Shown here in pieces: positions 1-64,000 of a stretch of 64,000 nucleotides of DNA. Every line of letters begins with the position of its first letter. Position 1 is the first letter of the stretch. The notes below the pieces were generated by a model that was not told the origin of the DNA, ran no database searches, and worked only from the letters and a program-made list of their open reading frames with translations. The stretch covers positions 1 to 64,000 of the forward strand of contig NZ_JADNBB010000009.1 in assembly GCF_015550595.1 (NCBI RefSeq), in the 5' to 3' direction. This DNA is from Parabacteroides goldsteinii (GTDB taxonomy: Bacteria > Bacteroidota > Bacteroidia > Bacteroidales > Tannerellaceae). Made by a program: the position numbers and the translations under genes.

Positions 1-32
1 TGATTTTTAATCAGTTTTTGACTATATTTGAA

Positions 33-64
33 AACCGAATCCGGGTTTAAACCCGGATTCGGTT
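33..64 (-). terminator. Perfect-palindrome terminator of the lysis-like operon
   Basis: A 16-bp arm (33-48) is followed directly by its exact reverse complement (49-64). Read on the minus strand it lies downstream of the lipoprotein gene ending at 132 and is followed by TTTT, as in an intrinsic terminator. Confidence 0.7.
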
Positions 65-66
65 CC

Positions 67-107
67 TGTAGTTTTGAATTTACACAAAATTGTGGATAGT
101 CCCTATT
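67..107 (+). repeat. 41-bp direct repeat, left copy
   Basis: This stretch matches 3324-3364 at 38 of 41 positions in the same orientation; the shared core starts TACACAAAATTGT and ends GATAGTCCCTATT. The two copies enclose the lysis-like operon and the fic gene. They could be duplicated regulatory sequence or old element ends. Confidence 0.75.
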
Positions 108-131
108 AATCCCCAAATACTGGTACGAATT

Positions 132-575
132 TTACTTCTGTTTTCTAAATGCTATACCTATATATAACGAACAAACCAACAACAACACCCCAATCACCAA
201 TATCCACTTGGGATGAGAAAACTCCACAGTACTACTTTTCTGAAAAGAATCAGAACCGGCAAAACAGTTCTCATCTACAGAACCAGAACTAACAACCGAT
301 TCAACAACTTCCTCCCCCTTTTCCTTAATGGCGACATGAGTAACAGACTGTACCCCATTCAACCGGCAGCTATCAAACACGATATGCTCTATATTGATCA
401 CCTTATTGCGGGAAGCCTGATACAGACTTCTCAACAACAGACTATCACTATGAATGTTATGCACCTCTTTCCTTATCTCCCGATGTTGCACACTACGCCG
501 CCCGGCACTACAGCCGGGCAGCAAAACAACCAACAAACCAACCGAAACAAGCAAACTTCTACCCCACATATCCAT
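132..575 (-). CDS. Small lipoprotein with C-terminal membrane segment (u-spanin-like architecture)
   Basis: This 147-residue protein has a lipoprotein signal with a lipobox ending LPGC (Cys22), a charged middle region, and one hydrophobic segment near residues 125-143 followed by a short basic tail (RKQK). An N-terminal lipid anchor plus a C-terminal membrane helix is the layout of unimolecular phage spanins, which bridge outer and inner membranes at lysis. It is the last gene of a tight leftward operon, 12 bp after an M15 peptidase gene and before a strong terminator. The spanin role rests on architecture and neighbours only; I recognise no family. It could instead be an envelope lipoprotein of unrelated function. 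Confidence 0.7.
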   Translation of the reverse strand: MDMWGRSLLVSVGLLVVLLPGCSAGRRSVQHREIRKEVHNIHSDSLLLRSLYQASRNKVINIEHIVFDSCRLNGVQSVTHVAIKEKGEEVVESVVSSGSVDENCFAGSDSFQKSSTVEFSHPKWILVIGVLLLVCSLYIGIAFRKQK

Positions 576-587
576 ACCTATCCCCCT

Positions 588-998
588 TCATTTATTAATA
601 ATCACCTGATAACGATTCTCTCCATTTACCCGAAACGACAAATGCAGGAACTTCTTTCGTTTATAAAGAATCGCCTGATCGAAAGGTAACTTACAATAAA
701 GCAATACATCCAGTAATTCCTTCGGATCAGGCACATAACAATCCGCAGCCTCCCCTTTCACATGCTGGCTCGAAGGCACGCCACCCACCAACCTGTTCAC
801 CTCCGGACTCCGGTAACCGCTTGTGATCGCAACCGGCTTCCCATAAACCAGCCGCAACGGCTGTAACAACCGTTTCACCAACTCCATCATAGCCTGCTTC
901 ACCTCAAACGGCGGCTCATTCAGCAACCCGTTCTCTACCGCCACCCGGCTATACGTCATTTCTTCCCAGGTAAAATCCCTACTTATCCTCTCTTTCAT
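588..998 (-). CDS. Peptidase M15 family protein (D-Ala-D-Ala carboxypeptidase / endolysin-like)
   Basis: A zinc peptidase of the M15_3 type that would cut peptide bonds in peptidoglycan. In the 136-residue product the family motif SQHVKGEAAD places zinc ligands at His79 and Asp86, with the third at His119 in LHLSF; SGYRSPEVN precedes them as in the family. I chose the start at MKERIS because the longer upstream extension reads through the membrane protein gene in another frame and looks non-coding. The gene overlaps the upstream gene by 20 bp, indicating translational coupling. There is no signal peptide, so an export route such as the neighbouring holin-like protein would be needed. A catabolic muramyl peptidase is the alternative. 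Confidence 0.85.
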   Translation of the reverse strand: MKERISRDFTWEEMTYSRVAVENGLLNEPPFEVKQAMMELVKRLLQPLRLVYGKPVAITSGYRSPEVNRLVGGVPSSQHVKGEAADCYVPDPKELLDVLLYCKLPFDQAILYKRKKFLHLSFRVNGENRYQVIINK

Positions 999-1197
999 TT
1001 TGTACCGATTTAATTTTATACGAATAATCCACCCCAAACAAAGCCCCGGCAAATGTGCAGGTTTCCCCGAAAGCCACCAGCACACTATTATGAATCTCCC
1101 CTTTCGGAGCAATCCAGAAACCGGAGAAAAGAAGAACAATCCCACTCATTACGAGCAGGATTGCCATTACCAATTGAATAGTCAGTCTTTTTTTCAT
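979..1197 (-). CDS. Small holin-like membrane protein
   Basis: This 72-residue protein has a basic start (MKKR), a hydrophobic segment at about residues 5-28, a second weaker hydrophobic segment at about 38-60 (containing VLVAFGETCTFAGALFG), and a charged tail. Such small two-helix proteins beside cell-wall hydrolases are typical holins. I chose the MKKR start because GGAAAGGGGGAACG lies directly before it; an in-frame ATG nine codons upstream is possible. The gene overlaps the M15 peptidase start by 20 bp. Holin function is inferred from size, topology and position. Confidence 0.65.
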   Translation of the reverse strand: MKKRLTIQLVMAILLVMSGIVLLFSGFWIAPKGEIHNSVLVAFGETCTFAGALFGVDYSYKIKSVQNEREDK

Positions 1198-1249
1198 ACG
1201 TTCCCCCTTTCCTCTTTCAATCAAGTAATCTTCAATTTACCATTTTTAA

Positions 1250-1693
1250 TTATTCAATCTCCGGTCTGTCATCTCCACCGGAACCTTCTTCTTTTTTAGG
1301 TTTCGTATCTTCATCCTCTTCAAACTTCACGATCTCACTCATCCAGCGCAGACTGGTACCCGGCGAGAATATCACCCGTGCCTTTTTTATCAGGGAAGCA
1401 TTGAAAGCATCCGCCGTCTCCGCACCTTTCGAACGAATCGAAAGACGAAAACTACCGAACTCACCCACCTGTACAATACTACCCGAACGAAGCTCCAGGC
1501 TCATCGCCCAATTTAACGAATCGAGTATCGCCTTCACATCAGCACTCGACATAGCCGAGCGGCTGGAGATCAATTCACACAACTTATCCATATCGCAATA
1601 GTTCGACGACCGCGCCATCGCATAAGTCTTCACCTTATCCTTATCGTCACCGCTAAGAACCTTGCGCTGCACCTTTCTAAATTTCAGTGTCAT
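1250..1693 (-). CDS. HU-like DNA-binding protein, Bacteroidales type
   Basis: A 147-residue protein resembling the extended HU-like family common in Bacteroidales: a basic N-terminus (LKFRKVQRKVLSG), an HU-type helical region, the strand pattern GSIVQVGEFGSFRLSIRSKG that matches the HU arm region, and a disordered acidic tail. It would bind DNA as a dimer, either architecturally or as a regulator. It is the first gene of the leftward operon with the holin-like, M15 and lipoprotein genes, a neighbourhood often seen for this HU type beside cell-wall hydrolases. A TACCTTTG box lies about 50 bp upstream. Its specific target is unknown. Confidence 0.85.
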   Translation of the reverse strand: MTLKFRKVQRKVLSGDDKDKVKTYAMARSSNYCDMDKLCELISSRSAMSSADVKAILDSLNWAMSLELRSGSIVQVGEFGSFRLSIRSKGAETADAFNASLIKKARVIFSPGTSLRWMSEIVKFEEDEDTKPKKEEGSGGDDRPEIE

Positions 1694-1741
1694 AGCTTTT
1701 CTATTTTAATGATTAATACTACTGCTTCCAGGGGAACGATA

Positions 1742-1749
1742 CAAAGGTA
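1742..1749 (-). promoter_or_regulatory. Candidate -7 promoter box of the HU/lysis-like operon
   Basis: CAAAGGTA on the plus strand reads TACCTTTG on the minus strand, matching the Bacteroides -7 consensus TAnnTTTG. A TTTG (complement of 1766-1769) lies 16 bp upstream, closer than the usual 19-21 bp, so the -33 assignment is weak. Confidence 0.45.
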
Positions 1750-1967
1750 CAGGTAGGAATATATGCAAAGATCGGCGCGAGAGTATCGTATAAAACAGTA
1801 TATAATAAGACTTTAGGAACAACCAAAATCTTAAAATACCATTTTTCACGAACCATCACACCGATAGATTTAGATTCTTATTTAACGTTTATCAGGAAAA
1901 TAATGATTATTATGTGAGATTCTTAGGGACAGATTTAGGTTATTTAATGACTTCTCGTAACAAATTT

Positions 1968-2027
1968 GATATCCTTTCGGGTACTCTTTTTTAATATAAT
2001 CACGTAATAAATACCCGAGAGGGTATC
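1968..2027. repeat. Large imperfect hairpin in the 1694-2148 intergenic region
   Basis: Arms 1968-1983 (GATATCCTTTCGGGTA) and 2012-2027 (TACCCGAGAGGGTATC) pair at 14 of 16 positions, with wobble pairs at the others. The hairpin lies downstream of fic on the minus strand and may end its transcript. The rest of this 455-bp gap holds a second small hairpin (arms 2079-2088 and 2102-2111), the fic-flanking repeat and no credible gene. Confidence 0.5.
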
Positions 2028-2097
2028 GAATAACAGAATATAAGTCATTCATAGAAAACAAGTGATGCCAGTATACTGTATGCGGAGATTAGCTCTT

Positions 2098-2125
2098 ATA
2101 TTCTCCGCATATTATACGGCAAATA
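2098..2125 (+). repeat. 28-bp direct repeat downstream of fic
   Basis: Matches 3251-3278 at 24 of 28 positions in the same orientation (common start ATATTCTCCG, common end AAATA). The other copy covers the fic start region, so this looks like a displaced copy of the fic 5' leader. Confidence 0.6.
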
Positions 2126-2148
2126 CAAACGTTAATCTCCGCAAACAA

Positions 2149-3252
2149 TCACATTACAAGTTCATAATTGGTACTTCTTCCACCTTCATCCATTTTACGC
2201 AACACACCTTTTGTCATCAAATCCTGTATATCACGTAAAGCCGTATCAGCAGAACATTTTGCAATCTTAGCCCATTTAGAAGAGGTTAATTTTCCATCAA
2301 AACCATCCCAAAACAAATTCACCATTTTTATTTGCCGTTCATTCATGGAGACTAACCGATACCTATCCCAGAAAGCTGCTTTCTGTAAAACCGTACTGAT
2401 TGATTTTTCAGTCTTGACTAATGCCACTTCCAAACAATCAAGAAACCATTCAAGCCACCCCGTTATATCGACACCACCTTTTTGTGTTTTCTCCAATATC
2501 TCATAATAGCCTTTACGCTGCTTACGTATCTCTGCCGACATACTATAAAAACGATGTGGCATTTCATCGGCACGGGCTAAGAATAAATCCATTATAGTAC
2601 GAGCTATACGTCCATTCCCGTCATCGAACGGATGGATAGTCACAAACCACAAATGAGCAATAGCAGCTTTTAAAACCGGATCTATCTTCTGATCATCATT
2701 CACCCAATCCAAAAACAACTTCATTTGGAAAGGTATATTATCCGAATCAGGAGCTTGATAATGAACTTTCTCTTTTCCCATCGCACCCGATATAACCTGC
2801 ATAGGTTCTACACCTCGTCTCCAATCTGCAACCGTAATTTTATACATACCACTTCTACCTGTTGGAAACAACGCTGCGTGCCAGTTAAAAAGACGTTCAT
2901 CCGTTAACGGCTCCATATAATTTTGAGTCGCATCCATCATTAGCTGCACTACTCCATCGACATAACGATCAGCTTCAGGTAGCCCTTCAGTTTCTATACC
3001 CAAATGACGAGCTACAGAAGAACGTACCTGATCACTATTTAATATTTCTCCCTCAATTTCTGAAGATTTGGTGATATCAGCCGTCAATGTATCAAGTATT
3101 GCACTATTTTTCAGATCAAAGCCTAACGCACTCATTTTACCTACAAGTTTACCTTGTAGCCCTCGTACCTTACCTAATTTATAGGATAGCTTTGCATCAT
3201 CCCAGGTAAAATTAGGCCAGTCTGTCCGTTGCCAAATGTAGATAGCATTCAT
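2149..3252 (-). CDS. Fic family protein (AMP-transferase-like) with autoinhibitory helix
   Basis: Fic proteins transfer AMP or related groups from nucleotides to target proteins. Residues 1-90 match the DUF4172-type N-terminus (YIWQRTDWPNFTWD). The segment SSEIEG at 63-68 fits the inhibitory motif (S/T)xxxE(G/N), and the catalytic motif HPFDDGNGRIAR is intact at 207-218. The C-terminal about 80 residues look like a winged helix ending in a wing-like strand. Having the inhibitory helix in the same chain makes it a class II, self-inhibited Fic, consistent with the absence of a small antitoxin gene beside it. At 367 residues it has the usual family length. It stands alone between imperfect direct repeats, suggesting a mobile cassette. 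Target unknown. Confidence 0.92.
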   Translation of the reverse strand: MNAIYIWQRTDWPNFTWDDAKLSYKLGKVRGLQGKLVGKMSALGFDLKNSAILDTLTADITKSSEIEGEILNSDQVRSSVARHLGIETEGLPEADRYVDGVVQLMMDATQNYMEPLTDERLFNWHAALFPTGRSGMYKITVADWRRGVEPMQVISGAMGKEKVHYQAPDSDNIPFQMKLFLDWVNDDQKIDPVLKAAIAHLWFVTIHPFDDGNGRIARTIMDLFLARADEMPHRFYSMSAEIRKQRKGYYEILEKTQKGGVDITGWLEWFLDCLEVALVKTEKSISTVLQKAAFWDRYRLVSMNERQIKMVNLFWDGFDGKLTSSKWAKIAKCSADTALRDIQDLMTKGVLRKMDEGGRSTNYELVM

Positions 3253-3278
3253 ATTCTCCGTATATTTTGCGGTAAATA
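3251..3278 (+). repeat. 28-bp direct repeat at the fic start
   Basis: Second copy of the repeat at 2098-2125. On the minus strand it supplies the CGGAGAAT just before and into the fic ATG, so it includes the likely ribosome-binding region. Confidence 0.6.
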
Positions 3279-3323
3279 TAGTGATTTTCCAATGAACAAA
3301 GCTATGGCACCAGAAATAAATGC

Positions 3324-3364
3324 TGTAGTTTCGAGTTTACACAAAATTGTAGATAGTCCCTATT
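3324..3364 (+). repeat. 41-bp direct repeat, right copy
   Basis: Pairs with 67-107 (38 of 41 identical). It lies in the 228-bp gap between fic and the next gene. Apart from this repeat I see nothing else in the gap. Confidence 0.75.
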
Positions 3365-3480
3365 TCAATAAACAAAATTCGTTATTTATTCATCTAACCC
3401 TTTCACTGTATGATGCAAATACTAAATCGTAATAATTTTCATTTGTAGTTCTTGATTTTATCAACTTACATTCCAGTTTA

Positions 3481-3969
3481 CTAAAAAAAAGCAGAATAAT
3501 CCCCCACCCTCACCTTCCCAGCCAACACCAGCACCTCCCCACTTGTAATCCCCCCTTTACTGATATGCCCGGCAACCGTACCTATCTTACCACAAATCTG
3601 AAAACAAATCAGGACAGACATTGCAATATGATTTATAGAAGTTTGCGCAGTCCGTTCAACAACTTCTGTCAAATGCAGCATACGGATAAACAAGACAGGA
3701 AAACGAAGGGGATAACGCAGACAGGCCATGACTGTTCTTTGTTGCATAAAGTCAACATAGGATTGACGATCATGGACGATGACTTCTTCGATAAACTTCT
3801 GGTGTTTTTTAGGCAAGGTTGACCATACAGTAAATGCAATTTTGTAAATCTTTTCAAGCAAATGGTTACGACCTTCCTTCGACATTTTATCAAGATTGCG
3901 GTTAAACTCGTTCACGTCTGGGACTTTTCCGTTAGGAAATAAGGCTTCTAATTTATTTTGTTTCTTCAT
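3481..3969 (-). CDS. Hypothetical protein
   Basis: I do not recognise this 162-residue protein. It starts with a lysine-rich segment (MKKQNKLEALFPNGK), has a charged helical middle, a hydrophobic stretch around residues 105-135 (including SVLICFQICGKIGTVAGHI) that could be one membrane helix, and a Gly/Val-rich end (GEVLVLAGKVRVGDYSAFF). It lacks a signal peptide. It lies downstream of the small HU gene, separated from it by a strong terminator, so it probably has its own promoter. Its isolated position and long open frame support a real gene, but a degraded one cannot be excluded. Confidence 0.55.
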   Translation of the reverse strand: MKKQNKLEALFPNGKVPDVNEFNRNLDKMSKEGRNHLLEKIYKIAFTVWSTLPKKHQKFIEEVIVHDRQSYVDFMQQRTVMACLRYPLRFPVLFIRMLHLTEVVERTAQTSINHIAMSVLICFQICGKIGTVAGHISKGGITSGEVLVLAGKVRVGDYSAFF

Positions 3970-4026
3970 GATATATCTAATAATCTAATAGGCGTTAATA
4001 AATAATTGAGGGAAATCAAAAAAACA

Positions 4027-4072
4027 GGGAGACATAAGGTCTATTTCTATTCGGTTTACGCTTATGTCTCCC
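4027..4072 (-). terminator. Intrinsic terminator of the HU gene
   Basis: Arms GGGAGACATAAG (4027-4038) and CTTATGTCTCCC (4061-4072) form a perfect 12-bp stem. On the minus strand it is followed by TGTTTTTTT, directly downstream of the HU gene that ends at 4082. Confidence 0.85.
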
Positions 4073-4081
4073 TTTTGTTCT

Positions 4082-4360
4082 CTATTTGGAAGAATTCAAA
4101 TCTCTAAGTAAAAACTTTCCAGGTTTGAATTTAACACTTTTGCGGGGAGCAATCATACAAGGGACACCGGTACGAGGATTACGCCCCTGCCGCTCTTTCT
4201 GATTCCAGGGCTCAAATATCCCGAATCCTTGAAGGGTTATAGGACCCCGTTTCAATGTTTCTGTCAACACCTCCTGGAAAGCATTGAGAAACTGACGAGA
4301 CTGGTACTGTGGAATATTCAGCTTCACCGCTAGTTCATTTACTAAATCTGCTTTGTTCAT
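4082..4360 (-). CDS. HU family DNA-binding protein
   Basis: A 92-residue protein of typical HU length. MNKADLVNELAVKLNIPQ is the dimerising helix pair, and TLQGFGIFEP with RQGRNPRTGV gives the DNA-binding arm with the conserved RNP core that inserts into the minor groove. The end KSVKFKPGKFLLRDLN is family-like. It bends and packages DNA as a dimer. It is monocistronic, with its own terminator, and lies just beyond the 3' end of the fimbrial operon. This is the canonical HU form, unlike the longer HU-like proteins elsewhere in the window. Confidence 0.93.
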   Translation of the reverse strand: MNKADLVNELAVKLNIPQYQSRQFLNAFQEVLTETLKRGPITLQGFGIFEPWNQKERQGRNPRTGVPCMIAPRKSVKFKPGKFLLRDLNSSK

Positions 4361-4479
4361 AATATATGTTTTAAATGTTTTTTTATTTGTATTGTTAAGT
4401 TGCCATTAAAAAGGTATTCTAGCGCCCTCCAAACCTCGGATTACAGACCATCATCATTCATTAAGTTAGCTGGACACAC

Positions 4480-7047
4480 CTACTTATTCCGGACGCAGCG
4501 AACGAAGTTTAGTCCTGTTGGGGTGTCGCTACCAACCGCACCGTTCCCCAAATTCACTACATACCAGCCAAAGGTACCACCGGCCGTGTTACTAATATAG
4601 TAATAGCGATTGAAGGGTTCGAAACCACTTATGGCCTCTAACGCTGTTCTATAGCTATACATAGCTGACAATTGACTGGATGAAGGTAAATACCAATCAT
4701 CCTTACCTTCCGTTTCCAAGGCCGTACAATAATTCACTGCAGCTGCTTTGTTCAGTTTTTCTCCTTCTGTTTTACAAACCTGGATATTTCCTACATAAGC
4801 CGGAGCCGTTTGCTTAGCAGTGACCGTCACTATACGCACCGGATTTGCTCCTGTTACTGCCACTGTAAATGAACCCGTACGCTCAACAGCTGTAGAGTTG
4901 GTATTATCTGAAGCTGTAAACGTTAACGTAGCATTACCCGAACCATTGATTGGACTCACAGTTATTCCATTACTTGTTTCCGGAGATATAGTCCATTCCA
5001 AACCTGTAGTCGCCATAACTGAACCGGTGACAAAACTTGTGGCCACCGCATCTATTATCGTAGTCGCACCAGTAGCATCAAAAGAAGAGCCACTCTGATT
5101 TACTGTAATTGTTCCTGTCGGACCACCAGTCTCATCTCCCGCACGAACAACAACTTCACCACTTCGTTGAGTTGAAGACGGGTTAACAGAAACATCAAAA
5201 GTTATGTTCTGTAAATTTCCGGTGGTCGGATAACCTGACGTTGTTCCGGTGAGTGTGATCCAATTACCATTCGCGACATTAGCTACCCAGTCCAAACCTG
5301 CTGTAGCAGTAAAGGTTGATGCCTGATTATTTACAGCTTCCGCATTCATATTTACGGTTGATCCGGTTACAATAGCCCCCGCCTGCTCAACAGTTATTTC
5401 CTGTTTCAGATCCGTATAACCGGCATAACCCACCGAAGCCCCGGCTTTGACAATTATTCTACCGGTACGTGTCCGTGACAGCGGGTTACTGGTAGTAGCT
5501 TCTACCTTTAACGGTTGTGCACTTGCAGATGCTTCACTACCCGATATCCCCGGATTTGTAGCCGCCCAGTTCAGCCAGCCATCTCCTTCTAAAGTCGCTA
5601 ACCACTGCAAACCCTCGGTGGCTGTAAAAGAGGAAACACCATCAGAGCCTGCTTCCGCATTCAATGAAACATCCTCCCCTTTTACCAAGGTAGAACCACT
5701 TTGGGTGATTGTTATAGACTGATTCGTGCCATTTATATCTATATCAAAGGAGACACTGCGACTCTCTGCTTTCGGATTAGCCTCTTCAGCCTTAAACACC
5801 ACATTGGCAGGCCCCTGATGCGTAATGGTTGCACCCGAAGGAATATTCCGGCCATCCAACAACGCTGACAACCAGCTAGGCATATCGAATACCCACGACT
5901 GACCCGGCCGGGCTGTAATCTGTATCTCTTTTTCACCACCTTTTTTAGCTGGCATTTCCTCCGGATCAACCACGATAGGTGGTATCTCACCGACGGTTAT
6001 ACGCTCGTCGGAAACATCTATACCTACCAAAGTAACATTCATCGTGTAACGGGAGTTACGCACGATATCGTAATTGTTCTCATTACTACCCGGATAAAAA
6101 CGGAAAGTAACATTCCCATAAGTTACGCCACCCTGTACCGCTGTACCTGTCAGTTCGATACAGGTTGCATTCGTGACACCCCGACCAGTCTTCTTTTTCT
6201 CCGAATTGACGACGTTGTCACCACCGACAGTACCAGCCATATTCTCCGGCAGATACCAATAAATGGTAGCGCCTGTCTGGCTGACCGTACCCGTATATGT
6301 ATTATAACGGATATCCCCTGTTGTCAATTGTTCCGTTGGTGCTTCCACCTGCGATACAGTCGGGGCATTCTTCAAAACTACAGAAGTAGGCCTAAACGTA
6401 AAATCTGTACTTGTTGAATAAATAAACTTAATCGTAGCGAGAAGACGGGTTAGTTCCACCATTATATTTCTTACACCGACGTCCGACACTTCGCCTTCCC
6501 AAGATCCCATCATTTTACATAAATTATCGTCAGGCAATCCCTCAGCCGTAGAAGTATATGTCAACGTATGTTTTTTTAAAATCGCTTCAGTAGCTATCGC
6601 CCCCAAGTCACCGGCATTCGACACGAAATAGACACGACTCCTGCTGCCATTCTGACTCTGTTTCAGTTTCAGGTTGACTGTTGTACCGGTCATAGAAGGG
6701 ATATACTGGTTGAATAAACGCGTACCGGTTGTCACATCATACTGCCCGACCCACAGGCTGGCGATCCGGCTTTCCTGCATTTCTGACAACGGAGCGGTGG
6801 CTCTCGTTCGTACCGAGTCCCCTACACCTACTGCCTGCGTATCCGACTCGATCGTGCCGTCCGGAGTAAAAGTGATGCTACGGGTAACAGGAGTCCGGTT
6901 AGTCAGCACATTCAGGACAAACCCGGCATCTACTTCTTTCTGAGCATGGAGCGGAATATCATCTTCTTCCACAACCGTTTCCGTACAACCGCCTGCAACC
7001 AGCAGAAACAACAGTGCAAACAGCCTTGTTTTATTTACTCGTTTCAT
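4480..7047 (-). CDS. Large fimbrial lipoprotein, candidate tip adhesin (BACON repeats, DUF1566-like C-terminus)
   Basis: An 855-residue secreted lipoprotein (lipobox ending AGGC, Cys21), the last and largest gene of the fimbrial operon, 27 bp after the preceding one. Residues about 25-350 resemble the fimbrillin-clan/DUF4906 N-terminal region, with Arg-rich sites such as VTRS that could be cut during pilus assembly. Four BACON-like beta-sandwich repeats follow (about 370-451, 455-556, 560-653, 665-748), marked by W-containing strands (GLQWLATLEGDGWLNW, GLDWVANVANGNWI) and endings like ITITQSG or ITVEQAG. Residues 755-855 resemble DUF1566 (AAAVNYCTALETEGKDDWYLPSSSQL, RCVRNK). Such domains often bind carbohydrate or protein, so a tip adhesin is the likely role, by inference. 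Confidence 0.82.
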   Translation of the reverse strand: MKRVNKTRLFALLFLLVAGGCTETVVEEDDIPLHAQKEVDAGFVLNVLTNRTPVTRSITFTPDGTIESDTQAVGVGDSVRTRATAPLSEMQESRIASLWVGQYDVTTGTRLFNQYIPSMTGTTVNLKLKQSQNGSRSRVYFVSNAGDLGAIATEAILKKHTLTYTSTAEGLPDDNLCKMMGSWEGEVSDVGVRNIMVELTRLLATIKFIYSTSTDFTFRPTSVVLKNAPTVSQVEAPTEQLTTGDIRYNTYTGTVSQTGATIYWYLPENMAGTVGGDNVVNSEKKKTGRGVTNATCIELTGTAVQGGVTYGNVTFRFYPGSNENNYDIVRNSRYTMNVTLVGIDVSDERITVGEIPPIVVDPEEMPAKKGGEKEIQITARPGQSWVFDMPSWLSALLDGRNIPSGATITHQGPANVVFKAEEANPKAESRSVSFDIDINGTNQSITITQSGSTLVKGEDVSLNAEAGSDGVSSFTATEGLQWLATLEGDGWLNWAATNPGISGSEASASAQPLKVEATTSNPLSRTRTGRIIVKAGASVGYAGYTDLKQEITVEQAGAIVTGSTVNMNAEAVNNQASTFTATAGLDWVANVANGNWITLTGTTSGYPTTGNLQNITFDVSVNPSSTQRSGEVVVRAGDETGGPTGTITVNQSGSSFDATGATTIIDAVATSFVTGSVMATTGLEWTISPETSNGITVSPINGSGNATLTFTASDNTNSTAVERTGSFTVAVTGANPVRIVTVTAKQTAPAYVGNIQVCKTEGEKLNKAAAVNYCTALETEGKDDWYLPSSSQLSAMYSYRTALEAISGFEPFNRYYYISNTAGGTFGWYVVNLGNGAVGSDTPTGLNFVRCVRNK

Positions 7048-7074
7048 TGTATTTCTTTTTTTAATCTATTTCGT

Positions 7075-8247
7075 TCAACTATCTCCACCGACATTTCCGT
7101 TGCCGCTCCAGGGTATTTCCTTCCATCGGGCAACAGTAACGGTTGTGCCTATTCCTTCGTTGATATCGGGATCGGGAGGATAAGGAGTGTCGGGCCCTCC
7201 CACACTCCCGTCTTCAAATACGATCTCATCATACCAATCGAGCACCTTCATTATCAGGCTACTTTCATTGTTTTTCACTTCGAGGGTAAAAATATACCGC
7301 TTGCCTTCGTCGAAAGAGATATTCCGGTCGATAGTGGCCCTGAGGATAGCTGTCTCATCGTCTCTTACCACGGTTATTTCCACCTCGAAAGGTTGGTCGT
7401 CTTTAGGAAGGACAACGCCTTTTGTTTTGTTCAGACCACAATTATCCGGATCAGAACCGGGATCGACCGGTTCAAACTCTTCTGCTGCAAATGTAACTTC
7501 CGCATCCGCCCCCGTACCGCCTCCCGTAGGAAGAATACCCGTATCCGTACCTGCCAACAGGACAGTACCCGAAGATGATATCTTTTTTATTACAAGAGAT
7601 GTTCCGTATAGCTGATCGAAAGGAAGTGCATTATCGGGTGAAGGAGCCACGTTGAATACCAACATCGCACATTTCCGGCTAAAAGTTCCGAGTGTCACCC
7701 GCCTGGCAGTCTTCGTCACAGCCACACCACGGACAAAAGAAGTCATTACATCTTCCTTGTGAGGAAGACCGGTTATCTTATAAAAACCGTCATTTCCTTT
7801 CAATAGCGGCCGTGCCGGGGAGATAGCATAAAAATCGTACATACCTCCCCTGACGGTCAAACCTTTGGCTGTACCCGCCGTTTGCTTTCCGTTCCCATTC
7901 ACGCAACAAGGGGATAAACTGCCGTCATTCCCTACCACGTAGGTCGCTTCGAACGAGGGGGCCATTGTAGAGAAGGAAGCATCGGACGGCGTATCTCCTA
8001 CACTACCGGTGAAGTAAGCTCCGATACGTACGGTCGCCCCGGCTGGCAAAGGAGTCGGAGGTGGGGTGGCAACCTCTCCGGCACGGGTCAGGAGTTCCGG
8101 CACACCCAGACTGGGCCTGCCGAAACTGAGGGCTACCGGCCGACTCTCTTCCGGTACGATCTCCTCTACCGGTCCCGCCGTACACCCAAGCAGCAATATA
8201 CCGGCCAGTAGCCACAACAGATATAACTGTACTCGATTCCGTTCCAT
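7075..8247 (-). CDS. Fimbrillin-like lipoprotein
   Basis: A 390-residue lipoprotein with lipobox LLGC (Cys22), in the fimbrial operon 31 bp after the previous gene. The layout is that of fimbrillin-clan proteins: TAGP linker, a beta-rich N-terminal domain (VALSFGRPSLGVPELLTRAG with an Arg in a cleavage-like position), a second beta-sandwich, and the end strand pattern KRYIFTLEVKNNESSLIMKVLDWYDE before a Pro/Gly-rich tail ending GNVGGDS. It is likely a minor subunit near the tip, judging from its place just before the large adhesin gene. The exact subfamily is uncertain. Confidence 0.78.
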   Translation of the reverse strand: MERNRVQLYLLWLLAGILLLGCTAGPVEEIVPEESRPVALSFGRPSLGVPELLTRAGEVATPPPTPLPAGATVRIGAYFTGSVGDTPSDASFSTMAPSFEATYVVGNDGSLSPCCVNGNGKQTAGTAKGLTVRGGMYDFYAISPARPLLKGNDGFYKITGLPHKEDVMTSFVRGVAVTKTARRVTLGTFSRKCAMLVFNVAPSPDNALPFDQLYGTSLVIKKISSSGTVLLAGTDTGILPTGGGTGADAEVTFAAEEFEPVDPGSDPDNCGLNKTKGVVLPKDDQPFEVEITVVRDDETAILRATIDRNISFDEGKRYIFTLEVKNNESSLIMKVLDWYDEIVFEDGSVGGPDTPYPPDPDINEGIGTTVTVARWKEIPWSGNGNVGGDS

Positions 8248-8278
8248 TTTATTTCGTCTTTCGCATTATTTCGTTTCA

Positions 8279-9403
8279 CTATTCCACGGGCACATCAGTT
8301 GTACCGCCCTCCGTCCAGCCGACAACTTCAACATTGGCTATGCTGATACCCTGCGGAGATAGCCGGATGTTATAGATGTAATTGTTTCCCTTCAGCCAGT
8401 TGGCAATAAATGTACTTGCCCCACCACCTCCTGCCGCCGGAGCCATCGTAAAAACAGAACCATTGTCGAGCGTCAGTTCCAACGTCACAGGGACATCCAC
8501 CACCGGTATAACCATTCCGAAAACCTGTATTGCAACCTTCCGAATATCATCTTCATCAGCGCCAACCTCCGTCCCTACTCTCCGCAGGTCGCCATCAGCC
8601 GTAAACCACAACTCACCCACCGCCGGCATCGTACCGTTCAGCTCCCCCGTTGCCAGGTTCAGCTTCGCGGAAGTCGACTTTTTAAAACCGCCGTTACTTT
8701 TCAGTACGACCTTCTTCACCCGGCTGTCGGCAAACTCCGAACCGCCATCCGTTTCCAATACACGGAAACTGACTTTAGCCAAGGCATGGTTCATCGTCAA
8801 AGAAACTTCGGGATGCCAGCGGTCCACCTCCGTCGGCACTTTACAATACAGGAAATCATCCTGGTCGGTTTCCCACTGCACATCGGTCGATGCATCTACC
8901 GGATCATGGGTGTCGCTGAAGTAAAACTTCTGCTTATCGAGCACCTTTACACCACTCATCACGGGTACTTTCGGTGTTCCCGATAAAGACACGCTTTTCT
9001 CCGCCGGGGCATACCCGTATACGGTCCCTTTCTCCGAAAACAACAAAAGTATCTCCTCACCCTCTGCCAACTCCCAGCCGGGCGAAACAGCAGTCGCATT
9101 GTACACAAACACCTGTGTATGAATGCCCCCGGCATAGGCGGAACCGTTCGCTTTTGTGACTGAAAGCCCCACCTGCATAAGCGGATTGGGGTTCGCCACA
9201 CCAGCTACAGCCCCTCCCGTCGCAATGCTTCTCGATTCTATCTCAACCGATAAGCCCAGAATCTTAACGCTCAGGGGAACACCCTCCTCCACATCGCCTT
9301 TGCCTTCGTTTCCCCCGTCGCCCATAAAGATCGTGGCCTCCGTACAAGCGTTAGCCAGCAGGAAGAAAACGGCTGTCGAAAATGTATATATGAATTGTTT
9401 CAC
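8279..9403 (-). CDS. Fimbrillin family lipoprotein
   Basis: Subunit of the fimbrial operon. I prefer a GTG start at 9403, which gives a short signal (KQFIYTFSTAVFFLLANAC) ending in a lipobox-like ANAC and leaves 22 bp to the upstream gene. An ATG at 9478 would overlap that gene by 53 bp and put 25 odd residues before the signal. Fimbrillin features: the motif MNHALAKVSFRVLETDG, as in FimA/Mfa1-clan subunits; LNLATGELNGTMP; and the closing pattern LKGNNYIYNIRLSPQGISIANVEVVGWTEGG. Lipidation, export and protease cleavage with strand exchange would polymerise it, by analogy with Porphyromonas fimbriae. Confidence 0.85.
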   Translation of the reverse strand: MKQFIYTFSTAVFFLLANACTEATIFMGDGGNEGKGDVEEGVPLSVKILGLSVEIESRSIATGGAVAGVANPNPLMQVGLSVTKANGSAYAGGIHTQVFVYNATAVSPGWELAEGEEILLLFSEKGTVYGYAPAEKSVSLSGTPKVPVMSGVKVLDKQKFYFSDTHDPVDASTDVQWETDQDDFLYCKVPTEVDRWHPEVSLTMNHALAKVSFRVLETDGGSEFADSRVKKVVLKSNGGFKKSTSAKLNLATGELNGTMPAVGELWFTADGDLRRVGTEVGADEDDIRKVAIQVFGMVIPVVDVPVTLELTLDNGSVFTMAPAAGGGGASTFIANWLKGNNYIYNIRLSPQGISIANVEVVGWTEGGTTDVPVE

Positions 9404-9425
9404 GGGCTTTATTTTTTGGATATGA

Positions 9426-10718
9426 TTACAGAGGTATTTCGTCCTGTTCGTTGTCCGACCAGGCTTCAACACTGACATCCATCACCGTAAGTTTGTTACG
9501 GCCTGCGGAAAGTGTATAGATGTAATTGTTGTTGGGTTCCCATTGATTACCGCTCAGCGTTACGGGGTACACAACGGGAGGATTACTACCTTCTTGAAGC
9601 GTAATCTCCAGGTCGATTTCATCTTCTCCGAAAGTAACAGGATACACTATGGCACTGACCGATTTGGAGACTGTCTTACCATTTATCCCGCCGGTCGTAG
9701 TCCCGGTCTGTATAAAGGCATACTGCCCTTCCGAAGCATCCACTTGCCGCATCAGGACGTAATTGACGATCGTCCGGCTTAATTCCACCGCCGTAACTGT
9801 TCCTGTTATCGTACCGTCCGTCAAAGACATTTTGCCGTTGCCTGTCTTGAACAGATTGGATCCACCGGTATGATTCTTTATGGTAAACTTCGTAAAATTC
9901 ACATCGTTATCACTCAGACGGCCGCCATCGTACACCCGGAAAGAGACCATCGCCATCGCATGTTTCATATCCAGATTGATCTTGTAACCAGGATTGTCCG
10001 TATCCAGATTATCAGGTTCATCATCCGGTGTAACAGGTGTATGCCCGTCGGCGCGCCCGTTATTTACGTTGCGTCCGCCGTCAGCCGCAAAATACAGGTA
10101 GTCTTTTTCTGCCGCCAGGGACAGGTTGACCTGGTCAACCCTCGCTGTAGATGCCCACGCACCCATGTTCCAATATTTCTTCGCATTGTTTCTCTGAGCG
10201 TCTATCTCTCCGACGGCCAGAACTGTTACCGGTATTTTAAGGTCGGACTCCGTATTTACAGTCATAAGCGTATTGGTCACTGTTGCGTCATACGGATAAT
10301 AAGCATATACTCTACCTATATCTTTCGTCAGATAATAGGGAGATTCGTTCGTTGCCGCAAAAGTGCCCCCTTTGGTTTGTATGGAAATCCAGTTAGTTCC
10401 CCTTTCATCGCCCATATACCAAACATGGTGGCCTGTGTAATCCGTTCCATCAGGTGTATACCAGCCATTTACAGTCTTATTCGTTATTAACACGCCTAAT
10501 CCAGGAGCCTCAGTCGTATAATCGGTATAGGTAATAAGGTCACCGCTCACGACCGATTTTGTGGCCGATCTGGTTCCGGCTTCCACCTTCAGATTAGGTG
10601 AAATACCTAAAGCGACCTGATCGTCGTCGCCGGAGTCGATCACTTCCGTTTCTGTTTCAGAGCAACCTGTTGTTGCCGTAAGGGCTATAGCTATAACCCA
10701 CATTGCCGTTGTTTTCAT
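9426..10718 (-). CDS. Fimbrillin family lipoprotein (430 aa)
   Basis: A lipoprotein (lipobox TTGC, Cys19) with the clearest fimbrillin pattern of the cluster: KINLDMKHAMAMVSFRVYDGG in the middle, a segment like KMSLTDGTITGTVTAVELS, and the terminal pattern EPNNNYIYTLSAGRNKLTVMDVSVEAWSDNEQDEIPL. NYIYTL...VEAW is the hallmark of the fimbrillin C-terminal domain. It lies centrally in the operon, 60 bp after the preceding gene, and is paired with a closely similar subunit downstream. It could be the main shaft subunit, though sequence alone does not show which fimbrillin is the major one. Confidence 0.87.
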   Translation of the reverse strand: MKTTAMWVIAIALTATTGCSETETEVIDSGDDDQVALGISPNLKVEAGTRSATKSVVSGDLITYTDYTTEAPGLGVLITNKTVNGWYTPDGTDYTGHHVWYMGDERGTNWISIQTKGGTFAATNESPYYLTKDIGRVYAYYPYDATVTNTLMTVNTESDLKIPVTVLAVGEIDAQRNNAKKYWNMGAWASTARVDQVNLSLAAEKDYLYFAADGGRNVNNGRADGHTPVTPDDEPDNLDTDNPGYKINLDMKHAMAMVSFRVYDGGRLSDNDVNFTKFTIKNHTGGSNLFKTGNGKMSLTDGTITGTVTAVELSRTIVNYVLMRQVDASEGQYAFIQTGTTTGGINGKTVSKSVSAIVYPVTFGEDEIDLEITLQEGSNPPVVYPVTLSGNQWEPNNNYIYTLSAGRNKLTVMDVSVEAWSDNEQDEIPL

Positions 10719-10778
10719 TTTCGTTTGTTTTTAATTATACACTATAGAAAATCATTTTTAATTACGTTAGACATCCTC

Positions 10779-11744
10779 TCAGATAGGCAGTTCACCGGCA
10801 TCTTGATCCGTCCAGGGTTCCACACCAATAAAAGAAGTTCGAATACCAGTGCCCGCAGTGAAAAAAAGCGAAATGACGTGCCGTTTACCTGCCCGGAAAC
10901 CGTTTTCTACGGTGACAGATACAGGTGTCACCGTTTCTATCCCATTTCCTTTTCCATCTTTCGTCGTGGTTATCTCCAACCGGAGCGGATTCCCGCCCAT
11001 TCCTACGGGCAGAGATACGGGAAGCAGGACATACCCTTGTGCCTCAGGCACCTCTCCCCCTTCATCCACCTGCGGAACGGATAATTCCTCTATCCCCTGC
11101 ACGGTCACATTTTTTATCGCTTCAGCGGAAGAAACATCTGTCAACAAAGGGGATCCACCCGCACAATCGAGCTCCTGACGTGTATGGACTCCCATAGCTT
11201 CGATCTTCACGATCTCTCCCCACAACGCTGCACGGTCACTATAACAAACCAATCCGACCTGCGTCAGCAAATGACGGAACAGGCAGGTCCGTACAGGAGC
11301 ATAAGCGGTTGCCGACAGGCATCCCGTTGCCATGATATCCGTCATACCATCCAAAGTAAAAGTAACCTTACCCGTCAACGCATCGACATCATTCTCCACC
11401 GGGTAATAACCATGCAAGCGAATATGGCTTCCATCAGCCGGATACAACTGGGGGATATCAAACTGAATCGGACGGTTCCCGCCTCCTCCGCTACGGACGG
11501 CTTTATGCAGGCTCCACCTACCATAGGTATTGCCAATTTCGTCCTGACGCGCAAAACAGATATCCAGATCCGCTTCATAACCCGAATTGATCACAACACG
11601 CGTAGACAGCCCGATCGCCCCTTCCAGACTGACCATCGTTTCGGCAACAGGCAGCGGCTCACGGCCACTACCATCCGAACAGCCAGTTATTGCCGGAAGC
11701 AGGAAAGCAAATACTTTTATCATTAATTTATTCATCGATAACAA
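10779..11744 (-). CDS. Fimbrillin-like lipoprotein (321 aa)
   Basis: A 321-residue lipoprotein with lipobox ITGC near residue 22; ATGs at codons 1 and 4 are both possible. It resembles the next upstream gene product closely: both have an Arg-Val/Ala start to the first strand (STRVVINSGYEADLDICFARQDEIGN versus the similar TRAVIDAGYGTDL), an RTGWL/RTCLFRHLLTQVGLVC block and the end VISLFFTAGTG...GVEPWTDQDAGELPI. The two genes therefore look like a tandem duplication that diverged. Export as lipoprotein and assembly into the pilus is inferred from family and operon. Confidence 0.82.
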   Translation of the reverse strand: MLSMNKLMIKVFAFLLPAITGCSDGSGREPLPVAETMVSLEGAIGLSTRVVINSGYEADLDICFARQDEIGNTYGRWSLHKAVRSGGGGNRPIQFDIPQLYPADGSHIRLHGYYPVENDVDALTGKVTFTLDGMTDIMATGCLSATAYAPVRTCLFRHLLTQVGLVCYSDRAALWGEIVKIEAMGVHTRQELDCAGGSPLLTDVSSAEAIKNVTVQGIEELSVPQVDEGGEVPEAQGYVLLPVSLPVGMGGNPLRLEITTTKDGKGNGIETVTPVSVTVENGFRAGKRHVISLFFTAGTGIRTSFIGVEPWTDQDAGELPI

Positions 11745-11771
11745 TGTAATTCGGTGTCTGAAACAATTCCT

Positions 11772-12725
11772 TTATTCTCCGGGGGTTATTACGGCACCTC
11801 CTCCATTACCCGGCTGCCATACGGCAATACCTGCTTCCGCCATGACCGTGCCATCCTCTGCAAAAGTGAGCGTGACCAGGTGGGATTGTCCCGCCTGTAC
11901 TCCACCATCAATATTCATTATAGGGACAGGCAATGTTTTTATCCCTCCGTTGTAAGTTGCTGTCACTTCCAGGTTAATTGCCTGGGCTGTTCCCATATCT
12001 GTTGCCGGATAAAGCAGCAGGTAGCCGATTTGGGGAGTTGCCTGACCAACTACCGAGACAACCGCCGGACAGTTCTTTATACGCAGGCTCTTGTCGGCAG
12101 CACCGGTAGCCCTTAAACCGGCGCCCGTCGTTTTATCGAGCGAAAGTGTCAATTCCGTGGCTATATCTTTTACCGTTATGGAAGTGACTCCCGTCCATTT
12201 GGCTACGGCTTCGGCAGAACCCACGCAAATGAATTGCAACTGGGTAAGCAGATGGTTAAAGGTGAATGCCTCAAACGGGGCGGCCAACCAGCCCGTCCGT
12301 ATCTCCGTTGCCATAATATCTTCATCTCCGGTTATAGTATAAACAACGCTCAGCGGATTGGCCGTCCCTGTTTCCGGACTCTTGCGGGGATAGTAGCCGA
12401 TCAGGGCCGAGACTCCGTTTGCCGCCAGATAGTTTTGTTTTTGCTCGAAGGTGATCGCCGTATTACCTGTACCGCCGGTGCGGATAGCATCGAGCGACGG
12501 GGTATTCCAGTTCATACAGGCAGGCAGGTTATCAATCCGGGCAAACGACACATTCAGATCCGTGCCATAACCGGCGTCTATTACCGCACGGGTAGTTCCT
12601 CCGATACCCGCCGTTATACGGATCGCTTCCCCACTACTTGCCGTCACCGGCTCTTCTGTGTTGGTACAACCCGCCAGAAAAGCGACTGCCAACAGAATTG
12701 TTACAAAAAATACATTTGTTCTCAT
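11772..12725 (-). CDS. Fimbrillin-like lipoprotein (317 aa)
   Basis: First fimbrillin of the operon, directly after the anchor gene (30-bp gap). The lipobox is LAGC (Cys20). Landmarks are TRAVIDAGYGTDLNVSFARID, FTFNHLLTQLQFICVG and the C-terminal HLVTLTFAEDGTVMAEAGIAVWQPG, with a Trp in the position seen in fimbrillin C-termini. FNHLLTQLQF matches the FRHLLTQVGL block of the downstream paralog. Its place next to the FimB/Mfa2-like gene would suit a base-proximal or major subunit, but this is inference. Confidence 0.82.
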   Translation of the reverse strand: MRTNVFFVTILLAVAFLAGCTNTEEPVTASSGEAIRITAGIGGTTRAVIDAGYGTDLNVSFARIDNLPACMNWNTPSLDAIRTGGTGNTAITFEQKQNYLAANGVSALIGYYPRKSPETGTANPLSVVYTITGDEDIMATEIRTGWLAAPFEAFTFNHLLTQLQFICVGSAEAVAKWTGVTSITVKDIATELTLSLDKTTGAGLRATGAADKSLRIKNCPAVVSVVGQATPQIGYLLLYPATDMGTAQAINLEVTATYNGGIKTLPVPIMNIDGGVQAGQSHLVTLTFAEDGTVMAEAGIAVWQPGNGGGAVITPGE

Positions 12726-12755
12726 ATCATACCAGTGTTTAATTGTTATTCTTTT

Positions 12756-13676
12756 TCAGGGATCGACAATACCCGAACCCTCATTTCCTTTTTTCCATTC
12801 CGCCAACTGGACAGTCAAGCCCTTTATTTCGTCGTACCTGACAGTCAGGTCAAGTATCACCGAAAACGTGTTCTCTATGAATGCCTTACCAATCTCTTCC
12901 GTGATATCGACCGACGTGGCTACTTCTTTTCCGTCTGACAATTCCATATCCAGCAGGAGACTGACCGGACTGCCACCGGTTTCCTTTTCCGACAGGTTGA
13001 ACAGGTTCTGTGTCGTGGTATATATTCCGGAAGGAGTTCGTTCAGGCTCAAATACGACAAAGGCAGGCGTTCCGGTAAAAGGTTTACCATTCGACAGGTA
13101 TACACCTGGAGACAGACCGCTGAGTCTGCCTGTCAGTTTCTCACATTGAACCACTCCGCTCGTCTCCCCGCTTGTAACCTTTATATTCAGCTCCAACCTT
13201 CGCACCAGACTGACAGGACTCAACTCCCGTACGACAAAATTTTCGCCCCCGACATCGATTTCTTCGCAACCGGTACCGTACAGGTTACCGGGTTGTTCGA
13301 TCAAGACCTGTGACGATTTCAGGGAAGATACCTGCCTGGCTCTCCCACAAGCCTCCTCATATCCGTTTTCTGTTTCCAGCAAAACATTCTCGCAGTCGGT
13401 ATTACAGACTACCACTTTATAATGTCCCGCCGGAAGTGTACCTTCATATCCCCAAGTGTCTCCACGTCGCACAACGGGACTGCCTGTGCCATCTTTATAA
13501 AAATGATAAGTCATAACCGAAGGTCGTACCCGGATTTGCCAATCGAGAAGCAGGCGCACCCTTCCGTTTTTCTCCCAATCTTGATCCGGCGTATGGTAAG
13601 TACATGCCGATAGGAATACGTCGCATACCAAGCATATCATCCATTTTCTTATTCTACGTTTTTTTTGTTTTCCCAT
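12756..13676 (-). CDS. FimB/Mfa2-like (DUF5119-type) fimbrial anchor lipoprotein
   Basis: A 306-residue lipoprotein: a very basic start (MGKQKKRRIRKW), hydrophobic core and lipobox ending LSAC (Cys25). The mature start RVRLLLDWQIRVRPSVMTYHFYKDG and the segment PAGHYKVVVCNTDCENVLL are typical of the DUF5119/FimB-Mfa2 group, which stays lipidated in the outer membrane and anchors or ends the pilus. It follows the DUF3575 gene by 16 bp and precedes the fimbrillins, the normal order for such operons. Assignment to the clan is firm; anchor versus accessory subunit is inferred. Confidence 0.83.
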   Translation of the reverse strand: MGKQKKRRIRKWMICLVCDVFLSACTYHTPDQDWEKNGRVRLLLDWQIRVRPSVMTYHFYKDGTGSPVVRRGDTWGYEGTLPAGHYKVVVCNTDCENVLLETENGYEEACGRARQVSSLKSSQVLIEQPGNLYGTGCEEIDVGGENFVVRELSPVSLVRRLELNIKVTSGETSGVVQCEKLTGRLSGLSPGVYLSNGKPFTGTPAFVVFEPERTPSGIYTTTQNLFNLSEKETGGSPVSLLLDMELSDGKEVATSVDITEEIGKAFIENTFSVILDLTVRYDEIKGLTVQLAEWKKGNEGSGIVDP

Positions 13677-13692
13677 ATTTACACTCCTTTCC

Positions 13693-15060
13693 TTATCTGA
13701 TTTGAAAACGATATACCAGATTGATATTCAAACCCACCATAAAACCTGTCGATGAAAAACGGGTTTCCAGATAATTCTTGTCATCTACTTTATCGTAACG
13801 GTACTTCTTTCCCTCCGATACCGAACGATAACCTGCCCGTACCCCTGCCTCCATACAGAAACCTTTCCCGAAAGGAATCAGACAACCTAAACTGCCACCT
13901 GCCGTCCAGAAACGACCGGTACGCCCATAGAAAATATCCTTATCAGGATCAATCGCGCTGCCCTGTATGTCAAAGTCACCGTATTCACAAAACAACCCGG
14001 TATTAAGCCACATAAACTCACCGGGACGCAACGACCACACGCGGGGCTCGACGGAAAAAGAAGAGACAGACCAGTGGTCGCGCACCTTATTCTTATAAGA
14101 GAAATCGGAATACATGCCTGATACGGCAATCGACCAACGGTCGGCAAAAAAGTATTCCAGTGCCAGATTCGGCATAAAAGATCCGGTTTCCATCTTTGTT
14201 TCACCGGTTCCCAGACGCACCGAAGGGACTATAGTGCACCACGGGAGCAGGTTGGTTTTAACGGCAAGATATGCAGCTCTGCGTTCCGGTTTCCTTGCAA
14301 CGACTGGTTGTTCGGGTTGTTCTGTTTTTATCCGCATTGCTTCACGTGTCGTCACCACCGTTGCTAAAGAAACAGCCGGGGGGGCCGATTCACCTTTCCC
14401 CTTTCTCAAGGTGTCGACCACCGATGCCAGCCGATAATCCTCCAGTTCCGTCCGGTCGAAAAGCGGGTCGTCTATACGATACACTTCACGATCGTAACCA
14501 CCAGCCTCTCCACGACGGTACAAATCGACATAAGGAACGGCACCATATCGGTCGACCGCCGCTTTCATCGCAACCGGATAACGACTATCACTGTAATGGA
14601 TCGAAGTATTAGCAAACCACGGAAGCGGTTTATACACCTCATAGACATGTATCCGGTCACGATAACTGCCGCTACGGTCGATATAAAAGGCTACGCATTC
14701 ATGAGGGATATCGAAACGGGTCTTCAAGTAAGAACGGATACGGTTCGCACGAAGGGAAGCTTCATTTATCACCGACTCTTCTTCACCGCCGTAAGCATTC
14801 ACATGCGAAACGATCAAAAGGTGGGAGCCACCTTTCTGCAGACGGTTGCGGGAAACATCCAAAAGTCGTCCCATCCGCTCCAGCTGGTAGGCGTTATCAC
14901 CATAATCTGCAAGGAACATGTCGCTGTTCTCTTTGAAAGAGAATAAAAAGGACTCCGCCTTATGATAGGTCGTTGTCTGGGCTGTCACTCCCCGCCAAAG
15001 CAGGCTGAAAAGTAACAACAGGCAAAACGCTTCTCTTTGTGATCTTTTTATCCTATACAT
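13693..15060 (-). CDS. DUF3575 protein with OmpA-like N-terminal domain
   Basis: A 455-residue secreted protein: signal peptide (AFCLLLLFSLLWRGVTAQ), then an OmpA-like segment (residues about 45-125, with LLIVSHVNAYGGEEESVINEASLRANRIRSYL resembling a peptidoglycan-binding OmpA domain), a linker, and a C-terminal DUF3575 beta-barrel domain from about 265 (AYLAVKTNLLPWCTIVPSVRLG) ending in the outer-membrane-like NINLVYRFQIR. Proteins of this type begin Bacteroidales fimbrial operons and are thought to serve in outer-membrane placement of the pilus. It is the first gene after the invertible promoter segment, so its expression should depend on the switch. Confidence 0.85.
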   Translation of the reverse strand: MYRIKRSQREAFCLLLLFSLLWRGVTAQTTTYHKAESFLFSFKENSDMFLADYGDNAYQLERMGRLLDVSRNRLQKGGSHLLIVSHVNAYGGEEESVINEASLRANRIRSYLKTRFDIPHECVAFYIDRSGSYRDRIHVYEVYKPLPWFANTSIHYSDSRYPVAMKAAVDRYGAVPYVDLYRRGEAGGYDREVYRIDDPLFDRTELEDYRLASVVDTLRKGKGESAPPAVSLATVVTTREAMRIKTEQPEQPVVARKPERRAAYLAVKTNLLPWCTIVPSVRLGTGETKMETGSFMPNLALEYFFADRWSIAVSGMYSDFSYKNKVRDHWSVSSFSVEPRVWSLRPGEFMWLNTGLFCEYGDFDIQGSAIDPDKDIFYGRTGRFWTAGGSLGCLIPFGKGFCMEAGVRAGYRSVSEGKKYRYDKVDDKNYLETRFSSTGFMVGLNINLVYRFQIR

Positions 15061-15114
15061 ATATAATTATATCAATACCAGCCTTTGATTTTCTGATCTA
15101 CCTCTAAAAAGCTA

Positions 15115-15133
15115 CCTTATTTATATAATAAGG
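15115..15133 (+). repeat. Left 19-bp inverted repeat of the fimbrial switch
   Basis: CCTTATTTATATAATAAGG is the exact reverse complement of 15507-15525. The site is itself nearly palindromic, with 7-bp arms CCTTATT and AATAAGG around TATAT, the form of a tyrosine recombinase core site. Confidence 0.92.
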
Positions 15134-15506
15134 GGAAAGGAGAAAAACACCTCTACAAAGAGGAGAATTTCATGGTTTTTGTCCCCGGATAATCTTGGAT
15201 TGATGTCTTATTGCAGTATTTTGTGGTGTAAAAACATGTAAAAATAATAACAGTTTTTCGCAAACGGATATTTATAAAACAGCAGTCTCCACCCGCTTTA
15301 TGCCTTATTCTTTGAATATTATGATTTTAAGGTCACAAGTAGGAAACTGTATTAATTAATGTGAATTTTATATGTTTTTTTTAGGATTTTGACCAAAAGC
15401 TTTGTTTTTCCGTTAGATTCTTCCTATCTTTGCAGAGTATTCAAATTCTTTTATGAAATCCATCCATTCTAAAGGATTGGATATGAGAGAAAAAAGAAGA
15501 ATATGA
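15134..15506. other. Invertible promoter segment (373 bp)
   Basis: The segment lies between perfect inverted repeats, beside a tyrosine recombinase gene and in front of the fimbrial operon. Its one good promoter faces right, away from the operon, so the assembled form is OFF. Inversion maps position x to 30640 minus x, which would place the -7 box at 15208-15215 facing left, about 150 bp before the DUF3575 gene. A 17-codon frame at 15453-15506 (ATG ... TGA) ends exactly at the repeat boundary; whether it is translated is unknown. No larger gene fits. Confidence 0.85.
15401..15432 (+). promoter_or_regulatory. Bacteroides-type promoter inside the invertible segment
   Basis: TTTG at 15401-15404 and TATCTTTG at 15425-15432 with a 20-bp spacer match the Bacteroides -33/-7 consensus (TTTG, TAnnTTTG). 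It points right, opposite to the fimbrial genes and antisense to the recombinase gene. Confidence 0.85.
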
Positions 15507-15525
15507 CCTTATTATATAAATAAGG
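15507..15525 (-). repeat. Right 19-bp inverted repeat of the fimbrial switch
   Basis: CCTTATTATATAAATAAGG, the exact reverse complement of 15115-15133. It ends 4 bp before the stop codon of the recombinase gene. Identity stops at the outer bases, so the repeat is exactly 19 bp. Confidence 0.92.
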
Positions 15526-15529
15526 GAGA

Positions 15530-16450
15530 TTAGGCCGCCATCAGTTCCTTTATACCTTCAGAAACCTTTTTATTGGCTTCCCCTACCTTACCGGCATCAA
15601 AAGCGGACAAATAAATATGCGTCATTTTCTCAGATGAATGTCCCAGTGCCTGACTGATTATAGCGATCGGTATACCCAAATGATAAGCCTCAGAGGCCCA
15701 GCTATGACGGAAAACATAAGTCGTTAACTTGGCCGATAAGCCTAATAAAACCTGTACCTCTGCCAGATACCGGTTTTCCTGTGCCAGACAATGTTTATAC
15801 TGTTCATGCGTGGCCCCCTCCTGTAACACCGGAAAAAGACATTTGGAATCTTCCCGCCTGTAACGATCGATCAGCAGCTGCATTGACTCCGAAACTTCCA
15901 TCTCAATCAGCGCTCCGGTTTTCTGACGGCGATACGACAACACCTTTCCTTCTTCAACCAGATTCTCCCTACTGAGACGAACGATATCCGCAAAAGGCAT
16001 ACCGCAGGCAAAAAAGGAAAACAGGGCCATATCCACCGCCAGCTTTTTCTCCGGTTCCTCTTCCAGATCAAGCGCAGCCATCTGCTTGATCACTTCCACC
16101 GGAACCGCCCGTTTAACAGTCTCCTCCCGTTGCAACTGCATCCCCTCGAACGGCCGTTCCTCAGGCCGCCCTTTCCATCCCCGGCAGGCACGGTTGTACA
16201 TCGCCCGTAGGTTACTGATATAGCTGTTCACCGAATTCACGCGCAGTTTCTTTCCTTTCAGATACCGAATAAACTCCTGCACAACATCCTGCGTCACATC
16301 TCCCAGCAGCCCGCTCTTTCCTCTCTCACGAATGAATGCGGCAAAATGATTACGGGTAGCACGGTACAGATCGGCCGTACTTTCATCCCCGTTACTACGC
16401 TTTTGCTTTTCCTGCTCGAGCATCAGTATACAAAAATCTTTATTTCTCAT
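15530..16450 (-). CDS. Tyrosine-type site-specific recombinase (fimbrial switch invertase)
   Basis: A 306-residue integrase-family protein: SAM-like core-binding domain (about 20-105) and catalytic domain (about 115-300). Visible catalytic positions: Lys177 (RRQKTG), Arg248-His249 (YVFRHSW), His271 (LGHSS) and Tyr280 (THIYLS). The first catalytic Arg, expected around FFACGMPFADI, is Cys149, and the HxxR histidine is not present; loss of these residues is known in some Bacteroidetes recombinases such as IntDOT. Its stop codon is 4 bp from the right inverted repeat, so the 373-bp promoter segment is its likely substrate. A 22-bp-period repeat array lies about 155 bp upstream of its start. Confidence 0.9.
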   Translation of the reverse strand: MRNKDFCILMLEQEKQKRSNGDESTADLYRATRNHFAAFIRERGKSGLLGDVTQDVVQEFIRYLKGKKLRVNSVNSYISNLRAMYNRACRGWKGRPEERPFEGMQLQREETVKRAVPVEVIKQMAALDLEEEPEKKLAVDMALFSFFACGMPFADIVRLSRENLVEEGKVLSYRRQKTGALIEMEVSESMQLLIDRYRREDSKCLFPVLQEGATHEQYKHCLAQENRYLAEVQVLLGLSAKLTTYVFRHSWASEAYHLGIPIAIISQALGHSSEKMTHIYLSAFDAGKVGEANKKVSEGIKELMAA

Positions 16451-16606
16451 AACTTTTTTCTTCTTTATCGTTATTAATCAAAAAGATAAAGATAAACATT
16501 TCCAACTTGCAGATTGTTCGTTTTTCGCGGTTTTAGCTAACGGCACTGTCTCTAAAACGACCTATACTAGACAGAAAATCCCCATCCACGCCCCCATTTT
16601 CGACCT

Positions 16607-16728
16607 TCATTCCGACCCTTATTCAAATTCATTACAATGATTCTTCCCAATCATTGTAATGCCCCGACCAAGTCATCACAATGACTTCATACACTCATCA
16701 CAATGAACCAGACCAGTCATTGCAATGA
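16607..16728 (+). repeat. Palindrome array, 22-bp period (TCATTnnAATGA)
   Basis: Cores start at 16629, 16651, 16673, 16695 and 16717: TCATTACAATGA, TCATTGTAATGC, TCATCACAATGA, TCATCACAATGA, TCATTGCAATGA. The period is exactly 22 bp, with 10 unconserved bases between cores. A degenerate unit (TCATTCCG) precedes them in phase at 16607, and a lone related copy is at 16889-16900, out of phase. The surrounding gap 16451-17345 holds no credible gene; besides the array I see only a terminator. Confidence 0.85.
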
Positions 16729-16942
16729 AATTTTTAACATAGTAGAATATTAGGAAATTTACTTCGTGATTAGCTCATAAAACGGAGGGAATACACCTTT
16801 TACAAGGCTAGAAGGTATTTCCGGACAGTTTGTTTTCATGTAACAGATTGTAGTTGGTTTTGTCCTATATCTATCATCTGCTCTAAAAACATTACAATGA
16901 TTGTATTTATGGCTATCCAAATGTCAGTACCAAAAAGAAAAT

Positions 16943-16980
16943 CCCCTCAATCCGTCATTATTAAACTTCGGATTAAGGGG
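16943..16980 (-). terminator. Leftward intrinsic terminator downstream of the SMC operon
   Basis: Arms CCCCTCAATCCG (16943-16954) and CGGATTAAGGGG (16969-16980) pair with one mismatch. On the minus strand a T-rich tract (ATTTTCTTTTT) follows, so it ends leftward transcripts, probably read-through from the jet-like operon ending at 17346. Confidence 0.65.
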
Positions 16981-17345
16981 ATAAATATTTTTGAACTGTC
17001 CTTTACCTCTATATATAGCAAAGAAAGAGTATATGAATTAACAGAATGTCAATTTGTAATATTTCTATAGTTGAAATCTTGTGAGTGTAATCTAAAATAC
17101 AAATACCTCCAGACTCTGCTCGTTCAACAAAAATTGTTTGAGTCCCATGGTTACGATGCCATCTTCGTTACGCCTGATAAGGATGTTATCCTTCATAATC
17201 ACGATGCCCTATCAGCTTTGACAAATATTTATTTCTTGAAAAGTTCATATTAGCCCATTTAAAATTTTGCCCCAAACGGCAATTTTCTAAAATGTTACAA
17301 ACTTACTCTTTTCTTCCGATAAACACCAAACACTTGCATTGATAC

Positions 17346-18302
17346 TCACAAATCAATGTACCTCTTTACCATCGCGACCAAATCATTAGTTTCCTCCTCT
17401 ACCCATCTATCCGTACTTATCAATTCATTAATCAAATGAATATCTTTAGAAGTAAAACAGAATTGCTCCAAACCTGAAAAGGGAAGTGTAGTTTTCCATT
17501 TGCTATTATGTTTTTTCATATTGACGGGATACTTTTTAATTGGTTCTGAAGGATAAAGAAGCTTTATATCACAGCCTTTCTCCTGAAATATTTTTTTTAA
17601 CCGAACATAGATTTCCAAGCCATTATAATCCCAATCACAAGAATAGAATAAGAGTTTATCCAATTTCTTTTCATCAATAAAATGAGTTCCTTTTGTATTA
17701 TTTCCACCTACGTACCATAACTCTATTTTGTATTCACGAGCAATGCGGGGCATTTTCAGAAAATTGAGGTTTTCACAAAGCACTATACAACGCGGTTCAC
17801 CAACATCTACAACGAATCTCCACTGATGATTTTTGGGATCTTCCAGAGGATAATCCTCTACTCCTAAGATAGAAAGCACCAAATCGTTCAGACTTTGATA
17901 GGTATCCAAATGCTTGCTTCCACCATGTTCAAAGAAGTCTTCACTAAATGTATGTCGGGTCGTAAGAGAGTTCCGGATTTGTTCCCTGTTATCTGCTACA
18001 AACCGTAAAGAGCGGACATCATTAACCGTATATGTCTGTCGACCAGTCACATCTGGTTGTACAGACTTCAAAAAACGATCATATTCCAAATAATCTTCCA
18101 GGTAGCGTTTAGCAAAATAAGCATCGTACTTTTCACTTTTAATCAAATAATTATGATTGCCTGGCTGATATTGCACTAACTTTCTATTTATCAAGTTCCG
18201 GAACTTATTATCACTTTTTTTTGTCGCTGATATTTTGTTCCCCTTGTAAAGAGAATACATTGCAGTGAGTGTTCGCCAGGTCAATTCAGCTTCCATAGTC
18301 AT
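17346..18302 (-). CDS. jetD: JetD-like TOPRIM nuclease subunit of a Wadjet-like system
   Basis: A 318-residue protein with an N-terminal winged-helix-like part and a TOPRIM domain of DUF2220 type. Glu177 in VLCENLNFL and the DxD pair Asp223/Asp225 in CDWDYNGLEI are the expected metal-binding residues. In Wadjet, JetD cuts plasmid DNA after the SMC complex has extruded a loop, giving selective protection against small circular plasmids. The start overlaps the SMC gene by 17 bp, and it is the last gene of the AT-rich operon. The family call rests on the TOPRIM pattern and the operon; subtype is uncertain. Confidence 0.85.
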   Translation of the reverse strand: MTMEAELTWRTLTAMYSLYKGNKISATKKSDNKFRNLINRKLVQYQPGNHNYLIKSEKYDAYFAKRYLEDYLEYDRFLKSVQPDVTGRQTYTVNDVRSLRFVADNREQIRNSLTTRHTFSEDFFEHGGSKHLDTYQSLNDLVLSILGVEDYPLEDPKNHQWRFVVDVGEPRCIVLCENLNFLKMPRIAREYKIELWYVGGNNTKGTHFIDEKKLDKLLFYSCDWDYNGLEIYVRLKKIFQEKGCDIKLLYPSEPIKKYPVNMKKHNSKWKTTLPFSGLEQFCFTSKDIHLINELISTDRWVEEETNDLVAMVKRYIDL

Positions 18303-21300
18303 TTACATTTATAAAATTTGCCAATTCCGGATCAATATCATTTCGGCTACGTATCTCTATCGGAGCATAATTAACTTCTTCTTCTACATCTGGATTACGG
18401 TTAAGGATATATACATGCTGTTCGCTATATTTTCCCAATGGATTAATTGAAAAAGTCAGTATCTGATAATCATATTCTTCAGCGATATCACTCAATAGGT
18501 CAAAATTACTACCTAATCCTTCTGCCTCATCAATGGGCATAAATCGTAATCCATCTTCTTGTGCATTGTTTTTGTTACCAACAATAGAGAGACGGGCTAT
18601 ACACAACAGAGCAATGGCAGCATACGTCTGCCCGGTACTACCTTTATTATTTCGTCCGGCACGATTTTTCATATCAAGGCTCAGTTCTATATATGAATTA
18701 GGATTCAGTAAATCTTCTAACGTTATGTCATTGGAATTATTATTGGTTATTTCACAGAAAGCTTTCATGATTTTTTCACGAATAGATACTTGCGTATTCA
18801 ATTCGTTCAAAATGGAGACATCGAACATATCTGTCATATTATCTAAAGTTGTCTTATGTTTAAATTGACTTAACCAGCTAACAGAAAACTGTAAAGAATC
18901 TGTTTTTTCGAGTTTCATATTATATGCACCAGATATCTTCTTTTTACTACTCGTAAAGAAGCGATTTATACGACGAATCTCATCCCATTGTGTTTCAACT
19001 TGTCGTTTCACCTCGGTTAATAAATCCTGGATTTTACCTATTTTCTTACTATTCAATTCCCTGTTTTTTTCATTAATATCTTCGAGCCTTTTCTTGATTC
19101 TACCGACGACTTCCTCTTCAATAATCATATCTTCAGGGAATAAGTCAGGCAACAAATTTGCTATTAATTCTTTAAAATCATGACTAGTTTCAAATTTGTA
19201 TTGTTCATTTGGTATGAAACTTTTTACCATATTGGTATACTGATTAATGTAGGTGGTGTTCCTTTGGTGATAAAGCACTTTTGCTTCTTCTACTGACTCC
19301 CAGCTTATCGCTGGAAAACTATCAATGGTAGGTAATTCCGTATAAAGTGATAGATATTCAGTTTCAATCATATTCAGGTGGTTCTCTTGATTTTCTATAT
19401 TCGCCATCAACTGTATTAATTCATCGCATTTATTCAAAGTGCTACTTAAAATGGTCAATTCATCCTTAAAGAACTCAATTTTATTATCTGCATTTATATA
19501 ATCATCTTCTTTATAAGCTTGAATAGTTTGTTCATGCAAAATAGTGTTCCACTCTGCTTCATACAGTTTTATTTTCTTTGATATCGAAATTAATAAACTG
19601 GTAGATTTTTGTATAAGATCAGGGAATATTTCAACTATATTTTTAAGCTGCATAAATTGATTGTACAGTAATGTTTGTTCTTCTTTCACATTTTTCACGG
19701 ACTGTTCTATTAAGTCTTTTGTTGCTAAGCTCTTCACTGACTGCTCCATTTGTTCGGGAGAGATATTTAAAATTTCTATTTCCTGAAATTTTTTTATTTC
19801 GGGCTTATGGAAAAATATATCTACTGAACGAGTAGGTGCATCAAGGGTATTTACTATATCATATAATTTTTTCCACAGTTCTAATTCTTCTTCAATTGTT
19901 TTTTTCTCCTGTTCTATATTGGCCACCTGTGATTGAAAATACTGTAAAATCGTCTCTCGATCATTATTAAGACTTTGCTGTTTTTCTGTTACGTAATTTA
20001 CAAACTCGCTTATTCCACCGAGACTTATCCAAAATCCTTCTGTATCGGGTCCTATATTTGTGTTTTTTAGTAATTCTTCTGGGGAGCAAACATAACGGTC
20101 AAACGGTTTAGGATGATTAGGCTTATTCATCCCATACTTCTGAAAATGATAAATTAGGCTTTCTTCTTCTTTTGTAAAATTACGTTGCAACGATAAAGCC
20201 CAACGTATAAGTGAATTAGGATTATTTATATCGTGGAACTGCTCTACCACGTGCAATTGTGATAAACGGTTACGTAATTCATCTGTCTTTTGGAGGTAAA
20301 AACTATTTCCTGCAGCTAATCCGCCTCTCCAGCCTGAATTTGTAAAAAGATCAATCAAACGTGAGCCAACTAATTTGTCCTTCAATTCTTTATAGTAAAT
20401 GTATTCTTTTTTTTGAGTTCTGTATTGTTTATAACAGGCAGCCAAGTCTCCAGGGAGAATGTTTAACTGTTCAATCATTTTGTTAGCATTATCCAACAAA
20501 CTTTTCTTTTGTCGCCATTCATCATAAATATCCCTTATTTTTTCATAAGCTAACTCTTTCTTATCCAAACCTCTTTGAGCCTCTTCTAACTCGTACTGAA
20601 CCAATACTTGTAATCCTGATAAATCCTCCCGGGCTTGTAAAAAGGTATAGAGTTCTTTTTTGAGAATTTCTTTATTTGAATCATAGGCTCTTTGCAAAAA
20701 CACATATTGAGAAGTCAAATATATTTTTTCTGCTTCTTTTTTTTCGATCAATACTTTATATAGATCACTAACTTGAAAGCACTTTTGTGTCAACAAAAGA
20801 ATTTCATTGTTATTTCTTCCATAGTCCACCGCATTTTTTTCTATTTCTTCTACGATTGACCTGTATTTATTCATGAAGTCTTTACCCTTTTCTTGCCCGA
20901 ATAAGAAATCCAACAAACTAGAACTTCTTGTAGTATCAAGTTCTTTCCCCCTCGAAAACGACTGAATTATCTTCGCATAATCTTTTAGTACTTTATCTTT
21001 ATCGGTAAGGTCAAGTGGTAGTATTTTATTTTTATAGAGTACTTTATGAAAAAAAGAAATCCGTTGCCAATCCTTAAAAACTAAGTTTTTTTCCTCCATG
21101 TATTCAATAATATCCTCTAATGGAATAATACATTCGTCATCCAGAAAATCGGCTGCATAAAGAGGTTTCGTCATAGGGGTAAACTCACCTTGTTCAATAG
21201 CAAGTCCTGCCTGTACAACAAAAGGGCGTGTGGCTTTGGAAGTACTTTCAAGATAGGCTCCTGCTGTAATAAATTGTCCATCGGCAACTTCTATATTTAC

Positions 21301-21564
21301 AAATGCATATCCATAGTCCAATGATTTACCTGGTGATCGCAAAACGAGGCCATCAGGTTCCCGTTTCCCCTGAACCGGAATGGTTGCGGAGCGGAAAGCG
21401 GAAGCCCCTACAAATATAAGTTGTAGTAAATCGGCTATGATACTTTTACCAGAACCGCTATCACCAATAAAATCGGTACGAGCAGGATGAAAAATGTAAT
21501 CGTTTTCCTGATGGTGTATGATACCAACAGTAGACAAACTGTAAATACGAGGATATTTTTTCAT
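18286..21564 (-). CDS. jetC: JetC-like SMC ATPase of a Wadjet-like system
   Basis: A 1092-residue SMC/MukB-like ATPase, the motor of loop extrusion in Wadjet. Walker A GDSGSGKS is at 34-41; long charged coiled coils occupy roughly 270-950 with a hinge-like interruption in between. The ABC signature region NKGSTGQTYAAIALL starts near 972, and Walker B FMPIDEAEGLG is near 1006-1018. Ends that match an SMC head, with no membrane segment, exclude a transporter. It begins 2 bp after jetB and overlaps jetD by 17 bp, implying coupled translation. Strongly AT-rich with codon usage unlike the flanking operons, suggesting transfer. RecN- or Rad50-like roles are less likely because of the partners. Confidence 0.88.
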   Translation of the reverse strand: MKKYPRIYSLSTVGIIHHQENDYIFHPARTDFIGDSGSGKSIIADLLQLIFVGASAFRSATIPVQGKREPDGLVLRSPGKSLDYGYAFVNIEVADGQFITAGAYLESTSKATRPFVVQAGLAIEQGEFTPMTKPLYAADFLDDECIIPLEDIIEYMEEKNLVFKDWQRISFFHKVLYKNKILPLDLTDKDKVLKDYAKIIQSFSRGKELDTTRSSSLLDFLFGQEKGKDFMNKYRSIVEEIEKNAVDYGRNNNEILLLTQKCFQVSDLYKVLIEKKEAEKIYLTSQYVFLQRAYDSNKEILKKELYTFLQAREDLSGLQVLVQYELEEAQRGLDKKELAYEKIRDIYDEWRQKKSLLDNANKMIEQLNILPGDLAACYKQYRTQKKEYIYYKELKDKLVGSRLIDLFTNSGWRGGLAAGNSFYLQKTDELRNRLSQLHVVEQFHDINNPNSLIRWALSLQRNFTKEEESLIYHFQKYGMNKPNHPKPFDRYVCSPEELLKNTNIGPDTEGFWISLGGISEFVNYVTEKQQSLNNDRETILQYFQSQVANIEQEKKTIEEELELWKKLYDIVNTLDAPTRSVDIFFHKPEIKKFQEIEILNISPEQMEQSVKSLATKDLIEQSVKNVKEEQTLLYNQFMQLKNIVEIFPDLIQKSTSLLISISKKIKLYEAEWNTILHEQTIQAYKEDDYINADNKIEFFKDELTILSSTLNKCDELIQLMANIENQENHLNMIETEYLSLYTELPTIDSFPAISWESVEEAKVLYHQRNTTYINQYTNMVKSFIPNEQYKFETSHDFKELIANLLPDLFPEDMIIEEEVVGRIKKRLEDINEKNRELNSKKIGKIQDLLTEVKRQVETQWDEIRRINRFFTSSKKKISGAYNMKLEKTDSLQFSVSWLSQFKHKTTLDNMTDMFDVSILNELNTQVSIREKIMKAFCEITNNNSNDITLEDLLNPNSYIELSLDMKNRAGRNNKGSTGQTYAAIALLCIARLSIVGNKNNAQEDGLRFMPIDEAEGLGSNFDLLSDIAEEYDYQILTFSINPLGKYSEQHVYILNRNPDVEEEVNYAPIEIRSRNDIDPELANFINVNDYGS

Positions 21565-21566
21565 AT

Positions 21567-22208
21567 TTATTCTTCTTTAAGCCAATTGTCAATATAATTA
21601 ATATAATCAGCAAACTCCCGTGTTATACGCTGAAATGCAGGAAAGATTATGAAATCGTCTTCTTTCAAATCAATCCATCTTAGTTTATGAAAATTCTTGA
21701 ATGCACGTTGTACTTCTTGATCAATACGAGCATCATTTGATTCAGTAAAACGTTCTTTGGTGCCTTTTGTCTTGACCAGTAGACGTTGCACATGCTTCTT
21801 AAGATCAGGCATATCTACGCGTATTAGAGCAACAAACTTTTTTACAGAAGTTAATTCTATGTTGTGATCGATATAATAAGCTTTGTACAGCAGCAAGGCA
21901 ATAAGAATATGTTCTTTGGGTAAAGACGACCGCTCAACAGAATAATTACTTCTTGATACAGGGTGATAGAGCGGGAAATAATAAAATTCGTTTCCACTAC
22001 CGGATGGAACGATAGTTATATTCTCGTGTCGTTTGAAATAGACAGTCAGATTATCTATATATTTATTTAGATAAAGAAAAAGTGCCTTATCTCCTTCATA
22101 TTGTATATGAGCACCTCTTTTTAGAGCGTCTACCAATTGTGAAAACAGTACCGCACCGTCTTCACATTCGAGAAAATCATATTTTTGAGTCATTTGCGTT
22201 TCATCCAT
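21567..22208 (-). CDS. jetB: JetB-like (MukE/kite-type) subunit
   Basis: A 213-residue protein of winged-helix-like composition with no catalytic motif, between the long N-terminal subunit gene and the SMC gene. In Wadjet complexes JetB is the kite/MukE-like protein that binds the kleisin JetA. Size and gene position fit exactly; sequence alone is weak (LPKEHILIALLLYKAYYIDHN suggests a helix-turn-helix region). Start overlaps jetA by 19 bp and the stop is 2 bp before jetC, so subunits are probably made in stoichiometric amounts. Confidence 0.75.
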   Translation of the reverse strand: MDETQMTQKYDFLECEDGAVLFSQLVDALKRGAHIQYEGDKALFLYLNKYIDNLTVYFKRHENITIVPSGSGNEFYYFPLYHPVSRSNYSVERSSLPKEHILIALLLYKAYYIDHNIELTSVKKFVALIRVDMPDLKKHVQRLLVKTKGTKERFTESNDARIDQEVQRAFKNFHKLRWIDLKEDDFIIFPAFQRITREFADYINYIDNWLKEE

Positions 22209-23509
22209 ATATCAGATATTGTATGTTTTGAACTGGGATTATCTATTTTTTCACTTGTATCAATCTGTATTTCCCAATGTGGATCTTCCTTATATTTTTT
22301 AATACTCTGGTCAATCACCTGTATAGCGAGTTGCAAATCATTATCGTGTTTTTCCAGACTGTCGAAGAAGATTTCAGAAAGATGTATGACATCGGTTTCC
22401 AAAGATTTCCGACGAATAAACTCCAACCACCATTGGATATGAATCTGGCGCATCATTTGCACATGACCTTTCCGATATGCTTCTTGCTCTTTTCTCGGGT
22501 CTTTTTTATATTCGGAACGCTGTATACGTTCCGGAGGGAAAAGACTTTCAGGTCTATCCACAGAGATAAAAACGGGAAATGAATCTGCCAATTGAATTTT
22601 TCCGTCATAGGGAAAAGGAAACTGTATCTGTTTATCTGTTACATGGCTTTTTTCGAGCAAGAAATACAAAAATTTCTCAACTTTGGTATTAAATATATCT
22701 CGGTTGAGAGAGGCAAAAAACTGTTTTATTTTAGGCTGTATTTTATCAATACGTGAATCTACCATTGCTAAACGGAGATGGATACCTTCAAAATACGAAA
22801 CGGCCTCGCTAATTAGATCATCTATTTCTTCACTTCTGTCGCGTACCGGATGTGAAATAAGAATATCATTCATGCGATCAGTTTCCCGAAAAGCTGCTCT
22901 TAACTCCCTGTTTTGCTGACGTATGGTATCAATTTGCTTTTCTATTTCCTGTAAAGCTACAAGCAAAGTTTCTTTACGCCTTTTAGCTTTTTCACTTAAA
23001 GCTGTTACGGAACGGTCAATCTGTTGGTTAAGATAGTCGACTTGTTCCAATAAAAGAGTTCGAGACTTGAACAAGTCTACTGTAAGCCAATTTTTTATTT
23101 GTTCTTCTGTGACGGCAACTTCAAGCTTCTCATATAGTTCCTCACAAGTTAATTCGATAAAGGTGGGATTAAAGCGCTGAGATATTAGACGATGTATCTT
23201 ATCACATATCTGAAAACCAAAATCAGTAAACATATAGGTCTGATTTTCATCATTATATATAAGATAAAACTCCTGTAGTTCTAGAATATAAGCTGTATAA
23301 GTCCCCCATTGTAACCGTATAGGCTCACGTTCGATAAGACTTACAGCTTGAAAAGCCCGATGTATATCTTTTTCCTTAAAAATCCCATGTTCAAATTCTC
23401 CATTCTTCACCCGTTCATACAACCAGATTACAGCCAATCCTTTCTTTTTCTCTGGAAAAAGATGTTCATAGGTCTTTTCTATTTTTAATTGCTCGAATAA
23501 GGATTGCAT
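22190..23509 (-). CDS. jetA: JetA-like kleisin subunit
   Basis: A 439-residue protein, first gene of the operon. The N-terminal about 150 residues look like tandem winged helices (RLQWGTYTAYILELQEFYLIYN), followed by a coiled-coil middle (about 165-230, rich in KRRKETLLVALQEIEKQ-like heptads) and a C-terminal helical/winged part. This is the MukF-like kleisin layout expected of JetA, which bridges the SMC heads. No DUF3375 signature is evident to me, so a subtype other than classical type I, possibly type III, is likely. A TAAATTTG promoter box lies about 44 bp upstream. Confidence 0.75.
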   Translation of the reverse strand: MQSLFEQLKIEKTYEHLFPEKKKGLAVIWLYERVKNGEFEHGIFKEKDIHRAFQAVSLIEREPIRLQWGTYTAYILELQEFYLIYNDENQTYMFTDFGFQICDKIHRLISQRFNPTFIELTCEELYEKLEVAVTEEQIKNWLTVDLFKSRTLLLEQVDYLNQQIDRSVTALSEKAKRRKETLLVALQEIEKQIDTIRQQNRELRAAFRETDRMNDILISHPVRDRSEEIDDLISEAVSYFEGIHLRLAMVDSRIDKIQPKIKQFFASLNRDIFNTKVEKFLYFLLEKSHVTDKQIQFPFPYDGKIQLADSFPVFISVDRPESLFPPERIQRSEYKKDPRKEQEAYRKGHVQMMRQIHIQWWLEFIRRKSLETDVIHLSEIFFDSLEKHDNDLQLAIQVIDQSIKKYKEDPHWEIQIDTSEKIDNPSSKHTISDIWMKRK

Positions 23510-23552
23510 TGTAGTAAAGATTAAAAGATTATTTTCTCAAACACCATTACCA

Positions 23553-23560
23553 CAAATTTA
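23553..23560 (-). promoter_or_regulatory. Candidate -7 box of the Wadjet-like operon
   Basis: CAAATTTA on the plus strand reads TAAATTTG on the minus strand (TAnnTTTG), about 44 bp before the jetA start. No clear TTTG lies at the -33 distance. Confidence 0.45.
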
Positions 23561-23673
23561 CTAAAAAAATATTGAAAGAATCATCTAGAAAGAAGAAAAT
23601 AACTGTTTTCGTTTCAATCAAGTCATTTTGTATAGCTTTTACACTCGAACACTCACAGAAAAAGTAGATGGTC

Positions 23674-23708
23674 TAAAAAGAGCTTCCCTGTGACAGGGTA
23701 GGGCAAGC
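23674..23708 (-). terminator. Terminator of the ATPase-CGGC operon
   Basis: On the minus strand GCTTgCCCT pairs with AGGGAAGC (one bulge) and is followed by CTTTTT. It lies 80 bp downstream of the CGGC gene. The rest of the 23510-23788 gap is AT-rich with nothing else seen beyond the jetA promoter. Confidence 0.6.
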
Positions 23709-23788
23709 CTATTTATACGTTTTAATTACATATAAATATATAGTACACTTTTTTAATCTTAAATTGAGACATTACGATCTACAAAAGT

Positions 23789-24121
23789 CTAATGAGTATA
23801 ATCTAAGAAACGAATGCCCTTAGGTAAATCATTCTCAATTAACATTTTCATTTTTTTAGCGAAAGGGCATGGATAACCTAATGGAGTACCTTTCTGAATA
23901 CACGAGGCAAATGCAATAGTATCAGCCCCTCTTTTCACTAGCTCTCTTGCCCTTAGTACAGATTTCTTTGCAGGGCATCCTCCACAATTGCAGAAACCGA
24001 CAATTTCTATATCTTCTGTTATACCTTCAAACGCCCCTTTTCTTTCTCTGATCACCTTAAAGTCTGTTGTACCCGGGCAGTAATCTTCAGTCTGCATACA
24101 CCTGATAATTCCAACTTTCAT
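23789..24121 (-). CDS. CGGC domain-containing protein
   Basis: A 110-residue cytosolic protein of the CGGC family (pfam08821), a small putative metal-binding domain with conserved cysteines: MKVGIIRCMQTEDYCPGTTDF at the start, FCNCGGCPAKK in the middle (the family name motif appears as CGGC), and FASCIQKGTPLGYPCPF near the end. Function of the family is not established. It follows the ATPase gene by 6 bp on the same strand, so the two are probably cotranscribed, though no functional link is known. Confidence 0.88.
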   Translation of the reverse strand: MKVGIIRCMQTEDYCPGTTDFKVIRERKGAFEGITEDIEIVGFCNCGGCPAKKSVLRARELVKRGADTIAFASCIQKGTPLGYPCPFAKKMKMLIENDLPKGIRFLDYTH

Positions 24122-24127
24122 AAGTCA

Positions 24128-25681
24128 TTATTTAGATTCTATTTTCCACTCCTCTATATTGCGCGTCTTTGCACTAAAATTCACTCCTATCTTAAATAAT
24201 TGACGGGGATCGGCTGCAAAAGGAAGCGCATAGCCTTTTTCATTGATTTGGCGCAGAGCATCGTCAGCTGTTCCGTTCAGTTTAAATTCCATCAGGTAAA
24301 TGAAACGATCCGTTTGTAATACCAAGTCAATACGGCCTTCCGAAGTATGGTATTCTGCTTTTACATAGAAGCCAATCAACTTGAACACAATAAACAGGAC
24401 ATTTTGGTAATGTAACTCCAAATCACGAACCAACTCGTAAGGAGTATCAGCAAAAAGACTTTGCAAACGACGGAAGAAGGAATCATAATCGCCGGAACGT
24501 ATCTCACGAACAAACTTCTGAATTTGGAAAGAAGAATCGACTTTATCCGTATTGGCATAGAAAGGAAGCAGATATTTCATAAAACCCTCCTCCACTTCAC
24601 GATTAGGAAATCCCAGACGATAAATACCAAATTCACGATCATATCCTTTGATGGTAAGATATCCACTCTGATAAATCACAGGTATTGGATTAACAGATGT
24701 GGAGTCAATGCTATTCAAAACATCGGCATCCGTTTCCGTATGCGCCATGTTATACAGGTTATAATGAGAGTGCTTTAACAATTTCACCAAATAGGTTGGC
24801 GTACCTGTTTCAAACCAATAGCTACCGAATTTCATTCTGGAAAATGTATTCAACAGGCTAAAAGGATTATAAATTCCTTCCGAATTTTCCGTAAAATGAT
24901 ATCCGTCATAAGATTCTCTCAATGTTACACAAACCTGATCATAATCCATATGTTGTACACGAGCCAGTTCATGTAGTTCATCTTCAAAATAAGTATGTAT
25001 CTCCGGTTCCGTTATACCACAAATGTTGGCATTACGGTCGTCCATCGATATATCCATCAGATTATTCAGATCACTGAACACACTTACTTTCCCGAACTTG
25101 GTTACACCAGTCAAAAAAGCAAACTTGATATCCCCGTCCATACTCTTCATCACACCATAAAAAGCCTTCAATGTATCACGGAATTTTTCTTGTAGTTCAT
25201 CATTATCCAATGCCTGCAACATCGGCTTGTCGTATTCGTCAATCAGGATTACAACGCGTTGACCAGTCTGCTTGGCTGCTCTGCGAATTACTCCTTTAAA
25301 ACGCAGTGAAAGTGTCGTTTCATCCGGTCCATGACCATAAAGTTCTTCCCACTGAGTCAACTGATTACTTAACAAAGCATCCAGACGCTCGGGACTGTCG
25401 AATTTTTCGGCGTTCAAATCCAAATGAAGTACAGGATATTCCAACCAATCCTTTTCCAACTTTTCGATAGCCAAGTCTTTAAACAACTCCTTTTTTCCCA
25501 GAAAATAAGCTTCCAGGGTAGAAATAAGCAAACTTTTACCAAAACGGCGTGGGCGACTCAGAAAATAATAGCGTCCAGTTTTCACTAATTGATAAATCAG
25601 CTCTGTTTTGTCAACATAGATATATCCGTCCTCACGAAGACTCTCAAAATTCTGTATACCGATAGGATAAAGCTTTGCCAT
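24128..25681 (-). CDS. AAA-ATPase-like protein with PD-(D/E)XK nuclease-like domain
   Basis: A 517-residue protein of the AAA-ATPase_like/PDDEXK_9 family (formerly DUF1703), very common in Bacteroidales, usual length. Motifs: YVDKTELIYQLVKTGRYYFLS start, Walker A RRFGKS near 43-48, Walker B VILIDEYDKP near 150, and the C-terminal nuclease-like signature EGRIDLVLQTDRFIYLMEFKLNG. The family's role is unknown; a defence or DNA-processing function has been suggested by the nuclease fold. It could be mobile, as the genes occur in many copies. It leads a two-gene operon with the CGGC protein. Confidence 0.9.
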   Translation of the reverse strand: MAKLYPIGIQNFESLREDGYIYVDKTELIYQLVKTGRYYFLSRPRRFGKSLLISTLEAYFLGKKELFKDLAIEKLEKDWLEYPVLHLDLNAEKFDSPERLDALLSNQLTQWEELYGHGPDETTLSLRFKGVIRRAAKQTGQRVVILIDEYDKPMLQALDNDELQEKFRDTLKAFYGVMKSMDGDIKFAFLTGVTKFGKVSVFSDLNNLMDISMDDRNANICGITEPEIHTYFEDELHELARVQHMDYDQVCVTLRESYDGYHFTENSEGIYNPFSLLNTFSRMKFGSYWFETGTPTYLVKLLKHSHYNLYNMAHTETDADVLNSIDSTSVNPIPVIYQSGYLTIKGYDREFGIYRLGFPNREVEEGFMKYLLPFYANTDKVDSSFQIQKFVREIRSGDYDSFFRRLQSLFADTPYELVRDLELHYQNVLFIVFKLIGFYVKAEYHTSEGRIDLVLQTDRFIYLMEFKLNGTADDALRQINEKGYALPFAADPRQLFKIGVNFSAKTRNIEEWKIESK

Positions 25682-25781
25682 AATTTATCTGATTGAAATA
25701 ATACCTTTTAGGCAAAGTACGCAATAAAGATTGGCATTTACAAAAAAAGGACAGGTTAATTGGAGGTTTTTCAAATCAAAT

Positions 25782-25813
25782 ATGGTACAGGAATCCGAAG
25801 AGACCTGCACCAT
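25782..25813 (-). terminator. Terminator of the arabinofuranosidase gene
   Basis: Arms ATGGTACAGG (25782-25791) and CCTGCACCAT (25804-25813) pair with one wobble, directly downstream of the GH51 gene on the minus strand; an AT-rich tract follows. Confidence 0.6.
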
Positions 25814-25828
25814 TTATAAATAGGAATA

Positions 25829-27781
25829 TCAAAATGTAATGCGATAAACAGAGAAACTTAATGGGCGAAGCACTACTTCTGCTACCGGGGCTTCCAGTTC
25901 GATTTCTGAAACAACAGGCACTACCTGGTCCGGTTTGCAGATCGTATTTTTAGCTTCCAGGTCAGAGGCGTGAAGTACGGTTACTGTACCTTTATGTTTC
26001 CCCCCGGAAAGGCCGTTTAAATCCAGTTTCACTTTTCTATTTTGAATGCCGGTATTGGCGATCTTAATGATCAACTCATTTGTCTTCTTATCGACTGCAG
26101 CCGTTGCATACAGATCATTTTGTCCGGTAACCGGTTCGTTCTGCATGGTCAAAGGCACGACATTCGTACCGACATTATGACCGTAAAGTTGCTGCACATA
26201 ATAATTCGGTGTCTTCACCAAAGAGAGATTATCGAACCAGATCAAATCCGGACGCCATTGCCAGGCATCCACATGGGCAAACAGAGGTGCATAAGTACAG
26301 ATATGCACTACATCCGCATTACGCTCAAAGCCAGTCATAAAAGCAGCCTCAGCCAATGCTGTCAGAAAATTATTCTCGCGATTGTTCGGATGGCAGGCAT
26401 ATTCACCGGCAAAAACCTTAGGACCATTACGATCGTATGAGTCATAGCGTTTGGCACCATTCAGGAACCATTCGGGAGAACGGTAAAAATGTTCATCTAC
26501 CAAATCGACTTTCATCCGCTTCATTTCAGGCCACAAGAAGTCGAAATCTTCCCCTTCCGCCTGTGGACCAGAACTACCAATAACTTTGATATCCGGATAT
26601 TTGGTACGAATAGCCTTTACAAAAGGTTCCAGGCGTTCAGTAAACAAAGTACCCCACTGCTCGTTACCAATAGCAATAAACTTCAGGTTGAAAGGGGCCG
26701 GATGTCCCATATCGGCACGCAGCTTTCCCCATTTAGAGGTCACAGGACCATTAGCAAACTCGATCAGGTCAAGTGCATCGTCAATATAAGGTTGCAATTT
26801 ATCGACCGGACAGTTTTCTTTCGGATCATCATTTTCATACTGACAGGAAAGACCGCAGTTCAATACAGGAAGCGGCTCGGCACAGATATCCTCACTCAAC
26901 TGGAAATATTCGAAGAAACCTAAACCATAAGACTGATAATAATCGGAGAACTTCTTATGAGGAAATGTGTAATTCCAACGATTGATATTGATCGGACGAT
27001 TTTCAACCGGACCTACCGTATTTTTCCACTGATAACGGGTGGCCAGGTTCGTTCCTTCCACGATACAACCTCCAGGGAAGCGGAATACACCCGGTTTAAG
27101 ATCTTTCAATGCCTGTGCAAGATCGGCACGCATACCGTTCGGACGGTTATTGAATGTTTTCTGAGGGAATAAAGATATATGTTCGAGATCCGCCGTTCCC
27201 TGTGTAAGCATCGTGATACGTAAACGGGAATGGGCTTCTGTTGCCGCAGGAGTCAGGAATACGGAATACTTTTTCCAATCTTTACCGTTTATCTCAACTT
27301 CCTTTGTTTCATAAATATCATGCCCACTATTTACCAGATTTATACGAAACTTGATCGGACCGTTAGTTACCGTACGGGCATAGAAAGAAAAGTCATACTT
27401 CTCCCCTGCCTTAATACCAATACCTTTAAAACCTTCGTTATCCAGTCCGGTACCGGTTAATTCTTTATTATAAGAAAGCCGTACATAATGCGGATTCTTG
27501 TCAAAACAGGGGGATTTGGTCTGTACCGTTACATTTCCAAAAGGAACCCAGCCCCCGAAAGGATTTTCAAACTCAAAAGAACGGTTTTTAATCAGTTCTG
27601 CATACAACCCACCATCTGCTCCGAAGTTGATGTCTTCAAAAAAGATACCGTACATGGTAGACTGGATAGGTGCACCTGTTTTCTGCACATCTATTTTAAA
27701 TTCATTGGTCTGTGCCATCAGGCTGTTTACCCCCATACTTAAGAGGAACAGGGAGATAGCGTTTTTCATGCTTCTTCTCAT
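25829..27781 (-). CDS. GH51 alpha-L-arabinofuranosidase (secreted)
   Basis: A 650-residue exported enzyme that removes terminal alpha-L-arabinofuranose from arabinan, arabinoxylan or arabinogalactan. The signal peptide ends near MAQT. The start of the fold (YGIFFEDINFGADGGLYAELIKNRSFE) is typical for GH51. The acid/base Glu lies in FIAIGNEQWG and the nucleophile Glu in VFAGEYACH, both intact. The C-terminal beta domain ends YRITF. It has a carbohydrate-binding-like insert after the first 60 residues (SFEFENPFGGW...). It is transcribed away from the arabinose catabolic operon across a 190-bp shared control region, so it supplies the arabinose that the operon consumes. Family is certain; exact polymer is not. 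Confidence 0.94.
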   Translation of the reverse strand: MRRSMKNAISLFLLSMGVNSLMAQTNEFKIDVQKTGAPIQSTMYGIFFEDINFGADGGLYAELIKNRSFEFENPFGGWVPFGNVTVQTKSPCFDKNPHYVRLSYNKELTGTGLDNEGFKGIGIKAGEKYDFSFYARTVTNGPIKFRINLVNSGHDIYETKEVEINGKDWKKYSVFLTPAATEAHSRLRITMLTQGTADLEHISLFPQKTFNNRPNGMRADLAQALKDLKPGVFRFPGGCIVEGTNLATRYQWKNTVGPVENRPININRWNYTFPHKKFSDYYQSYGLGFFEYFQLSEDICAEPLPVLNCGLSCQYENDDPKENCPVDKLQPYIDDALDLIEFANGPVTSKWGKLRADMGHPAPFNLKFIAIGNEQWGTLFTERLEPFVKAIRTKYPDIKVIGSSGPQAEGEDFDFLWPEMKRMKVDLVDEHFYRSPEWFLNGAKRYDSYDRNGPKVFAGEYACHPNNRENNFLTALAEAAFMTGFERNADVVHICTYAPLFAHVDAWQWRPDLIWFDNLSLVKTPNYYVQQLYGHNVGTNVVPLTMQNEPVTGQNDLYATAAVDKKTNELIIKIANTGIQNRKVKLDLNGLSGGKHKGTVTVLHASDLEAKNTICKPDQVVPVVSEIELEAPVAEVVLRPLSFSVYRITF

Positions 27782-27821
27782 ATCAAGTGTTTTTCTGTGA
27801 AATAAAAGATTTATTTAGTCG

Positions 27822-27829
27822 CAAATATA
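27822..27829 (-). promoter_or_regulatory. Candidate -7 box of the GH51 gene
   Basis: CAAATATA reads TATATTTG on the minus strand, 40 bp before the start codon. The candidate AraR site at 27848-27869 lies just upstream, where it would touch the -33 region. Confidence 0.5.
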
Positions 27830-27847
27830 CACTAATTACCCATACAT

Positions 27848-27869
27848 AAGGTGGACAAATACACCTATT
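27848..27869. promoter_or_regulatory. Candidate AraR operator in the GH51-galM divergent region
   Basis: Inverted repeat AAGGTG...CACCT (GGTG at 27850-27853, CACC at 27862-27865), with another GGTG half at 27871. A close relative (GGTG...CACC) precedes araD at 32438-32458. Both sites flank operons of the same pathway, as expected for an AraR operator; the real AraR consensus was not available to compare. Confidence 0.5.
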
Positions 27870-27971
27870 TGGTGGATAAAAAGCCATTTTATGCTCTATA
27901 ACATCTTTTCATGCGTCTACATTACGAAGAAGTAGGCTAATTTTACACGCAATTTTGATAACATTACATAC

Positions 27972-29048
27972 ATGAAGAACAAGAGTACGCTGTCTGGCTT
28001 GACTGTAGCAAACTTCAGCAAGCTTATAGACGGAAAGGAGACGATGCTATGTATCCTGACCAATAAAAAAGGTGCAGAACTTACCATTACCAACTACGGT
28101 GCAAAAATTGTATCGCTTATGGTACCGGATCGGTCCGGCAAGTTAACCGATGTAGTCACCGGACACAATTCCCTCGATGAATATCTGGTCTCTGAAGAAC
28201 CCTATTTCGGAGCTATCTGTGGACGTTACGGAAATCGTATTGCCAAAGGAACATTCACTCTGGATGGCGTTGTGTACGATAAACTGGCGATAAATAATGG
28301 CCCGAACAGCCTTCATGGTGGAATTAAAGGATTCAATTCTGTTGTTTGGAACCTGAACGAGATCGATGATCAAACCGTTGAACTGAAATACACTTCGATC
28401 GACGGAGAAGAAGGTTTCCCCGGAACACTTCAGACCACTGTTACTTATCACCTGACAGATGACAATGAAGTCGTTATCATGTATCAGGCAGTAACAGACA
28501 AACCTACCGTTCTGAATCTGACCAACCACTCCTATTTTAACCTTTCGGGAGCAGGTGATCCTTCAGTGGCAGATCATACCCTGACAATCAACGCCGACTA
28601 TTATCTCCCGACAGATGATACTGCAATTCCTTTCGGTGCCCCGGAAAAAGTGGAAGGTACACCGATGGATTTCCGTACCCCCTATCTGGTTGGTGCGCGT
28701 ATCGACGAGCCGGTCGACCAGTTAACTTGGGCAAGAGGTTACGACCATACTTTTATATTAAATAAAGAACAGGGAGAACTAGGATTCTGTGCCCGCTGTT
28801 CATCTCCCAAAACCGGTATCATTATGGAAACCTATACTACTGAACCGGGTGTACAATTATATACAGGAAACTGGATGACGGGCAATTTTGAAGGTAAGAA
28901 TGGACAACGCTATCCGGCAAGAGCTGCTCTCTGCCTGGAAACACAACATTATCCCGACAGTCCTAATCATTCGGAATACCCGTCGACTGTTCTCCGTCCG
29001 GGAGATGTATTCGAAAGCAAAACGATCTACAAGTTCTCTGCTGAATAA
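27972..29048 (+). CDS. galM: Aldose 1-epimerase (galactose mutarotase)
   Basis: A 358-residue cytosolic mutarotase that interconverts alpha and beta anomers of galactose, glucose or arabinose. The catalytic histidines sit in SLHGGIKGFN and NLTNHSYFNLSG, and the base Glu in YTTEPGVQLYTGNW, all as in GalM. No signal peptide, so it acts on imported sugar. It is the first gene of the rightward galM-transporter-galK-araR operon and starts opposite the GH51 gene. In Bacteroides arabinose loci a mutarotase at this position is part of the AraR regulon, so arabinose could be its substrate here. Confidence 0.94.
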   Translation: MKNKSTLSGLTVANFSKLIDGKETMLCILTNKKGAELTITNYGAKIVSLMVPDRSGKLTDVVTGHNSLDEYLVSEEPYFGAICGRYGNRIAKGTFTLDGVVYDKLAINNGPNSLHGGIKGFNSVVWNLNEIDDQTVELKYTSIDGEEGFPGTLQTTVTYHLTDDNEVVIMYQAVTDKPTVLNLTNHSYFNLSGAGDPSVADHTLTINADYYLPTDDTAIPFGAPEKVEGTPMDFRTPYLVGARIDEPVDQLTWARGYDHTFILNKEQGELGFCARCSSPKTGIIMETYTTEPGVQLYTGNWMTGNFEGKNGQRYPARAALCLETQHYPDSPNHSEYPSTVLRPGDVFESKTIYKFSAE

Positions 29049-29086
29049 CAAACTCGATTCATTAATAATCTAAATAATCAAAAGAA

Positions 29087-30370
29087 ATGGAATCTACAAA
29101 AAAGAAGAATTATGCACTACCCATTGCGATGATGTTCGCATTATTCGCAATGATCTCTTTCGTTACCGGTCTGCCAGCACCTTTTGGTGCAATTGTGCAG
29201 AGCGAATTCGGAGCAACTAACTTGCAGGCTACGCTGGGTTTTGCTGCTAACTTTATCGCTTACGCCTTTATGGGTATCCCTTCCGGTCTGTTATTGCAGA
29301 AGATCGGTTATAAGAAAACAGCATTGATCGCGATCGTTGTTGGTTTCGTAGGTGTAGGTATTCAGGCTCTCTCCTCTACAATGGGATTTGCCGTTTATGT
29401 AACCGGTGCATTCGTTTCAGGTTTCTCTATGTGTATGTTGAATACAGTAGTTAACCCGATGTTGAACACATTAGGTGGTGGTGGTAAGAAAGGTAATCAG
29501 TTGATTCAGATGGGTGGTTCACTGAACTCTTTGTCAGCTACTATCGTCCCTGTATTGGTTGGTTACTTGATGGGTACAGTTGTAGAAGAACGTACGATTA
29601 CAAAGGCATTACCGGCATTGTATATCGCTATGGCTATCTTCGCTATTGCATTCCTGGTATTGTTCATCATGAACATTCCGGAACCGAACTTGTCTGTTGC
29701 TAAAAAAGATGTAAAAGATACTCACAGTCCTTTATCGTTCCGTCACTTCAAACTGGGAGCTTTAGCTATTTTCGTATATGTTGGTATTGAAGTTGGTATC
29801 CCTCACTTCGCAGGTCTGTTTATGATGACTCCGGAAGCTGGCGGTGGTCTGGCTATTGACTCTACTATCGCAGGATCTGTTGTAGGTACTTACTGGTTCC
29901 TTATGTTGATCGGCCGTTTAGTAGGTGCATCACTGGGTGCTAAGTTCTCAAGTAAACAAATGCTTACTTTTGCTTCTACCTTAGGACTAATTTTTATCGC
30001 TTTAGCATTCGTTTGCCCGATTACAACACACGTAAGTATGCCGGTATTTATGAGCGATATCTCATTCGGTATGGCACAGGTTCCTATCAGCATCATGTTC
30101 TTTGCGCTTTGCGGACTTTGTACTTCTATCATGTGGGGTGGTATTTTCAACCTGGCAGTTGAAGGTCTGGGTAAATATACAGAAGCTGCTTCCGGTCTTT
30201 TTATGGTATTGGTTTGCGGTGGAGGTTTGTTACCATTACTTCAGGGTGCAGTATCCGACTCTGTTGGATTCATGGCAAGTTTCGTAGTAATTATCATTGC
30301 TTTGGCTTACCTGTTGTTCTACGCTTTGATCGGATGTAAGAATGTAAATACAGATATTCCTGTTAAATAA
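29087..30370 (+). CDS. MFS sugar transporter (GluP/FucP-like)
   Basis: A 427-residue inner-membrane transporter with 12 predicted helices. Family marks are GFAANFIAYAFMGIPSGLLLQKIGYKK (loop 2-3 signature), the glycine-rich stretch NTLGGGGKKGNQLIQMGGSLNS of the FucP/GluP group, and a cytoplasmic loop (KKDVKDTHSP) in the middle. It likely couples proton entry to uptake of arabinose, galactose or glucose. It lies between galM and galK (38-bp gap to galM), which supports a monosaccharide released by the GH51 enzyme. The corresponding arabinose-locus transporter in Bacteroides is called AraP; I leave the symbol open as substrate is not shown by sequence. Confidence 0.9.
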   Translation: MESTKKKNYALPIAMMFALFAMISFVTGLPAPFGAIVQSEFGATNLQATLGFAANFIAYAFMGIPSGLLLQKIGYKKTALIAIVVGFVGVGIQALSSTMGFAVYVTGAFVSGFSMCMLNTVVNPMLNTLGGGGKKGNQLIQMGGSLNSLSATIVPVLVGYLMGTVVEERTITKALPALYIAMAIFAIAFLVLFIMNIPEPNLSVAKKDVKDTHSPLSFRHFKLGALAIFVYVGIEVGIPHFAGLFMMTPEAGGGLAIDSTIAGSVVGTYWFLMLIGRLVGASLGAKFSSKQMLTFASTLGLIFIALAFVCPITTHVSMPVFMSDISFGMAQVPISIMFFALCGLCTSIMWGGIFNLAVEGLGKYTEAASGLFMVLVCGGGLLPLLQGAVSDSVGFMASFVVIIIALAYLLFYALIGCKNVNTDIPVK

Positions 30371-30394
30371 AAAATAAGTGTAAAATTTATGATT

Positions 30395-30436
30395 GAAGAA
30401 ATTATCTAACTATATTTGTGGTCGGATAATTTCTTC
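30395..30436 (+). promoter_or_regulatory. Hairpin with -7-like box between the transporter and galK
   Basis: Perfect 12-bp arms GAAGAAATTATC (30395-30406) and GATAATTTCTTC (30425-30436) enclose an 18-bp loop that contains TATATTTG (30411-30418), a match to TAnnTTTG. It may be an internal galK promoter with a flanking operator, or an RNA hairpin controlling galK level. Confidence 0.5.
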
Positions 30437-30469
30437 ATCTTTTATATAACCTTTAAAAGTAATAATATC

Positions 30470-31615
30470 ATGCAGAAAAAAATCAGAGATAAATTTCAAG
30501 AGTTATTTAATACAGAAGGTAGTGTATATGCTTCTCCTGGTCGTATTAACCTGATCGGTGAACACACAGACTATAATGGCGGTTTCGTATTTCCAGGTGC
30601 TATTGATAAAGGTATGATCGCAGAGATCAAACCGAATGGCACAGGTAAAGTTCGCGCATTCTCTATCGACCTAAACGACTATGTCGAATTCGGATTGAAC
30701 GAAGAAGATGCACCAAAAGCAAGCTGGGCTAGATACATTTTCGGTGTATGCCGTGAGATTATCAAACGTGGCGGTCAGATCCAGGGATTCGATACTGTAT
30801 TTGCCGGTGATGTACCTCTGGGTGCCGGAATGTCTTCATCTGCCGCTTTAGAAAGCACTTACGCATTCGCATTGAATGATCTTTTCTCTCTAGGCATTGA
30901 CAAATTCGAATTAGCTAAGATCGGTCAGTCTACAGAACACAACTATTGCGGTGTTAACTGCGGTATCATGGACCAGTTCGCTTCCGTATTCGGTAAAGAA
31001 GGAAGCTTGATTCGTTTAGATTGCCGTTCTTTAGAATATAAATATTTTCCATTCAATCCAGTTGGTTATAAACTGGTTTTGCTGGACTCTGTTGTAAAAC
31101 ATGAACTGGCATCTTCTGCTTATAACAAACGTCGCCAGTCTTGTGAAAATGCAGCAGCAGCTATCCGTCGCAATCACCCGGAAGTAGAATTCCTGCGTGA
31201 CGCAACAATGGACATGCTGAACGAAGTAAAAGGCGATATCAGCGCAGAAGATTATATGCGTGCCGAATACGTGATCGAAGAAGTACAACGCGTACTCGAC
31301 GTTTGCGAAGCTTTGGAAAAAGGTGACTACGAAACTGTAGGTCAGAAAATGTATGAAACTCACCATGGCATGAGCAAGCTATACGAAGTAAGCTGCGAAG
31401 AGCTGGACTTCCTGAACGATGTTGCCAAGAAATGTGGCGTAACAGGTTCACGTGTAATGGGTGGTGGCTTCGGAGGTTGTACTATCAACCTTGTAAAAGA
31501 CGAATTGCATGATGCATTTATCAAAGAAGCTTTCGATTCTTATACAAAGAAATTCGGTCACGAACCTAAAGTATACGAAGTAGTAATCAGCGACGGTGCA
31601 CGCAAACTCGCTTAA
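30470..31615 (+). CDS. galK: Galactokinase
   Basis: A 381-residue GHMP kinase that phosphorylates alpha-D-galactose at C1 (Leloir pathway). It has the galactokinase signature GRINLIGEHTDYNGG near the N-terminus, the ATP-binding GHMP motif PLGAGMSSSAALE, and GGGFGGC near the C-terminus. I chose the ATG at 30470; an in-frame GTG 18 codons upstream overlaps the hairpin and gives an unlikely hydrophobic start. Its place in an arabinose operon fits growth on arabinogalactan-type polymers, which release both sugars; GalT and GalE are not in the window. Confidence 0.95.
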   Translation: MQKKIRDKFQELFNTEGSVYASPGRINLIGEHTDYNGGFVFPGAIDKGMIAEIKPNGTGKVRAFSIDLNDYVEFGLNEEDAPKASWARYIFGVCREIIKRGGQIQGFDTVFAGDVPLGAGMSSSAALESTYAFALNDLFSLGIDKFELAKIGQSTEHNYCGVNCGIMDQFASVFGKEGSLIRLDCRSLEYKYFPFNPVGYKLVLLDSVVKHELASSAYNKRRQSCENAAAAIRRNHPEVEFLRDATMDMLNEVKGDISAEDYMRAEYVIEEVQRVLDVCEALEKGDYETVGQKMYETHHGMSKLYEVSCEELDFLNDVAKKCGVTGSRVMGGGFGGCTINLVKDELHDAFIKEAFDSYTKKFGHEPKVYEVVISDGARKLA

Positions 31616-31641
31616 TAAATTAATTCAATATCCATAAAATC

Positions 31642-32334
31642 ATGACAGCCGCATTTTATCAGAACGAAGTCAAATTTTTTGTTTCAGTAGATTGTATCAT
31701 CCTGGGGTTTAATAACAGTGAACTCAACGTTTTACTTTACAAACGGAATTTTGAGCCACTACAAGGACAGTGGTCTCTGATGGGCGGTTTTATCAAATCC
31801 GGCGAAAGTATCGGCGAAGCGGCTTCACGCGTACTTACCGAATGCTCTGGTATCGATAATCTTTTTATGGAACAGGTAGGTGCTTACGGAGATGTTACCC
31901 GCGACTTAGGAGAACGGGTTATCTCCGTAGCATACTATTCATTGGTCAATATGAATGACTTCAATCCGGAATTATTGAAAGAGCATAATGCCCAATGGAC
32001 AAAACTCAGCGAAGTACCCAATCTGATCTTTGACCATAACCAAATGATCACCGACACGCTGGTTCGCCTGAAGAGAAAAGCAGCTACCCGTCCGGTCGGT
32101 TTTAATCTTCTTCCTGAGAAATTCACCCTACCCCAGCTTCAAAGTCTGTATGAAGCTATTTACCAGACTCCACTGGATAAACGTAATTTCCGCAAGAAAC
32201 TCAACTCTATGGATATCCTTGAGAAACTTGACGAGAAAGACAAAAAAAGTTCCAAAAGAGGCGCTTTCTATTATATGTTCAACAAAGAAAAATATGACCG
32301 TTTACTTGATCAGGGATTCTATTTCTCCTTATAA
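31642..32334 (+). CDS. araR: AraR, Nudix-fold arabinose regulator
   Basis: A 230-residue regulator of the NrtR-like type: an N-terminal Nudix domain that has lost catalysis and senses ligand, plus a C-terminal winged helix for DNA binding (TLPQLQSLYEAIYQTPLDKRNFRKKL). The Nudix box is degenerate: GGFIKSGESIGEAASRVLTECSG lacks the REUxEE glutamates. In B. thetaiotaomicron the homologous AraR binds L-arabinose and represses arabinose genes, as established in the literature. Here it ends the galM operon and precedes araDAB, the expected neighbourhood, with two candidate operators flanking. The length matches the family. Confidence 0.88.
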   Translation: MTAAFYQNEVKFFVSVDCIILGFNNSELNVLLYKRNFEPLQGQWSLMGGFIKSGESIGEAASRVLTECSGIDNLFMEQVGAYGDVTRDLGERVISVAYYSLVNMNDFNPELLKEHNAQWTKLSEVPNLIFDHNQMITDTLVRLKRKAATRPVGFNLLPEKFTLPQLQSLYEAIYQTPLDKRNFRKKLNSMDILEKLDEKDKKSSKRGAFYYMFNKEKYDRLLDQGFYFSL

Positions 32335-32392
32335 TAAAGGAGAATAGAAATATTTTTTCCTTTACTTGTTTATTATACTCTTAAAAAGTCAC

Positions 32393-32420
32393 AAGCTATG
32401 TTTTAAAACATAGCTTTTTT
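32393..32420 (+). terminator. Terminator of the galM-araR operon
   Basis: AAGCTATGTTTT (32393-32404) is followed directly by its complement AAAACATAGCTT (32405-32416) and then TTTT. It separates the araR operon from the araD operon. The rest of the 208-bp gap holds the candidate operator and no gene. Confidence 0.85.
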
Positions 32421-32437
32421 TGTACCATTACGCGAAC

Positions 32438-32458
32438 AAGGTGTTACTTTTACACCAT
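32438..32458. promoter_or_regulatory. Candidate AraR operator before araD
   Basis: AAGGTG at 32438-32443 and ACACC at 32452-32456 form an inverted site (AAGGTGTTACTTTTACACCAT), about 85 bp before the araD start. It resembles 27848-27869 but with one base more between the half sites. Confidence 0.5.
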
Positions 32459-32542
32459 CAACAATAAGTGTACACTTCTATACTTATTATCATATACAAA
32501 CTATATATTAAGTAGATAATAAACCACAAAACAATAACGGTA

Positions 32543-33229
32543 ATGGTTGAAGAATTAAAAGAAAAGGTTTTCAAAGCCAACTTAGATCTGGTAAAACATG
32601 GATTAGTCATTTTTACCTGGGGAAATGTAAGCGCAATTGACCGCGAAAAAGGGTTGGTTGTGATCAAGCCATCCGGGGTTTCTTATGAAACAATGAAAGC
32701 CAGTGATATGGTTGTTCTCGATTTACAGGGTAATATCCTGGAGGGAACTCTAAAACCGTCGTCTGACACTCCTACTCATTTAGTATTATATAATGCCTTT
32801 CCGGAAATCGGTGGCATCGTGCATACACATTCCACTTACGCAACATCCTGGGCACAGGCAGGACGGGACATTCCTAATATAGGTACAACACATGCAGACT
32901 ATTTCAGTGATGCAATCCCTTGTACCCGCCAGATGACACAGCAAGAGATTGAAGGTGAATATGAAAAAGAAACCGGAAATGTGATTGTTGAACGCTTTAA
33001 CGATTTAAATCCGATTCACATACCTGGGGTATTGGTTGAAAATCACGGACCGTTTTCCTGGGGAAAGAATGCCGATGATGCCGTACATAATGCGGTTGTA
33101 ATGGAACAGGTAGCCAAGATGGCTTATATCTCCTATGGCATCAATCCCGGACTTACAATGAACAAACATCTGATAACTAAGCATTTTTACCGTAAACACG
33201 GTCCTAATGCTTACTACGGACAAAAATAA
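32543..33229 (+). CDS. araD: L-ribulose-5-phosphate 4-epimerase
   Basis: A 228-residue class II aldolase-fold enzyme that turns L-ribulose 5-phosphate into D-xylulose 5-phosphate, the last step of the arabinose pathway. Zinc ligands are visible as the HxH of [19 protein letters not shown] and the His of ENHGPFSWG; the aldolase-like start [20 protein letters not shown] fits. It opens the araD-araA-araB-tkt run; araA follows by 35 bp. An upstream GGTG...CACC site suggests control by AraR. Confidence 0.95.
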
Positions 33230-33264
33230 ACAATCAATCATTATAACTATTAAATCAACAAACC

Positions 33265-34773
33265 ATGAATTTTAAAGATTTAGAAGTATGGTTCGTAACA
33301 GGGGCCCAGCTTCTGTACGGAGGTGACGCAGTCGTACAAGTGGATGCACATTCCAATGAAATGGTAAAGGGATTGAATGATTCCGGAAACCTTCCCATCA
33401 AAGTAGTCTACAAAGGCACTGTTAACTCTGCCAAAGAAGTTACTGCTGCTTTCAAAGCTGCCAACAATGATGATAAGTGTGTAGGTGTCATCACCTGGAT
33501 GCACACCTTCTCTCCGGCTAAAATGTGGATACACGGATTGCAGGAACTGAAAAAACCGTTGCTGCATTTCCACACACAGTTCAACAAAGAAATTCCTTGG
33601 GAAACCATGGATATGGATTTCATGAACCTGAACCAATCCGCCCACGGCGATCGTGAATTCGGCCATATGGTAAGCCGCATGCGTAAAAACCGCAAAGTGG
33701 TAGTCGGCCACTGGCAAGACGAAAAAGCACAGGCCCGTATCGCTGTATGGATGCGTGTTGCTGCTGCATGGGCAGATGCACAGGATATGCTGATCATCCG
33801 TTTTGGAGACCAGATGAACAATGTAGCCGTGACAGATGGTGACAAGGTTGAAGCCGAACTGAAGTTAGGCTATCACGTCGACTATTGCCCGATAAATGAC
33901 GTTATGGAGTACTACAATGCAGTAGACGACAAAGACACACATGCACTCGTTCAGCAATATTTTGCAGAGTACGATCATGCTCCCGAATTGGAAGATGAAA
34001 AAACAGAAGCCTATACAAAAGTATGGAATTCAGCTAAAGCGGAAATCGCTATCCGTCGTATCCTGAAAGATAAAGGAGCCAAAGCATTTACCACCAATTT
34101 CGACGACTTGGGTAATTTTGATCAGATTCCCGGACTGGCCTCACAGCGTCTGATGGCAGAAGGATATGGTTTCGGAGCAGAAGGTGACTGGAAAACTGCA
34201 GCTTTGTTCCGTACCATGTGGTTCATGAGCCAGGGTATGCCGAAAGGTTGTTCTTTCCTTGAAGACTATACCCTGAATTTCGACGGCGAACAGAGTGCAA
34301 TCCTGCAAGCTCACATGTTAGAAATCTGTCCGCTTATCGCTGAACAGAAGCCGAAGCTGGAAGTACACCGCCTGAGTATCGGTATCGATAGCGAAACAGC
34401 ACGCCTTGTATTCACCAGCAAACCAGGTGAAGGAGTCGCGGCAACCATCGTAGACATGGGTAACCGTTTCCGCCTCATCGTAAATAAAGTTGATTGCATC
34501 AAGAGCAAGCCGCTTCCCAAACTTCCGGTAGCCAGTGCTTTGTGGATTCCACAGCCCAACCTCGAAATTGGAGCTGCTGCCTGGATTCTGGCCGGTGGAA
34601 CACACCACACCAGTTTCTCATACGACCTGACTGTAGAATACTTGGAAGATTATGCCGACATAGCCGGTATCGAAATGGTAGTTATCGACAAGGATACAAC
34701 TATTTCCTCTTTCAAAAAAGAATTGCAGTACAACGACCTGTATTATATGTTGAACCGCGCTTTACAGTCTTAA
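33265..34773 (+). CDS. araA: L-arabinose isomerase
   Basis: A 502-residue cytosolic isomerase (L-arabinose to L-ribulose, manganese dependent). MNFKDLEVWFVTGAQLLYGG, the segment VGVITWMHTFSPAKMW and the closing WILAGGTHHTSFSYDLT, whose His residues bind metal, are all family hallmarks. Full length. It is followed by araB after 3 bp, so the two are translationally linked. The reaction commits free arabinose to the pathway. Confidence 0.97.
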   Translation: MNFKDLEVWFVTGAQLLYGGDAVVQVDAHSNEMVKGLNDSGNLPIKVVYKGTVNSAKEVTAAFKAANNDDKCVGVITWMHTFSPAKMWIHGLQELKKPLLHFHTQFNKEIPWETMDMDFMNLNQSAHGDREFGHMVSRMRKNRKVVVGHWQDEKAQARIAVWMRVAAAWADAQDMLIIRFGDQMNNVAVTDGDKVEAELKLGYHVDYCPINDVMEYYNAVDDKDTHALVQQYFAEYDHAPELEDEKTEAYTKVWNSAKAEIAIRRILKDKGAKAFTTNFDDLGNFDQIPGLASQRLMAEGYGFGAEGDWKTAALFRTMWFMSQGMPKGCSFLEDYTLNFDGEQSAILQAHMLEICPLIAEQKPKLEVHRLSIGIDSETARLVFTSKPGEGVAATIVDMGNRFRLIVNKVDCIKSKPLPKLPVASALWIPQPNLEIGAAAWILAGGTHHTSFSYDLTVEYLEDYADIAGIEMVVIDKDTTISSFKKELQYNDLYYMLNRALQS

Positions 34774-34776
34774 ATC

Positions 34777-36453
34777 ATGGCTAACGAAAGATATGTAATA
34801 GGTTTGGATTACGGTAGCGACTCTTGTCGCGCCGTAGTCGTAAACGCAGCCACAGGTGAAGAATTAGCTTCCGCCGTTAAATATTATCCGCGCTGGATGG
34901 AAGGCAAATACTGCGATCCACTCAAAAATCGTTACCGCCAGCATCCGTTGGACTATATTGAAGGACTGGAAACTACCATAAAAGAGTCATTGGCTAAATG
35001 CCCGGCAGGTACTGCTGAAAAAGTAGTGGGTATTGCCTTCGATACAACGGGTAGTACCCCTGTCCTGACAGACAAAGAAGGTACTCCCCTCGCCCTTCTG
35101 CCTGAGTTTGCAGAAAATCCGAATGCCATGTTCGTACTTTGGAAAGACCATACAGCGATTAAAGAAGCTGCAGAAATCAACGAATTGGCAAAGCGCTGGG
35201 GCATCGATTATACAGCCTATGAAGGAGGTATTTATTCCTCCGAATGGGTATGGGCCAAAATGGCACATGTACTTCGTGAAGATGAAAGCATCCGCAAAGC
35301 GGCTTATGCCTGGATCGAACATTGCGACTGGCTACCGGCCCTGATCACAGGAAAAAACAAACCGGAAGAAGTGTATCGCAGCCGTTGTGCAGCCGGACAC
35401 AAAGCCATGTGGTTGGAAAAATGGGACGGTCTTCCTTCCGAAGAGTTCCTGACAACACTCGAACCGCTACTGGCCGGTTTCCGCAGTCATCTGTTTGAAA
35501 AGACATATACCAGTGACACTTCCATAGGTCACCTGACAGAAGAATGGGCTAAACGCCTGGGGCTTACGACCAATGTAGCCGTAGCCGTAGGAGCATTCGA
35601 CTGCCATATGGGTGCAGTAGGCGCTGAAATTACTCCACGCACATTTGTCCGCGTGATCGGTACTTCTACCTGCGATATCATGGTATCCTCTTATGAAGAG
35701 ATGGGCGATAAACTGGTTCCCGGTATCTGCGGACAGGTAGACGGTTCCGTTATTCCCGGTATGATCGGACTGGAAGCCGGACAATCCGGATTCGGCGATA
35801 TCTATGCTTGGTTCAAAAATGTACTGGCATGGCCACTCGAAAACATTTTGTCTAAAAGCAGCCTGATCGACGAAGAGACAAAAGCCAAACTGATTGAAGA
35901 AACAGCCGGTAAGATTATCCCCGTTCTTTCCGAGGAAGCTGCCAAAGTTCCGGTAAGCGAAAGTACCATTCTGGCTGTAGACTGGATGAACGGACGCCGC
36001 ACACCGGATGCCAGCCAACTGGTAAAAGGAACGATAACAGGCCTGAATCTGGCAAGCTCTGCTCCGCTTATCTTCCGTGCGCTGGTTGAAGCAACCGCAT
36101 TCGGATCGAAAGCCATTGTAGACCGCTTCCTGGAAAACGGTATCAAGATCGAAAGTGTGATCGGTATCGGTGGTATCTCCCTGAAATCACCGTTCGTCAT
36201 GCAAACGTTGGCCGACGTACTGAATATGCCGATCAAAGTAGCAAAAGCGGAACAAGCCTGTGCCTTCGGTGCCTCCATGTTCGCTGCTGTAGCTGCCGGT
36301 GTATACGCTAAAATAGAGGACGCCCAGCGAGCTATGGGACAAGGATTCGCGAAAGAATACTATCCGAATCACGAGACTCACCAGGCCTATCTGGCTCTAT
36401 ATGAGAAATATCGCAAATTAGGAAACTTTACAGAAAATGAATTGTTTGTATGA
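34777..36453 (+). CDS. araB: L-ribulokinase
   Basis: A 558-residue FGGY-family kinase that phosphorylates L-ribulose to L-ribulose 5-phosphate. The ATP-binding N-terminal motif LDYGSDSCRAVVV, the catalytic region AVGAFDCHMGAVG, and the C-terminal GIGGISLKSPFVMQTLADVL with AKAEQACAFGASMFAAVAAG are typical for AraB. It lies between araA and transketolase, completing the isomerase-kinase-epimerase set. Confidence 0.96.
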   Translation: MANERYVIGLDYGSDSCRAVVVNAATGEELASAVKYYPRWMEGKYCDPLKNRYRQHPLDYIEGLETTIKESLAKCPAGTAEKVVGIAFDTTGSTPVLTDKEGTPLALLPEFAENPNAMFVLWKDHTAIKEAAEINELAKRWGIDYTAYEGGIYSSEWVWAKMAHVLREDESIRKAAYAWIEHCDWLPALITGKNKPEEVYRSRCAAGHKAMWLEKWDGLPSEEFLTTLEPLLAGFRSHLFEKTYTSDTSIGHLTEEWAKRLGLTTNVAVAVGAFDCHMGAVGAEITPRTFVRVIGTSTCDIMVSSYEEMGDKLVPGICGQVDGSVIPGMIGLEAGQSGFGDIYAWFKNVLAWPLENILSKSSLIDEETKAKLIEETAGKIIPVLSEEAAKVPVSESTILAVDWMNGRRTPDASQLVKGTITGLNLASSAPLIFRALVEATAFGSKAIVDRFLENGIKIESVIGIGGISLKSPFVMQTLADVLNMPIKVAKAEQACAFGASMFAAVAAGVYAKIEDAQRAMGQGFAKEYYPNHETHQAYLALYEKYRKLGNFTENELFV

Positions 36454-36480
36454 TATGGCGGTCTATATGAAGAGATTCCC

Positions 36481-36488
36481 TATCTTTG
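36481..36488 (+). promoter_or_regulatory. Candidate -7 box before transketolase
   Basis: TATCTTTG fits TAnnTTTG, 26 bp before the tkt start, in the 61-bp gap after araB. No TTTG sits at the -33 distance. It could allow transketolase transcription independent of arabinose. Confidence 0.5.
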
Positions 36489-36514
36489 TACAAAAATTAA
36501 ACTAATTCATCAAA

Positions 36515-38542
36515 ATGAACGATATTAAAGTAATGAACAGAGCAGCGGACAATATCCGCGTCCTGGCAGCGTCAATGGTAGAAAAGGCTAATTCCGGTCA
36601 TCCGGGTGGTGCAATGGGTGGTGCAGATTTTATCAATGTACTATTCTCAGAGTATTTGGTCTATGATCCTAAAAACCCAGAATGGGAAGGCAGGGATCGC
36701 TACTTCCAAGACCCGGGACACATGTCGCCCATGCTTTATTCAGTCCTCGCTCTTACCGGTAAATTCACCATGGAAGAACTGTCACAATTCCGCCAATGGG
36801 GAAGCCCTACTCCGGGTCATCCTGAAGTAGACATCAAGCGGGGTATCGAAAATACCTCAGGTCCGCTGGGACAAGGCCATACATACGCAGTGGGTGCTGC
36901 TATTGCCGCCAAGTTTCTGAAAGCCCGCCTGGGAGATGTAATGAACCAGACTATTTATGCATATATATCCGATGGTGGTATCCAGGAAGAGATTTCGCAA
37001 GGTGCCGGACGTGTTGCCGGAACACTCGGACTCGACAACCTGATCATGTTCTACGACTCCAACAACATTCAGCTTTCTACTACCGTAGAAGAAGTAACAG
37101 CAGAAAATGTTGCCATGAAGTATGAAGCATGGGGATGGAAAGTAATCAGCATCAACGGAAATGACGTAAATGAAATCCGTAAGGCGTTGGATGAAGCAAA
37201 AGCAGAAGCCAGCCGTCCTACTTTGATCATCGGTAATACCATTATGGGTAAAGGTGCCCGCGGAGCCGACGACAGCAGTTACGAAAATAAAGTATCCACT
37301 CATGGTCAACCTCTGTCTGCAGCCGGTGCATCTATCGAAGAGACAATCAAAAACCTGGGAGGTGATCCAAAGAATCCGTTCGCCATATTCACGGATGTTG
37401 CCGAACTATATGCAAAACGTGCAAAAGAACTGGAAGCTATCGTAGCCGAACGTTATGCCGCTAAAGAAGTATGGGCTAAAGCAAATCCTGAACTGGCAGA
37501 AAAGATGGCATTCTGGTTCTCCGGTAAAGCTCCGAAACTGGACTGGGCAGCTATCGAACAGAAAGCAAACCAGGCAACTCGTGCCGCTTCCGCCACTGTA
37601 TTAGGCGTATTGGCAACAAAGGTTGAAAATATGGTATGTTCTTCTGCCGACCTTTCCAACTCGGACAAGACCGACGGTTTCCTGAAGAAAACACATTCAT
37701 TCAGAAAAGGTGACTTCAGTGGTGCCTTTTTCCAGGCCGGTGTTTCGGAGCTGACCATGGCTTGTGTATGTATCGGTATGTCACTACACGGTGGCGTGAT
37801 CGTAGCTTGCGGTACCTTCTTCGTATTCTCCGATTATATGAAGCCTGCAATCCGTATGGCAGCATTGATGGAGCAACCGGTTAAGTTCATCTGGTCGCAC
37901 GACGCTTTCCGCGTTGGTGAAGACGGACCTACTCACGAACCGGTTGAACAGGAAGCACAGATCCGCCTGATGGAAAAACTGAAGAACCATAAGGGACACA
38001 ACTCTATGCTGGTTCTCCGCCCGGCCGATGTCATCGAAACGACCGTTGCATGGAAGATGGCTATGGAAAACACAGCCACTCCTACCGCTTTAATTCTTTC
38101 CCGTCAGAACATTACTGACCTGCCCGCCAAAGAAAATCGTTACGACGAAGCTTTGCAGGCTGAAAAGGGTGCCTATATTGTAGAAAGCGACGCAAACCCG
38201 GATGTTATTCTGGTAGCTTCCGGTTCGGAAGTCTCTACGTTGGAAGAGGGAGCAGCATTGCTTCGTGCCGATGGCGTAAAGGTTCGTGTCGTATCCGTTC
38301 CTTCCGAAGGGTTGTTCCGCAACCAGAGCAAGGAATACCAGGAATCTGTTATTCCTACAGGAAGTAAAGTATTTGGTCTGACAGCCGGTCTGCCTGTCAA
38401 TCTGGAAGGATTGGTTGGAGCAAACGGTAAGGTATGGGGGCTCGAGTCATTCGGCTTCTCCGCTCCTTATAAGGTTCTGGACGAAAAACTGGGCTTCACC
38501 GGAAAGAATGTATACAATCAGGTAAAAGAATTATTAGCATAA
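36515..38542 (+). CDS. tkt: Transketolase
   Basis: A 675-residue thiamine-diphosphate enzyme of full length that transfers two-carbon units between sugar phosphates, linking arabinose-derived xylulose 5-phosphate to glycolysis. SGHPGGAMGGADFINVLF at the start, the ThDP-binding stretch YISDGGIQEEISQGAGRVAG...YDSNN, and the pyrimidine domain with IWSHDAFRVGEDGPTHEPVEQ are intact. Placed after araB with a possible promoter of its own; a very strong hairpin follows before rpiB. Whether this is the only tkt in the genome cannot be told. Confidence 0.96.
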   Translation: MNDIKVMNRAADNIRVLAASMVEKANSGHPGGAMGGADFINVLFSEYLVYDPKNPEWEGRDRYFQDPGHMSPMLYSVLALTGKFTMEELSQFRQWGSPTPGHPEVDIKRGIENTSGPLGQGHTYAVGAAIAAKFLKARLGDVMNQTIYAYISDGGIQEEISQGAGRVAGTLGLDNLIMFYDSNNIQLSTTVEEVTAENVAMKYEAWGWKVISINGNDVNEIRKALDEAKAEASRPTLIIGNTIMGKGARGADDSSYENKVSTHGQPLSAAGASIEETIKNLGGDPKNPFAIFTDVAELYAKRAKELEAIVAERYAAKEVWAKANPELAEKMAFWFSGKAPKLDWAAIEQKANQATRAASATVLGVLATKVENMVCSSADLSNSDKTDGFLKKTHSFRKGDFSGAFFQAGVSELTMACVCIGMSLHGGVIVACGTFFVFSDYMKPAIRMAALMEQPVKFIWSHDAFRVGEDGPTHEPVEQEAQIRLMEKLKNHKGHNSMLVLRPADVIETTVAWKMAMENTATPTALILSRQNITDLPAKENRYDEALQAEKGAYIVESDANPDVILVASGSEVSTLEEGAALLRADGVKVRVVSVPSEGLFRNQSKEYQESVIPTGSKVFGLTAGLPVNLEGLVGANGKVWGLESFGFSAPYKVLDEKLGFTGKNVYNQVKELLA

Positions 38543-38561
38543 GAAACATAAGACAAAGCAG

Positions 38562-38617
38562 GCCCTGTTGTGACGATGACCGTCGACGAAGGGTGACGGT
38601 CATCGTCACAACAGGGC
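38562..38617 (+). repeat. Long perfect hairpin between tkt and rpiB
   Basis: Arms 38562-38584 and 38595-38617 are exact complements over 23 bp with a 10-nt loop (GACGAAGGGT). No T-tract follows on either strand, so it is not a standard intrinsic terminator. It may stabilise the tkt mRNA end or be a small repetitive element. Confidence 0.9.
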
Positions 38618-38643
38618 TGTTTGTCTGCCTCTAACAGATAAAG

Positions 38644-39075
38644 ATGAAAACACTAGGTTTATGTTGTGACCACGCAGGTTACGAATTAAAAGAGTTTGTA
38701 AAACAATTACTGGATTCTAAAGGGATAACCTATAAAGATTTCGGAACCTGTTCAACAGAAAGTTGTGATTATCCGGATTTCGCCCATCCATTGGCATATG
38801 CATTAGAAGCTGGGGAAGTATATCCCGGAATAGCCATTTGCGGATCAGGAAACGGTATTGCAATGACTTTAAACAAACACCAGGGAATACGGGCCGCACT
38901 ATGCTGGCAGGAAGAGATCGCGAAACTAGCCCGCGAGCATAACGATGCCAATATACTTGTCATGCCCGGTAGATTTATCAGTCAAGAGGAAGCCACTCGC
39001 ACTGTCGAAGCCTTTCTGAACACCCCGTTCGAAGGCGGTCGGCACATACGACGAATTGACAAAATCCCGTTGTAA
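38644..39075 (+). CDS. rpiB: Ribose 5-phosphate isomerase B
   Basis: A 143-residue RpiB/LacAB-type isomerase (ribulose 5-phosphate to ribose 5-phosphate). The phosphate-binding start LCCDHAGYELKEFV, catalytic Cys region IAICGSGNGIAM, and CWQEEIAKLAREHNDANILVMPGRFIS are conserved. It feeds the same pentose phosphate step as tkt. It comes after the long hairpin and 31 bp before the symporter gene, with which it is probably cotranscribed. Confidence 0.95.
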   Translation: MKTLGLCCDHAGYELKEFVKQLLDSKGITYKDFGTCSTESCDYPDFAHPLAYALEAGEVYPGIAICGSGNGIAMTLNKHQGIRAALCWQEEIAKLAREHNDANILVMPGRFISQEEATRTVEAFLNTPFEGGRHIRRIDKIPL

Positions 39076-39106
39076 AAACAACGGGTATATCATGTAAGAC
39101 ACTATT

Positions 39107-40786
39107 ATGACAACATTAGATTATATTGTAATAGGGCTATTCGCTTTAGCTCTAATTGGGATTATTGTATGGGTATTTAAACAAAAACAAGACAGTTCCG
39201 GCGACTACTTCCTTGCAGGTCGTGATGCCACCTGGTTAGCGATCGGAGCTTCTATTTTCGCATCAAACATCGGTTCAGAGCACCTTATCGGCCTTGCCGG
39301 AGCAGGAGCTTCCAGCGGTATGGCGATGGCGCACTGGGAAATCCAGGGGTGGATGATCCTTATCCTCGGCTGGGTATTCGTACCTTTCTACGAACGAAGT
39401 ATGGTATTGACCATGCCCGAATTTCTTGAGAAACGTTATAACAAAGAATCACGCACCATCCTCTCGCTTATTTCACTGGTCAGCTATGTATTGACCAAAG
39501 TAGCCGTTACGGTATATGCCGGAGGTCTGGTATTTAAGGAAGTGTTCGGCATCCAGGAACTCTGGGGAATCGACTTCTTCTGGATCGCTGCCATCGGACT
39601 GGTGGTACTGACTGCCCTTTATACGGTTGTAGGCGGTATGAAATCGGTTCTTTACACCTCTGTATTGCAAACACCTATCCTGCTTCTGGGTTCAATCGTT
39701 ATCCTTGTATTGGGATTGAAAGCCGTTGGCGGATGGGATCAGGTCCTGGCAGCTTGTAGCCTGACCCCGGCTAACGAATATGGAGATACGATGGTGAACC
39801 TGATCCGCGACAACCGCGACCCGGATTTCCCCTGGCTGGGAGCTTTGATCGGCTCTTCCGTTATCGGTTTCTGGTACTGGTGTACCGACCAGTTCATCGT
39901 TCAGCGCGTATTATCAGGTAAAAATGAGCAACAAGCTCGTCGTGGTACTATCTTCGGTGCTTACCTGAAACTGACTCCGGTATTCCTATTTCTTATCCCG
40001 GGTATGATCGCTTTCGCCATGCAGAAAAACGGGGTAACGATCAATGGCGTTCCTTTCACAATGAGTACAGCCGACGCTGCTTTCCCATCATTGGTTGCTC
40101 AATTGTTACCTGCCGGATTTAAAGGATTAGTAGTGTGTGGTATTCTGGCTGCTTTAATGAGTTCGTTAGCTTCTCTGTTCAACTCATCAGCTATGTTGTT
40201 CACGATCGACTTCTATAAAAAATACAAACCGGAAGCCAGTGAAAAAACATTGCTTTATGTAGGACGTATAGCAACAGTTGTTGTCGTTGTCCTGGGGATT
40301 CTCTGGATACCGGTGATGAAGAGTGTAGGATCGGTATTGTATAACTATTTGCAGGACGTACAGTCTGTACTGGCACCGGGCATCGCAGCGGCATTCCTAT
40401 TAGGTATCCTGTCTAAACGGACTACTCCGCTGGGAGGTATGTGGGGATTAATTATCGGCTTTATTATCGGTATTACCCGCCTGGGTGCAAAGGTCTATTA
40501 TACAACGGCTGGCGTCGATGCCGGCGACAGTTGGTTCAAAGCCTTGTTCTTCGATACGAACTGGTTGTTCTTCTGCGGTGGTATGCTGGTATTCTGTCTG
40601 GCTGCAATTGCTATCATCAGTAAGTTCACCCCGGCTGCACCGGAAGCTCAGATACAAGGGCTCACTTTCGGTTCTTCTACTCCGGAACAACGAGCAGCTA
40701 CCCGTGCCAGCTGGAATAAATGGGATGTGATACATTCTTGCATTATTCTATTGATTACAGTGGCGTTCTATATCTATTTTTGGTAA
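39107..40786 (+). CDS. Sodium/solute symporter (SGLT family)
   Basis: A 559-residue inner-membrane symporter with about 14 hydrophobic segments. SSF-family features: DYFLAGRDATWLAIGASIFASNIGSEHLIGLAGAG at helices 1-2, the motif WYWCTDQFIVQRVLSGKNEQQARRG typical of sodium/glucose symporters, and LMSSLASLFNSSAMLFTIDFYKK with the sodium-site serines. It closes the arabinose cluster and is a second candidate arabinose or galactose importer beside the MFS gene at 29087, perhaps with different affinity. Sodium coupling follows from the family. Confidence 0.92.
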   Translation: MTTLDYIVIGLFALALIGIIVWVFKQKQDSSGDYFLAGRDATWLAIGASIFASNIGSEHLIGLAGAGASSGMAMAHWEIQGWMILILGWVFVPFYERSMVLTMPEFLEKRYNKESRTILSLISLVSYVLTKVAVTVYAGGLVFKEVFGIQELWGIDFFWIAAIGLVVLTALYTVVGGMKSVLYTSVLQTPILLLGSIVILVLGLKAVGGWDQVLAACSLTPANEYGDTMVNLIRDNRDPDFPWLGALIGSSVIGFWYWCTDQFIVQRVLSGKNEQQARRGTIFGAYLKLTPVFLFLIPGMIAFAMQKNGVTINGVPFTMSTADAAFPSLVAQLLPAGFKGLVVCGILAALMSSLASLFNSSAMLFTIDFYKKYKPEASEKTLLYVGRIATVVVVVLGILWIPVMKSVGSVLYNYLQDVQSVLAPGIAAAFLLGILSKRTTPLGGMWGLIIGFIIGITRLGAKVYYTTAGVDAGDSWFKALFFDTNWLFFCGGMLVFCLAAIAIISKFTPAAPEAQIQGLTFGSSTPEQRAATRASWNKWDVIHSCIILLITVAFYIYFW

Positions 40787-40823
40787 TCGAGACCTATCAT
40801 AGAACACTCTGTATTCTGTTAAG

Positions 40824-40862
40824 ATAGCCGATACTGTTGTAAAAACAGACAGTATCGGCTAT
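40824..40862. terminator. Bidirectional terminator between convergent genes
   Basis: Arms ATAGCCGATACTGT (40824-40837) and ACAGTATCGGCTAT (40849-40862) form a perfect 14-bp stem with TTTTATTG on the plus side and TCTTAA on the minus side. It serves both the symporter gene and the gene ending at 40884. Confidence 0.88.
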
Positions 40863-40883
40863 TTTATTGTTACTTATCTGTCA

Positions 40884-42470
40884 TCAAGTTAAAGGCATAT
40901 TATCCCGGAACTTGTCTTTCTTCCGTTTTGTCAGGAAGTTGCGGGCTACCATGGGGAAGAGCTCGAGTAATAAGACTTCTTTCTCATTTTCGGCTACCAA
41001 TATACCCAGTTCTTCGATGAAGGGGTTTTCTTCCATTTCGTAATCGGAGGCGTCGTAGAAATGCTCTTCTCTGTCACCTGTTATCTGAAGACGAAATTCG
41101 GGATCGATAGGAAGCGGAGTTTTTCCATACTCACCGCGTACCAGGGAGACGAAAGGATAAACAAGTTTGCTGTATATTGGTTGTCCGTTCATTTCGCATA
41201 ATGCGCTCGATACAGCCTGGGAAGCTATTACTCTGTTTACAGGAGTAACCAATGGAGGAAGACCAGCGTCCATCCGTATCCGCGGGATCAGCATCATAGT
41301 TTTCTCCAAGAGTTCGGGATGACCTTGCTGTTTTAACTGGGCAACGATCTGATTGAACATGCTGGCCGGTATCTGCGATTTCTGTACAATCTCATCGGGA
41401 GAAGGGAAGTTGAAATATTCCTCGATGGCATGGCAGAATATCAACAGGTCTTCTTCTTTATCTTTACGGGCGGCATCGATGGCATCGTTGAAGAAACGGT
41501 CGATCTCAGTGGGCAATTTATCTGTCAGCGGATCGAAGGGGTTGGGTAATTCTTTTGAGGTGTCGTAGCCTTTTAACTCTTTACGTATCTTTAATAATTC
41601 GGAGTTGATGCAAGCGATAGCTTCCATATCGATATCCAGTTCTATCCCCATCTTCTTACAGAACACGTAGATCAATTCGATGGCGGGGGCGGAATAACCT
41701 CCGGCAAAATACCAGATATTGGTATCTACAATATCTACGCCGTTAACGATAGCAGAGAGCATTGAAGCCAAGCCGTAACCGGCTGTACAACGGGTATGGA
41801 AATCGATCGGGGCTTTCAGTTCCTTCTTAAAGAGGCGGACGAGTTCAGCAGTCTTTCGCGGAGTAATCAGTCCGTTAGCATCTTCAAGAGTAATGATATC
41901 GGCTGTGATATGCTCCATCTGTTGTGCTTTTGACAAGAAATAATCGTTGGTAAAGACCGGTTTGTGCAATGGATGACCGTGCAAGGCGGCTTCAATACGC
42001 TCTAATGCTGAATGATGGGGATCTATTGAATAGCAAACTGCACAATCCACCATTCCTCCATACCGGTCAGTATATTTAATTGCTGATTTCATATTGTCTA
42101 TATCGTTCATGGCATCGAAAATGCGCATAATGTCAATACCCGACTCAATCGTATTACGGCAAAGACTTTTTACAACAGCATCCGGATAGGGATTGTAGCC
42201 AAACAAATCACGTCCCCGGCAAAGGGCGGTAAGTTTGGTGGATTTACCCACGACTGCCTTGATCTTTTCCAACCGTTCCCATGGATTCTCGTTCAGATAA
42301 CGCATAATGGTGTCCGGTACGGCTCCTCCCCACACTTCCATAGCATAGAAACCTACATTTTTATAGAAAGAGAGTACACGGTCGATTTGCTGTTGTGACA
42401 TGCGTGTTGCAAAAGAGGATTGCTGACCGTCACGAAGTGTTACGTCACGGATAAATAGTTTATGTGCCAT
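40884..42470 (-). CDS. Pyruvate carboxyltransferase-like protein (oxaloacetate decarboxylase alpha / pyruvate carboxylase B type)
   Basis: A 528-residue TIM-barrel carboxyltransferase: RDVTLRDGQQSSFATRM at the start and MRIFDAMNDI are family motifs, and residues about 320-520 form the helical tail. It has no biotinyl domain, so a separate biotin carrier would be needed. Two positions are odd. The metal-bridging carbamyl-lysine expected in a KDMAG-like motif reads TLEDANGLITP (Glu), and the second His of the usual HxH is Arg (DFHTRCTAG). Such proteins are usually labelled oxaloacetate decarboxylase in Bacteroides; the altered site makes the reaction uncertain. Single gene, sharing a terminator with the symporter. 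Confidence 0.8.
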   Translation of the reverse strand: MAHKLFIRDVTLRDGQQSSFATRMSQQQIDRVLSFYKNVGFYAMEVWGGAVPDTIMRYLNENPWERLEKIKAVVGKSTKLTALCRGRDLFGYNPYPDAVVKSLCRNTIESGIDIMRIFDAMNDIDNMKSAIKYTDRYGGMVDCAVCYSIDPHHSALERIEAALHGHPLHKPVFTNDYFLSKAQQMEHITADIITLEDANGLITPRKTAELVRLFKKELKAPIDFHTRCTAGYGLASMLSAIVNGVDIVDTNIWYFAGGYSAPAIELIYVFCKKMGIELDIDMEAIACINSELLKIRKELKGYDTSKELPNPFDPLTDKLPTEIDRFFNDAIDAARKDKEEDLLIFCHAIEEYFNFPSPDEIVQKSQIPASMFNQIVAQLKQQGHPELLEKTMMLIPRIRMDAGLPPLVTPVNRVIASQAVSSALCEMNGQPIYSKLVYPFVSLVRGEYGKTPLPIDPEFRLQITGDREEHFYDASDYEMEENPFIEELGILVAENEKEVLLLELFPMVARNFLTKRKKDKFRDNMPLT

Positions 42471-42633
42471 AATTCTTTTTGTTTAAGATGGTTGTCATAC
42501 TTTATATATAAAACATTGGCGTTTAAGGTTTGGTTCCTGTTTTAAAGAATATGCTAAGGGAGGGAAATGTTAAATGATAGTCCCCGTAGGGAGTGGGGTT
42601 GAACACTCTCCCCCCCTACGAGGTAATATCTTT

Positions 42634-44553
42634 CTATTTTAGATTCCACCACAAAGGTGTTGTCGTCAGATCGGGTCCTCCCAACAACTCTAATGCTTTC
42701 TGGTAACCTTCCTGATTGTTGGTCTGGATATTGGCCGGATAACGGTAGCGTTTCGGGTAGAAATCCAGGCGACATTCTTTAGCGGTTGCCATCGTCAAAG
42801 GAACCTGATTCAACGGGTTATAATCCTTCTCAACTGCCTGATTCTCAAAGAATGGCAAACCAAGACGACGATGATCGCTCCATGCTTCTTCGGGTAACCA
42901 GGGTACCTGTGCGATATATTTCTGGGTGATGATTTTTGTCAATGCATCGTTATTATAAGAACCGCCACGATAGATCGAATTCTTCGGATAAGTATAAGTC
43001 ATCGTCTTATTTTCCTTTGTATACGGATCTACATAATTGACGGTGTAAGGCTGTGCTTCGGTTGTATGATCGAAACTGACGGAAGTACCTACACGGTTAT
43101 AATCGGTAGAAGCCAGATATTTACCGACTTCGCTTATTATGCCATGGTACTGGAAGCTGGCGGTGATACCGTTTTCATAATTCGACTTCGCTGTTCCCGG
43201 AACAGTCCACCCCTTGACTGCAGCTTCTGCCATCAGGAAATAACTTTCCCATGGACCGAAGAATACACGTTTCATCGTACTCATACGGTACTGTTTTGCC
43301 ATAGAAGGATAATTGTAATTCTTTCCCGTCAGTTCACTGACCAGACCGGCCAGGTCATTCCATTCTCCGGCAACCCAGGTTCCCCAGGTATATTTCGGAT
43401 CGATGGTAAGCATTGGCTTGGAGTTATCACTTGGGTCCATCAGATTCACTGGTACTACGCTATTGGCGGCACCGATATAGTCGGAATAGACTACGCCATC
43501 ATTCCATCCCACCACACTGAACAGCTTCGGGGCACGTGGATCGACATACTGAGGTATACCGTCAAAGTAAAATCCGGCACACGGATCGTTTGTGTTCAGC
43601 GGGAAATGTTTATTCAGGTATAATCCCATGTAGGTATGAGGATCTTTCAGATGACTTTTCAAAGAGTCGGGTACCGGAAACTCTGTATTACCCAGACCGA
43701 CGACCAGGTTCTTGAATGTTACCGACATCGGTTGTGCATTCCATGTACGCGACATAACTCCGGTCAGGTCGCTCCATCCGTCTTTTTCCTGCACAGCAGC
43801 CATATCATCGAGTGTAGAGATAAAAGTCTTACTTGCCGCATCTTCAAACTCAGTCTTCGCCAGAGCTGGTGAAATACCGGAGATACGCATAGCGAAACGC
43901 ATACGCAAGGAGTTCGCATACTTCTTCCATTCATTGATATTCCCGGCATAGAAAGCATCTTCGTTTGCCATGTCCGACATATCGATAGATGGATCGAGAG
44001 CAGCCTCAGCCTCTCTCAATTCTTTCAGGATAAATCCATAGATCGTTTCTACGCTATCATACTCAGCCGGAACGCCTGTGAAGGCAGATAAGGCAGGGAT
44101 CGGCCCGAAGCCGTCGGATACTTCCGAGTTCAGATAGGCACGCCAAATACGGGCCATCTGGATGACATTCTTATAATAAGGATACTGTTCGGCTTCACCT
44201 TCAGCCACTTTTTTTTCTCCCAACTCAATCGCTTTAGTGGCTTTGTTCAGCCAACTTACAGCATAAGAGTTGCTCAAATAGAGCGTGATGTAGTCGTTAT
44301 TATCAGTACCGATAGTGAAACCACTTCCGCGATTGAAGCGTGAAGCACGGTTCCATTCGGCAATAAAGATACGTTCGGCAATTTCCGGGTTCATCTGTGC
44401 ACCGATAATGGAAGCATTGAGAAACCATTCGGGCTTCACCTTACTTTCTCCCACCTGGTTTGGGTCTTCGTTAATCTCCTCGAAATCGGAGCAGGAAGAC
44501 AGCAAGGCAGCTATTGAGAATAGACCGGCTAATAATATATTTTTTGTATTCAT
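42634..44553 (-). CDS. SusD/RagB family nutrient-binding outer-membrane lipoprotein (pair 1)
   Basis: A 639-residue lipoprotein with lipobox LSSC (Cys21), all-helical TPR-like N-terminal and a binding domain of the SusD-like_2 type. Signature segments: NEDPNQVGESKVKPEWFLNASIIGAQ, INEWKKYANSLRMRFAMRISG and the C-terminal VPWLPEEAWSDHRRLGLPFFENQ. SusD proteins cap SusC barrels at the cell surface and bind glycan or peptide ligands. Its partner susC is directly upstream, separated by 152 bp that carry a 23-bp-period repeat array. No glycoside hydrolase or regulator is next to it, so the ligand is unknown. Confidence 0.92.
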   Translation of the reverse strand: MNTKNILLAGLFSIAALLSSCSDFEEINEDPNQVGESKVKPEWFLNASIIGAQMNPEIAERIFIAEWNRASRFNRGSGFTIGTDNNDYITLYLSNSYAVSWLNKATKAIELGEKKVAEGEAEQYPYYKNVIQMARIWRAYLNSEVSDGFGPIPALSAFTGVPAEYDSVETIYGFILKELREAEAALDPSIDMSDMANEDAFYAGNINEWKKYANSLRMRFAMRISGISPALAKTEFEDAASKTFISTLDDMAAVQEKDGWSDLTGVMSRTWNAQPMSVTFKNLVVGLGNTEFPVPDSLKSHLKDPHTYMGLYLNKHFPLNTNDPCAGFYFDGIPQYVDPRAPKLFSVVGWNDGVVYSDYIGAANSVVPVNLMDPSDNSKPMLTIDPKYTWGTWVAGEWNDLAGLVSELTGKNYNYPSMAKQYRMSTMKRVFFGPWESYFLMAEAAVKGWTVPGTAKSNYENGITASFQYHGIISEVGKYLASTDYNRVGTSVSFDHTTEAQPYTVNYVDPYTKENKTMTYTYPKNSIYRGGSYNNDALTKIITQKYIAQVPWLPEEAWSDHRRLGLPFFENQAVEKDYNPLNQVPLTMATAKECRLDFYPKRYRYPANIQTNNQEGYQKALELLGGPDLTTTPLWWNLK

Positions 44554-44601
44554 CTTACTTTATTTCTTTATTGTTATTTCTACTTATCAGCTTTAGATTT
44601 G

Positions 44602-44692
44602 TTTACGATGTCACAACAGCAGTGTTTATGATCTCCAAACAGGAGTGTTTGCGATGTCCAAACAGAAGCGTTTAGGGTGTCTAAACAAATTC
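44602..44692. repeat. Palindrome array, 23-bp period (GTTTnnnn...AAAC) between susC and susD of pair 1
   Basis: Four units start at 44602, 44625, 44648 and 44671, an exact 23-bp period. Each unit contains GTTTR...YAAAC or a close variant (TTTACGATGTCACAAC, TTTATGATCTCCAAAC, TTTGCGATGTCCAAAC, TTTAGGGTGTCTAAAC) followed by 6-7 varying bases. It fills most of the susC-susD gap. The function is unknown; RNA processing or a protein-binding array are possibilities. Confidence 0.85.
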
Positions 44693-44705
44693 AAAAGGAA
44701 ATGTA

Positions 44706-47700
44706 TTAAAACCCTACCGTCACATTAAACGTAAACGACCGGCTGGTTGGAGCAGCTCCGTTTTCAAACCCGGTAGCATTTGTATTCGTTGCCGATACTG
44801 ATTCAGGGTCGATACCCGGCAGGTTGTAATGGATCATCCATACATTATTACATGTTGCCGACAGACGCAAACGCTGGAATGGTGTACTCTTTAATATTGC
44901 CCGATTAAAATCGTATCCGAGCGTAATATTACGCAGACGGATATTTGTTGCATCATAGGTGTACATTTCCGGTAAGCCATAGTTACCGGTCGAACCGATA
45001 CGTTCCCAGTAATTCTGTGGAGTCACGGCAACATTATTTTCTTTATATCCATCAGGAGTCTGAACGACTGAGTTCGGTACGACAAAGTTTTCACGACCAC
45101 CGTTCACAACTGTTCCGGCTGCATTACCACGAACATACAGGTTGGAAGCTGTTGCCGAATAAAGATCACCACCAATGCGGAAATCAATCAGGAAACTCAG
45201 GTTAAAACCTTTGTAGGCGAAATTGTTAGTAAGACCAAGCATCCAGTCGGGACTTTGGTTACCCACTTTCGACTTACCGGTCGTGATCAGTGGAAGTCCG
45301 TCCTCCCCTACAATCTGCCTGCCATAGTAAGGACTATTCTTATCTTCTACGCGCTGGAAAGTCTGACCGTAAATATCACCGTAGTAACTACCCTGTACGG
45401 CTACGATCTGGATCGCATCCAGTGTTTTGATATCATAGAGGGTGACACCCGGATAAAGGTCGATGATTTTATTGCGGTTCAGGGAGAATTGTGCTGTTGC
45501 ATTCCAGCTCAGTCCTTTCGGATTGTCTAGTATCGAACCATTCAGAGAAACTTCAACCCCTTCGTTCTGAATATTACCGGCATTCACTTTACGGGAACTA
45601 TAACCGGAGAACGGGTCCATCGGCAGGTTCAATAACTGACGGGTGGCATTTGTCTTATACCAGGCTGCATCCAAACCTAAACGATTATTGAAGAAACGTA
45701 CATCGAAACCGGCTTCCCAAGACTTGATCAACTCACTACGAACACTCGAGTCGAACAACACATTTCCCGGAGCGGCTGTAGTATTACCGTTTTCATCTTT
45801 TCCAACCGTAAAGTTATTATATAGCTGGTACGGATCAAGATCGTTACCAACCTCTGCATAAGAAGCTCTTACCTTGGCAAAGGTAAACCATTCGGGCATC
45901 GAGCTTCCTATTTTAGGAAGCATATCGGAGATCACTGCCGACAAACTTACCGAAGGATAGAAATAAGAGCGGTTGGCTTTCGACATGGTAGACGACCAGT
46001 CGTTACGGGCCGTTACATCCAGAAACAGATAACCGTCCCAGTTCAACTGCAATGACCCGTAAAGAGAATTCATCTTACGGCGGATCAGCTCGGAAGTAAC
46101 GGTCGGTTTATTTATACCATTGTTCAGAGAGAAAAGGTTCGGAACAAGCAATTCGCCTGCCGAAGCATTCATCTTCGTACGTTTCTGCATCATCAGGTTA
46201 CCACCGAAAGTAACGAAACCACCCAGACGATCCAGGAGGTTATCCTTACGAGCTGTAGCCAGGAAGCTGTAATTGTTTTCGTAGAACGTTTCAGAACCTT
46301 CGTTATACAAACCACGGGGAGAGGTGTTACCTCCAGCATACACTTTTTCGTTCTTGGTAGTAGTATAATAGTCGGTACCACCGCGGAGTTCGATATCGAA
46401 CCAATTGGTCGGTGCATATTTCAAGGCAATGTTACCCAATAAACGATTACGGGTATCGTTGTTTTGTCTGTATTTAGTCACCCAGTACGGGTTTTCCTGT
46501 GGATTCTTGGAGGCATCCCACCAGATCATATTGCCTTCTTCGTCGACGCTGTTCTTAAACTCTTCCACATTCAATGAACGTGGAAGGTTATAGATCGTGT
46601 TAAAAGCATTCGATGGATTGACACCCTGGATCGGACGGTTGTGGGCATTCATATTAATGTAGTTCACCTTGGCATCGATCTTCCACTTTTCGGCTTCATC
46701 CAGGAAAGTGGTTGCACGCATAGTGATATTGGTCTTGTTCAGCTTCGACTCAGGAGTGATACCGGCATCATCCGAACGGTTGATAGAGGTAAAAACGGAA
46801 GTTCCCTTTATATTCTGCTGGAAGCTAACGCCTTCGTTGAAAGAAGTACCGGTACGGAAGAAAGCATCGATATTATCATAAGTCTGCAAAGGAACCTGGC
46901 GGCCCAACCAGTCCGAGACCATCTGTCCTTCTGCTTTCGGTCCCCAGCTAAGACGCGACTGGTTATCGTATGCTCCGACCGAACCTTGACCGAAGTCGTT
47001 CTGCAAATGAGGTTTCAGGAAAATCGACTCGGTAGTGATACCGGCATTTACCGTAATACCCAAGCCTTCATTCTTCTTTCCGGACTTGGTAGTGATCAGG
47101 ATCACACCGTTACCGGCACGCGATCCATACAGAGCGGCAGCCGAAGCTCCCTTCAATACCGTCATCGACTCAATATCTTCGGGGTTGATATCCGAGAGTC
47201 CGTTACCCATATCGGCACCGGAGTTACCCCATACATCATCTACCCCACCGGTGAAATTATCCATCGGTGTACCGTCTACTACGATAAGTGGTTGGTTACT
47301 ACCCGTCAGGGAGCTGTTACCACGAAGCACGATCTTGGATGATCCTCCTACCCCGTTACTGGAACGGACAATCTGCAAACCGGAAACTTTACCTGATAAT
47401 GAATTGGCAAGATTGGGTTCGCGGGAAGATAACAGTTCGTCACCTTTCAACTCCTGCATAGCATAACCTAATGCTTTCTTGTCGCGCTTCATACCTAATG
47501 CCGTAACAACGACCTCATCCAGTTTCTGCGCATCTTCCTGCATTTTTACATTCAGAGTGGTCTGCCCGGTGTAAGGAATATCTTGTGTGGCAAAACCAAT
47601 AAAAGAGATTTGGATAATGTCTCCCTTCTTTACGCCTTCGAGAGTGAAATGACCGTCCATATCGGTCATCGTACCGTTAGTGGTTCCTTTTATTACAACA

Positions 47701-47873
47701 GAAGCCCCTGCTACGGGTCCGAACTCATCTTCAACTACTCCCGTAACTTTCGTATCCTGTTGGGAAATGTCAATAGCAGGATTCCCGGTATTCGGATCGG
47801 CATAAGCGTTTCCGGTAAAGCCCAACGCGCCCGCCAAGAGAATCATGCTGACAGATTTGAATCTTTTCAACAT
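44706..47873 (-). CDS. SusC/RagA family TonB-linked outer-membrane protein (pair 1)
   Basis: A 1055-residue TonB-dependent transporter: signal peptide (start MLKRFKSVSMILLAGALGFTG), carboxypeptidase-regulatory-like domain (GVVEDEFGPVAGASVVIKG ... TDMDGHFTLEGVKKG), TonB box region DEVVVTALGMKR, plug with LSGKVSGLQIVRSSNGVGG, and a beta barrel ending RSFTFNVTVGF. It imports a surface-bound ligand with its SusD partner using energy from TonB. Unlike the other three susC genes here its leader lacks the AGTTCTnnnAGAACT palindrome, so control probably differs. The 5' end of its protein is clearly related but not nearly identical to theirs. Confidence 0.95.
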   Translation of the reverse strand: MLKRFKSVSMILLAGALGFTGNAYADPNTGNPAIDISQQDTKVTGVVEDEFGPVAGASVVIKGTTNGTMTDMDGHFTLEGVKKGDIIQISFIGFATQDIPYTGQTTLNVKMQEDAQKLDEVVVTALGMKRDKKALGYAMQELKGDELLSSREPNLANSLSGKVSGLQIVRSSNGVGGSSKIVLRGNSSLTGSNQPLIVVDGTPMDNFTGGVDDVWGNSGADMGNGLSDINPEDIESMTVLKGASAAALYGSRAGNGVILITTKSGKKNEGLGITVNAGITTESIFLKPHLQNDFGQGSVGAYDNQSRLSWGPKAEGQMVSDWLGRQVPLQTYDNIDAFFRTGTSFNEGVSFQQNIKGTSVFTSINRSDDAGITPESKLNKTNITMRATTFLDEAEKWKIDAKVNYINMNAHNRPIQGVNPSNAFNTIYNLPRSLNVEEFKNSVDEEGNMIWWDASKNPQENPYWVTKYRQNNDTRNRLLGNIALKYAPTNWFDIELRGGTDYYTTTKNEKVYAGGNTSPRGLYNEGSETFYENNYSFLATARKDNLLDRLGGFVTFGGNLMMQKRTKMNASAGELLVPNLFSLNNGINKPTVTSELIRRKMNSLYGSLQLNWDGYLFLDVTARNDWSSTMSKANRSYFYPSVSLSAVISDMLPKIGSSMPEWFTFAKVRASYAEVGNDLDPYQLYNNFTVGKDENGNTTAAPGNVLFDSSVRSELIKSWEAGFDVRFFNNRLGLDAAWYKTNATRQLLNLPMDPFSGYSSRKVNAGNIQNEGVEVSLNGSILDNPKGLSWNATAQFSLNRNKIIDLYPGVTLYDIKTLDAIQIVAVQGSYYGDIYGQTFQRVEDKNSPYYGRQIVGEDGLPLITTGKSKVGNQSPDWMLGLTNNFAYKGFNLSFLIDFRIGGDLYSATASNLYVRGNAAGTVVNGGRENFVVPNSVVQTPDGYKENNVAVTPQNYWERIGSTGNYGLPEMYTYDATNIRLRNITLGYDFNRAILKSTPFQRLRLSATCNNVWMIHYNLPGIDPESVSATNTNATGFENGAAPTSRSFTFNVTVGF

Positions 47874-48042
47874 ACTGATGTTTTTTGTTTAGTTTATTTA
47901 ACAAATGTGTTTGGCGTAAACCAACGTCATTTGGTAATTGAAACAGAAAAAAACAGGAAATGTTGCAAGATTAACAATCAGCAGAACAGTAGTGACCGGA
48001 AGCCAATATCACTTATCCTTTTATATATACCTAAAAATTCAA

Positions 48043-48072
48043 AAGCCACCTGAAACAATGTTCAGATAGCTT
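48043..48072 (-). terminator. Terminator of the pair-2 operon
   Basis: On the minus strand AAGCTATCTGAA (complement of 48061-48072) pairs with TTCAGGTGGCTT (complement of 48043-48054) using wobble pairs, followed by TTGAATTTTT. It lies 60 bp downstream of the gene ending at 48134. The rest of the 47874-48133 gap holds only the susC leader. Confidence 0.6.
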
Positions 48073-48133
48073 CTTTTGAGACTATAATCATTTTTTTTAA
48101 TTCCATTACATATAGAAAGAGAGATTAAGACAG

Positions 48134-48775
48134 TTACAATCCTAAACAGAAATCAGTCAGTTCTATCACTTGTTGAGGATTCTTCATATTTACATTATGT
48201 TCCTTTATATATCCCTTGATCATTTCTTCTTTACCAGGGAAAAGCTTTAACAATGACTTTTCATTACGAAACTTAACCAGTTTGTCATTACGGAAAAGCC
48301 AGTAGTCGTTATCGTTGATCTGTTCCATTATATCCGGGTTCTCTACCTTATAATAACTCTTGTTGTAATAGCTTGTATTGATAGAGGTAGTTGTTGTACT
48401 TTGATTGGCATAGCCGTATGCTCCGGGTTTTCCTTTATAAAGTTCCCTCAGTGACCAATTGATATAAAGATTACCATTAGGCATTTCAATCACTTCCAAA
48501 AAGCTACGGCTGTAAGGAATAAATTTGTGAGAAGCAATAAAGATACTGTCTATCTCCTGTGTATTCGTCAGGATCATCGTTTCTTCCTGTTGTTTGAACT
48601 TCATTTTCCGGTTACTGGCATCATAGTTTAGTAATGCATTTGTTTTAGCCCCATTCTTCATCAGTACAGTACCTTGAGTAAAATCTTCTAATAAAAAGAT
48701 GGATTTCTTCTGTGCATAACCAGTCTGACCTATAAAAAATAAAGTAACAATTATCAGTGTTATTAGTTTTTTCAT
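48134..48775 (-). CDS. Hypothetical secreted protein
   Basis: A 213-residue protein with a signal peptide (MKKLITLIIVTLFFIGQTGYAQ), no lipobox, so likely periplasmic or exported. I do not recognise the family. The mature part is beta-rich in the first half (VLMKNGAKTNALLNYDASNRKMKFKQQEE, then IDSIFIASHKFIPYSRSFLEVIE) and ends in charged helices (LLKLFPGKEEMIKGYIKEHN). It follows susD of pair 2 by 79 bp on the same strand and is followed by the likely operon terminator, so it probably belongs to that operon. Confidence 0.7.
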   Translation of the reverse strand: MKKLITLIIVTLFFIGQTGYAQKKSIFLLEDFTQGTVLMKNGAKTNALLNYDASNRKMKFKQQEETMILTNTQEIDSIFIASHKFIPYSRSFLEVIEMPNGNLYINWSLRELYKGKPGAYGYANQSTTTTSINTSYYNKSYYKVENPDIMEQINDNDYWLFRNDKLVKFRNEKSLLKLFPGKEEMIKGYIKEHNVNMKNPQQVIELTDFCLGL

Positions 48776-48854
48776 ATCTCTTCAATTTAAATATTAAGAG
48801 GGAAGGACCTTATAATCCTCCCCTCTCTGAATATAATAACTATGTAACTATCGG

Positions 48855-50708
48855 TTAAAAGTTTGGACCTTCACCAAAATTAGGTGCCCCCTTATCATAC
48901 CATACACGTTCAGTGTTCAACTTATTAGGATCTTGTGTACCAGTAGAAAAACCTTGCTCTGAATAAGCATCTTTCTTTATCTGATACATCTTATCACTTT
49001 CCAGTGGTCCACTGATTGTCCAACGACGAGGTATAGCAAAATTAGGATCACCTGCTGTTGTAAAGTCTAACCAAGGAAGCAGCTTGCTATTACGCATTGG
49101 CACACCGGAACGACGAACCTGAACAAACTGATCCTGCGGGAATAATAAGAAGTGAATATACTGTTGAATATATACTTTTTCCAATTGCTCTTTAACTGAA
49201 CCGGATAATTGATAGTCAACATTGGCTAATAAGTTATCGACTTCTCCATCTTGCAATTGTAAAGTTGACTCAGTATCATCGTATTTACTATTATAATATG
49301 GTATCTTATTCAAAGAAGCCAATCTATCATATTCTTCAACAGACAATTTAACACCTTGCTTAAAATATTCAGCGGCAGATTGAGGCAAGTTTGCACCTAA
49401 AAGTTTCAATTCTGCAAGATACAAATTAACTTCCCCGGAAGAATAATGTAACCCATACCATGCATTATCCTGATTATCAATAGTAGCAGCCACGTTTGGA
49501 GCATCTGGGAATGTGTAATCCTGTTGTCCTTGTAACATTTCACGATTCATACGTGCCAAAGGATAATACTGTTTGTTACCAATCTTAAACTGAGTATAAT
49601 CAAAATAAGCAGTATTAGTCGCTCCATTATTACGGGCATCAGTATTTATCGGAGCACCAAAATAACGAACCCAAGGTTCACCCGGAGCTTTCCATCCTTT
49701 AAATTTACCGTTATCAATATTTGCCGCTTCTTCAATATAAGGAGGTAATTTTACATTATTATCCAAAAACGCCTGTACAACTCTCGAGTTGAAATCATTT
49801 TTCTGAAATATGAAACGAACACGTGGGTCTTTATGATCTACAAGGAAACTGATTAACTGCTCAGAACCAATACCACGACCTTGACCATCCAACACACCAT
49901 CTCCGAAATGATACTCCTGTGCACCTTTACAATAGAAAAAGTCATCATCCAGACTATTCATTACACCAACCGGGCTGGAAACAACTTGTTGAGCTATTTC
50001 CAATGCCTTCGCCTTATTTACATGCAATAAACGTACAGCTAGTTTCAACTTCAGAGAATTTGCAAATTTAGCCCATCTATTAATATTTCCCTGATAAATA
50101 AAATCTTGTGCACCTAAAGCTATTTGAGATTCTTTGTTTGCGCTTAAAACTTCAATAGTCTCATCCAATTGGGTTAACCAAGTAGAGAACAATGATTCCT
50201 GAGTTTCATAAGCCGGAGTCAGAATTTCTTCATGTAAACCTTTAGCAGCTTCTGTATACGGCAAAGAACCATACATGTCTGTTCCGAAAATACCTAAATA
50301 AACAAGCAAAGGATTACACATAACACGAATATTTTCGTATTTAGCACTCTCTGCTTCGTCCATCTGAGATAATGTATATAGGATTTCTTCTGTATACAAC
50401 TTAACATTGATAACCTGGCTTTGAGAGCCTTCATAAGCACCCATCAGGTTCATAGATGATTGATTACCTGATTCACTCGACAAAACAGCTTGTGCCCATG
50501 GCAACATGTAGTTCAAATTGTTATAGAACCATTGCTGATATTTGGACGGTTCAAATTCGGCCAAAGCTTTCGTAAATAGATAACGAACATCCGCTTTGGT
50601 AATTGCCGACGGATTGGTATTGGTTTCCGCAAACTCATCCTTACAGCCCGGAGCTGCAATCAAAGCAACACCCAGCATGGCGGCAGTTATAATTGATTTA
50701 TAGTTCAT
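48855..50708 (-). CDS. SusD/RagB family lipoprotein (pair 2)
   Basis: About 617 residues from the start MNYKSIITAAMLGV, with lipobox APGC. An ATG 28 codons upstream gives a non-signal extension that overlaps the susC end, so I reject it. SusD hallmarks: NTNPSAITKADVRYLFTKALAEFEPSKYQQWFYNNLNYMLPWAQ, INRWAKFANSLKLKLAVRLL and PRRWTISGPLESDKMYQIKKDAY. It binds ligand at the surface with the SusC protein of the upstream gene (22-bp gap). It resembles the pair-3 SusD closely, so pairs 2 and 3 probably arose by duplication. Confidence 0.92.
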   Translation of the reverse strand: MNYKSIITAAMLGVALIAAPGCKDEFAETNTNPSAITKADVRYLFTKALAEFEPSKYQQWFYNNLNYMLPWAQAVLSSESGNQSSMNLMGAYEGSQSQVINVKLYTEEILYTLSQMDEAESAKYENIRVMCNPLLVYLGIFGTDMYGSLPYTEAAKGLHEEILTPAYETQESLFSTWLTQLDETIEVLSANKESQIALGAQDFIYQGNINRWAKFANSLKLKLAVRLLHVNKAKALEIAQQVVSSPVGVMNSLDDDFFYCKGAQEYHFGDGVLDGQGRGIGSEQLISFLVDHKDPRVRFIFQKNDFNSRVVQAFLDNNVKLPPYIEEAANIDNGKFKGWKAPGEPWVRYFGAPINTDARNNGATNTAYFDYTQFKIGNKQYYPLARMNREMLQGQQDYTFPDAPNVAATIDNQDNAWYGLHYSSGEVNLYLAELKLLGANLPQSAAEYFKQGVKLSVEEYDRLASLNKIPYYNSKYDDTESTLQLQDGEVDNLLANVDYQLSGSVKEQLEKVYIQQYIHFLLFPQDQFVQVRRSGVPMRNSKLLPWLDFTTAGDPNFAIPRRWTISGPLESDKMYQIKKDAYSEQGFSTGTQDPNKLNTERVWYDKGAPNFGEGPNF

Positions 50709-50730
50709 AATTGTTTTCTGTTTTAATAGA

Positions 50731-53700
50731 TTAGAATTCCATATTGATAGTAAGCATATAGCTAGATGTGATCGGACTATTAGAACGTTCACGGAATTCT
50801 GCAGATTTGTTACTACGTATGCCTTCCGGATTCAAATTATTTGACAAAGAGTTATAAATATAGCCCAGATTTCTTGCACTGAAAGAAAGATTCAAACCTT
50901 TAGCTCCTAATTTTGAAGAAATATTATTCGGTACACGATAACCAAGTGTAATTTCACGTAATGCAATATAGCTAAGGTCCTCCAACCAATAGTCATTAAC
51001 AGTACCTGTGCCCCATGCATTACTCCAATAATGCCATGTAGAAGCATGAACCGGTTCCAAAATACCATCATTTACTAATTGAGCGAAACTTTGTCCTCCT
51101 ACATTATGTGATTTTCCATCAACACCGGTTACAATAGTTCCTTCTTCAAATACACCTTCCGGAATTATACCATCGTGGAATGTCATACCTTTAGAATCTG
51201 CATAGTTCGATGTCCATGAAAGACCTCCGTGCTCTGAATCACGAAAATCCAAAGAGCTCTTTGTATAGCCATAAGCCTGGCCATATTTATTGGAATAAGA
51301 AGCTACCTTACCTCCAATACGAGCATCTAATGCAACACGTAAACTCAAGTTTTTCCAAGTTACACCTGTAGACATAGAAGTCATAAACTTCGGAACTAAA
51401 CTACCAACTTCTTCAGCTGTACCGCTACGTTGTGCATAAGCTGCACGGAAATCATCATTCCATGTTAAGACAGTGTTACCTTTTTCATCCTTTTTAGGCA
51501 TAGCATCAGACATCAACATACCATAAGATCCACCGACTACTGCCACAGATCCTACACGATAGTTACCATAAGCAACATCGCCTTCCAATGCAATATAATT
51601 AGCTACATTCGGATGAAGCTCAACAATCTTATTATTATTCTTTGTAAATGTGAAATCCAATGTCCATTCCCAATCTTTATTTTTATACGGAATAGTATTC
51701 AGGGCTATTTCAACACCTGAGTTCTGGATATTACCGGCATTAATCAATTGCTTGCTGACACCTGATTCAGAAGGAATTGCAATTGTCATAATCTGATCGG
51801 TCGTATTTTCCTTATAATAAGTAGCATCCAAACTTAAACGACTATTGAATGTACGGAAATCCAAACCTATTTCCCAAGAATTCTTACGTTCCGGCTTCAG
51901 ATTTGTACTGAACAATTTTCTCTGATCATCATTCCAACCGTTTGTAAAGATATTAGAACCATTGGATTGCAAAATAGATCCCAATGTATAATAAGAATAA
52001 ATAGAATAGGGAGTAGCATCATTACCAACCTGGGCCCAAGATGCACGCAATTTTGCCAGGTTAATCCATTCCGGCATTTGATCGCGGAACATCTCATTGA
52101 ACAAAACAGAACCACCAATCGATGGATAAAAATAAGAATAGTTACCTGTACCATTCGTGTAAATCAAACCGGATGACCAGTCATTACGTCCGGTAATATC
52201 CAGGAAAATCTGATTCTTCCAAGATAAATTGGCAGCAGCAACTACTGATAAGATACGTTTTGTATCCTTAATAGTAGCTTCTGTTTTATATGTATTTTTT
52301 GAGTTGTCCAGAAAATACTGTCCAGGAACAACCAAACCACCATCAGTTTTAGATAACTGATGTCCTGAAGAAGTCACATAATATTCACCGCGAGCAAAAC
52401 CACCAATGTGGAAATCTTGAATATCTTTATTCACAGTAAATGTACCAGCAAAGGTGGATTGTCTTGTATAATCCTGTCCCATTTCATAGAAACCACCTTC
52501 ATTAGCATAACCAGAACCTAACTGTTTGTCTTCCCAGCTTGTGTTATAATAGTTCATATTGCCTTCTGCACGGAATGCGAGCCAATTCAATAGATTTACA
52601 TTTATTTCGACAGTAGGTCGAAGCACTGTTTCTTTGCGGACTTTTGAATAGTTATCAATTTCAAACCATAAGCTTTTACCCGGTACAGAACCATACTTAT
52701 CTCCATAATCCGTACTGGCTAAACCACCATGTTCACCCAGATATTTATCACGATAATATTTAGTATCATAAAATGTACTATATGTTCCGGTCGCAAAACT
52801 TTCGCCTATATTTCTTTGGGCATTTTTGGGTGTTGAGTTTGCAAAACTAATTGAAGCATTCACATTTACACGATCACTAATTTTATGAGATGCTTTTAAC
52901 AATAATGAGTAACGTTCAAAATCATTATTTTCAACAACTCCTCTCGCCTTCTTATAAGAAATGGAAGAAAAGAAATTGGTAGTTTCATTACCACCACGAA
53001 GAGAGACATTTGTGTTAGAGTTTAGACCAACTTGATAAGCATCTTCCATATTATTCTCATTAGGAGAATATGAAATCATACGACCATCATAGTCTTCAAT
53101 CAGGCGACCGTCATATTTAGGTCCCCATAAACGACTAGTCATACCTATTATGGTGGGATCTCCATTTTTATTCAAGAAAAACTGATTCAGATTATCCCAT
53201 TTCTTATAAGTTCCATCAGCATTTTGTTCTCCATAATTGGCATTACCCGAATAGTTACCCGGACCATACACCATCTGACGTTCCATACCGCCATGAGCCT
53301 TATCCAAACCAAATGTCTGCGATACAGAAACGCCAAAACCGGTAGCCCCCTTACCACTCTTTGTAGTAATAACGACTGCACCATTCAAACCGCGTGAACC
53401 ATAAAGAGCTGTAGCAGCTGCACCTTTTAACACAGATACAGTTTCAAAATCATCCGGGTTCAAGTTCTTCAGCATATTACCGTAGTCATTCGCATTTGAA
53501 TCCCAGTCCGAAGAACCGGTACCTGACAAATCGTTCGACAGAATTACACCATCCACCACATAGATAGGCTGGTTATTTCCACTTAATGTTGATGCACCAC
53601 GGATCTGGATCTTAGTAGCACCGAACATACCACCGTCAGAAGAGGCAATTTCAACACCAGCCACTTTACCTTGCAAAGAGGCAACCGGGTTAATCGCATT

Positions 53701-54147
53701 TGTTTTCAAATCATCGCCTTTCAGTTCGGTTACAGCATAACCTAGTGCTTTCTCCGAACGTTTCATACCTAAAGCTGTAACGACTACTTCATCCAATTTT
53801 TGAGTATCTTCCAGCAACTTAACAGAGATTGAAACTTGACCGGTGTATTTGATTTCCTGAGTGGAATACCCGATAAAAGATACCTGTATGATATCTCCGC
53901 TTTTTACACCCTCTAACATAAAATTACCGTCCATGTCGGTAATATTACCGTTAGTGGTGCCTTTAACAACTACCGACGCTCCGGCAACAGGTCCGAAATC
54001 ATCTTCTACTGTACCTGTAACTTTCCCGTCTTGTTGGGAAATAGTGGTACCAGGCTTGGCTGGTAGCAGGTCTGCATACATGCTTACGGGGAAGCTCAAT
54101 GCACCGGCAATCAGAACTAAACCTACAGGCTTAAAATTTTTCAACAT
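50731..54147 (-). CDS. SusC/RagA family TonB-linked outer-membrane protein (pair 2)
   Basis: About 1138 residues from MLKNFKPVGL; an ATG 32 codons upstream (54243) lies inside the conserved leader and is rejected because the same MLKNFKP start is used in the two related genes. Signal peptide, N-terminal regulatory-like domain (GKVTGTVEDDFGPVAGASVVVKG), TonB box DEVVVTALGMKR, plug (LQGKVAGVEIASSDGGMFGATK) and barrel ending SYMLTINMEF. Its first 100 or so residues are almost identical to those of the genes at 54842 and 62196. Imports an unknown ligand with the SusD encoded 22 bp downstream. Confidence 0.95.
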   Translation of the reverse strand: MLKNFKPVGLVLIAGALSFPVSMYADLLPAKPGTTISQQDGKVTGTVEDDFGPVAGASVVVKGTTNGNITDMDGNFMLEGVKSGDIIQVSFIGYSTQEIKYTGQVSISVKLLEDTQKLDEVVVTALGMKRSEKALGYAVTELKGDDLKTNAINPVASLQGKVAGVEIASSDGGMFGATKIQIRGASTLSGNNQPIYVVDGVILSNDLSGTGSSDWDSNANDYGNMLKNLNPDDFETVSVLKGAAATALYGSRGLNGAVVITTKSGKGATGFGVSVSQTFGLDKAHGGMERQMVYGPGNYSGNANYGEQNADGTYKKWDNLNQFFLNKNGDPTIIGMTSRLWGPKYDGRLIEDYDGRMISYSPNENNMEDAYQVGLNSNTNVSLRGGNETTNFFSSISYKKARGVVENNDFERYSLLLKASHKISDRVNVNASISFANSTPKNAQRNIGESFATGTYSTFYDTKYYRDKYLGEHGGLASTDYGDKYGSVPGKSLWFEIDNYSKVRKETVLRPTVEINVNLLNWLAFRAEGNMNYYNTSWEDKQLGSGYANEGGFYEMGQDYTRQSTFAGTFTVNKDIQDFHIGGFARGEYYVTSSGHQLSKTDGGLVVPGQYFLDNSKNTYKTEATIKDTKRILSVVAAANLSWKNQIFLDITGRNDWSSGLIYTNGTGNYSYFYPSIGGSVLFNEMFRDQMPEWINLAKLRASWAQVGNDATPYSIYSYYTLGSILQSNGSNIFTNGWNDDQRKLFSTNLKPERKNSWEIGLDFRTFNSRLSLDATYYKENTTDQIMTIAIPSESGVSKQLINAGNIQNSGVEIALNTIPYKNKDWEWTLDFTFTKNNNKIVELHPNVANYIALEGDVAYGNYRVGSVAVVGGSYGMLMSDAMPKKDEKGNTVLTWNDDFRAAYAQRSGTAEEVGSLVPKFMTSMSTGVTWKNLSLRVALDARIGGKVASYSNKYGQAYGYTKSSLDFRDSEHGGLSWTSNYADSKGMTFHDGIIPEGVFEEGTIVTGVDGKSHNVGGQSFAQLVNDGILEPVHASTWHYWSNAWGTGTVNDYWLEDLSYIALREITLGYRVPNNISSKLGAKGLNLSFSARNLGYIYNSLSNNLNPEGIRSNKSAEFRERSNSPITSSYMLTINMEF

Positions 54148-54320
54148 AATTGATGGTTTTATTAGAACATAAATAGACACTGTTTTGGCGAAACAAGAGT
54201 CCTTAATACTAGCTTTGGATATAGATTGCAGCAATTGATTCAAAACTTGGCGTTTTTTTAGTTGGCGTCTTGCCCTAGTTCTAAAAGAACTCTGTACATT
54301 TTATATCCGCGACAAATATA
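54148..54320 (-). promoter_or_regulatory. susC pair-2 leader with palindrome and promoter box
   Basis: Contains, in transcription order, TATATTTG (complement of 54313-54320, TAnnTTTG), the palindrome AGTTCTTTTAGAACT (54277-54291), several CGCCAA motifs and the ATG. About 175 bp match the leader of the susC at 62196 at close to nine in ten positions, in inverted orientation. The transcript would carry a leader of roughly 160 nt containing the palindrome. Confidence 0.65.
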
Positions 54321-54698
54321 TGAAATAATTATTACTCAGTGTTATTTTACGTCAAAAAAATATCAAGCAATTCTGTTTTTAACACATTGTCTAACAATAT
54401 TCAATTGTTATTAAGTTAAATCAAAGTATGATTTCTATCGTATATGTTAAATAGCCTTACGTATTTTGTCTGGTTTATTTTCCTTGTGTTTTTTATTAAC
54501 ATATCTAAAGCTTGTATTTTTAATTCAAAAACCAGATAAAAAGATCTTCATCTCTTTTAGACTGCTATAATATGTAGACAGTTTATTATTACCTAATAAA
54601 AATAGATACAAATAACTAATAGACAAAGATATAGTAATAAGAAAATGACTCGTATTTAATGTTTGTATACATAATTATTGCTTAAGAGAATCGGCGTG
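54321..54698. other. AT-rich divergent intergenic region between susC pairs 2 and 3
   Basis: Very AT-rich with no open frame of note. It carries upstream sequences of both divergent susC genes. Apart from the leaders on either side I see no repeat or RNA gene in it. Confidence 0.6.
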
Positions 54699-54841
54699 AG
54701 TTCTTTTAGTACTAAATGCATTTCAAAACGCCAAATCACGTATGCGTTAATCTATAAGGTCTCTAAATTTTGTATCAAAATGAATCAGGAAGTGCTTATA
54801 ACGCCAAAAATAACACTTCTTCAATCTTAAAACCATCAATT
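54699..54841 (+). promoter_or_regulatory. susC pair-3 leader with variant palindrome
   Basis: AGTTCTTTTAGTACT at 54699-54713 is a one-base variant of the palindrome in the two related leaders. Downstream are AAACGCCAAA and AACGCCAAAA motifs, an inverted pair GAAGTG/CACTTC, and the same CCATCAATT directly before the ATG. Confidence 0.6.
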
Positions 54842-57800
54842 ATGTTGAAAAACTTTAAGCCAGTTAGCTTTATTTTGCTTGTGGGTGCATTGTGTTTACC
54901 AAAAGACATGTATGCGGAACTAGTACCGACGAAGCAAAGTACGGGTGTTTCCCAACAGAATGGGAAAGTTACAGGTACTGTTGAAGATGATTTCGGACCT
55001 GTAGCCGGAGCATCCGTAGTAGTGAAAGGAACAACCAATGGTAATATTACCGACATGGACGGTAATTTCACATTGGACGGTGTAAAAAATGGAGATATTA
55101 TCCAGATATCTTTTATCGGCTACACCACTCAAGAAATTAAGTACACAGGACAACCTGCCATCAAAGTCCAGTTAATGGAAGATACCCAAAAACTAGACGA
55201 GGTTGTCGTTACCGCCTTAGGATTAAAACGTGAACAAAAAGCACTGGGTTATGCTGTAACGGAACTGAAAGGTGACGACTTAAAAACAGCGAATACAATT
55301 AGCCCGATTGCATCATTGCAGGGTAAAGTAGCCGGTGTTGAAATCAAACAATCGGATGGTGGTATGTTTGGTGCAACAAAAATCCAGATTCGTGGTGCAT
55401 CCACATTAAAAGGAAACAACCAACCTATTTATGTAATAGACGGTGTAATTCTGGATAATAATGTATCTAGTACAAGTGCATTGGATTACGGTGAAAACGT
55501 ATATTCAAACGACTATGGAAATGAATTGAAAAACCTGAACCCGGATGATTTTGAAACAGTTTCAGTTCTGAAAGGCGCTGCTGCTACAGCATTGTATGGC
55601 TCAAGAGGTTTGAATGGTGCAGTTGTCATCACCACGAAAAGTGGAAAAGGTGCAAAAGGTTTCGGTATCTCCGTTTCACAGACTTTGGGTATAGACCATG
55701 TATTTAAGACTCCTGATATTCAGACAGAATACGGACCCGGACGAATCCCTGGATGGCAAGATACCGATGGAAACGGAAGTATATGGGACCCGCATCAATT
55801 TATTGTCGATCAAAACGGCGACCATACATTAATCGGTAGCGGTTCTGCCGGCTCTTACGGATATGGTCCCAAATATGATGGAACTCCTATCCGCAATTAT
55901 GATGGAACATGGACAACTTATTCGCCTATCAAAAACAACATGTTGGATATGTATCAGACAGGATTCAATACCAACACAAACGTAACAATGAGAGGAAGTG
56001 GAGAAAAAGCTTCTTTCTACACATCTCTTTCTTATAAGAAAGCAAATTCAACAACACCCAATAATACGTTCGAACGTTATTCCATGTTGTTGAAGGGAAC
56101 ATACAAAATCAGCGATAGAGTTGACGTGGCTGCTTCCATGTCTTATACAAACTCTACTCCGAGAAATGCACAAAGAACTCCCGGTGAATACTTCGTTAAT
56201 ATTAACTTGAGCCCGCTGTTTACTCCTTTATATGATCCCAACTACTTCCGTAATAAATATCAGGGAGAACATGGAGGTCTAGCATCTACCAGTTATGGCG
56301 ACTTATATGGCAATGTGCCACACAAAGAATACTGGTTCGCTATCGATAACTATGATTATCGTCAAAAGGAAACAGTTATACGCCCACAATTTGAAGTCAA
56401 TGTACAAATTCTGGACTGGCTGCGCTTCAAAGCAGACGGTTATATGAACTATTATTATACCCGTGGGGAAAATAAAGAACTCGGTACCGGTTATGCTAAT
56501 GACGGAGGTTTCTACAAAATGTGGCAAAACACAAAAGAACAAACAACCTTTGGAGGAACATTCACGGCTAACAAAACCCTGGAAGACTTTTCTGTAGGAG
56601 GTTTTGCCCGCTTCGAATATTACAACAACTATCAATCGGCTTATTCTATAGAAACAGACGGTGGTATGGTGGTTCCGGGACAATGGTTTGTTGAGAACTC
56701 TAAAAATCCCAGAAAGTCGACCGGTAAAATAGAAGGAACTAAACGTATGTTGTCTGCTATCTTTGCAGTTAACTTAGGCTGGAAAAATCAATTGTTCTTA
56801 GATATTACAGGACGTAACGACTGGTCTTCCGCATTAGTATATACAGCAAAAACAGGTAATCACTCCTATTTCTATCCGTCAGTATCCGGTTCATGGCTGG
56901 TAAGCGAATCTTTCGAATTACCACAATGGATTTCTTTGGCTAAACTGCGTGGATCATGGGCACAGGTCGGTAACGACACATCTCCTTATTCTGTAAACCA
57001 AACTTACGGTTTCGGTACCATGGAAATGTATGACGGAAATATCTATGTAAATACATTAGATAAAATCATGAAAAGTGCAAACCTGAAACCGGAACGTAAA
57101 AACTCTTGGGAAGTCGGTGTGGATTTCCGTGTTCTCGACAGCCGCATCAATCTGGATGCTACTTATTATAAGGAAAACACAACCGACCAGATCATGGATA
57201 TCAGAGTGCCTAGCATCTCGGGGGTAGACAATCAAATGGTAAATGCGGGTAACATACAGAATAGCGGTGTGGAAATTGCATTGAATACAACTCCGTTCAA
57301 AAATAAGGACTGGCAATGGGATCTGAATTTCACCTATACCAAGAACGTAAATAAGATCATTTCCTTACACGAAAATGTAGCCGACTATATCAAATTAAGT
57401 GGCGAACCTGCCGATGGTGATTACCGTGTCGGTTCTGTTGCCAAAGTAGGAGGCGACTATGGTGTACTGATGTCAGACATACTTCCGGCTGTAAACGACA
57501 AAGGTGAAATATTACTGGACTGGGACAACAGTTGGAGAGGCGCTTACGAAACACGTAGCAGCAAGATACAGGAAATCGGCAAAATGACTCCTGACTTCCT
57601 GGGCTCAATTTCGACTACCGTACGCTGGAAAAACTTAAGTCTGCATATTGCTACCGATATGCGCTTCGGAGGTCTGATCGCTTCATATGCCAACTTATAC
57701 GGGACACAAGGCGGATGGTTGAAATCTACTTTGGCCGGCCGTGATGCAGCTAACGGAGGAATTCAATGGACCAGTAAGTATGCAGAAAGCAATGGCATTA

Positions 57801-58252
57801 CATATAATGACGGAGTTATTCCCAACGGTGTATTTAAAGATGGTACAACAGCAACATTTATAGACGGAACCTCACATGATGTCAGCGGCATGTCTTATGC
57901 TCAATTAGTGCAGGAAGGCAAACTAGAACCGACACATGCCGGAACCTATCATATCAATCATTCAGCTTGGGGACAAAATACGATCTTCGATACCTGGGTG
58001 CATGAATTAAGTTACATCGCTTTACGTGAAATATCAATCAGCTATCAGTTTGATAAGGCAGTTGCCCGTAAATTGGGAGTCGGAGGTTTAGCAGTTAGTC
58101 TGGCAGGACGTAACTTGGGTTATTTATATAACTCCTTGCCAAACAACCTGAATCCGGAAAGTGGTCGTGGTAACAACTCTTCTGAGTTCCGTATCCGTTC
58201 ATTTGAACCGTATACAGCAAACTACATGATGACTATCAATGTCGATTTCTAA
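54842..58252 (+). CDS. SusC/RagA family TonB-linked outer-membrane protein (pair 3)
   Basis: About 1136 residues from MLKNFKPVSF (chosen by match to its relatives; an ATG 24 codons upstream is a leader artefact). Signal peptide to about MYAE, regulatory-like domain TGTVEDDFGPVAGASVVVKG, TonB box DEVVVTALGLKREQ, plug LQGKVAGVEIKQSDGGMFGATK and a barrel ending NYMMTINVDF. Along most of its length it resembles the pair-2 protein, with differences concentrated in loops (SGSAGSYGYGPKYDGTPIR). It is divergent from pair 2 and followed by its SusD after 20 bp. Confidence 0.95.
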   Translation: MLKNFKPVSFILLVGALCLPKDMYAELVPTKQSTGVSQQNGKVTGTVEDDFGPVAGASVVVKGTTNGNITDMDGNFTLDGVKNGDIIQISFIGYTTQEIKYTGQPAIKVQLMEDTQKLDEVVVTALGLKREQKALGYAVTELKGDDLKTANTISPIASLQGKVAGVEIKQSDGGMFGATKIQIRGASTLKGNNQPIYVIDGVILDNNVSSTSALDYGENVYSNDYGNELKNLNPDDFETVSVLKGAAATALYGSRGLNGAVVITTKSGKGAKGFGISVSQTLGIDHVFKTPDIQTEYGPGRIPGWQDTDGNGSIWDPHQFIVDQNGDHTLIGSGSAGSYGYGPKYDGTPIRNYDGTWTTYSPIKNNMLDMYQTGFNTNTNVTMRGSGEKASFYTSLSYKKANSTTPNNTFERYSMLLKGTYKISDRVDVAASMSYTNSTPRNAQRTPGEYFVNINLSPLFTPLYDPNYFRNKYQGEHGGLASTSYGDLYGNVPHKEYWFAIDNYDYRQKETVIRPQFEVNVQILDWLRFKADGYMNYYYTRGENKELGTGYANDGGFYKMWQNTKEQTTFGGTFTANKTLEDFSVGGFARFEYYNNYQSAYSIETDGGMVVPGQWFVENSKNPRKSTGKIEGTKRMLSAIFAVNLGWKNQLFLDITGRNDWSSALVYTAKTGNHSYFYPSVSGSWLVSESFELPQWISLAKLRGSWAQVGNDTSPYSVNQTYGFGTMEMYDGNIYVNTLDKIMKSANLKPERKNSWEVGVDFRVLDSRINLDATYYKENTTDQIMDIRVPSISGVDNQMVNAGNIQNSGVEIALNTTPFKNKDWQWDLNFTYTKNVNKIISLHENVADYIKLSGEPADGDYRVGSVAKVGGDYGVLMSDILPAVNDKGEILLDWDNSWRGAYETRSSKIQEIGKMTPDFLGSISTTVRWKNLSLHIATDMRFGGLIASYANLYGTQGGWLKSTLAGRDAANGGIQWTSKYAESNGITYNDGVIPNGVFKDGTTATFIDGTSHDVSGMSYAQLVQEGKLEPTHAGTYHINHSAWGQNTIFDTWVHELSYIALREISISYQFDKAVARKLGVGGLAVSLAGRNLGYLYNSLPNNLNPESGRGNNSSEFRIRSFEPYTANYMMTINVDF

Positions 58253-58272
58253 TAAAAGTTTAACATCATCAA

Positions 58273-60159
58273 ATGAAAAAGATTATGAATTATAAATATA
58301 TAGCAGCAATATTTCTTCTTGCAGGTGCAGGACTACTCAGTTCTTGCCAGGATAAATTTGCTGACATAAACTCAGACCCGACCCAGGTCACTAATCCGAA
58401 CATCCGTTTCCTGTTTACCCAATTTGAGACGGCATTCCAACCGGCCGACTATTCACAGTGGTTCTACGGTTTTGAATCGATGTCAACCTGGGCACAAGCT
58501 ACAACCTCCAGAGGAGGAAACGATAACAAGATTAATATCGTGAGCGGTAGCGGTTGTGGTTATCAGGTAAACGAAGCCTTGCGTTATGCAAATGAAATCA
58601 AACATCAGATCAGCCTGCTGGATGGTGAAGAAAAGGATAAATACGAATACATTCAATATTTATGTAATCCAATTCTGGTTTTCCTAAGCATGGAAGACGC
58701 CGATATGTACGGTTCACGCCAATACAGCGAAGCTGAAATGGTTCGTTACGGCGGTACATTAACACCCAAATACGATACGCAGGAAGAGTTATTCGATCTG
58801 TGGTTACAGCAATTGAACGAAACACTTACTTATCTGGCCGAAAAGAAACCGGTAGATATCTTAAGTTCACAGGATTTTCTTTACAAAGGGGATTTAAGCA
58901 AATGGGCTAAATTTGCCAACTCTTTAAAACTGAAGATCGCAACCCGTTTGATCAACAAAGACAAAGCTCGTGCTTTACAGATCGTAAATGAAGCAGTAAA
59001 CAATGCGGCAGGTCTTGTTCTAACACGTGAAGATGATATAGTTATCAACAAAGGAAAGAGAAACAACAACTTCAACAACAATCTTGACGGTCTTGGAGCA
59101 GGAAGCCAGCAGTTAATAAACTTCATGGTTGAAAACCGCGACCCTCGCTTGTTCTCTATCTTTATGAAGAATAGCTATAATGCCAATGTGATTCAGGGAT
59201 TTTTCGATCAGGAAAGAGCTATTCCTTCTTACATTGAAAAAAATGTAGAATATAAAATAGAAAACGGAAAGAAAGTATTCACCGGCTGGAAAGCACCGGG
59301 TGAACCTTGGGTTCGTTACTACGGAACACCTTGCCAGATAGACTTGAATAAGAATCCTGAATTCGATGAATATTTCGACCCGAACGGAGTTTTATTCTGT
59401 TTGTATGACGAACAAGGCGTAAAGAAAACTTACTCTCCTATTGCTTATAGAAATAAAGAGTCTGTCAAGGGTAGTTTCACATATACCTACCCCGATGTTC
59501 CGGGGGTAGCTCCTGTTGAAGACAAAGAGCCCTACGGATGGTACGGACTTTATTTCTCAGCCGGAGAAACAAACCTGTTATTAGCTGAATTCAAGCTGTT
59601 AGGAGCTAATTTACCCAAGTCTGCTCAGGAATATCTTACTACCGGCATAGAGCAATCCGTACGTTCTTACGACTATATAGCAGGACAGAACCATCTGCCC
59701 TACTATGATAAACCTTATTCAAACGACCCGTTTGACAAATCTATCAAATTAACGGAAGAACAGGTTTCTGAAATGCTTAGTAAAGACGCTTACAAACTGA
59801 CAGGCAATCTGAGAGAAGACCTTGAAAAGGTATATATCCAGCAATTCATTCACTATATGATGTTACCAATGGATATGTTCGTAACAGCTCGTCGTTCAGG
59901 TATTCCGATGAAAGATAGCAAAATCTTACCTCGAGTACAATTCGATCCGGTCTTAGGAGAAAGCTTTGTTATCCCACGCCGTTTCCCGGTTTCTGCTCCG
60001 GACAAGGCAGACCTGTTGTTCGATATTACCATTGCTGCTTATGAAGCTCAAGGATTTACTTACAGCGGTGAACAATACAATACACCGTCTACATTAAGCA
60101 AAGAACGTGTATGGTATGACAAGGAAGCTCCGGAACTGGGAGCAGGTCCTAAACTATAA
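58273..60159 (+). CDS. SusD/RagB family lipoprotein (pair 3)
   Basis: A 628-residue lipoprotein with lipobox LSSC. The start MKKIMNYKY or MNYKY (58285), which matches the pair-2 start, are both possible. Marks: INSDPTQVTNPNIRFLFTQFE, LSKWAKFANSLKLKIATRLIN and PRRFPVSAPDKADLLFDITIAAYEAQGF. It is the surface partner of the preceding SusC. No enzymes follow; the operon ends in a clear terminator, so substrate is not indicated. Confidence 0.93.
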   Translation: MKKIMNYKYIAAIFLLAGAGLLSSCQDKFADINSDPTQVTNPNIRFLFTQFETAFQPADYSQWFYGFESMSTWAQATTSRGGNDNKINIVSGSGCGYQVNEALRYANEIKHQISLLDGEEKDKYEYIQYLCNPILVFLSMEDADMYGSRQYSEAEMVRYGGTLTPKYDTQEELFDLWLQQLNETLTYLAEKKPVDILSSQDFLYKGDLSKWAKFANSLKLKIATRLINKDKARALQIVNEAVNNAAGLVLTREDDIVINKGKRNNNFNNNLDGLGAGSQQLINFMVENRDPRLFSIFMKNSYNANVIQGFFDQERAIPSYIEKNVEYKIENGKKVFTGWKAPGEPWVRYYGTPCQIDLNKNPEFDEYFDPNGVLFCLYDEQGVKKTYSPIAYRNKESVKGSFTYTYPDVPGVAPVEDKEPYGWYGLYFSAGETNLLLAEFKLLGANLPKSAQEYLTTGIEQSVRSYDYIAGQNHLPYYDKPYSNDPFDKSIKLTEEQVSEMLSKDAYKLTGNLREDLEKVYIQQFIHYMMLPMDMFVTARRSGIPMKDSKILPRVQFDPVLGESFVIPRRFPVSAPDKADLLFDITIAAYEAQGFTYSGEQYNTPSTLSKERVWYDKEAPELGAGPKL

Positions 60160-60210
60160 TGTTTCATCCCACTTTCGATAGCTTATGAACTGTTGAAAAA
60201 CAAAGCAGAA

Positions 60211-60252
60211 ACAGGTGACGCCTCTTATACTGAACAGCGTCACCTGTTTTTT
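60211..60252 (+). terminator. Terminator of the pair-3 operon
   Basis: Arms ACAGGTGACGC (60211-60221) and GCGTCACCTGT (60237-60247) form a perfect 11-bp stem followed by TTTTT. It lies 51 bp after the susD stop. Confidence 0.9.
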
Positions 60253-60299
60253 ATTTTAAGTCGTTAATACTCCCTATATTCGAATCTACCACCAAAGTA

Positions 60300-60896
60300 T
60301 CATTCCGGCCGTTTCAGATAGATGTTGATACGCCGTGTTCCGTCTTCCAATAAAATCCCATCGGCAACAAATTGTTTCAGATCCTTCCGGGCGGCATATT
60401 GTGTACAGCTATTCAGCCCCTGATAAGTAAGCACCGTGATATAAGGATGCCGTTCCAGATACGAAAGTAACCGCTTCTCTTTCTCTTCGGGTGAGAAAAC
60501 AGTTGTTTTAGTTTCTTTATACCGCTCCAGCTTCATCGTATTCAACTCATGCTTTAACCGGGCACAACAGCGGAAATTCACATTCTTAAAATGAATCGAC
60601 TCGCTACGCAACTCCTTTTTATCCGTTACCGGACGCGATTTCAACGAAACACTGAAATAACCGATACCGTCGAGATAAACATTATAACCATCTTCCAGCT
60701 TTTCTGCCAGCAAATCCGCAATCACACGGATCGTCCCTTTCATATCCGGAACAGAAAAGGTAGAACGTTTAGCCGCCTCCGCTGCCAGATATTCCGAGTC
60801 TAATGTGTCCCAAGGCACAATACGGGGATGTAATACCGTTTTCTTTGACGATCCCTTTTTAGGCGGATTCTTTTCCATCTTGTAAATTGCAGTCAT
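60300..60896 (-). CDS. HU-like DNA-binding protein with C-terminal helical extension
   Basis: A 198-residue protein of the long HU-like family of Bacteroidales. After a basic start (KNPPKKGSSKKTVLHPRIV), residues about 40-125 form the HU-like fold (FSVPDMKGTIRVIADLLAEKLEDGYNVYLDGIGYFSVSLKSRPV). A C-terminal part (RLLSYLERHPYITVLTYQGLNSCTQYAARKDLKQFVADGIL) reads like a winged-helix unit. Such genes often sit next to VirE/DUF3874-type genes, and a broken remnant of one lies to the right. A 22-bp-period palindrome array lies 64 bp upstream of the start. Confidence 0.85.
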   Translation of the reverse strand: MTAIYKMEKNPPKKGSSKKTVLHPRIVPWDTLDSEYLAAEAAKRSTFSVPDMKGTIRVIADLLAEKLEDGYNVYLDGIGYFSVSLKSRPVTDKKELRSESIHFKNVNFRCCARLKHELNTMKLERYKETKTTVFSPEEKEKRLLSYLERHPYITVLTYQGLNSCTQYAARKDLKQFVADGILLEDGTRRINIYLKRPE

Positions 60897-60959
60897 AATA
60901 GTAGTTGTTTAATATTAATACCAGGAACTTTTAAGAACAAACTCAGTACATTTTATTCA

Positions 60960-61041
60960 TTTGACCTGGGTAAAACATTTATTCGACTAAGGTCAACTAA
61001 ATATTCGACCTTGGTCAAATATATATTTTACCTTGGTAGAA
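60960..61041. repeat. Palindrome array, 22-bp period (TTCGACCTTGGTCAA type)
   Basis: Units start at 60960, 60982, 61004 and 61026, an exact 22-bp period: TTTGACCTGGGTAAA, TTCGACTAAGGTCAA, TTCGACCTTGGTCAA, TTTTACCTTGGTAGA. Cores are near-palindromic, with 7 varying bases between them. The array lies between the HU-like gene (60896 start) and the gene remnant at 61169. Same design as the array at 16607, with an unrelated core. Confidence 0.85.
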
Positions 61042-61168
61042 TAGTTTAAATAATATGACCAAAGATATAAATAATAACTGGAAACACCATAGGTTATGGC
61101 ATGATTTTTAATAGATGAAATAACTATAATTCATCCGATAAAGAACCGTTCGAACCAGTATCAAACCG

Positions 61169-61756
61169 ATGTTTCGCCCCCTATCCTTGCCAATTCGTAT
61201 GGGACAGCCCTGGTCGATCCCGGGAAAGCTACCGGTTTCTACCGCCAAAAAGACAGAAACCGATCCATTCAAACGGCTAGTCCCAGGTCACGAACGCAGC
61301 CATATCATTTCCCTGTTATTCGAAAATGCCTTGCAAGAGACTTTAGACACAGTAGGTTCACCTACCGAGAAAAAGACAAGAAACCGTTTTTAACACTTTT
61401 GGCGGAAAATACTTTCCGCAGTGGCATACCGGAAGAAGATGTGATGAAATGGCTTCCCGTACATACGCAATTTCTACCTTTCGAGACGGAGATACGGACT
61501 ATGGTACGGAATGTTTACCGGCTCTGGTCCGGCTGTGGAGGAACAACTTTTCTTCCAGTATTTCCGTTTGCCCGAAGTCGAAGAGAAAGGTGAATTGCTT
61601 CCTGCCGCAGAAATACTGAGGCGCATCGAACAACGAAATAAAATAAAATCCGGTATTCGCAACATGGCTCTGTTCGGTCGGTTACTATTTAAGAATAATG
61701 TAACAAAGAAACATACCAAGACTGGAAACTACTATCATGTGATCGAACTTTTGTAA
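61169..61756 (+). pseudogene. Frameshifted remnant of a VirE/DUF3874-type gene
   Basis: Three overlapping reading frames continue one protein-like sequence. The first ends in ...EKKTRNRF at 61393; inserting one T in the run near 61387 continues as LTLLAENTFRSGIPEEDVMKW. A second shift near 61511 leads to GPAVEEQLFFQYFRLPEVEEKGELLPAAEILRRIEQ and the end KKHTKTGNYYHVIEL. The end resembles the DUF3874 C-terminus of Bacteroidales VirE-like proteins, which normally have a long N-terminal part that is missing here. The family call is from memory of its patterns and is moderate; the frameshifts are clear. Confidence 0.65.
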
Positions 61757-62051
61757 AACAAAGGGGTGACGCCATTTTGATACCACAGCGTTACCCTATA
61801 TACATTTAGCTTACAACCTGTTAATAATACAATCAAGAATAGTGATACCGGATTTAATTAAATTTATACAATAGACGTAAAATTACCCGTCTTTATGGAA
61901 GCCTGAAAGCTATTCATTAATATTTACAAACAAACAGCTCGGAAAAACCGCAATAAAGTAGGCTTACTCTTTCCTTCTAAATAGTTAATATTTGTAATAA
62001 ATAAACATGCAACACTTGATATTCAGAGTGTTTGATGCTTAAGATCACTCT
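61757..62051. other. AT-rich intergenic region before the fourth susC
   Basis: About 295 bp without a gene. It has one small inverted pair (AGACG...CGTCT near 61871) and presumably the promoter of the susC at 62196, but I find no exact TAnnTTTG at a suitable place. Confidence 0.5.
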
Positions 62052-62195
62052 AGTTCTTTTAGAACTAAGGCAAAACGCCAACTAAAAAAACGCCAAGTTC
62101 TGAATTAATTGCTGTAAAGTATATCCAGAGTGAGTAAAACAGACTCTTGTTTCGCCAAAGCAGTGTCTATTTATGTTCAAATAAAACCATCAATT
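62052..62195 (+). promoter_or_regulatory. susC-4 leader with perfect palindrome
   Basis: AGTTCTTTTAGAACT at 62052-62066 is identical to the pair-2 site, followed by two ACGCCAA motifs, TTTCGCCAAA and the block CAGTGTCTATTTATGTTC, then CCATCAATT and ATG. The whole leader parallels 54148-54291 in the opposite orientation. Confidence 0.65.
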
Positions 62196-64000
62196 ATGTT
62201 GAAAAACTTTAAGCCTGTAGGTTTATTGCTGTTGGCCGGAACACTAAGTGTTCCGGGATTTGTGTCCGCGGATACGGTTACAGCAATGCCCAAAACTAGC
62301 ATTTCCCAACAAAATGGAAAAGTGACGGGAACAGTAGAAGATGAATTCGGTCCCGTAGCCGGAGCATCTGTCGTAGTGAAAGGAACAACTAATGGATCAA
62401 TTACCGACATGGACGGTAATTTTACATTGGAAGGAGTAAAGAGCGGTGACGTTATTCAGATTTCTTTTATCGGGTATTCTACTCAGGAAATCAAATATAC
62501 CGGTCAACCGAATTTAAAAGTAAAAATGGCTGAAGACGCTCAAAAATTGGATGAGGTCGTTGTTACAGCTTTGGGTATTAAACGCGACAAGAAAGCGTTA
62601 GGTTACTCTGTAAGTAGTGTAAAAGGAGAAGAGTTAACAGAAGCTGGTACGCCAATGAATGCAATGCAGGCTCTGTATGGTAAAACATCCGGCTTACAGT
62701 TGCAATCTACAGCTTCAGGTCCTTCTGGTGGTATGAACATTAAGGTTCGTAATGCCATTTCTTTAACTGAAGATTCTTCTACCCGTCCGCTGATTGTTGT
62801 GGATGGTATTCCTATTCATGATGAAAATACCGGACAGTCAGGTAATAGCCGTACCGGTAGTGATCATGGTACAGGTTTGAATGACATCAACCCGGAAGAT
62901 ATTGCTTCCATCGAAATTCTGAAAGGTGCGAAAGCCGCCGTATTATATGGTTCAGAAGGTGCCAATGGTGTTATGTTGATTACAACTAAAACCGGCGGAA
63001 AAAAAGGCTTAGGTATTGATTTCGGTATCAACCATTCTTGGAATGTTGCTGCTTACCTTCCTGAATTGCAAAATGAATTCGGTACAGGTTCGAGTGCCGG
63101 TACTGCCGCTTTGAAAGAAATTTCTAAAGACGGCTTTTATACAATGACAGATCCGGTGACCGGACAAAATGTAGAATCCTTGTGGAGAGGTTCTAGTTAT
63201 AACTTCGGTCCGCGTTTGGATGGTCGCCAGTTATTATGGTGGGATGGACAGTATCGTTCTTATTCTGCTCAGAAAAATAATCAAAGAGATTTGTACCGTA
63301 CAGGCGGTCAAACCAATGTAAACTTCGCATTGAGTAATGGAGGTGATTTAGGTTCATTCCGTTTATCTTATAACTACCGCGATTACAATGCAATCTCTTA
63401 TGGTGCCGATAACAAAGCTCACTCATTCAGTTTTGCAGCGGATCTGAAAGCAAACGACTGGATCAAGGTAAAGATGAACACTAACTACTCAAACACGAAA
63501 GATCATAATGCTCCGTATGCTATGCAAAATTTTGCAACGTATGGTTTCCCGCGTGAACAGGATGTCAACTTGATCAAAGATACGTATCTGACAGATGAAG
63601 GTTACAATTATTTCAGCATGAATCAGTCTGTTACGCAGTTTGCACCTTATACAAGCTATATCGCAGGTTATTATTGGTCACAGTTACGCAATTCAAACGA
63701 CTATGACCGTAACCACTTGATTCAATCGTTGAACATTGACGTCAAATTCAATGATAAGTTCTCTTGGAATACATTAGGTGGTATTGACTGGACTGTAGCT
63801 GATCAGGAAATTAAACAACATGTCAGCAAACCGTTGTCTTACGAAAATAAGCAAGGCTGGTATCAAGTTGCAAGCAAACGTAACATGATTATGTATGGCC
63901 AATCTTCTTTCAACTATAATCAGACATTCAATGACGTCTGGGATTTATCAGCCATGGTTGGTGGTGCTGTAAAGTATAATAAAGAAGATTATCAGGAACA
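62196..64000 (+). CDS. SusC/RagA family TonB-linked outer-membrane protein, partial (cut by window edge)
   Basis: Open from MLKNFKPVGLLLLAGTLSV to the end of the window, 601 codons so far, with no stop. Signal peptide, regulatory-like domain (TGTVEDEFGPVAGASVVVKG), TonB box DEVVVTALGIKRDK, plug (MQALYGKTSGLQLQSTASGPSGG) and the first barrel strands are present. After the first 110 residues it departs from the pair-2 and pair-3 proteins, so it belongs to a different subgroup that shares only leader and N-terminus with them. A SusD gene is expected beyond the right edge. Confidence 0.95.
   Translation, partial: MLKNFKPVGLLLLAGTLSVPGFVSADTVTAMPKTSISQQNGKVTGTVEDEFGPVAGASVVVKGTTNGSITDMDGNFTLEGVKSGDVIQISFIGYSTQEIKYTGQPNLKVKMAEDAQKLDEVVVTALGIKRDKKALGYSVSSVKGEELTEAGTPMNAMQALYGKTSGLQLQSTASGPSGGMNIKVRNAISLTEDSSTRPLIVVDGIPIHDENTGQSGNSRTGSDHGTGLNDINPEDIASIEILKGAKAAVLYGSEGANGVMLITTKTGGKKGLGIDFGINHSWNVAAYLPELQNEFGTGSSAGTAALKEISKDGFYTMTDPVTGQNVESLWRGSSYNFGPRLDGRQLLWWDGQYRSYSAQKNNQRDLYRTGGQTNVNFALSNGGDLGSFRLSYNYRDYNAISYGADNKAHSFSFAADLKANDWIKVKMNTNYSNTKDHNAPYAMQNFATYGFPREQDVNLIKDTYLTDEGYNYFSMNQSVTQFAPYTSYIAGYYWSQLRNSNDYDRNHLIQSLNIDVKFNDKFSWNTLGGIDWTVADQEIKQHVSKPLSYENKQGWYQVASKRNMIMYGQSSFNYNQTFNDVWDLSAMVGGAVKYNKEDYQE

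Follow-up and report, generated by a model that had tools for sequence, protein, structure and literature searches.

Phase-variable promoters are well known in Bacteroidales, as the original prediction stated, and the Tsr19/IVp-I system of Bacteroides fragilis has long exemplified the kind. In the sections of the source that deal with it, the tyrosine recombinase Tsr19 (BF2766) has an invertible promoter immediately downstream, with a surface operon ahead, and this promoter is mostly OFF in culture (PMC4747536). All of the 96 deletion colonies screened (96/96) had the tsr19-downstream promoter OFF. The bias was lost with a plasmid-borne recombinase, which the authors take to mean either that the chromosomal gene is suppressed or that orientation is controlled in some other way (PMC4747536). 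The likeness of the locus described here to that system is one of description. Unlike at our locus, the target of Tsr19 is an extracellular polysaccharide, and Tsr19 acts on a distant promoter too.

Another phase-variable surface locus of B. fragilis (Weinacht et al., 2004) is, in the passage of PMC12632263 that concerns it, recombinase-driven and includes a protein matching the N-terminus of a fimbrial protein; this likeness is also one of description. PhaseFinder-type surveys of gut invertons have catalogued inverted repeats around Bacteroides promoters near surface genes (PMC11892184). These surveys differ in being read-based, and Parabacteroides is not mentioned by name in the main text of PMC11892184. 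In the E. coli fimE-fimS-fimA system, according to the part of PMC9993118 that describes it, an invertible promoter segment of 314 bp precedes a fimbrial operon and its orientation affects the recombinase messenger. It differs in having two recombinases and 9-bp repeats (PMC9993118) and is analogous, belonging to a different family.

We analyzed a 64,000-nucleotide stretch of Parabacteroides DNA (the window), part of contig C85 in a genome of 6.5 Mb. In the literature covered on invertible promoters, fimbriae and Parabacteroides, on DUF3575 with fimbria and on Tsr19/Tsr15, mostly from non-subscription papers, neither the switch found here nor its repeat is named; with this coverage, we do not claim a first description. 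The switch is an ordinary, well-supported further case of a known kind, and its twist is an OFF bias. What is unusual is mainly that every close copy found is OFF (15/15).

Organization of the probable switch

Positions 15115-15525 very probably form a phase-variation promoter-inversion switch for the fimbrial operon. The mechanism originally predicted is supported by the anatomy of the locus, by matching cores in 34/34 repeat pairs, by promoter placement in 15/15 close copies and by inversions at two sets of related loci. The elements of the switch are as follows.

15115-15133, operon side: left inverted repeat (IR-L), CCTTATT-TATAT-AATAAGG
15134-15506, bordered by a repeat at both ends: invertible segment, 373 bp
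15150-15163, minus strand: terminator-like hairpin CCTCTTTGTAGAGG with a T-run, just within IR-L in the present orientation
15281-15297, minus strand: another terminator-like hairpin, oriented like the operon
15401-15432, plus strand: Bacteroides-type promoter TTTG-N20-TATCTTTG, directed at the recombinase gene, OFF with respect to the fimbrial operon
15507-15525, recombinase side: right inverted repeat (IR-R)
15530-16450, minus strand: tyrosine recombinase, 306 aa, with SAM-like and Phage_integrase domains (Pfam), the presumed invertase
16629-16728, strand not assigned: five palindromic 12-mers of the TCATNNCAATGA type repeating every 22 bp exactly, upstream of the recombinase start

A direct sequence check confirmed that CCTTATTTATATAATAAGG (15115-15133), when reverse-complemented, is identical to 15507-15525, so that the perfect 19-bp inverted repeats claimed around 373 bp hold letter for letter. 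Because the arms CCTTATT and AATAAGG are complements of one another, the polarity of the site is given by the 5-bp core (TATAT versus ATATA) alone, again as predicted. In 30 first-order-Markov versions of the window, perfect inverted repeats of 16 bp or longer, 19 bp included, did not occur within 700 bp, whereas the real window has two perfect inverted repeats within that distance, the 19-bp repeat of the switch and one of 25 bp. The locus has what characterizes invertons, inverted repeats that match perfectly or nearly so and lie a few hundred base pairs apart, at 15115-15525, and the segment holds a promoter of the TTTG/TAnnTTTG type. There was no Rfam match in 14900-17600, no exact copy of the 19-mer in viral contigs, and no counterpart of the recombinase-to-DUF3575 stretch in phage records.

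The promoter consists of TTTG at 15401, a spacer of 20 and TATCTTTG at 15425-15432 on the plus strand. As proposed, this one consensus promoter (15401-15432) points away from the eight-gene operon, which is on the minus strand. No TAnnTTTG occurs on the operon strand in the 54 bp separating the left repeat from the DUF3575 start. In a flipped segment the -7 box would fall at 15208-15215 on the minus strand, ending 148 bp from that start. The predicted OFF orientation is correct for the assembly, and 15/15 close copies share it; for the window's segment, OFF denotes the state of the assembly only.

These features suggest the following mechanism. The recombinase encoded at 15530-16450 would pair the inverted 19-bp sites, with their 7-bp arms and 5-bp cores that are obliged to match, and flip the 373 bp lying between them. 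As assembled, the sole recognizable promoter of the segment is directed away from the operon (OFF). After a flip, with its -7 box upstream of DUF3575, it would turn on transcription of the eight-gene type V pilus operon (ON). From the sequence, we infer that the window's own segment is inverted by the adjacent recombinase and, once flipped, drives DUF3575.

The hairpin at 15150-15163 could keep transcription of the recombinase gene from continuing into the operon. A hairpin at its place was otherwise found in L071 only, while the hairpin at 15281-15297 has a counterpart at a near-equal position in L059, L061, L068 and L073. We considered a segment terminator as a conserved insulator, which is clear in the window, yet terminator-like sites in the operon direction are present in only 9/15 close copies and there are none in 6/15. 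Since sites in the OFF direction, in the insert or the recombinase gene, also occur in 9/15 close copies, the insulator idea stays at the level of a suggestion. In the OFF direction, terminator-like sites are absent from the window's insert and recombinase gene.

The fimbrial operon

The operon ahead of the switch was predicted to be fimbrial and to have eight genes, and both parts of this description held up. It runs on the minus strand from 15060 down to 4480.

13693-15060, minus strand: gene 1, DUF3575 protein (PF12099)
12756-13676, minus strand: gene 2, DUF5119 protein (PF17145)
11772-12725, minus strand: gene 3, fimbrillin-like (PF13149)
10779-11744, minus strand: gene 4, fimbrillin-like, under the Pfam cut-off (PF13149, 23.6 bits versus 27)
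9426-10718, minus strand: gene 5, fimbrillin-like (PF13149)
8279-9478, minus strand: gene 6, fimbrillin-like (PF13149)
7075-8247, minus strand: gene 7, fimbrillin-like (PF13149/PF15415)
4480-7047, minus strand: gene 8, BACON/DUF4906/Lcl_C protein (Pfam)

The five fimbrillin-like genes stand in a one-strand row, which is the arrangement of a type V pilus (Mfa/fimbrillin) operon, and the product of gene 8 is perhaps the tip subunit. The fim fimbriae of E. coli are of the chaperone-usher type, and fimE lies directly upstream of fimS and is co-directional with it. In the scanned operon proteins of the window no chaperone or usher family was found; they are of the Mfa type instead. The locus therefore works like E. 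coli fimE-fimS but is not a member of that system. Directly behind the last fimbrial gene, at 4082-4360, is a gene for a small DNA-binding protein of the HU/IHF type, which could possibly help recombination.

The recombinase and its upstream region

The recombinase gene ends, as claimed, 4 bp from the right repeat (stop codon to IR-R), and the locus thereby has the tyrosine recombinase beside a repeat that is typical of Tsr-type local switches. At 32/35 loci the distance between stop codon and repeat is -12 to 13 bp. The exceptions are L062 and L072, which have no intact gene there, and L119, with 169 bp. Because the stop codon abuts the repeat, the recombinase messenger should extend at least into the invertible segment, and the promoter, in its OFF direction, is aimed antisense at the recombinase gene.

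Residues R175, K177, R248, H271 and Y280 of the recombinase are invariant in an alignment of 40 sequences, and the position of the first catalytic His is occupied by Y245. The canonical catalytic Arg I is absent; P152 stands where the aligned XerC-like chain 4a8e has its Arg I. Among the 120 listed relatives the motif was located in 111, and 110 of these also have Pro there. In the integrase of CTnDOT, as the relevant part of the source describes, a downstream arginine replaces Arg I (PMC8138268). The idea that the missing Arg I marks a dead enzyme was dropped given this substitution in the CTnDOT group (PMC8138268), and R175 is a candidate for the same role in the window's recombinase. In total, 397 relatives passed the limit; among the 120 listed, a source name was given for eight, all of them (8/8) Parabacteroides. 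An AlphaFold2 model of the recombinase had a mean pLDDT of 87, and no claim is based on it.

The 12-mer array occupies the space from the recombinase start to the next gene, and one further copy of the 12-mer is found at 16889. It is possibly an operator array, with uncertain membership in the switch. Among 22 regions scored for upstream arrays, five had a strong one (the window, L068, L074, L075 and L077), four a weaker one (L061, L067, L071 and L073), and the remaining 13 had no array. Elsewhere in the genome, 22-bp arrays with other sequences lie beside unrelated genes, so the array may be a general intergenic repeat outside the switch.

A family of cassettes in Parabacteroides

Cassettes of equal build precede fimbrial, glycan and other operons in Parabacteroides, and the window holds one of them. 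In its own genome the exact 19-mer forms three inverted pairs, on C33, C66 and C85, and pairs with other cores are located at C66:237096, C66:88677, C85:209472 and C11:424218. The loci C85:15115, C33:97758 and C66:137347 have identical 19-bp sites, and the recombinases of the latter two are 64% and 62% identical to that of the window. Recombination between these three TATAT loci would give large rearrangements, and their presence in one genome permits a crosstalk test.

With collections of one genome per species, the motif CCTTATTTNNNNAATAAGG, a pattern that overlooks cores neither starting with T nor ending with A, was found in 14/38 genomes of the same genus, in several as pairs. An order-wide sample of 393 genomes gave 13 with a match, of which four belong to the same genus; the other nine had one site apiece, and motif pairs outside the genus were absent from this sample. 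We took 40 stretches around sites, 32 of which had a repeat pair, and the window brought the set to 33 loci, all of which have a recombinase gene or a remnant of one. Two P. distasonis records from the plasmid collection (perhaps chromosomal pieces) raised the number to 35. The stretches that had no repeat pair and stayed outside the 35 are L065, L066, L067, L122, L124, L125, L127 and L128.

Tyrosine recombinase strand exchange requires matching cores. For a core test we used the arms alone as criterion, with at most one mismatch per site, which gave 34 pairs in the 33 loci (two in L115). The cores were identical as inverted repeats in 34/34 pairs and as direct repeats in 0/34, with ten distinct cores represented. 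In 10,000 shuffles of the cores between loci, the mean was 4.5 matches and the maximum 13; the 34 pairs are neither unbiased nor independent, because most stretches were picked by a match to the site/partner pattern and some loci are orthologous.

The first gene on the operon side was assigned for ten loci. It encodes DUF3575 in L059, L061 and L118, and L078 has a fimbrillin-like protein that scores below the cut-off. L063 and L120 have a family-4 glycosyl transferase at this position, L064 and L117 an HU/DUF4469 protein, and L114 and L115 a regulator-like protein. DUF3575 is thus first in the window and in both other close copies tested (L059 and L061). In L140, a P. distasonis record, the genes past the switch are annotated as DUF3575, DUF3868 and Mfa1 family fimbria major subunit. 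These cassettes add a multi-copy switch family to Parabacteroides, a common gut genus, with a site grammar of fixed arms, a matching core and a fixed promoter distance.

Orientation of the segment across loci

Inserts were compared with the recombinase set on the left. The best insert similarity was on the plus strand for 84 pairs and on the minus strand for three (L116 with L117, L116 with L139, and L118 with L126). For L116 and L117, the recombinase side (88%) and the operon side (85%) match on the plus strand while the insert matches at 82% on the minus strand, with the switch-over at the repeats. L118 and L126 show the same pattern, with flanks on the plus strand at 78% and the insert on the minus strand at 83%. 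L117 and L139 are near-copies (97%). At the level of sequence, these comparisons show natural inversion exactly between the repeats in two sister branches, with two species each and collinear flanks. The recombinases of the branches with observed inversions are about 38-47% identical to that of the window.

The window's own group comprises 15 close copies, all collinear: five from G000 (including the window), four from G019, one from G004 and five from G022. In 15/15 of them TTG-N19-21-TAnnTTTG faces the recombinase, ending 72-76 bp from the recombinase-side repeat, with TATACTTG in place of TAnnTTTG in L077. With all copies in one orientation, the window's own branch offers no observed case of inversion. 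Two of the 15 (L062 and L072) have no intact recombinase gene.

For the 35 loci as a whole, promoter direction was OFF in 30, ON in one (L116) and unreadable in four; the distant branches were judged by a bare TAnnTTTG, which is weak for any single locus. TAnnTTTG is absent from L111, L118, L119 and L126, hence no direction was called for these. The cassettes of L118 (4733-4883) and L126 (9511-9662) are short, with inserts of 113-114 bp that have no TAnnTTTG and are mutually inverted, and the one in L118 precedes a DUF3575 gene. Contig ends near the repeats were considered as evidence for mixed orientation and set aside. In fragmented genomes, five contigs stop 90-330 bp past a repeat, and since duplicated copies (L111 and L122 share 994 bp at 96%) could cause such ends, this evidence was not used.

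Possible origins of the OFF bias

The prevalence of OFF can be explained in several ways. We give slightly better than an even chance to an ordinary switch, in which inversion would be roughly even and ON cells would be outgrown in culture, with assemblies therefore OFF. Surface organelles carry a growth cost, and selection for OFF fits the counts (30/31 readable loci) equally well. It also agrees with survey results, in the part of the paper that reports them, that many invertons strongly prefer one orientation, 1011 of 1837 having a minor-form frequency of 0 to 0.01 (PMC11892184). It is harder to reconcile with B. fragilis, where additional recombinase by itself abolishes the bias in the experiments described (PMC4747536). 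A possible though rather unlikely addition to the inversion model is that the segment also governs its own recombinase, with the OFF promoter running antisense into the convergent gene. The recombinase messenger would then end at hairpins of the segment in OFF and be freed in ON, and OFF would be the stable state. The close spacing of recombinase stop codon and repeat (-12 to 13 bp, 32/35 loci), the OFF direction in 30/31 loci with readable promoters and the lack of a terminator-like site in the OFF direction in the window's insert and recombinase gene point to such control. So do the portions of two sources that describe how E. coli fimS joins fimE to, or parts it from, a terminator (PMC9993118) and how the mostly OFF tsr19-downstream promoter of B. 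fragilis loses its bias with a plasmid recombinase (PMC4747536). However, 9/15 close copies do have an OFF-direction terminator-like site in the insert or recombinase gene, 6/15 are missing one in the operon direction, and a growth cost of fimbriae could yield an equal bias. The ON share in B. fragilis moreover rose upon gut colonization, so that conditions or selection count too, as far as the source's account of that experiment goes (PMC4747536).

A segment that no longer inverts, a frozen relic with repeats and promoter kept, would also produce the single orientation of the 15/15 close copies, and the recombinase gene is not intact in two of them (L062 and L072). We regard this as highly improbable, since the repeats of a relic would decay, yet those of the window are perfect and cores match in 34/34 pairs; the window's recombinase is also intact, with residues invariant among its relatives. 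Still more remote is a fixed regulatory region with repeats that are merely binding sites or hairpins. The palindromic arms could bind a dimer, but the exact between-species inversions at sister loci and the pairwise match of otherwise variable cores argue against it. Returning to the inversion switch, we propose, as a speculative and on balance doubtful generalization, that these switches are self-locking across the genus: the OFF promoter, reading antisense through the abutting recombinase gene, would silence the enzyme needed to leave OFF. This would explain both the OFF state of 30/31 readable loci and the loss of bias in B. fragilis when recombinase is supplied in trans, and antisense silencing in OFF would explain the B. 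fragilis behavior. If true, the partly private 5-bp cores would keep most cassettes of a genome separate, and the three TATAT loci here would form an exception that could exchange with one another. The uniform OFF state together with an abutting convergent recombinase gives a testable idea of why such switches can be mostly OFF in culture.

Neighboring genes

Some other features of the window were noted. A Fic-family protein (DUF4172 and Fic) is encoded at 2149-3252 and matches PADLOC SoFic. A four-gene minus-strand row at 17346-23509 includes an MksE-type condensin subunit (21567-22208, PF21980) and a large SMC-looking protein. These four genes resemble a Wadjet/Mks defense operon, although PADLOC models gave no match to them.

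Two divergent SusC-like genes are located at 50731-54243 (minus strand) and 54770-58252 (plus strand), each followed by a SusD-like gene. Their starts form the perfect 25-bp inverted repeat, at 54137-54161 and 54828-54852, 666 bp apart. This repeat could be a shufflon-like or promoter-flip site, or merely reflect two similar gene starts. A shufflon-like or promoter-flip arrangement is reported for SusC/SusD clusters of B. fragilis in the section of PMC4747536 that treats them.
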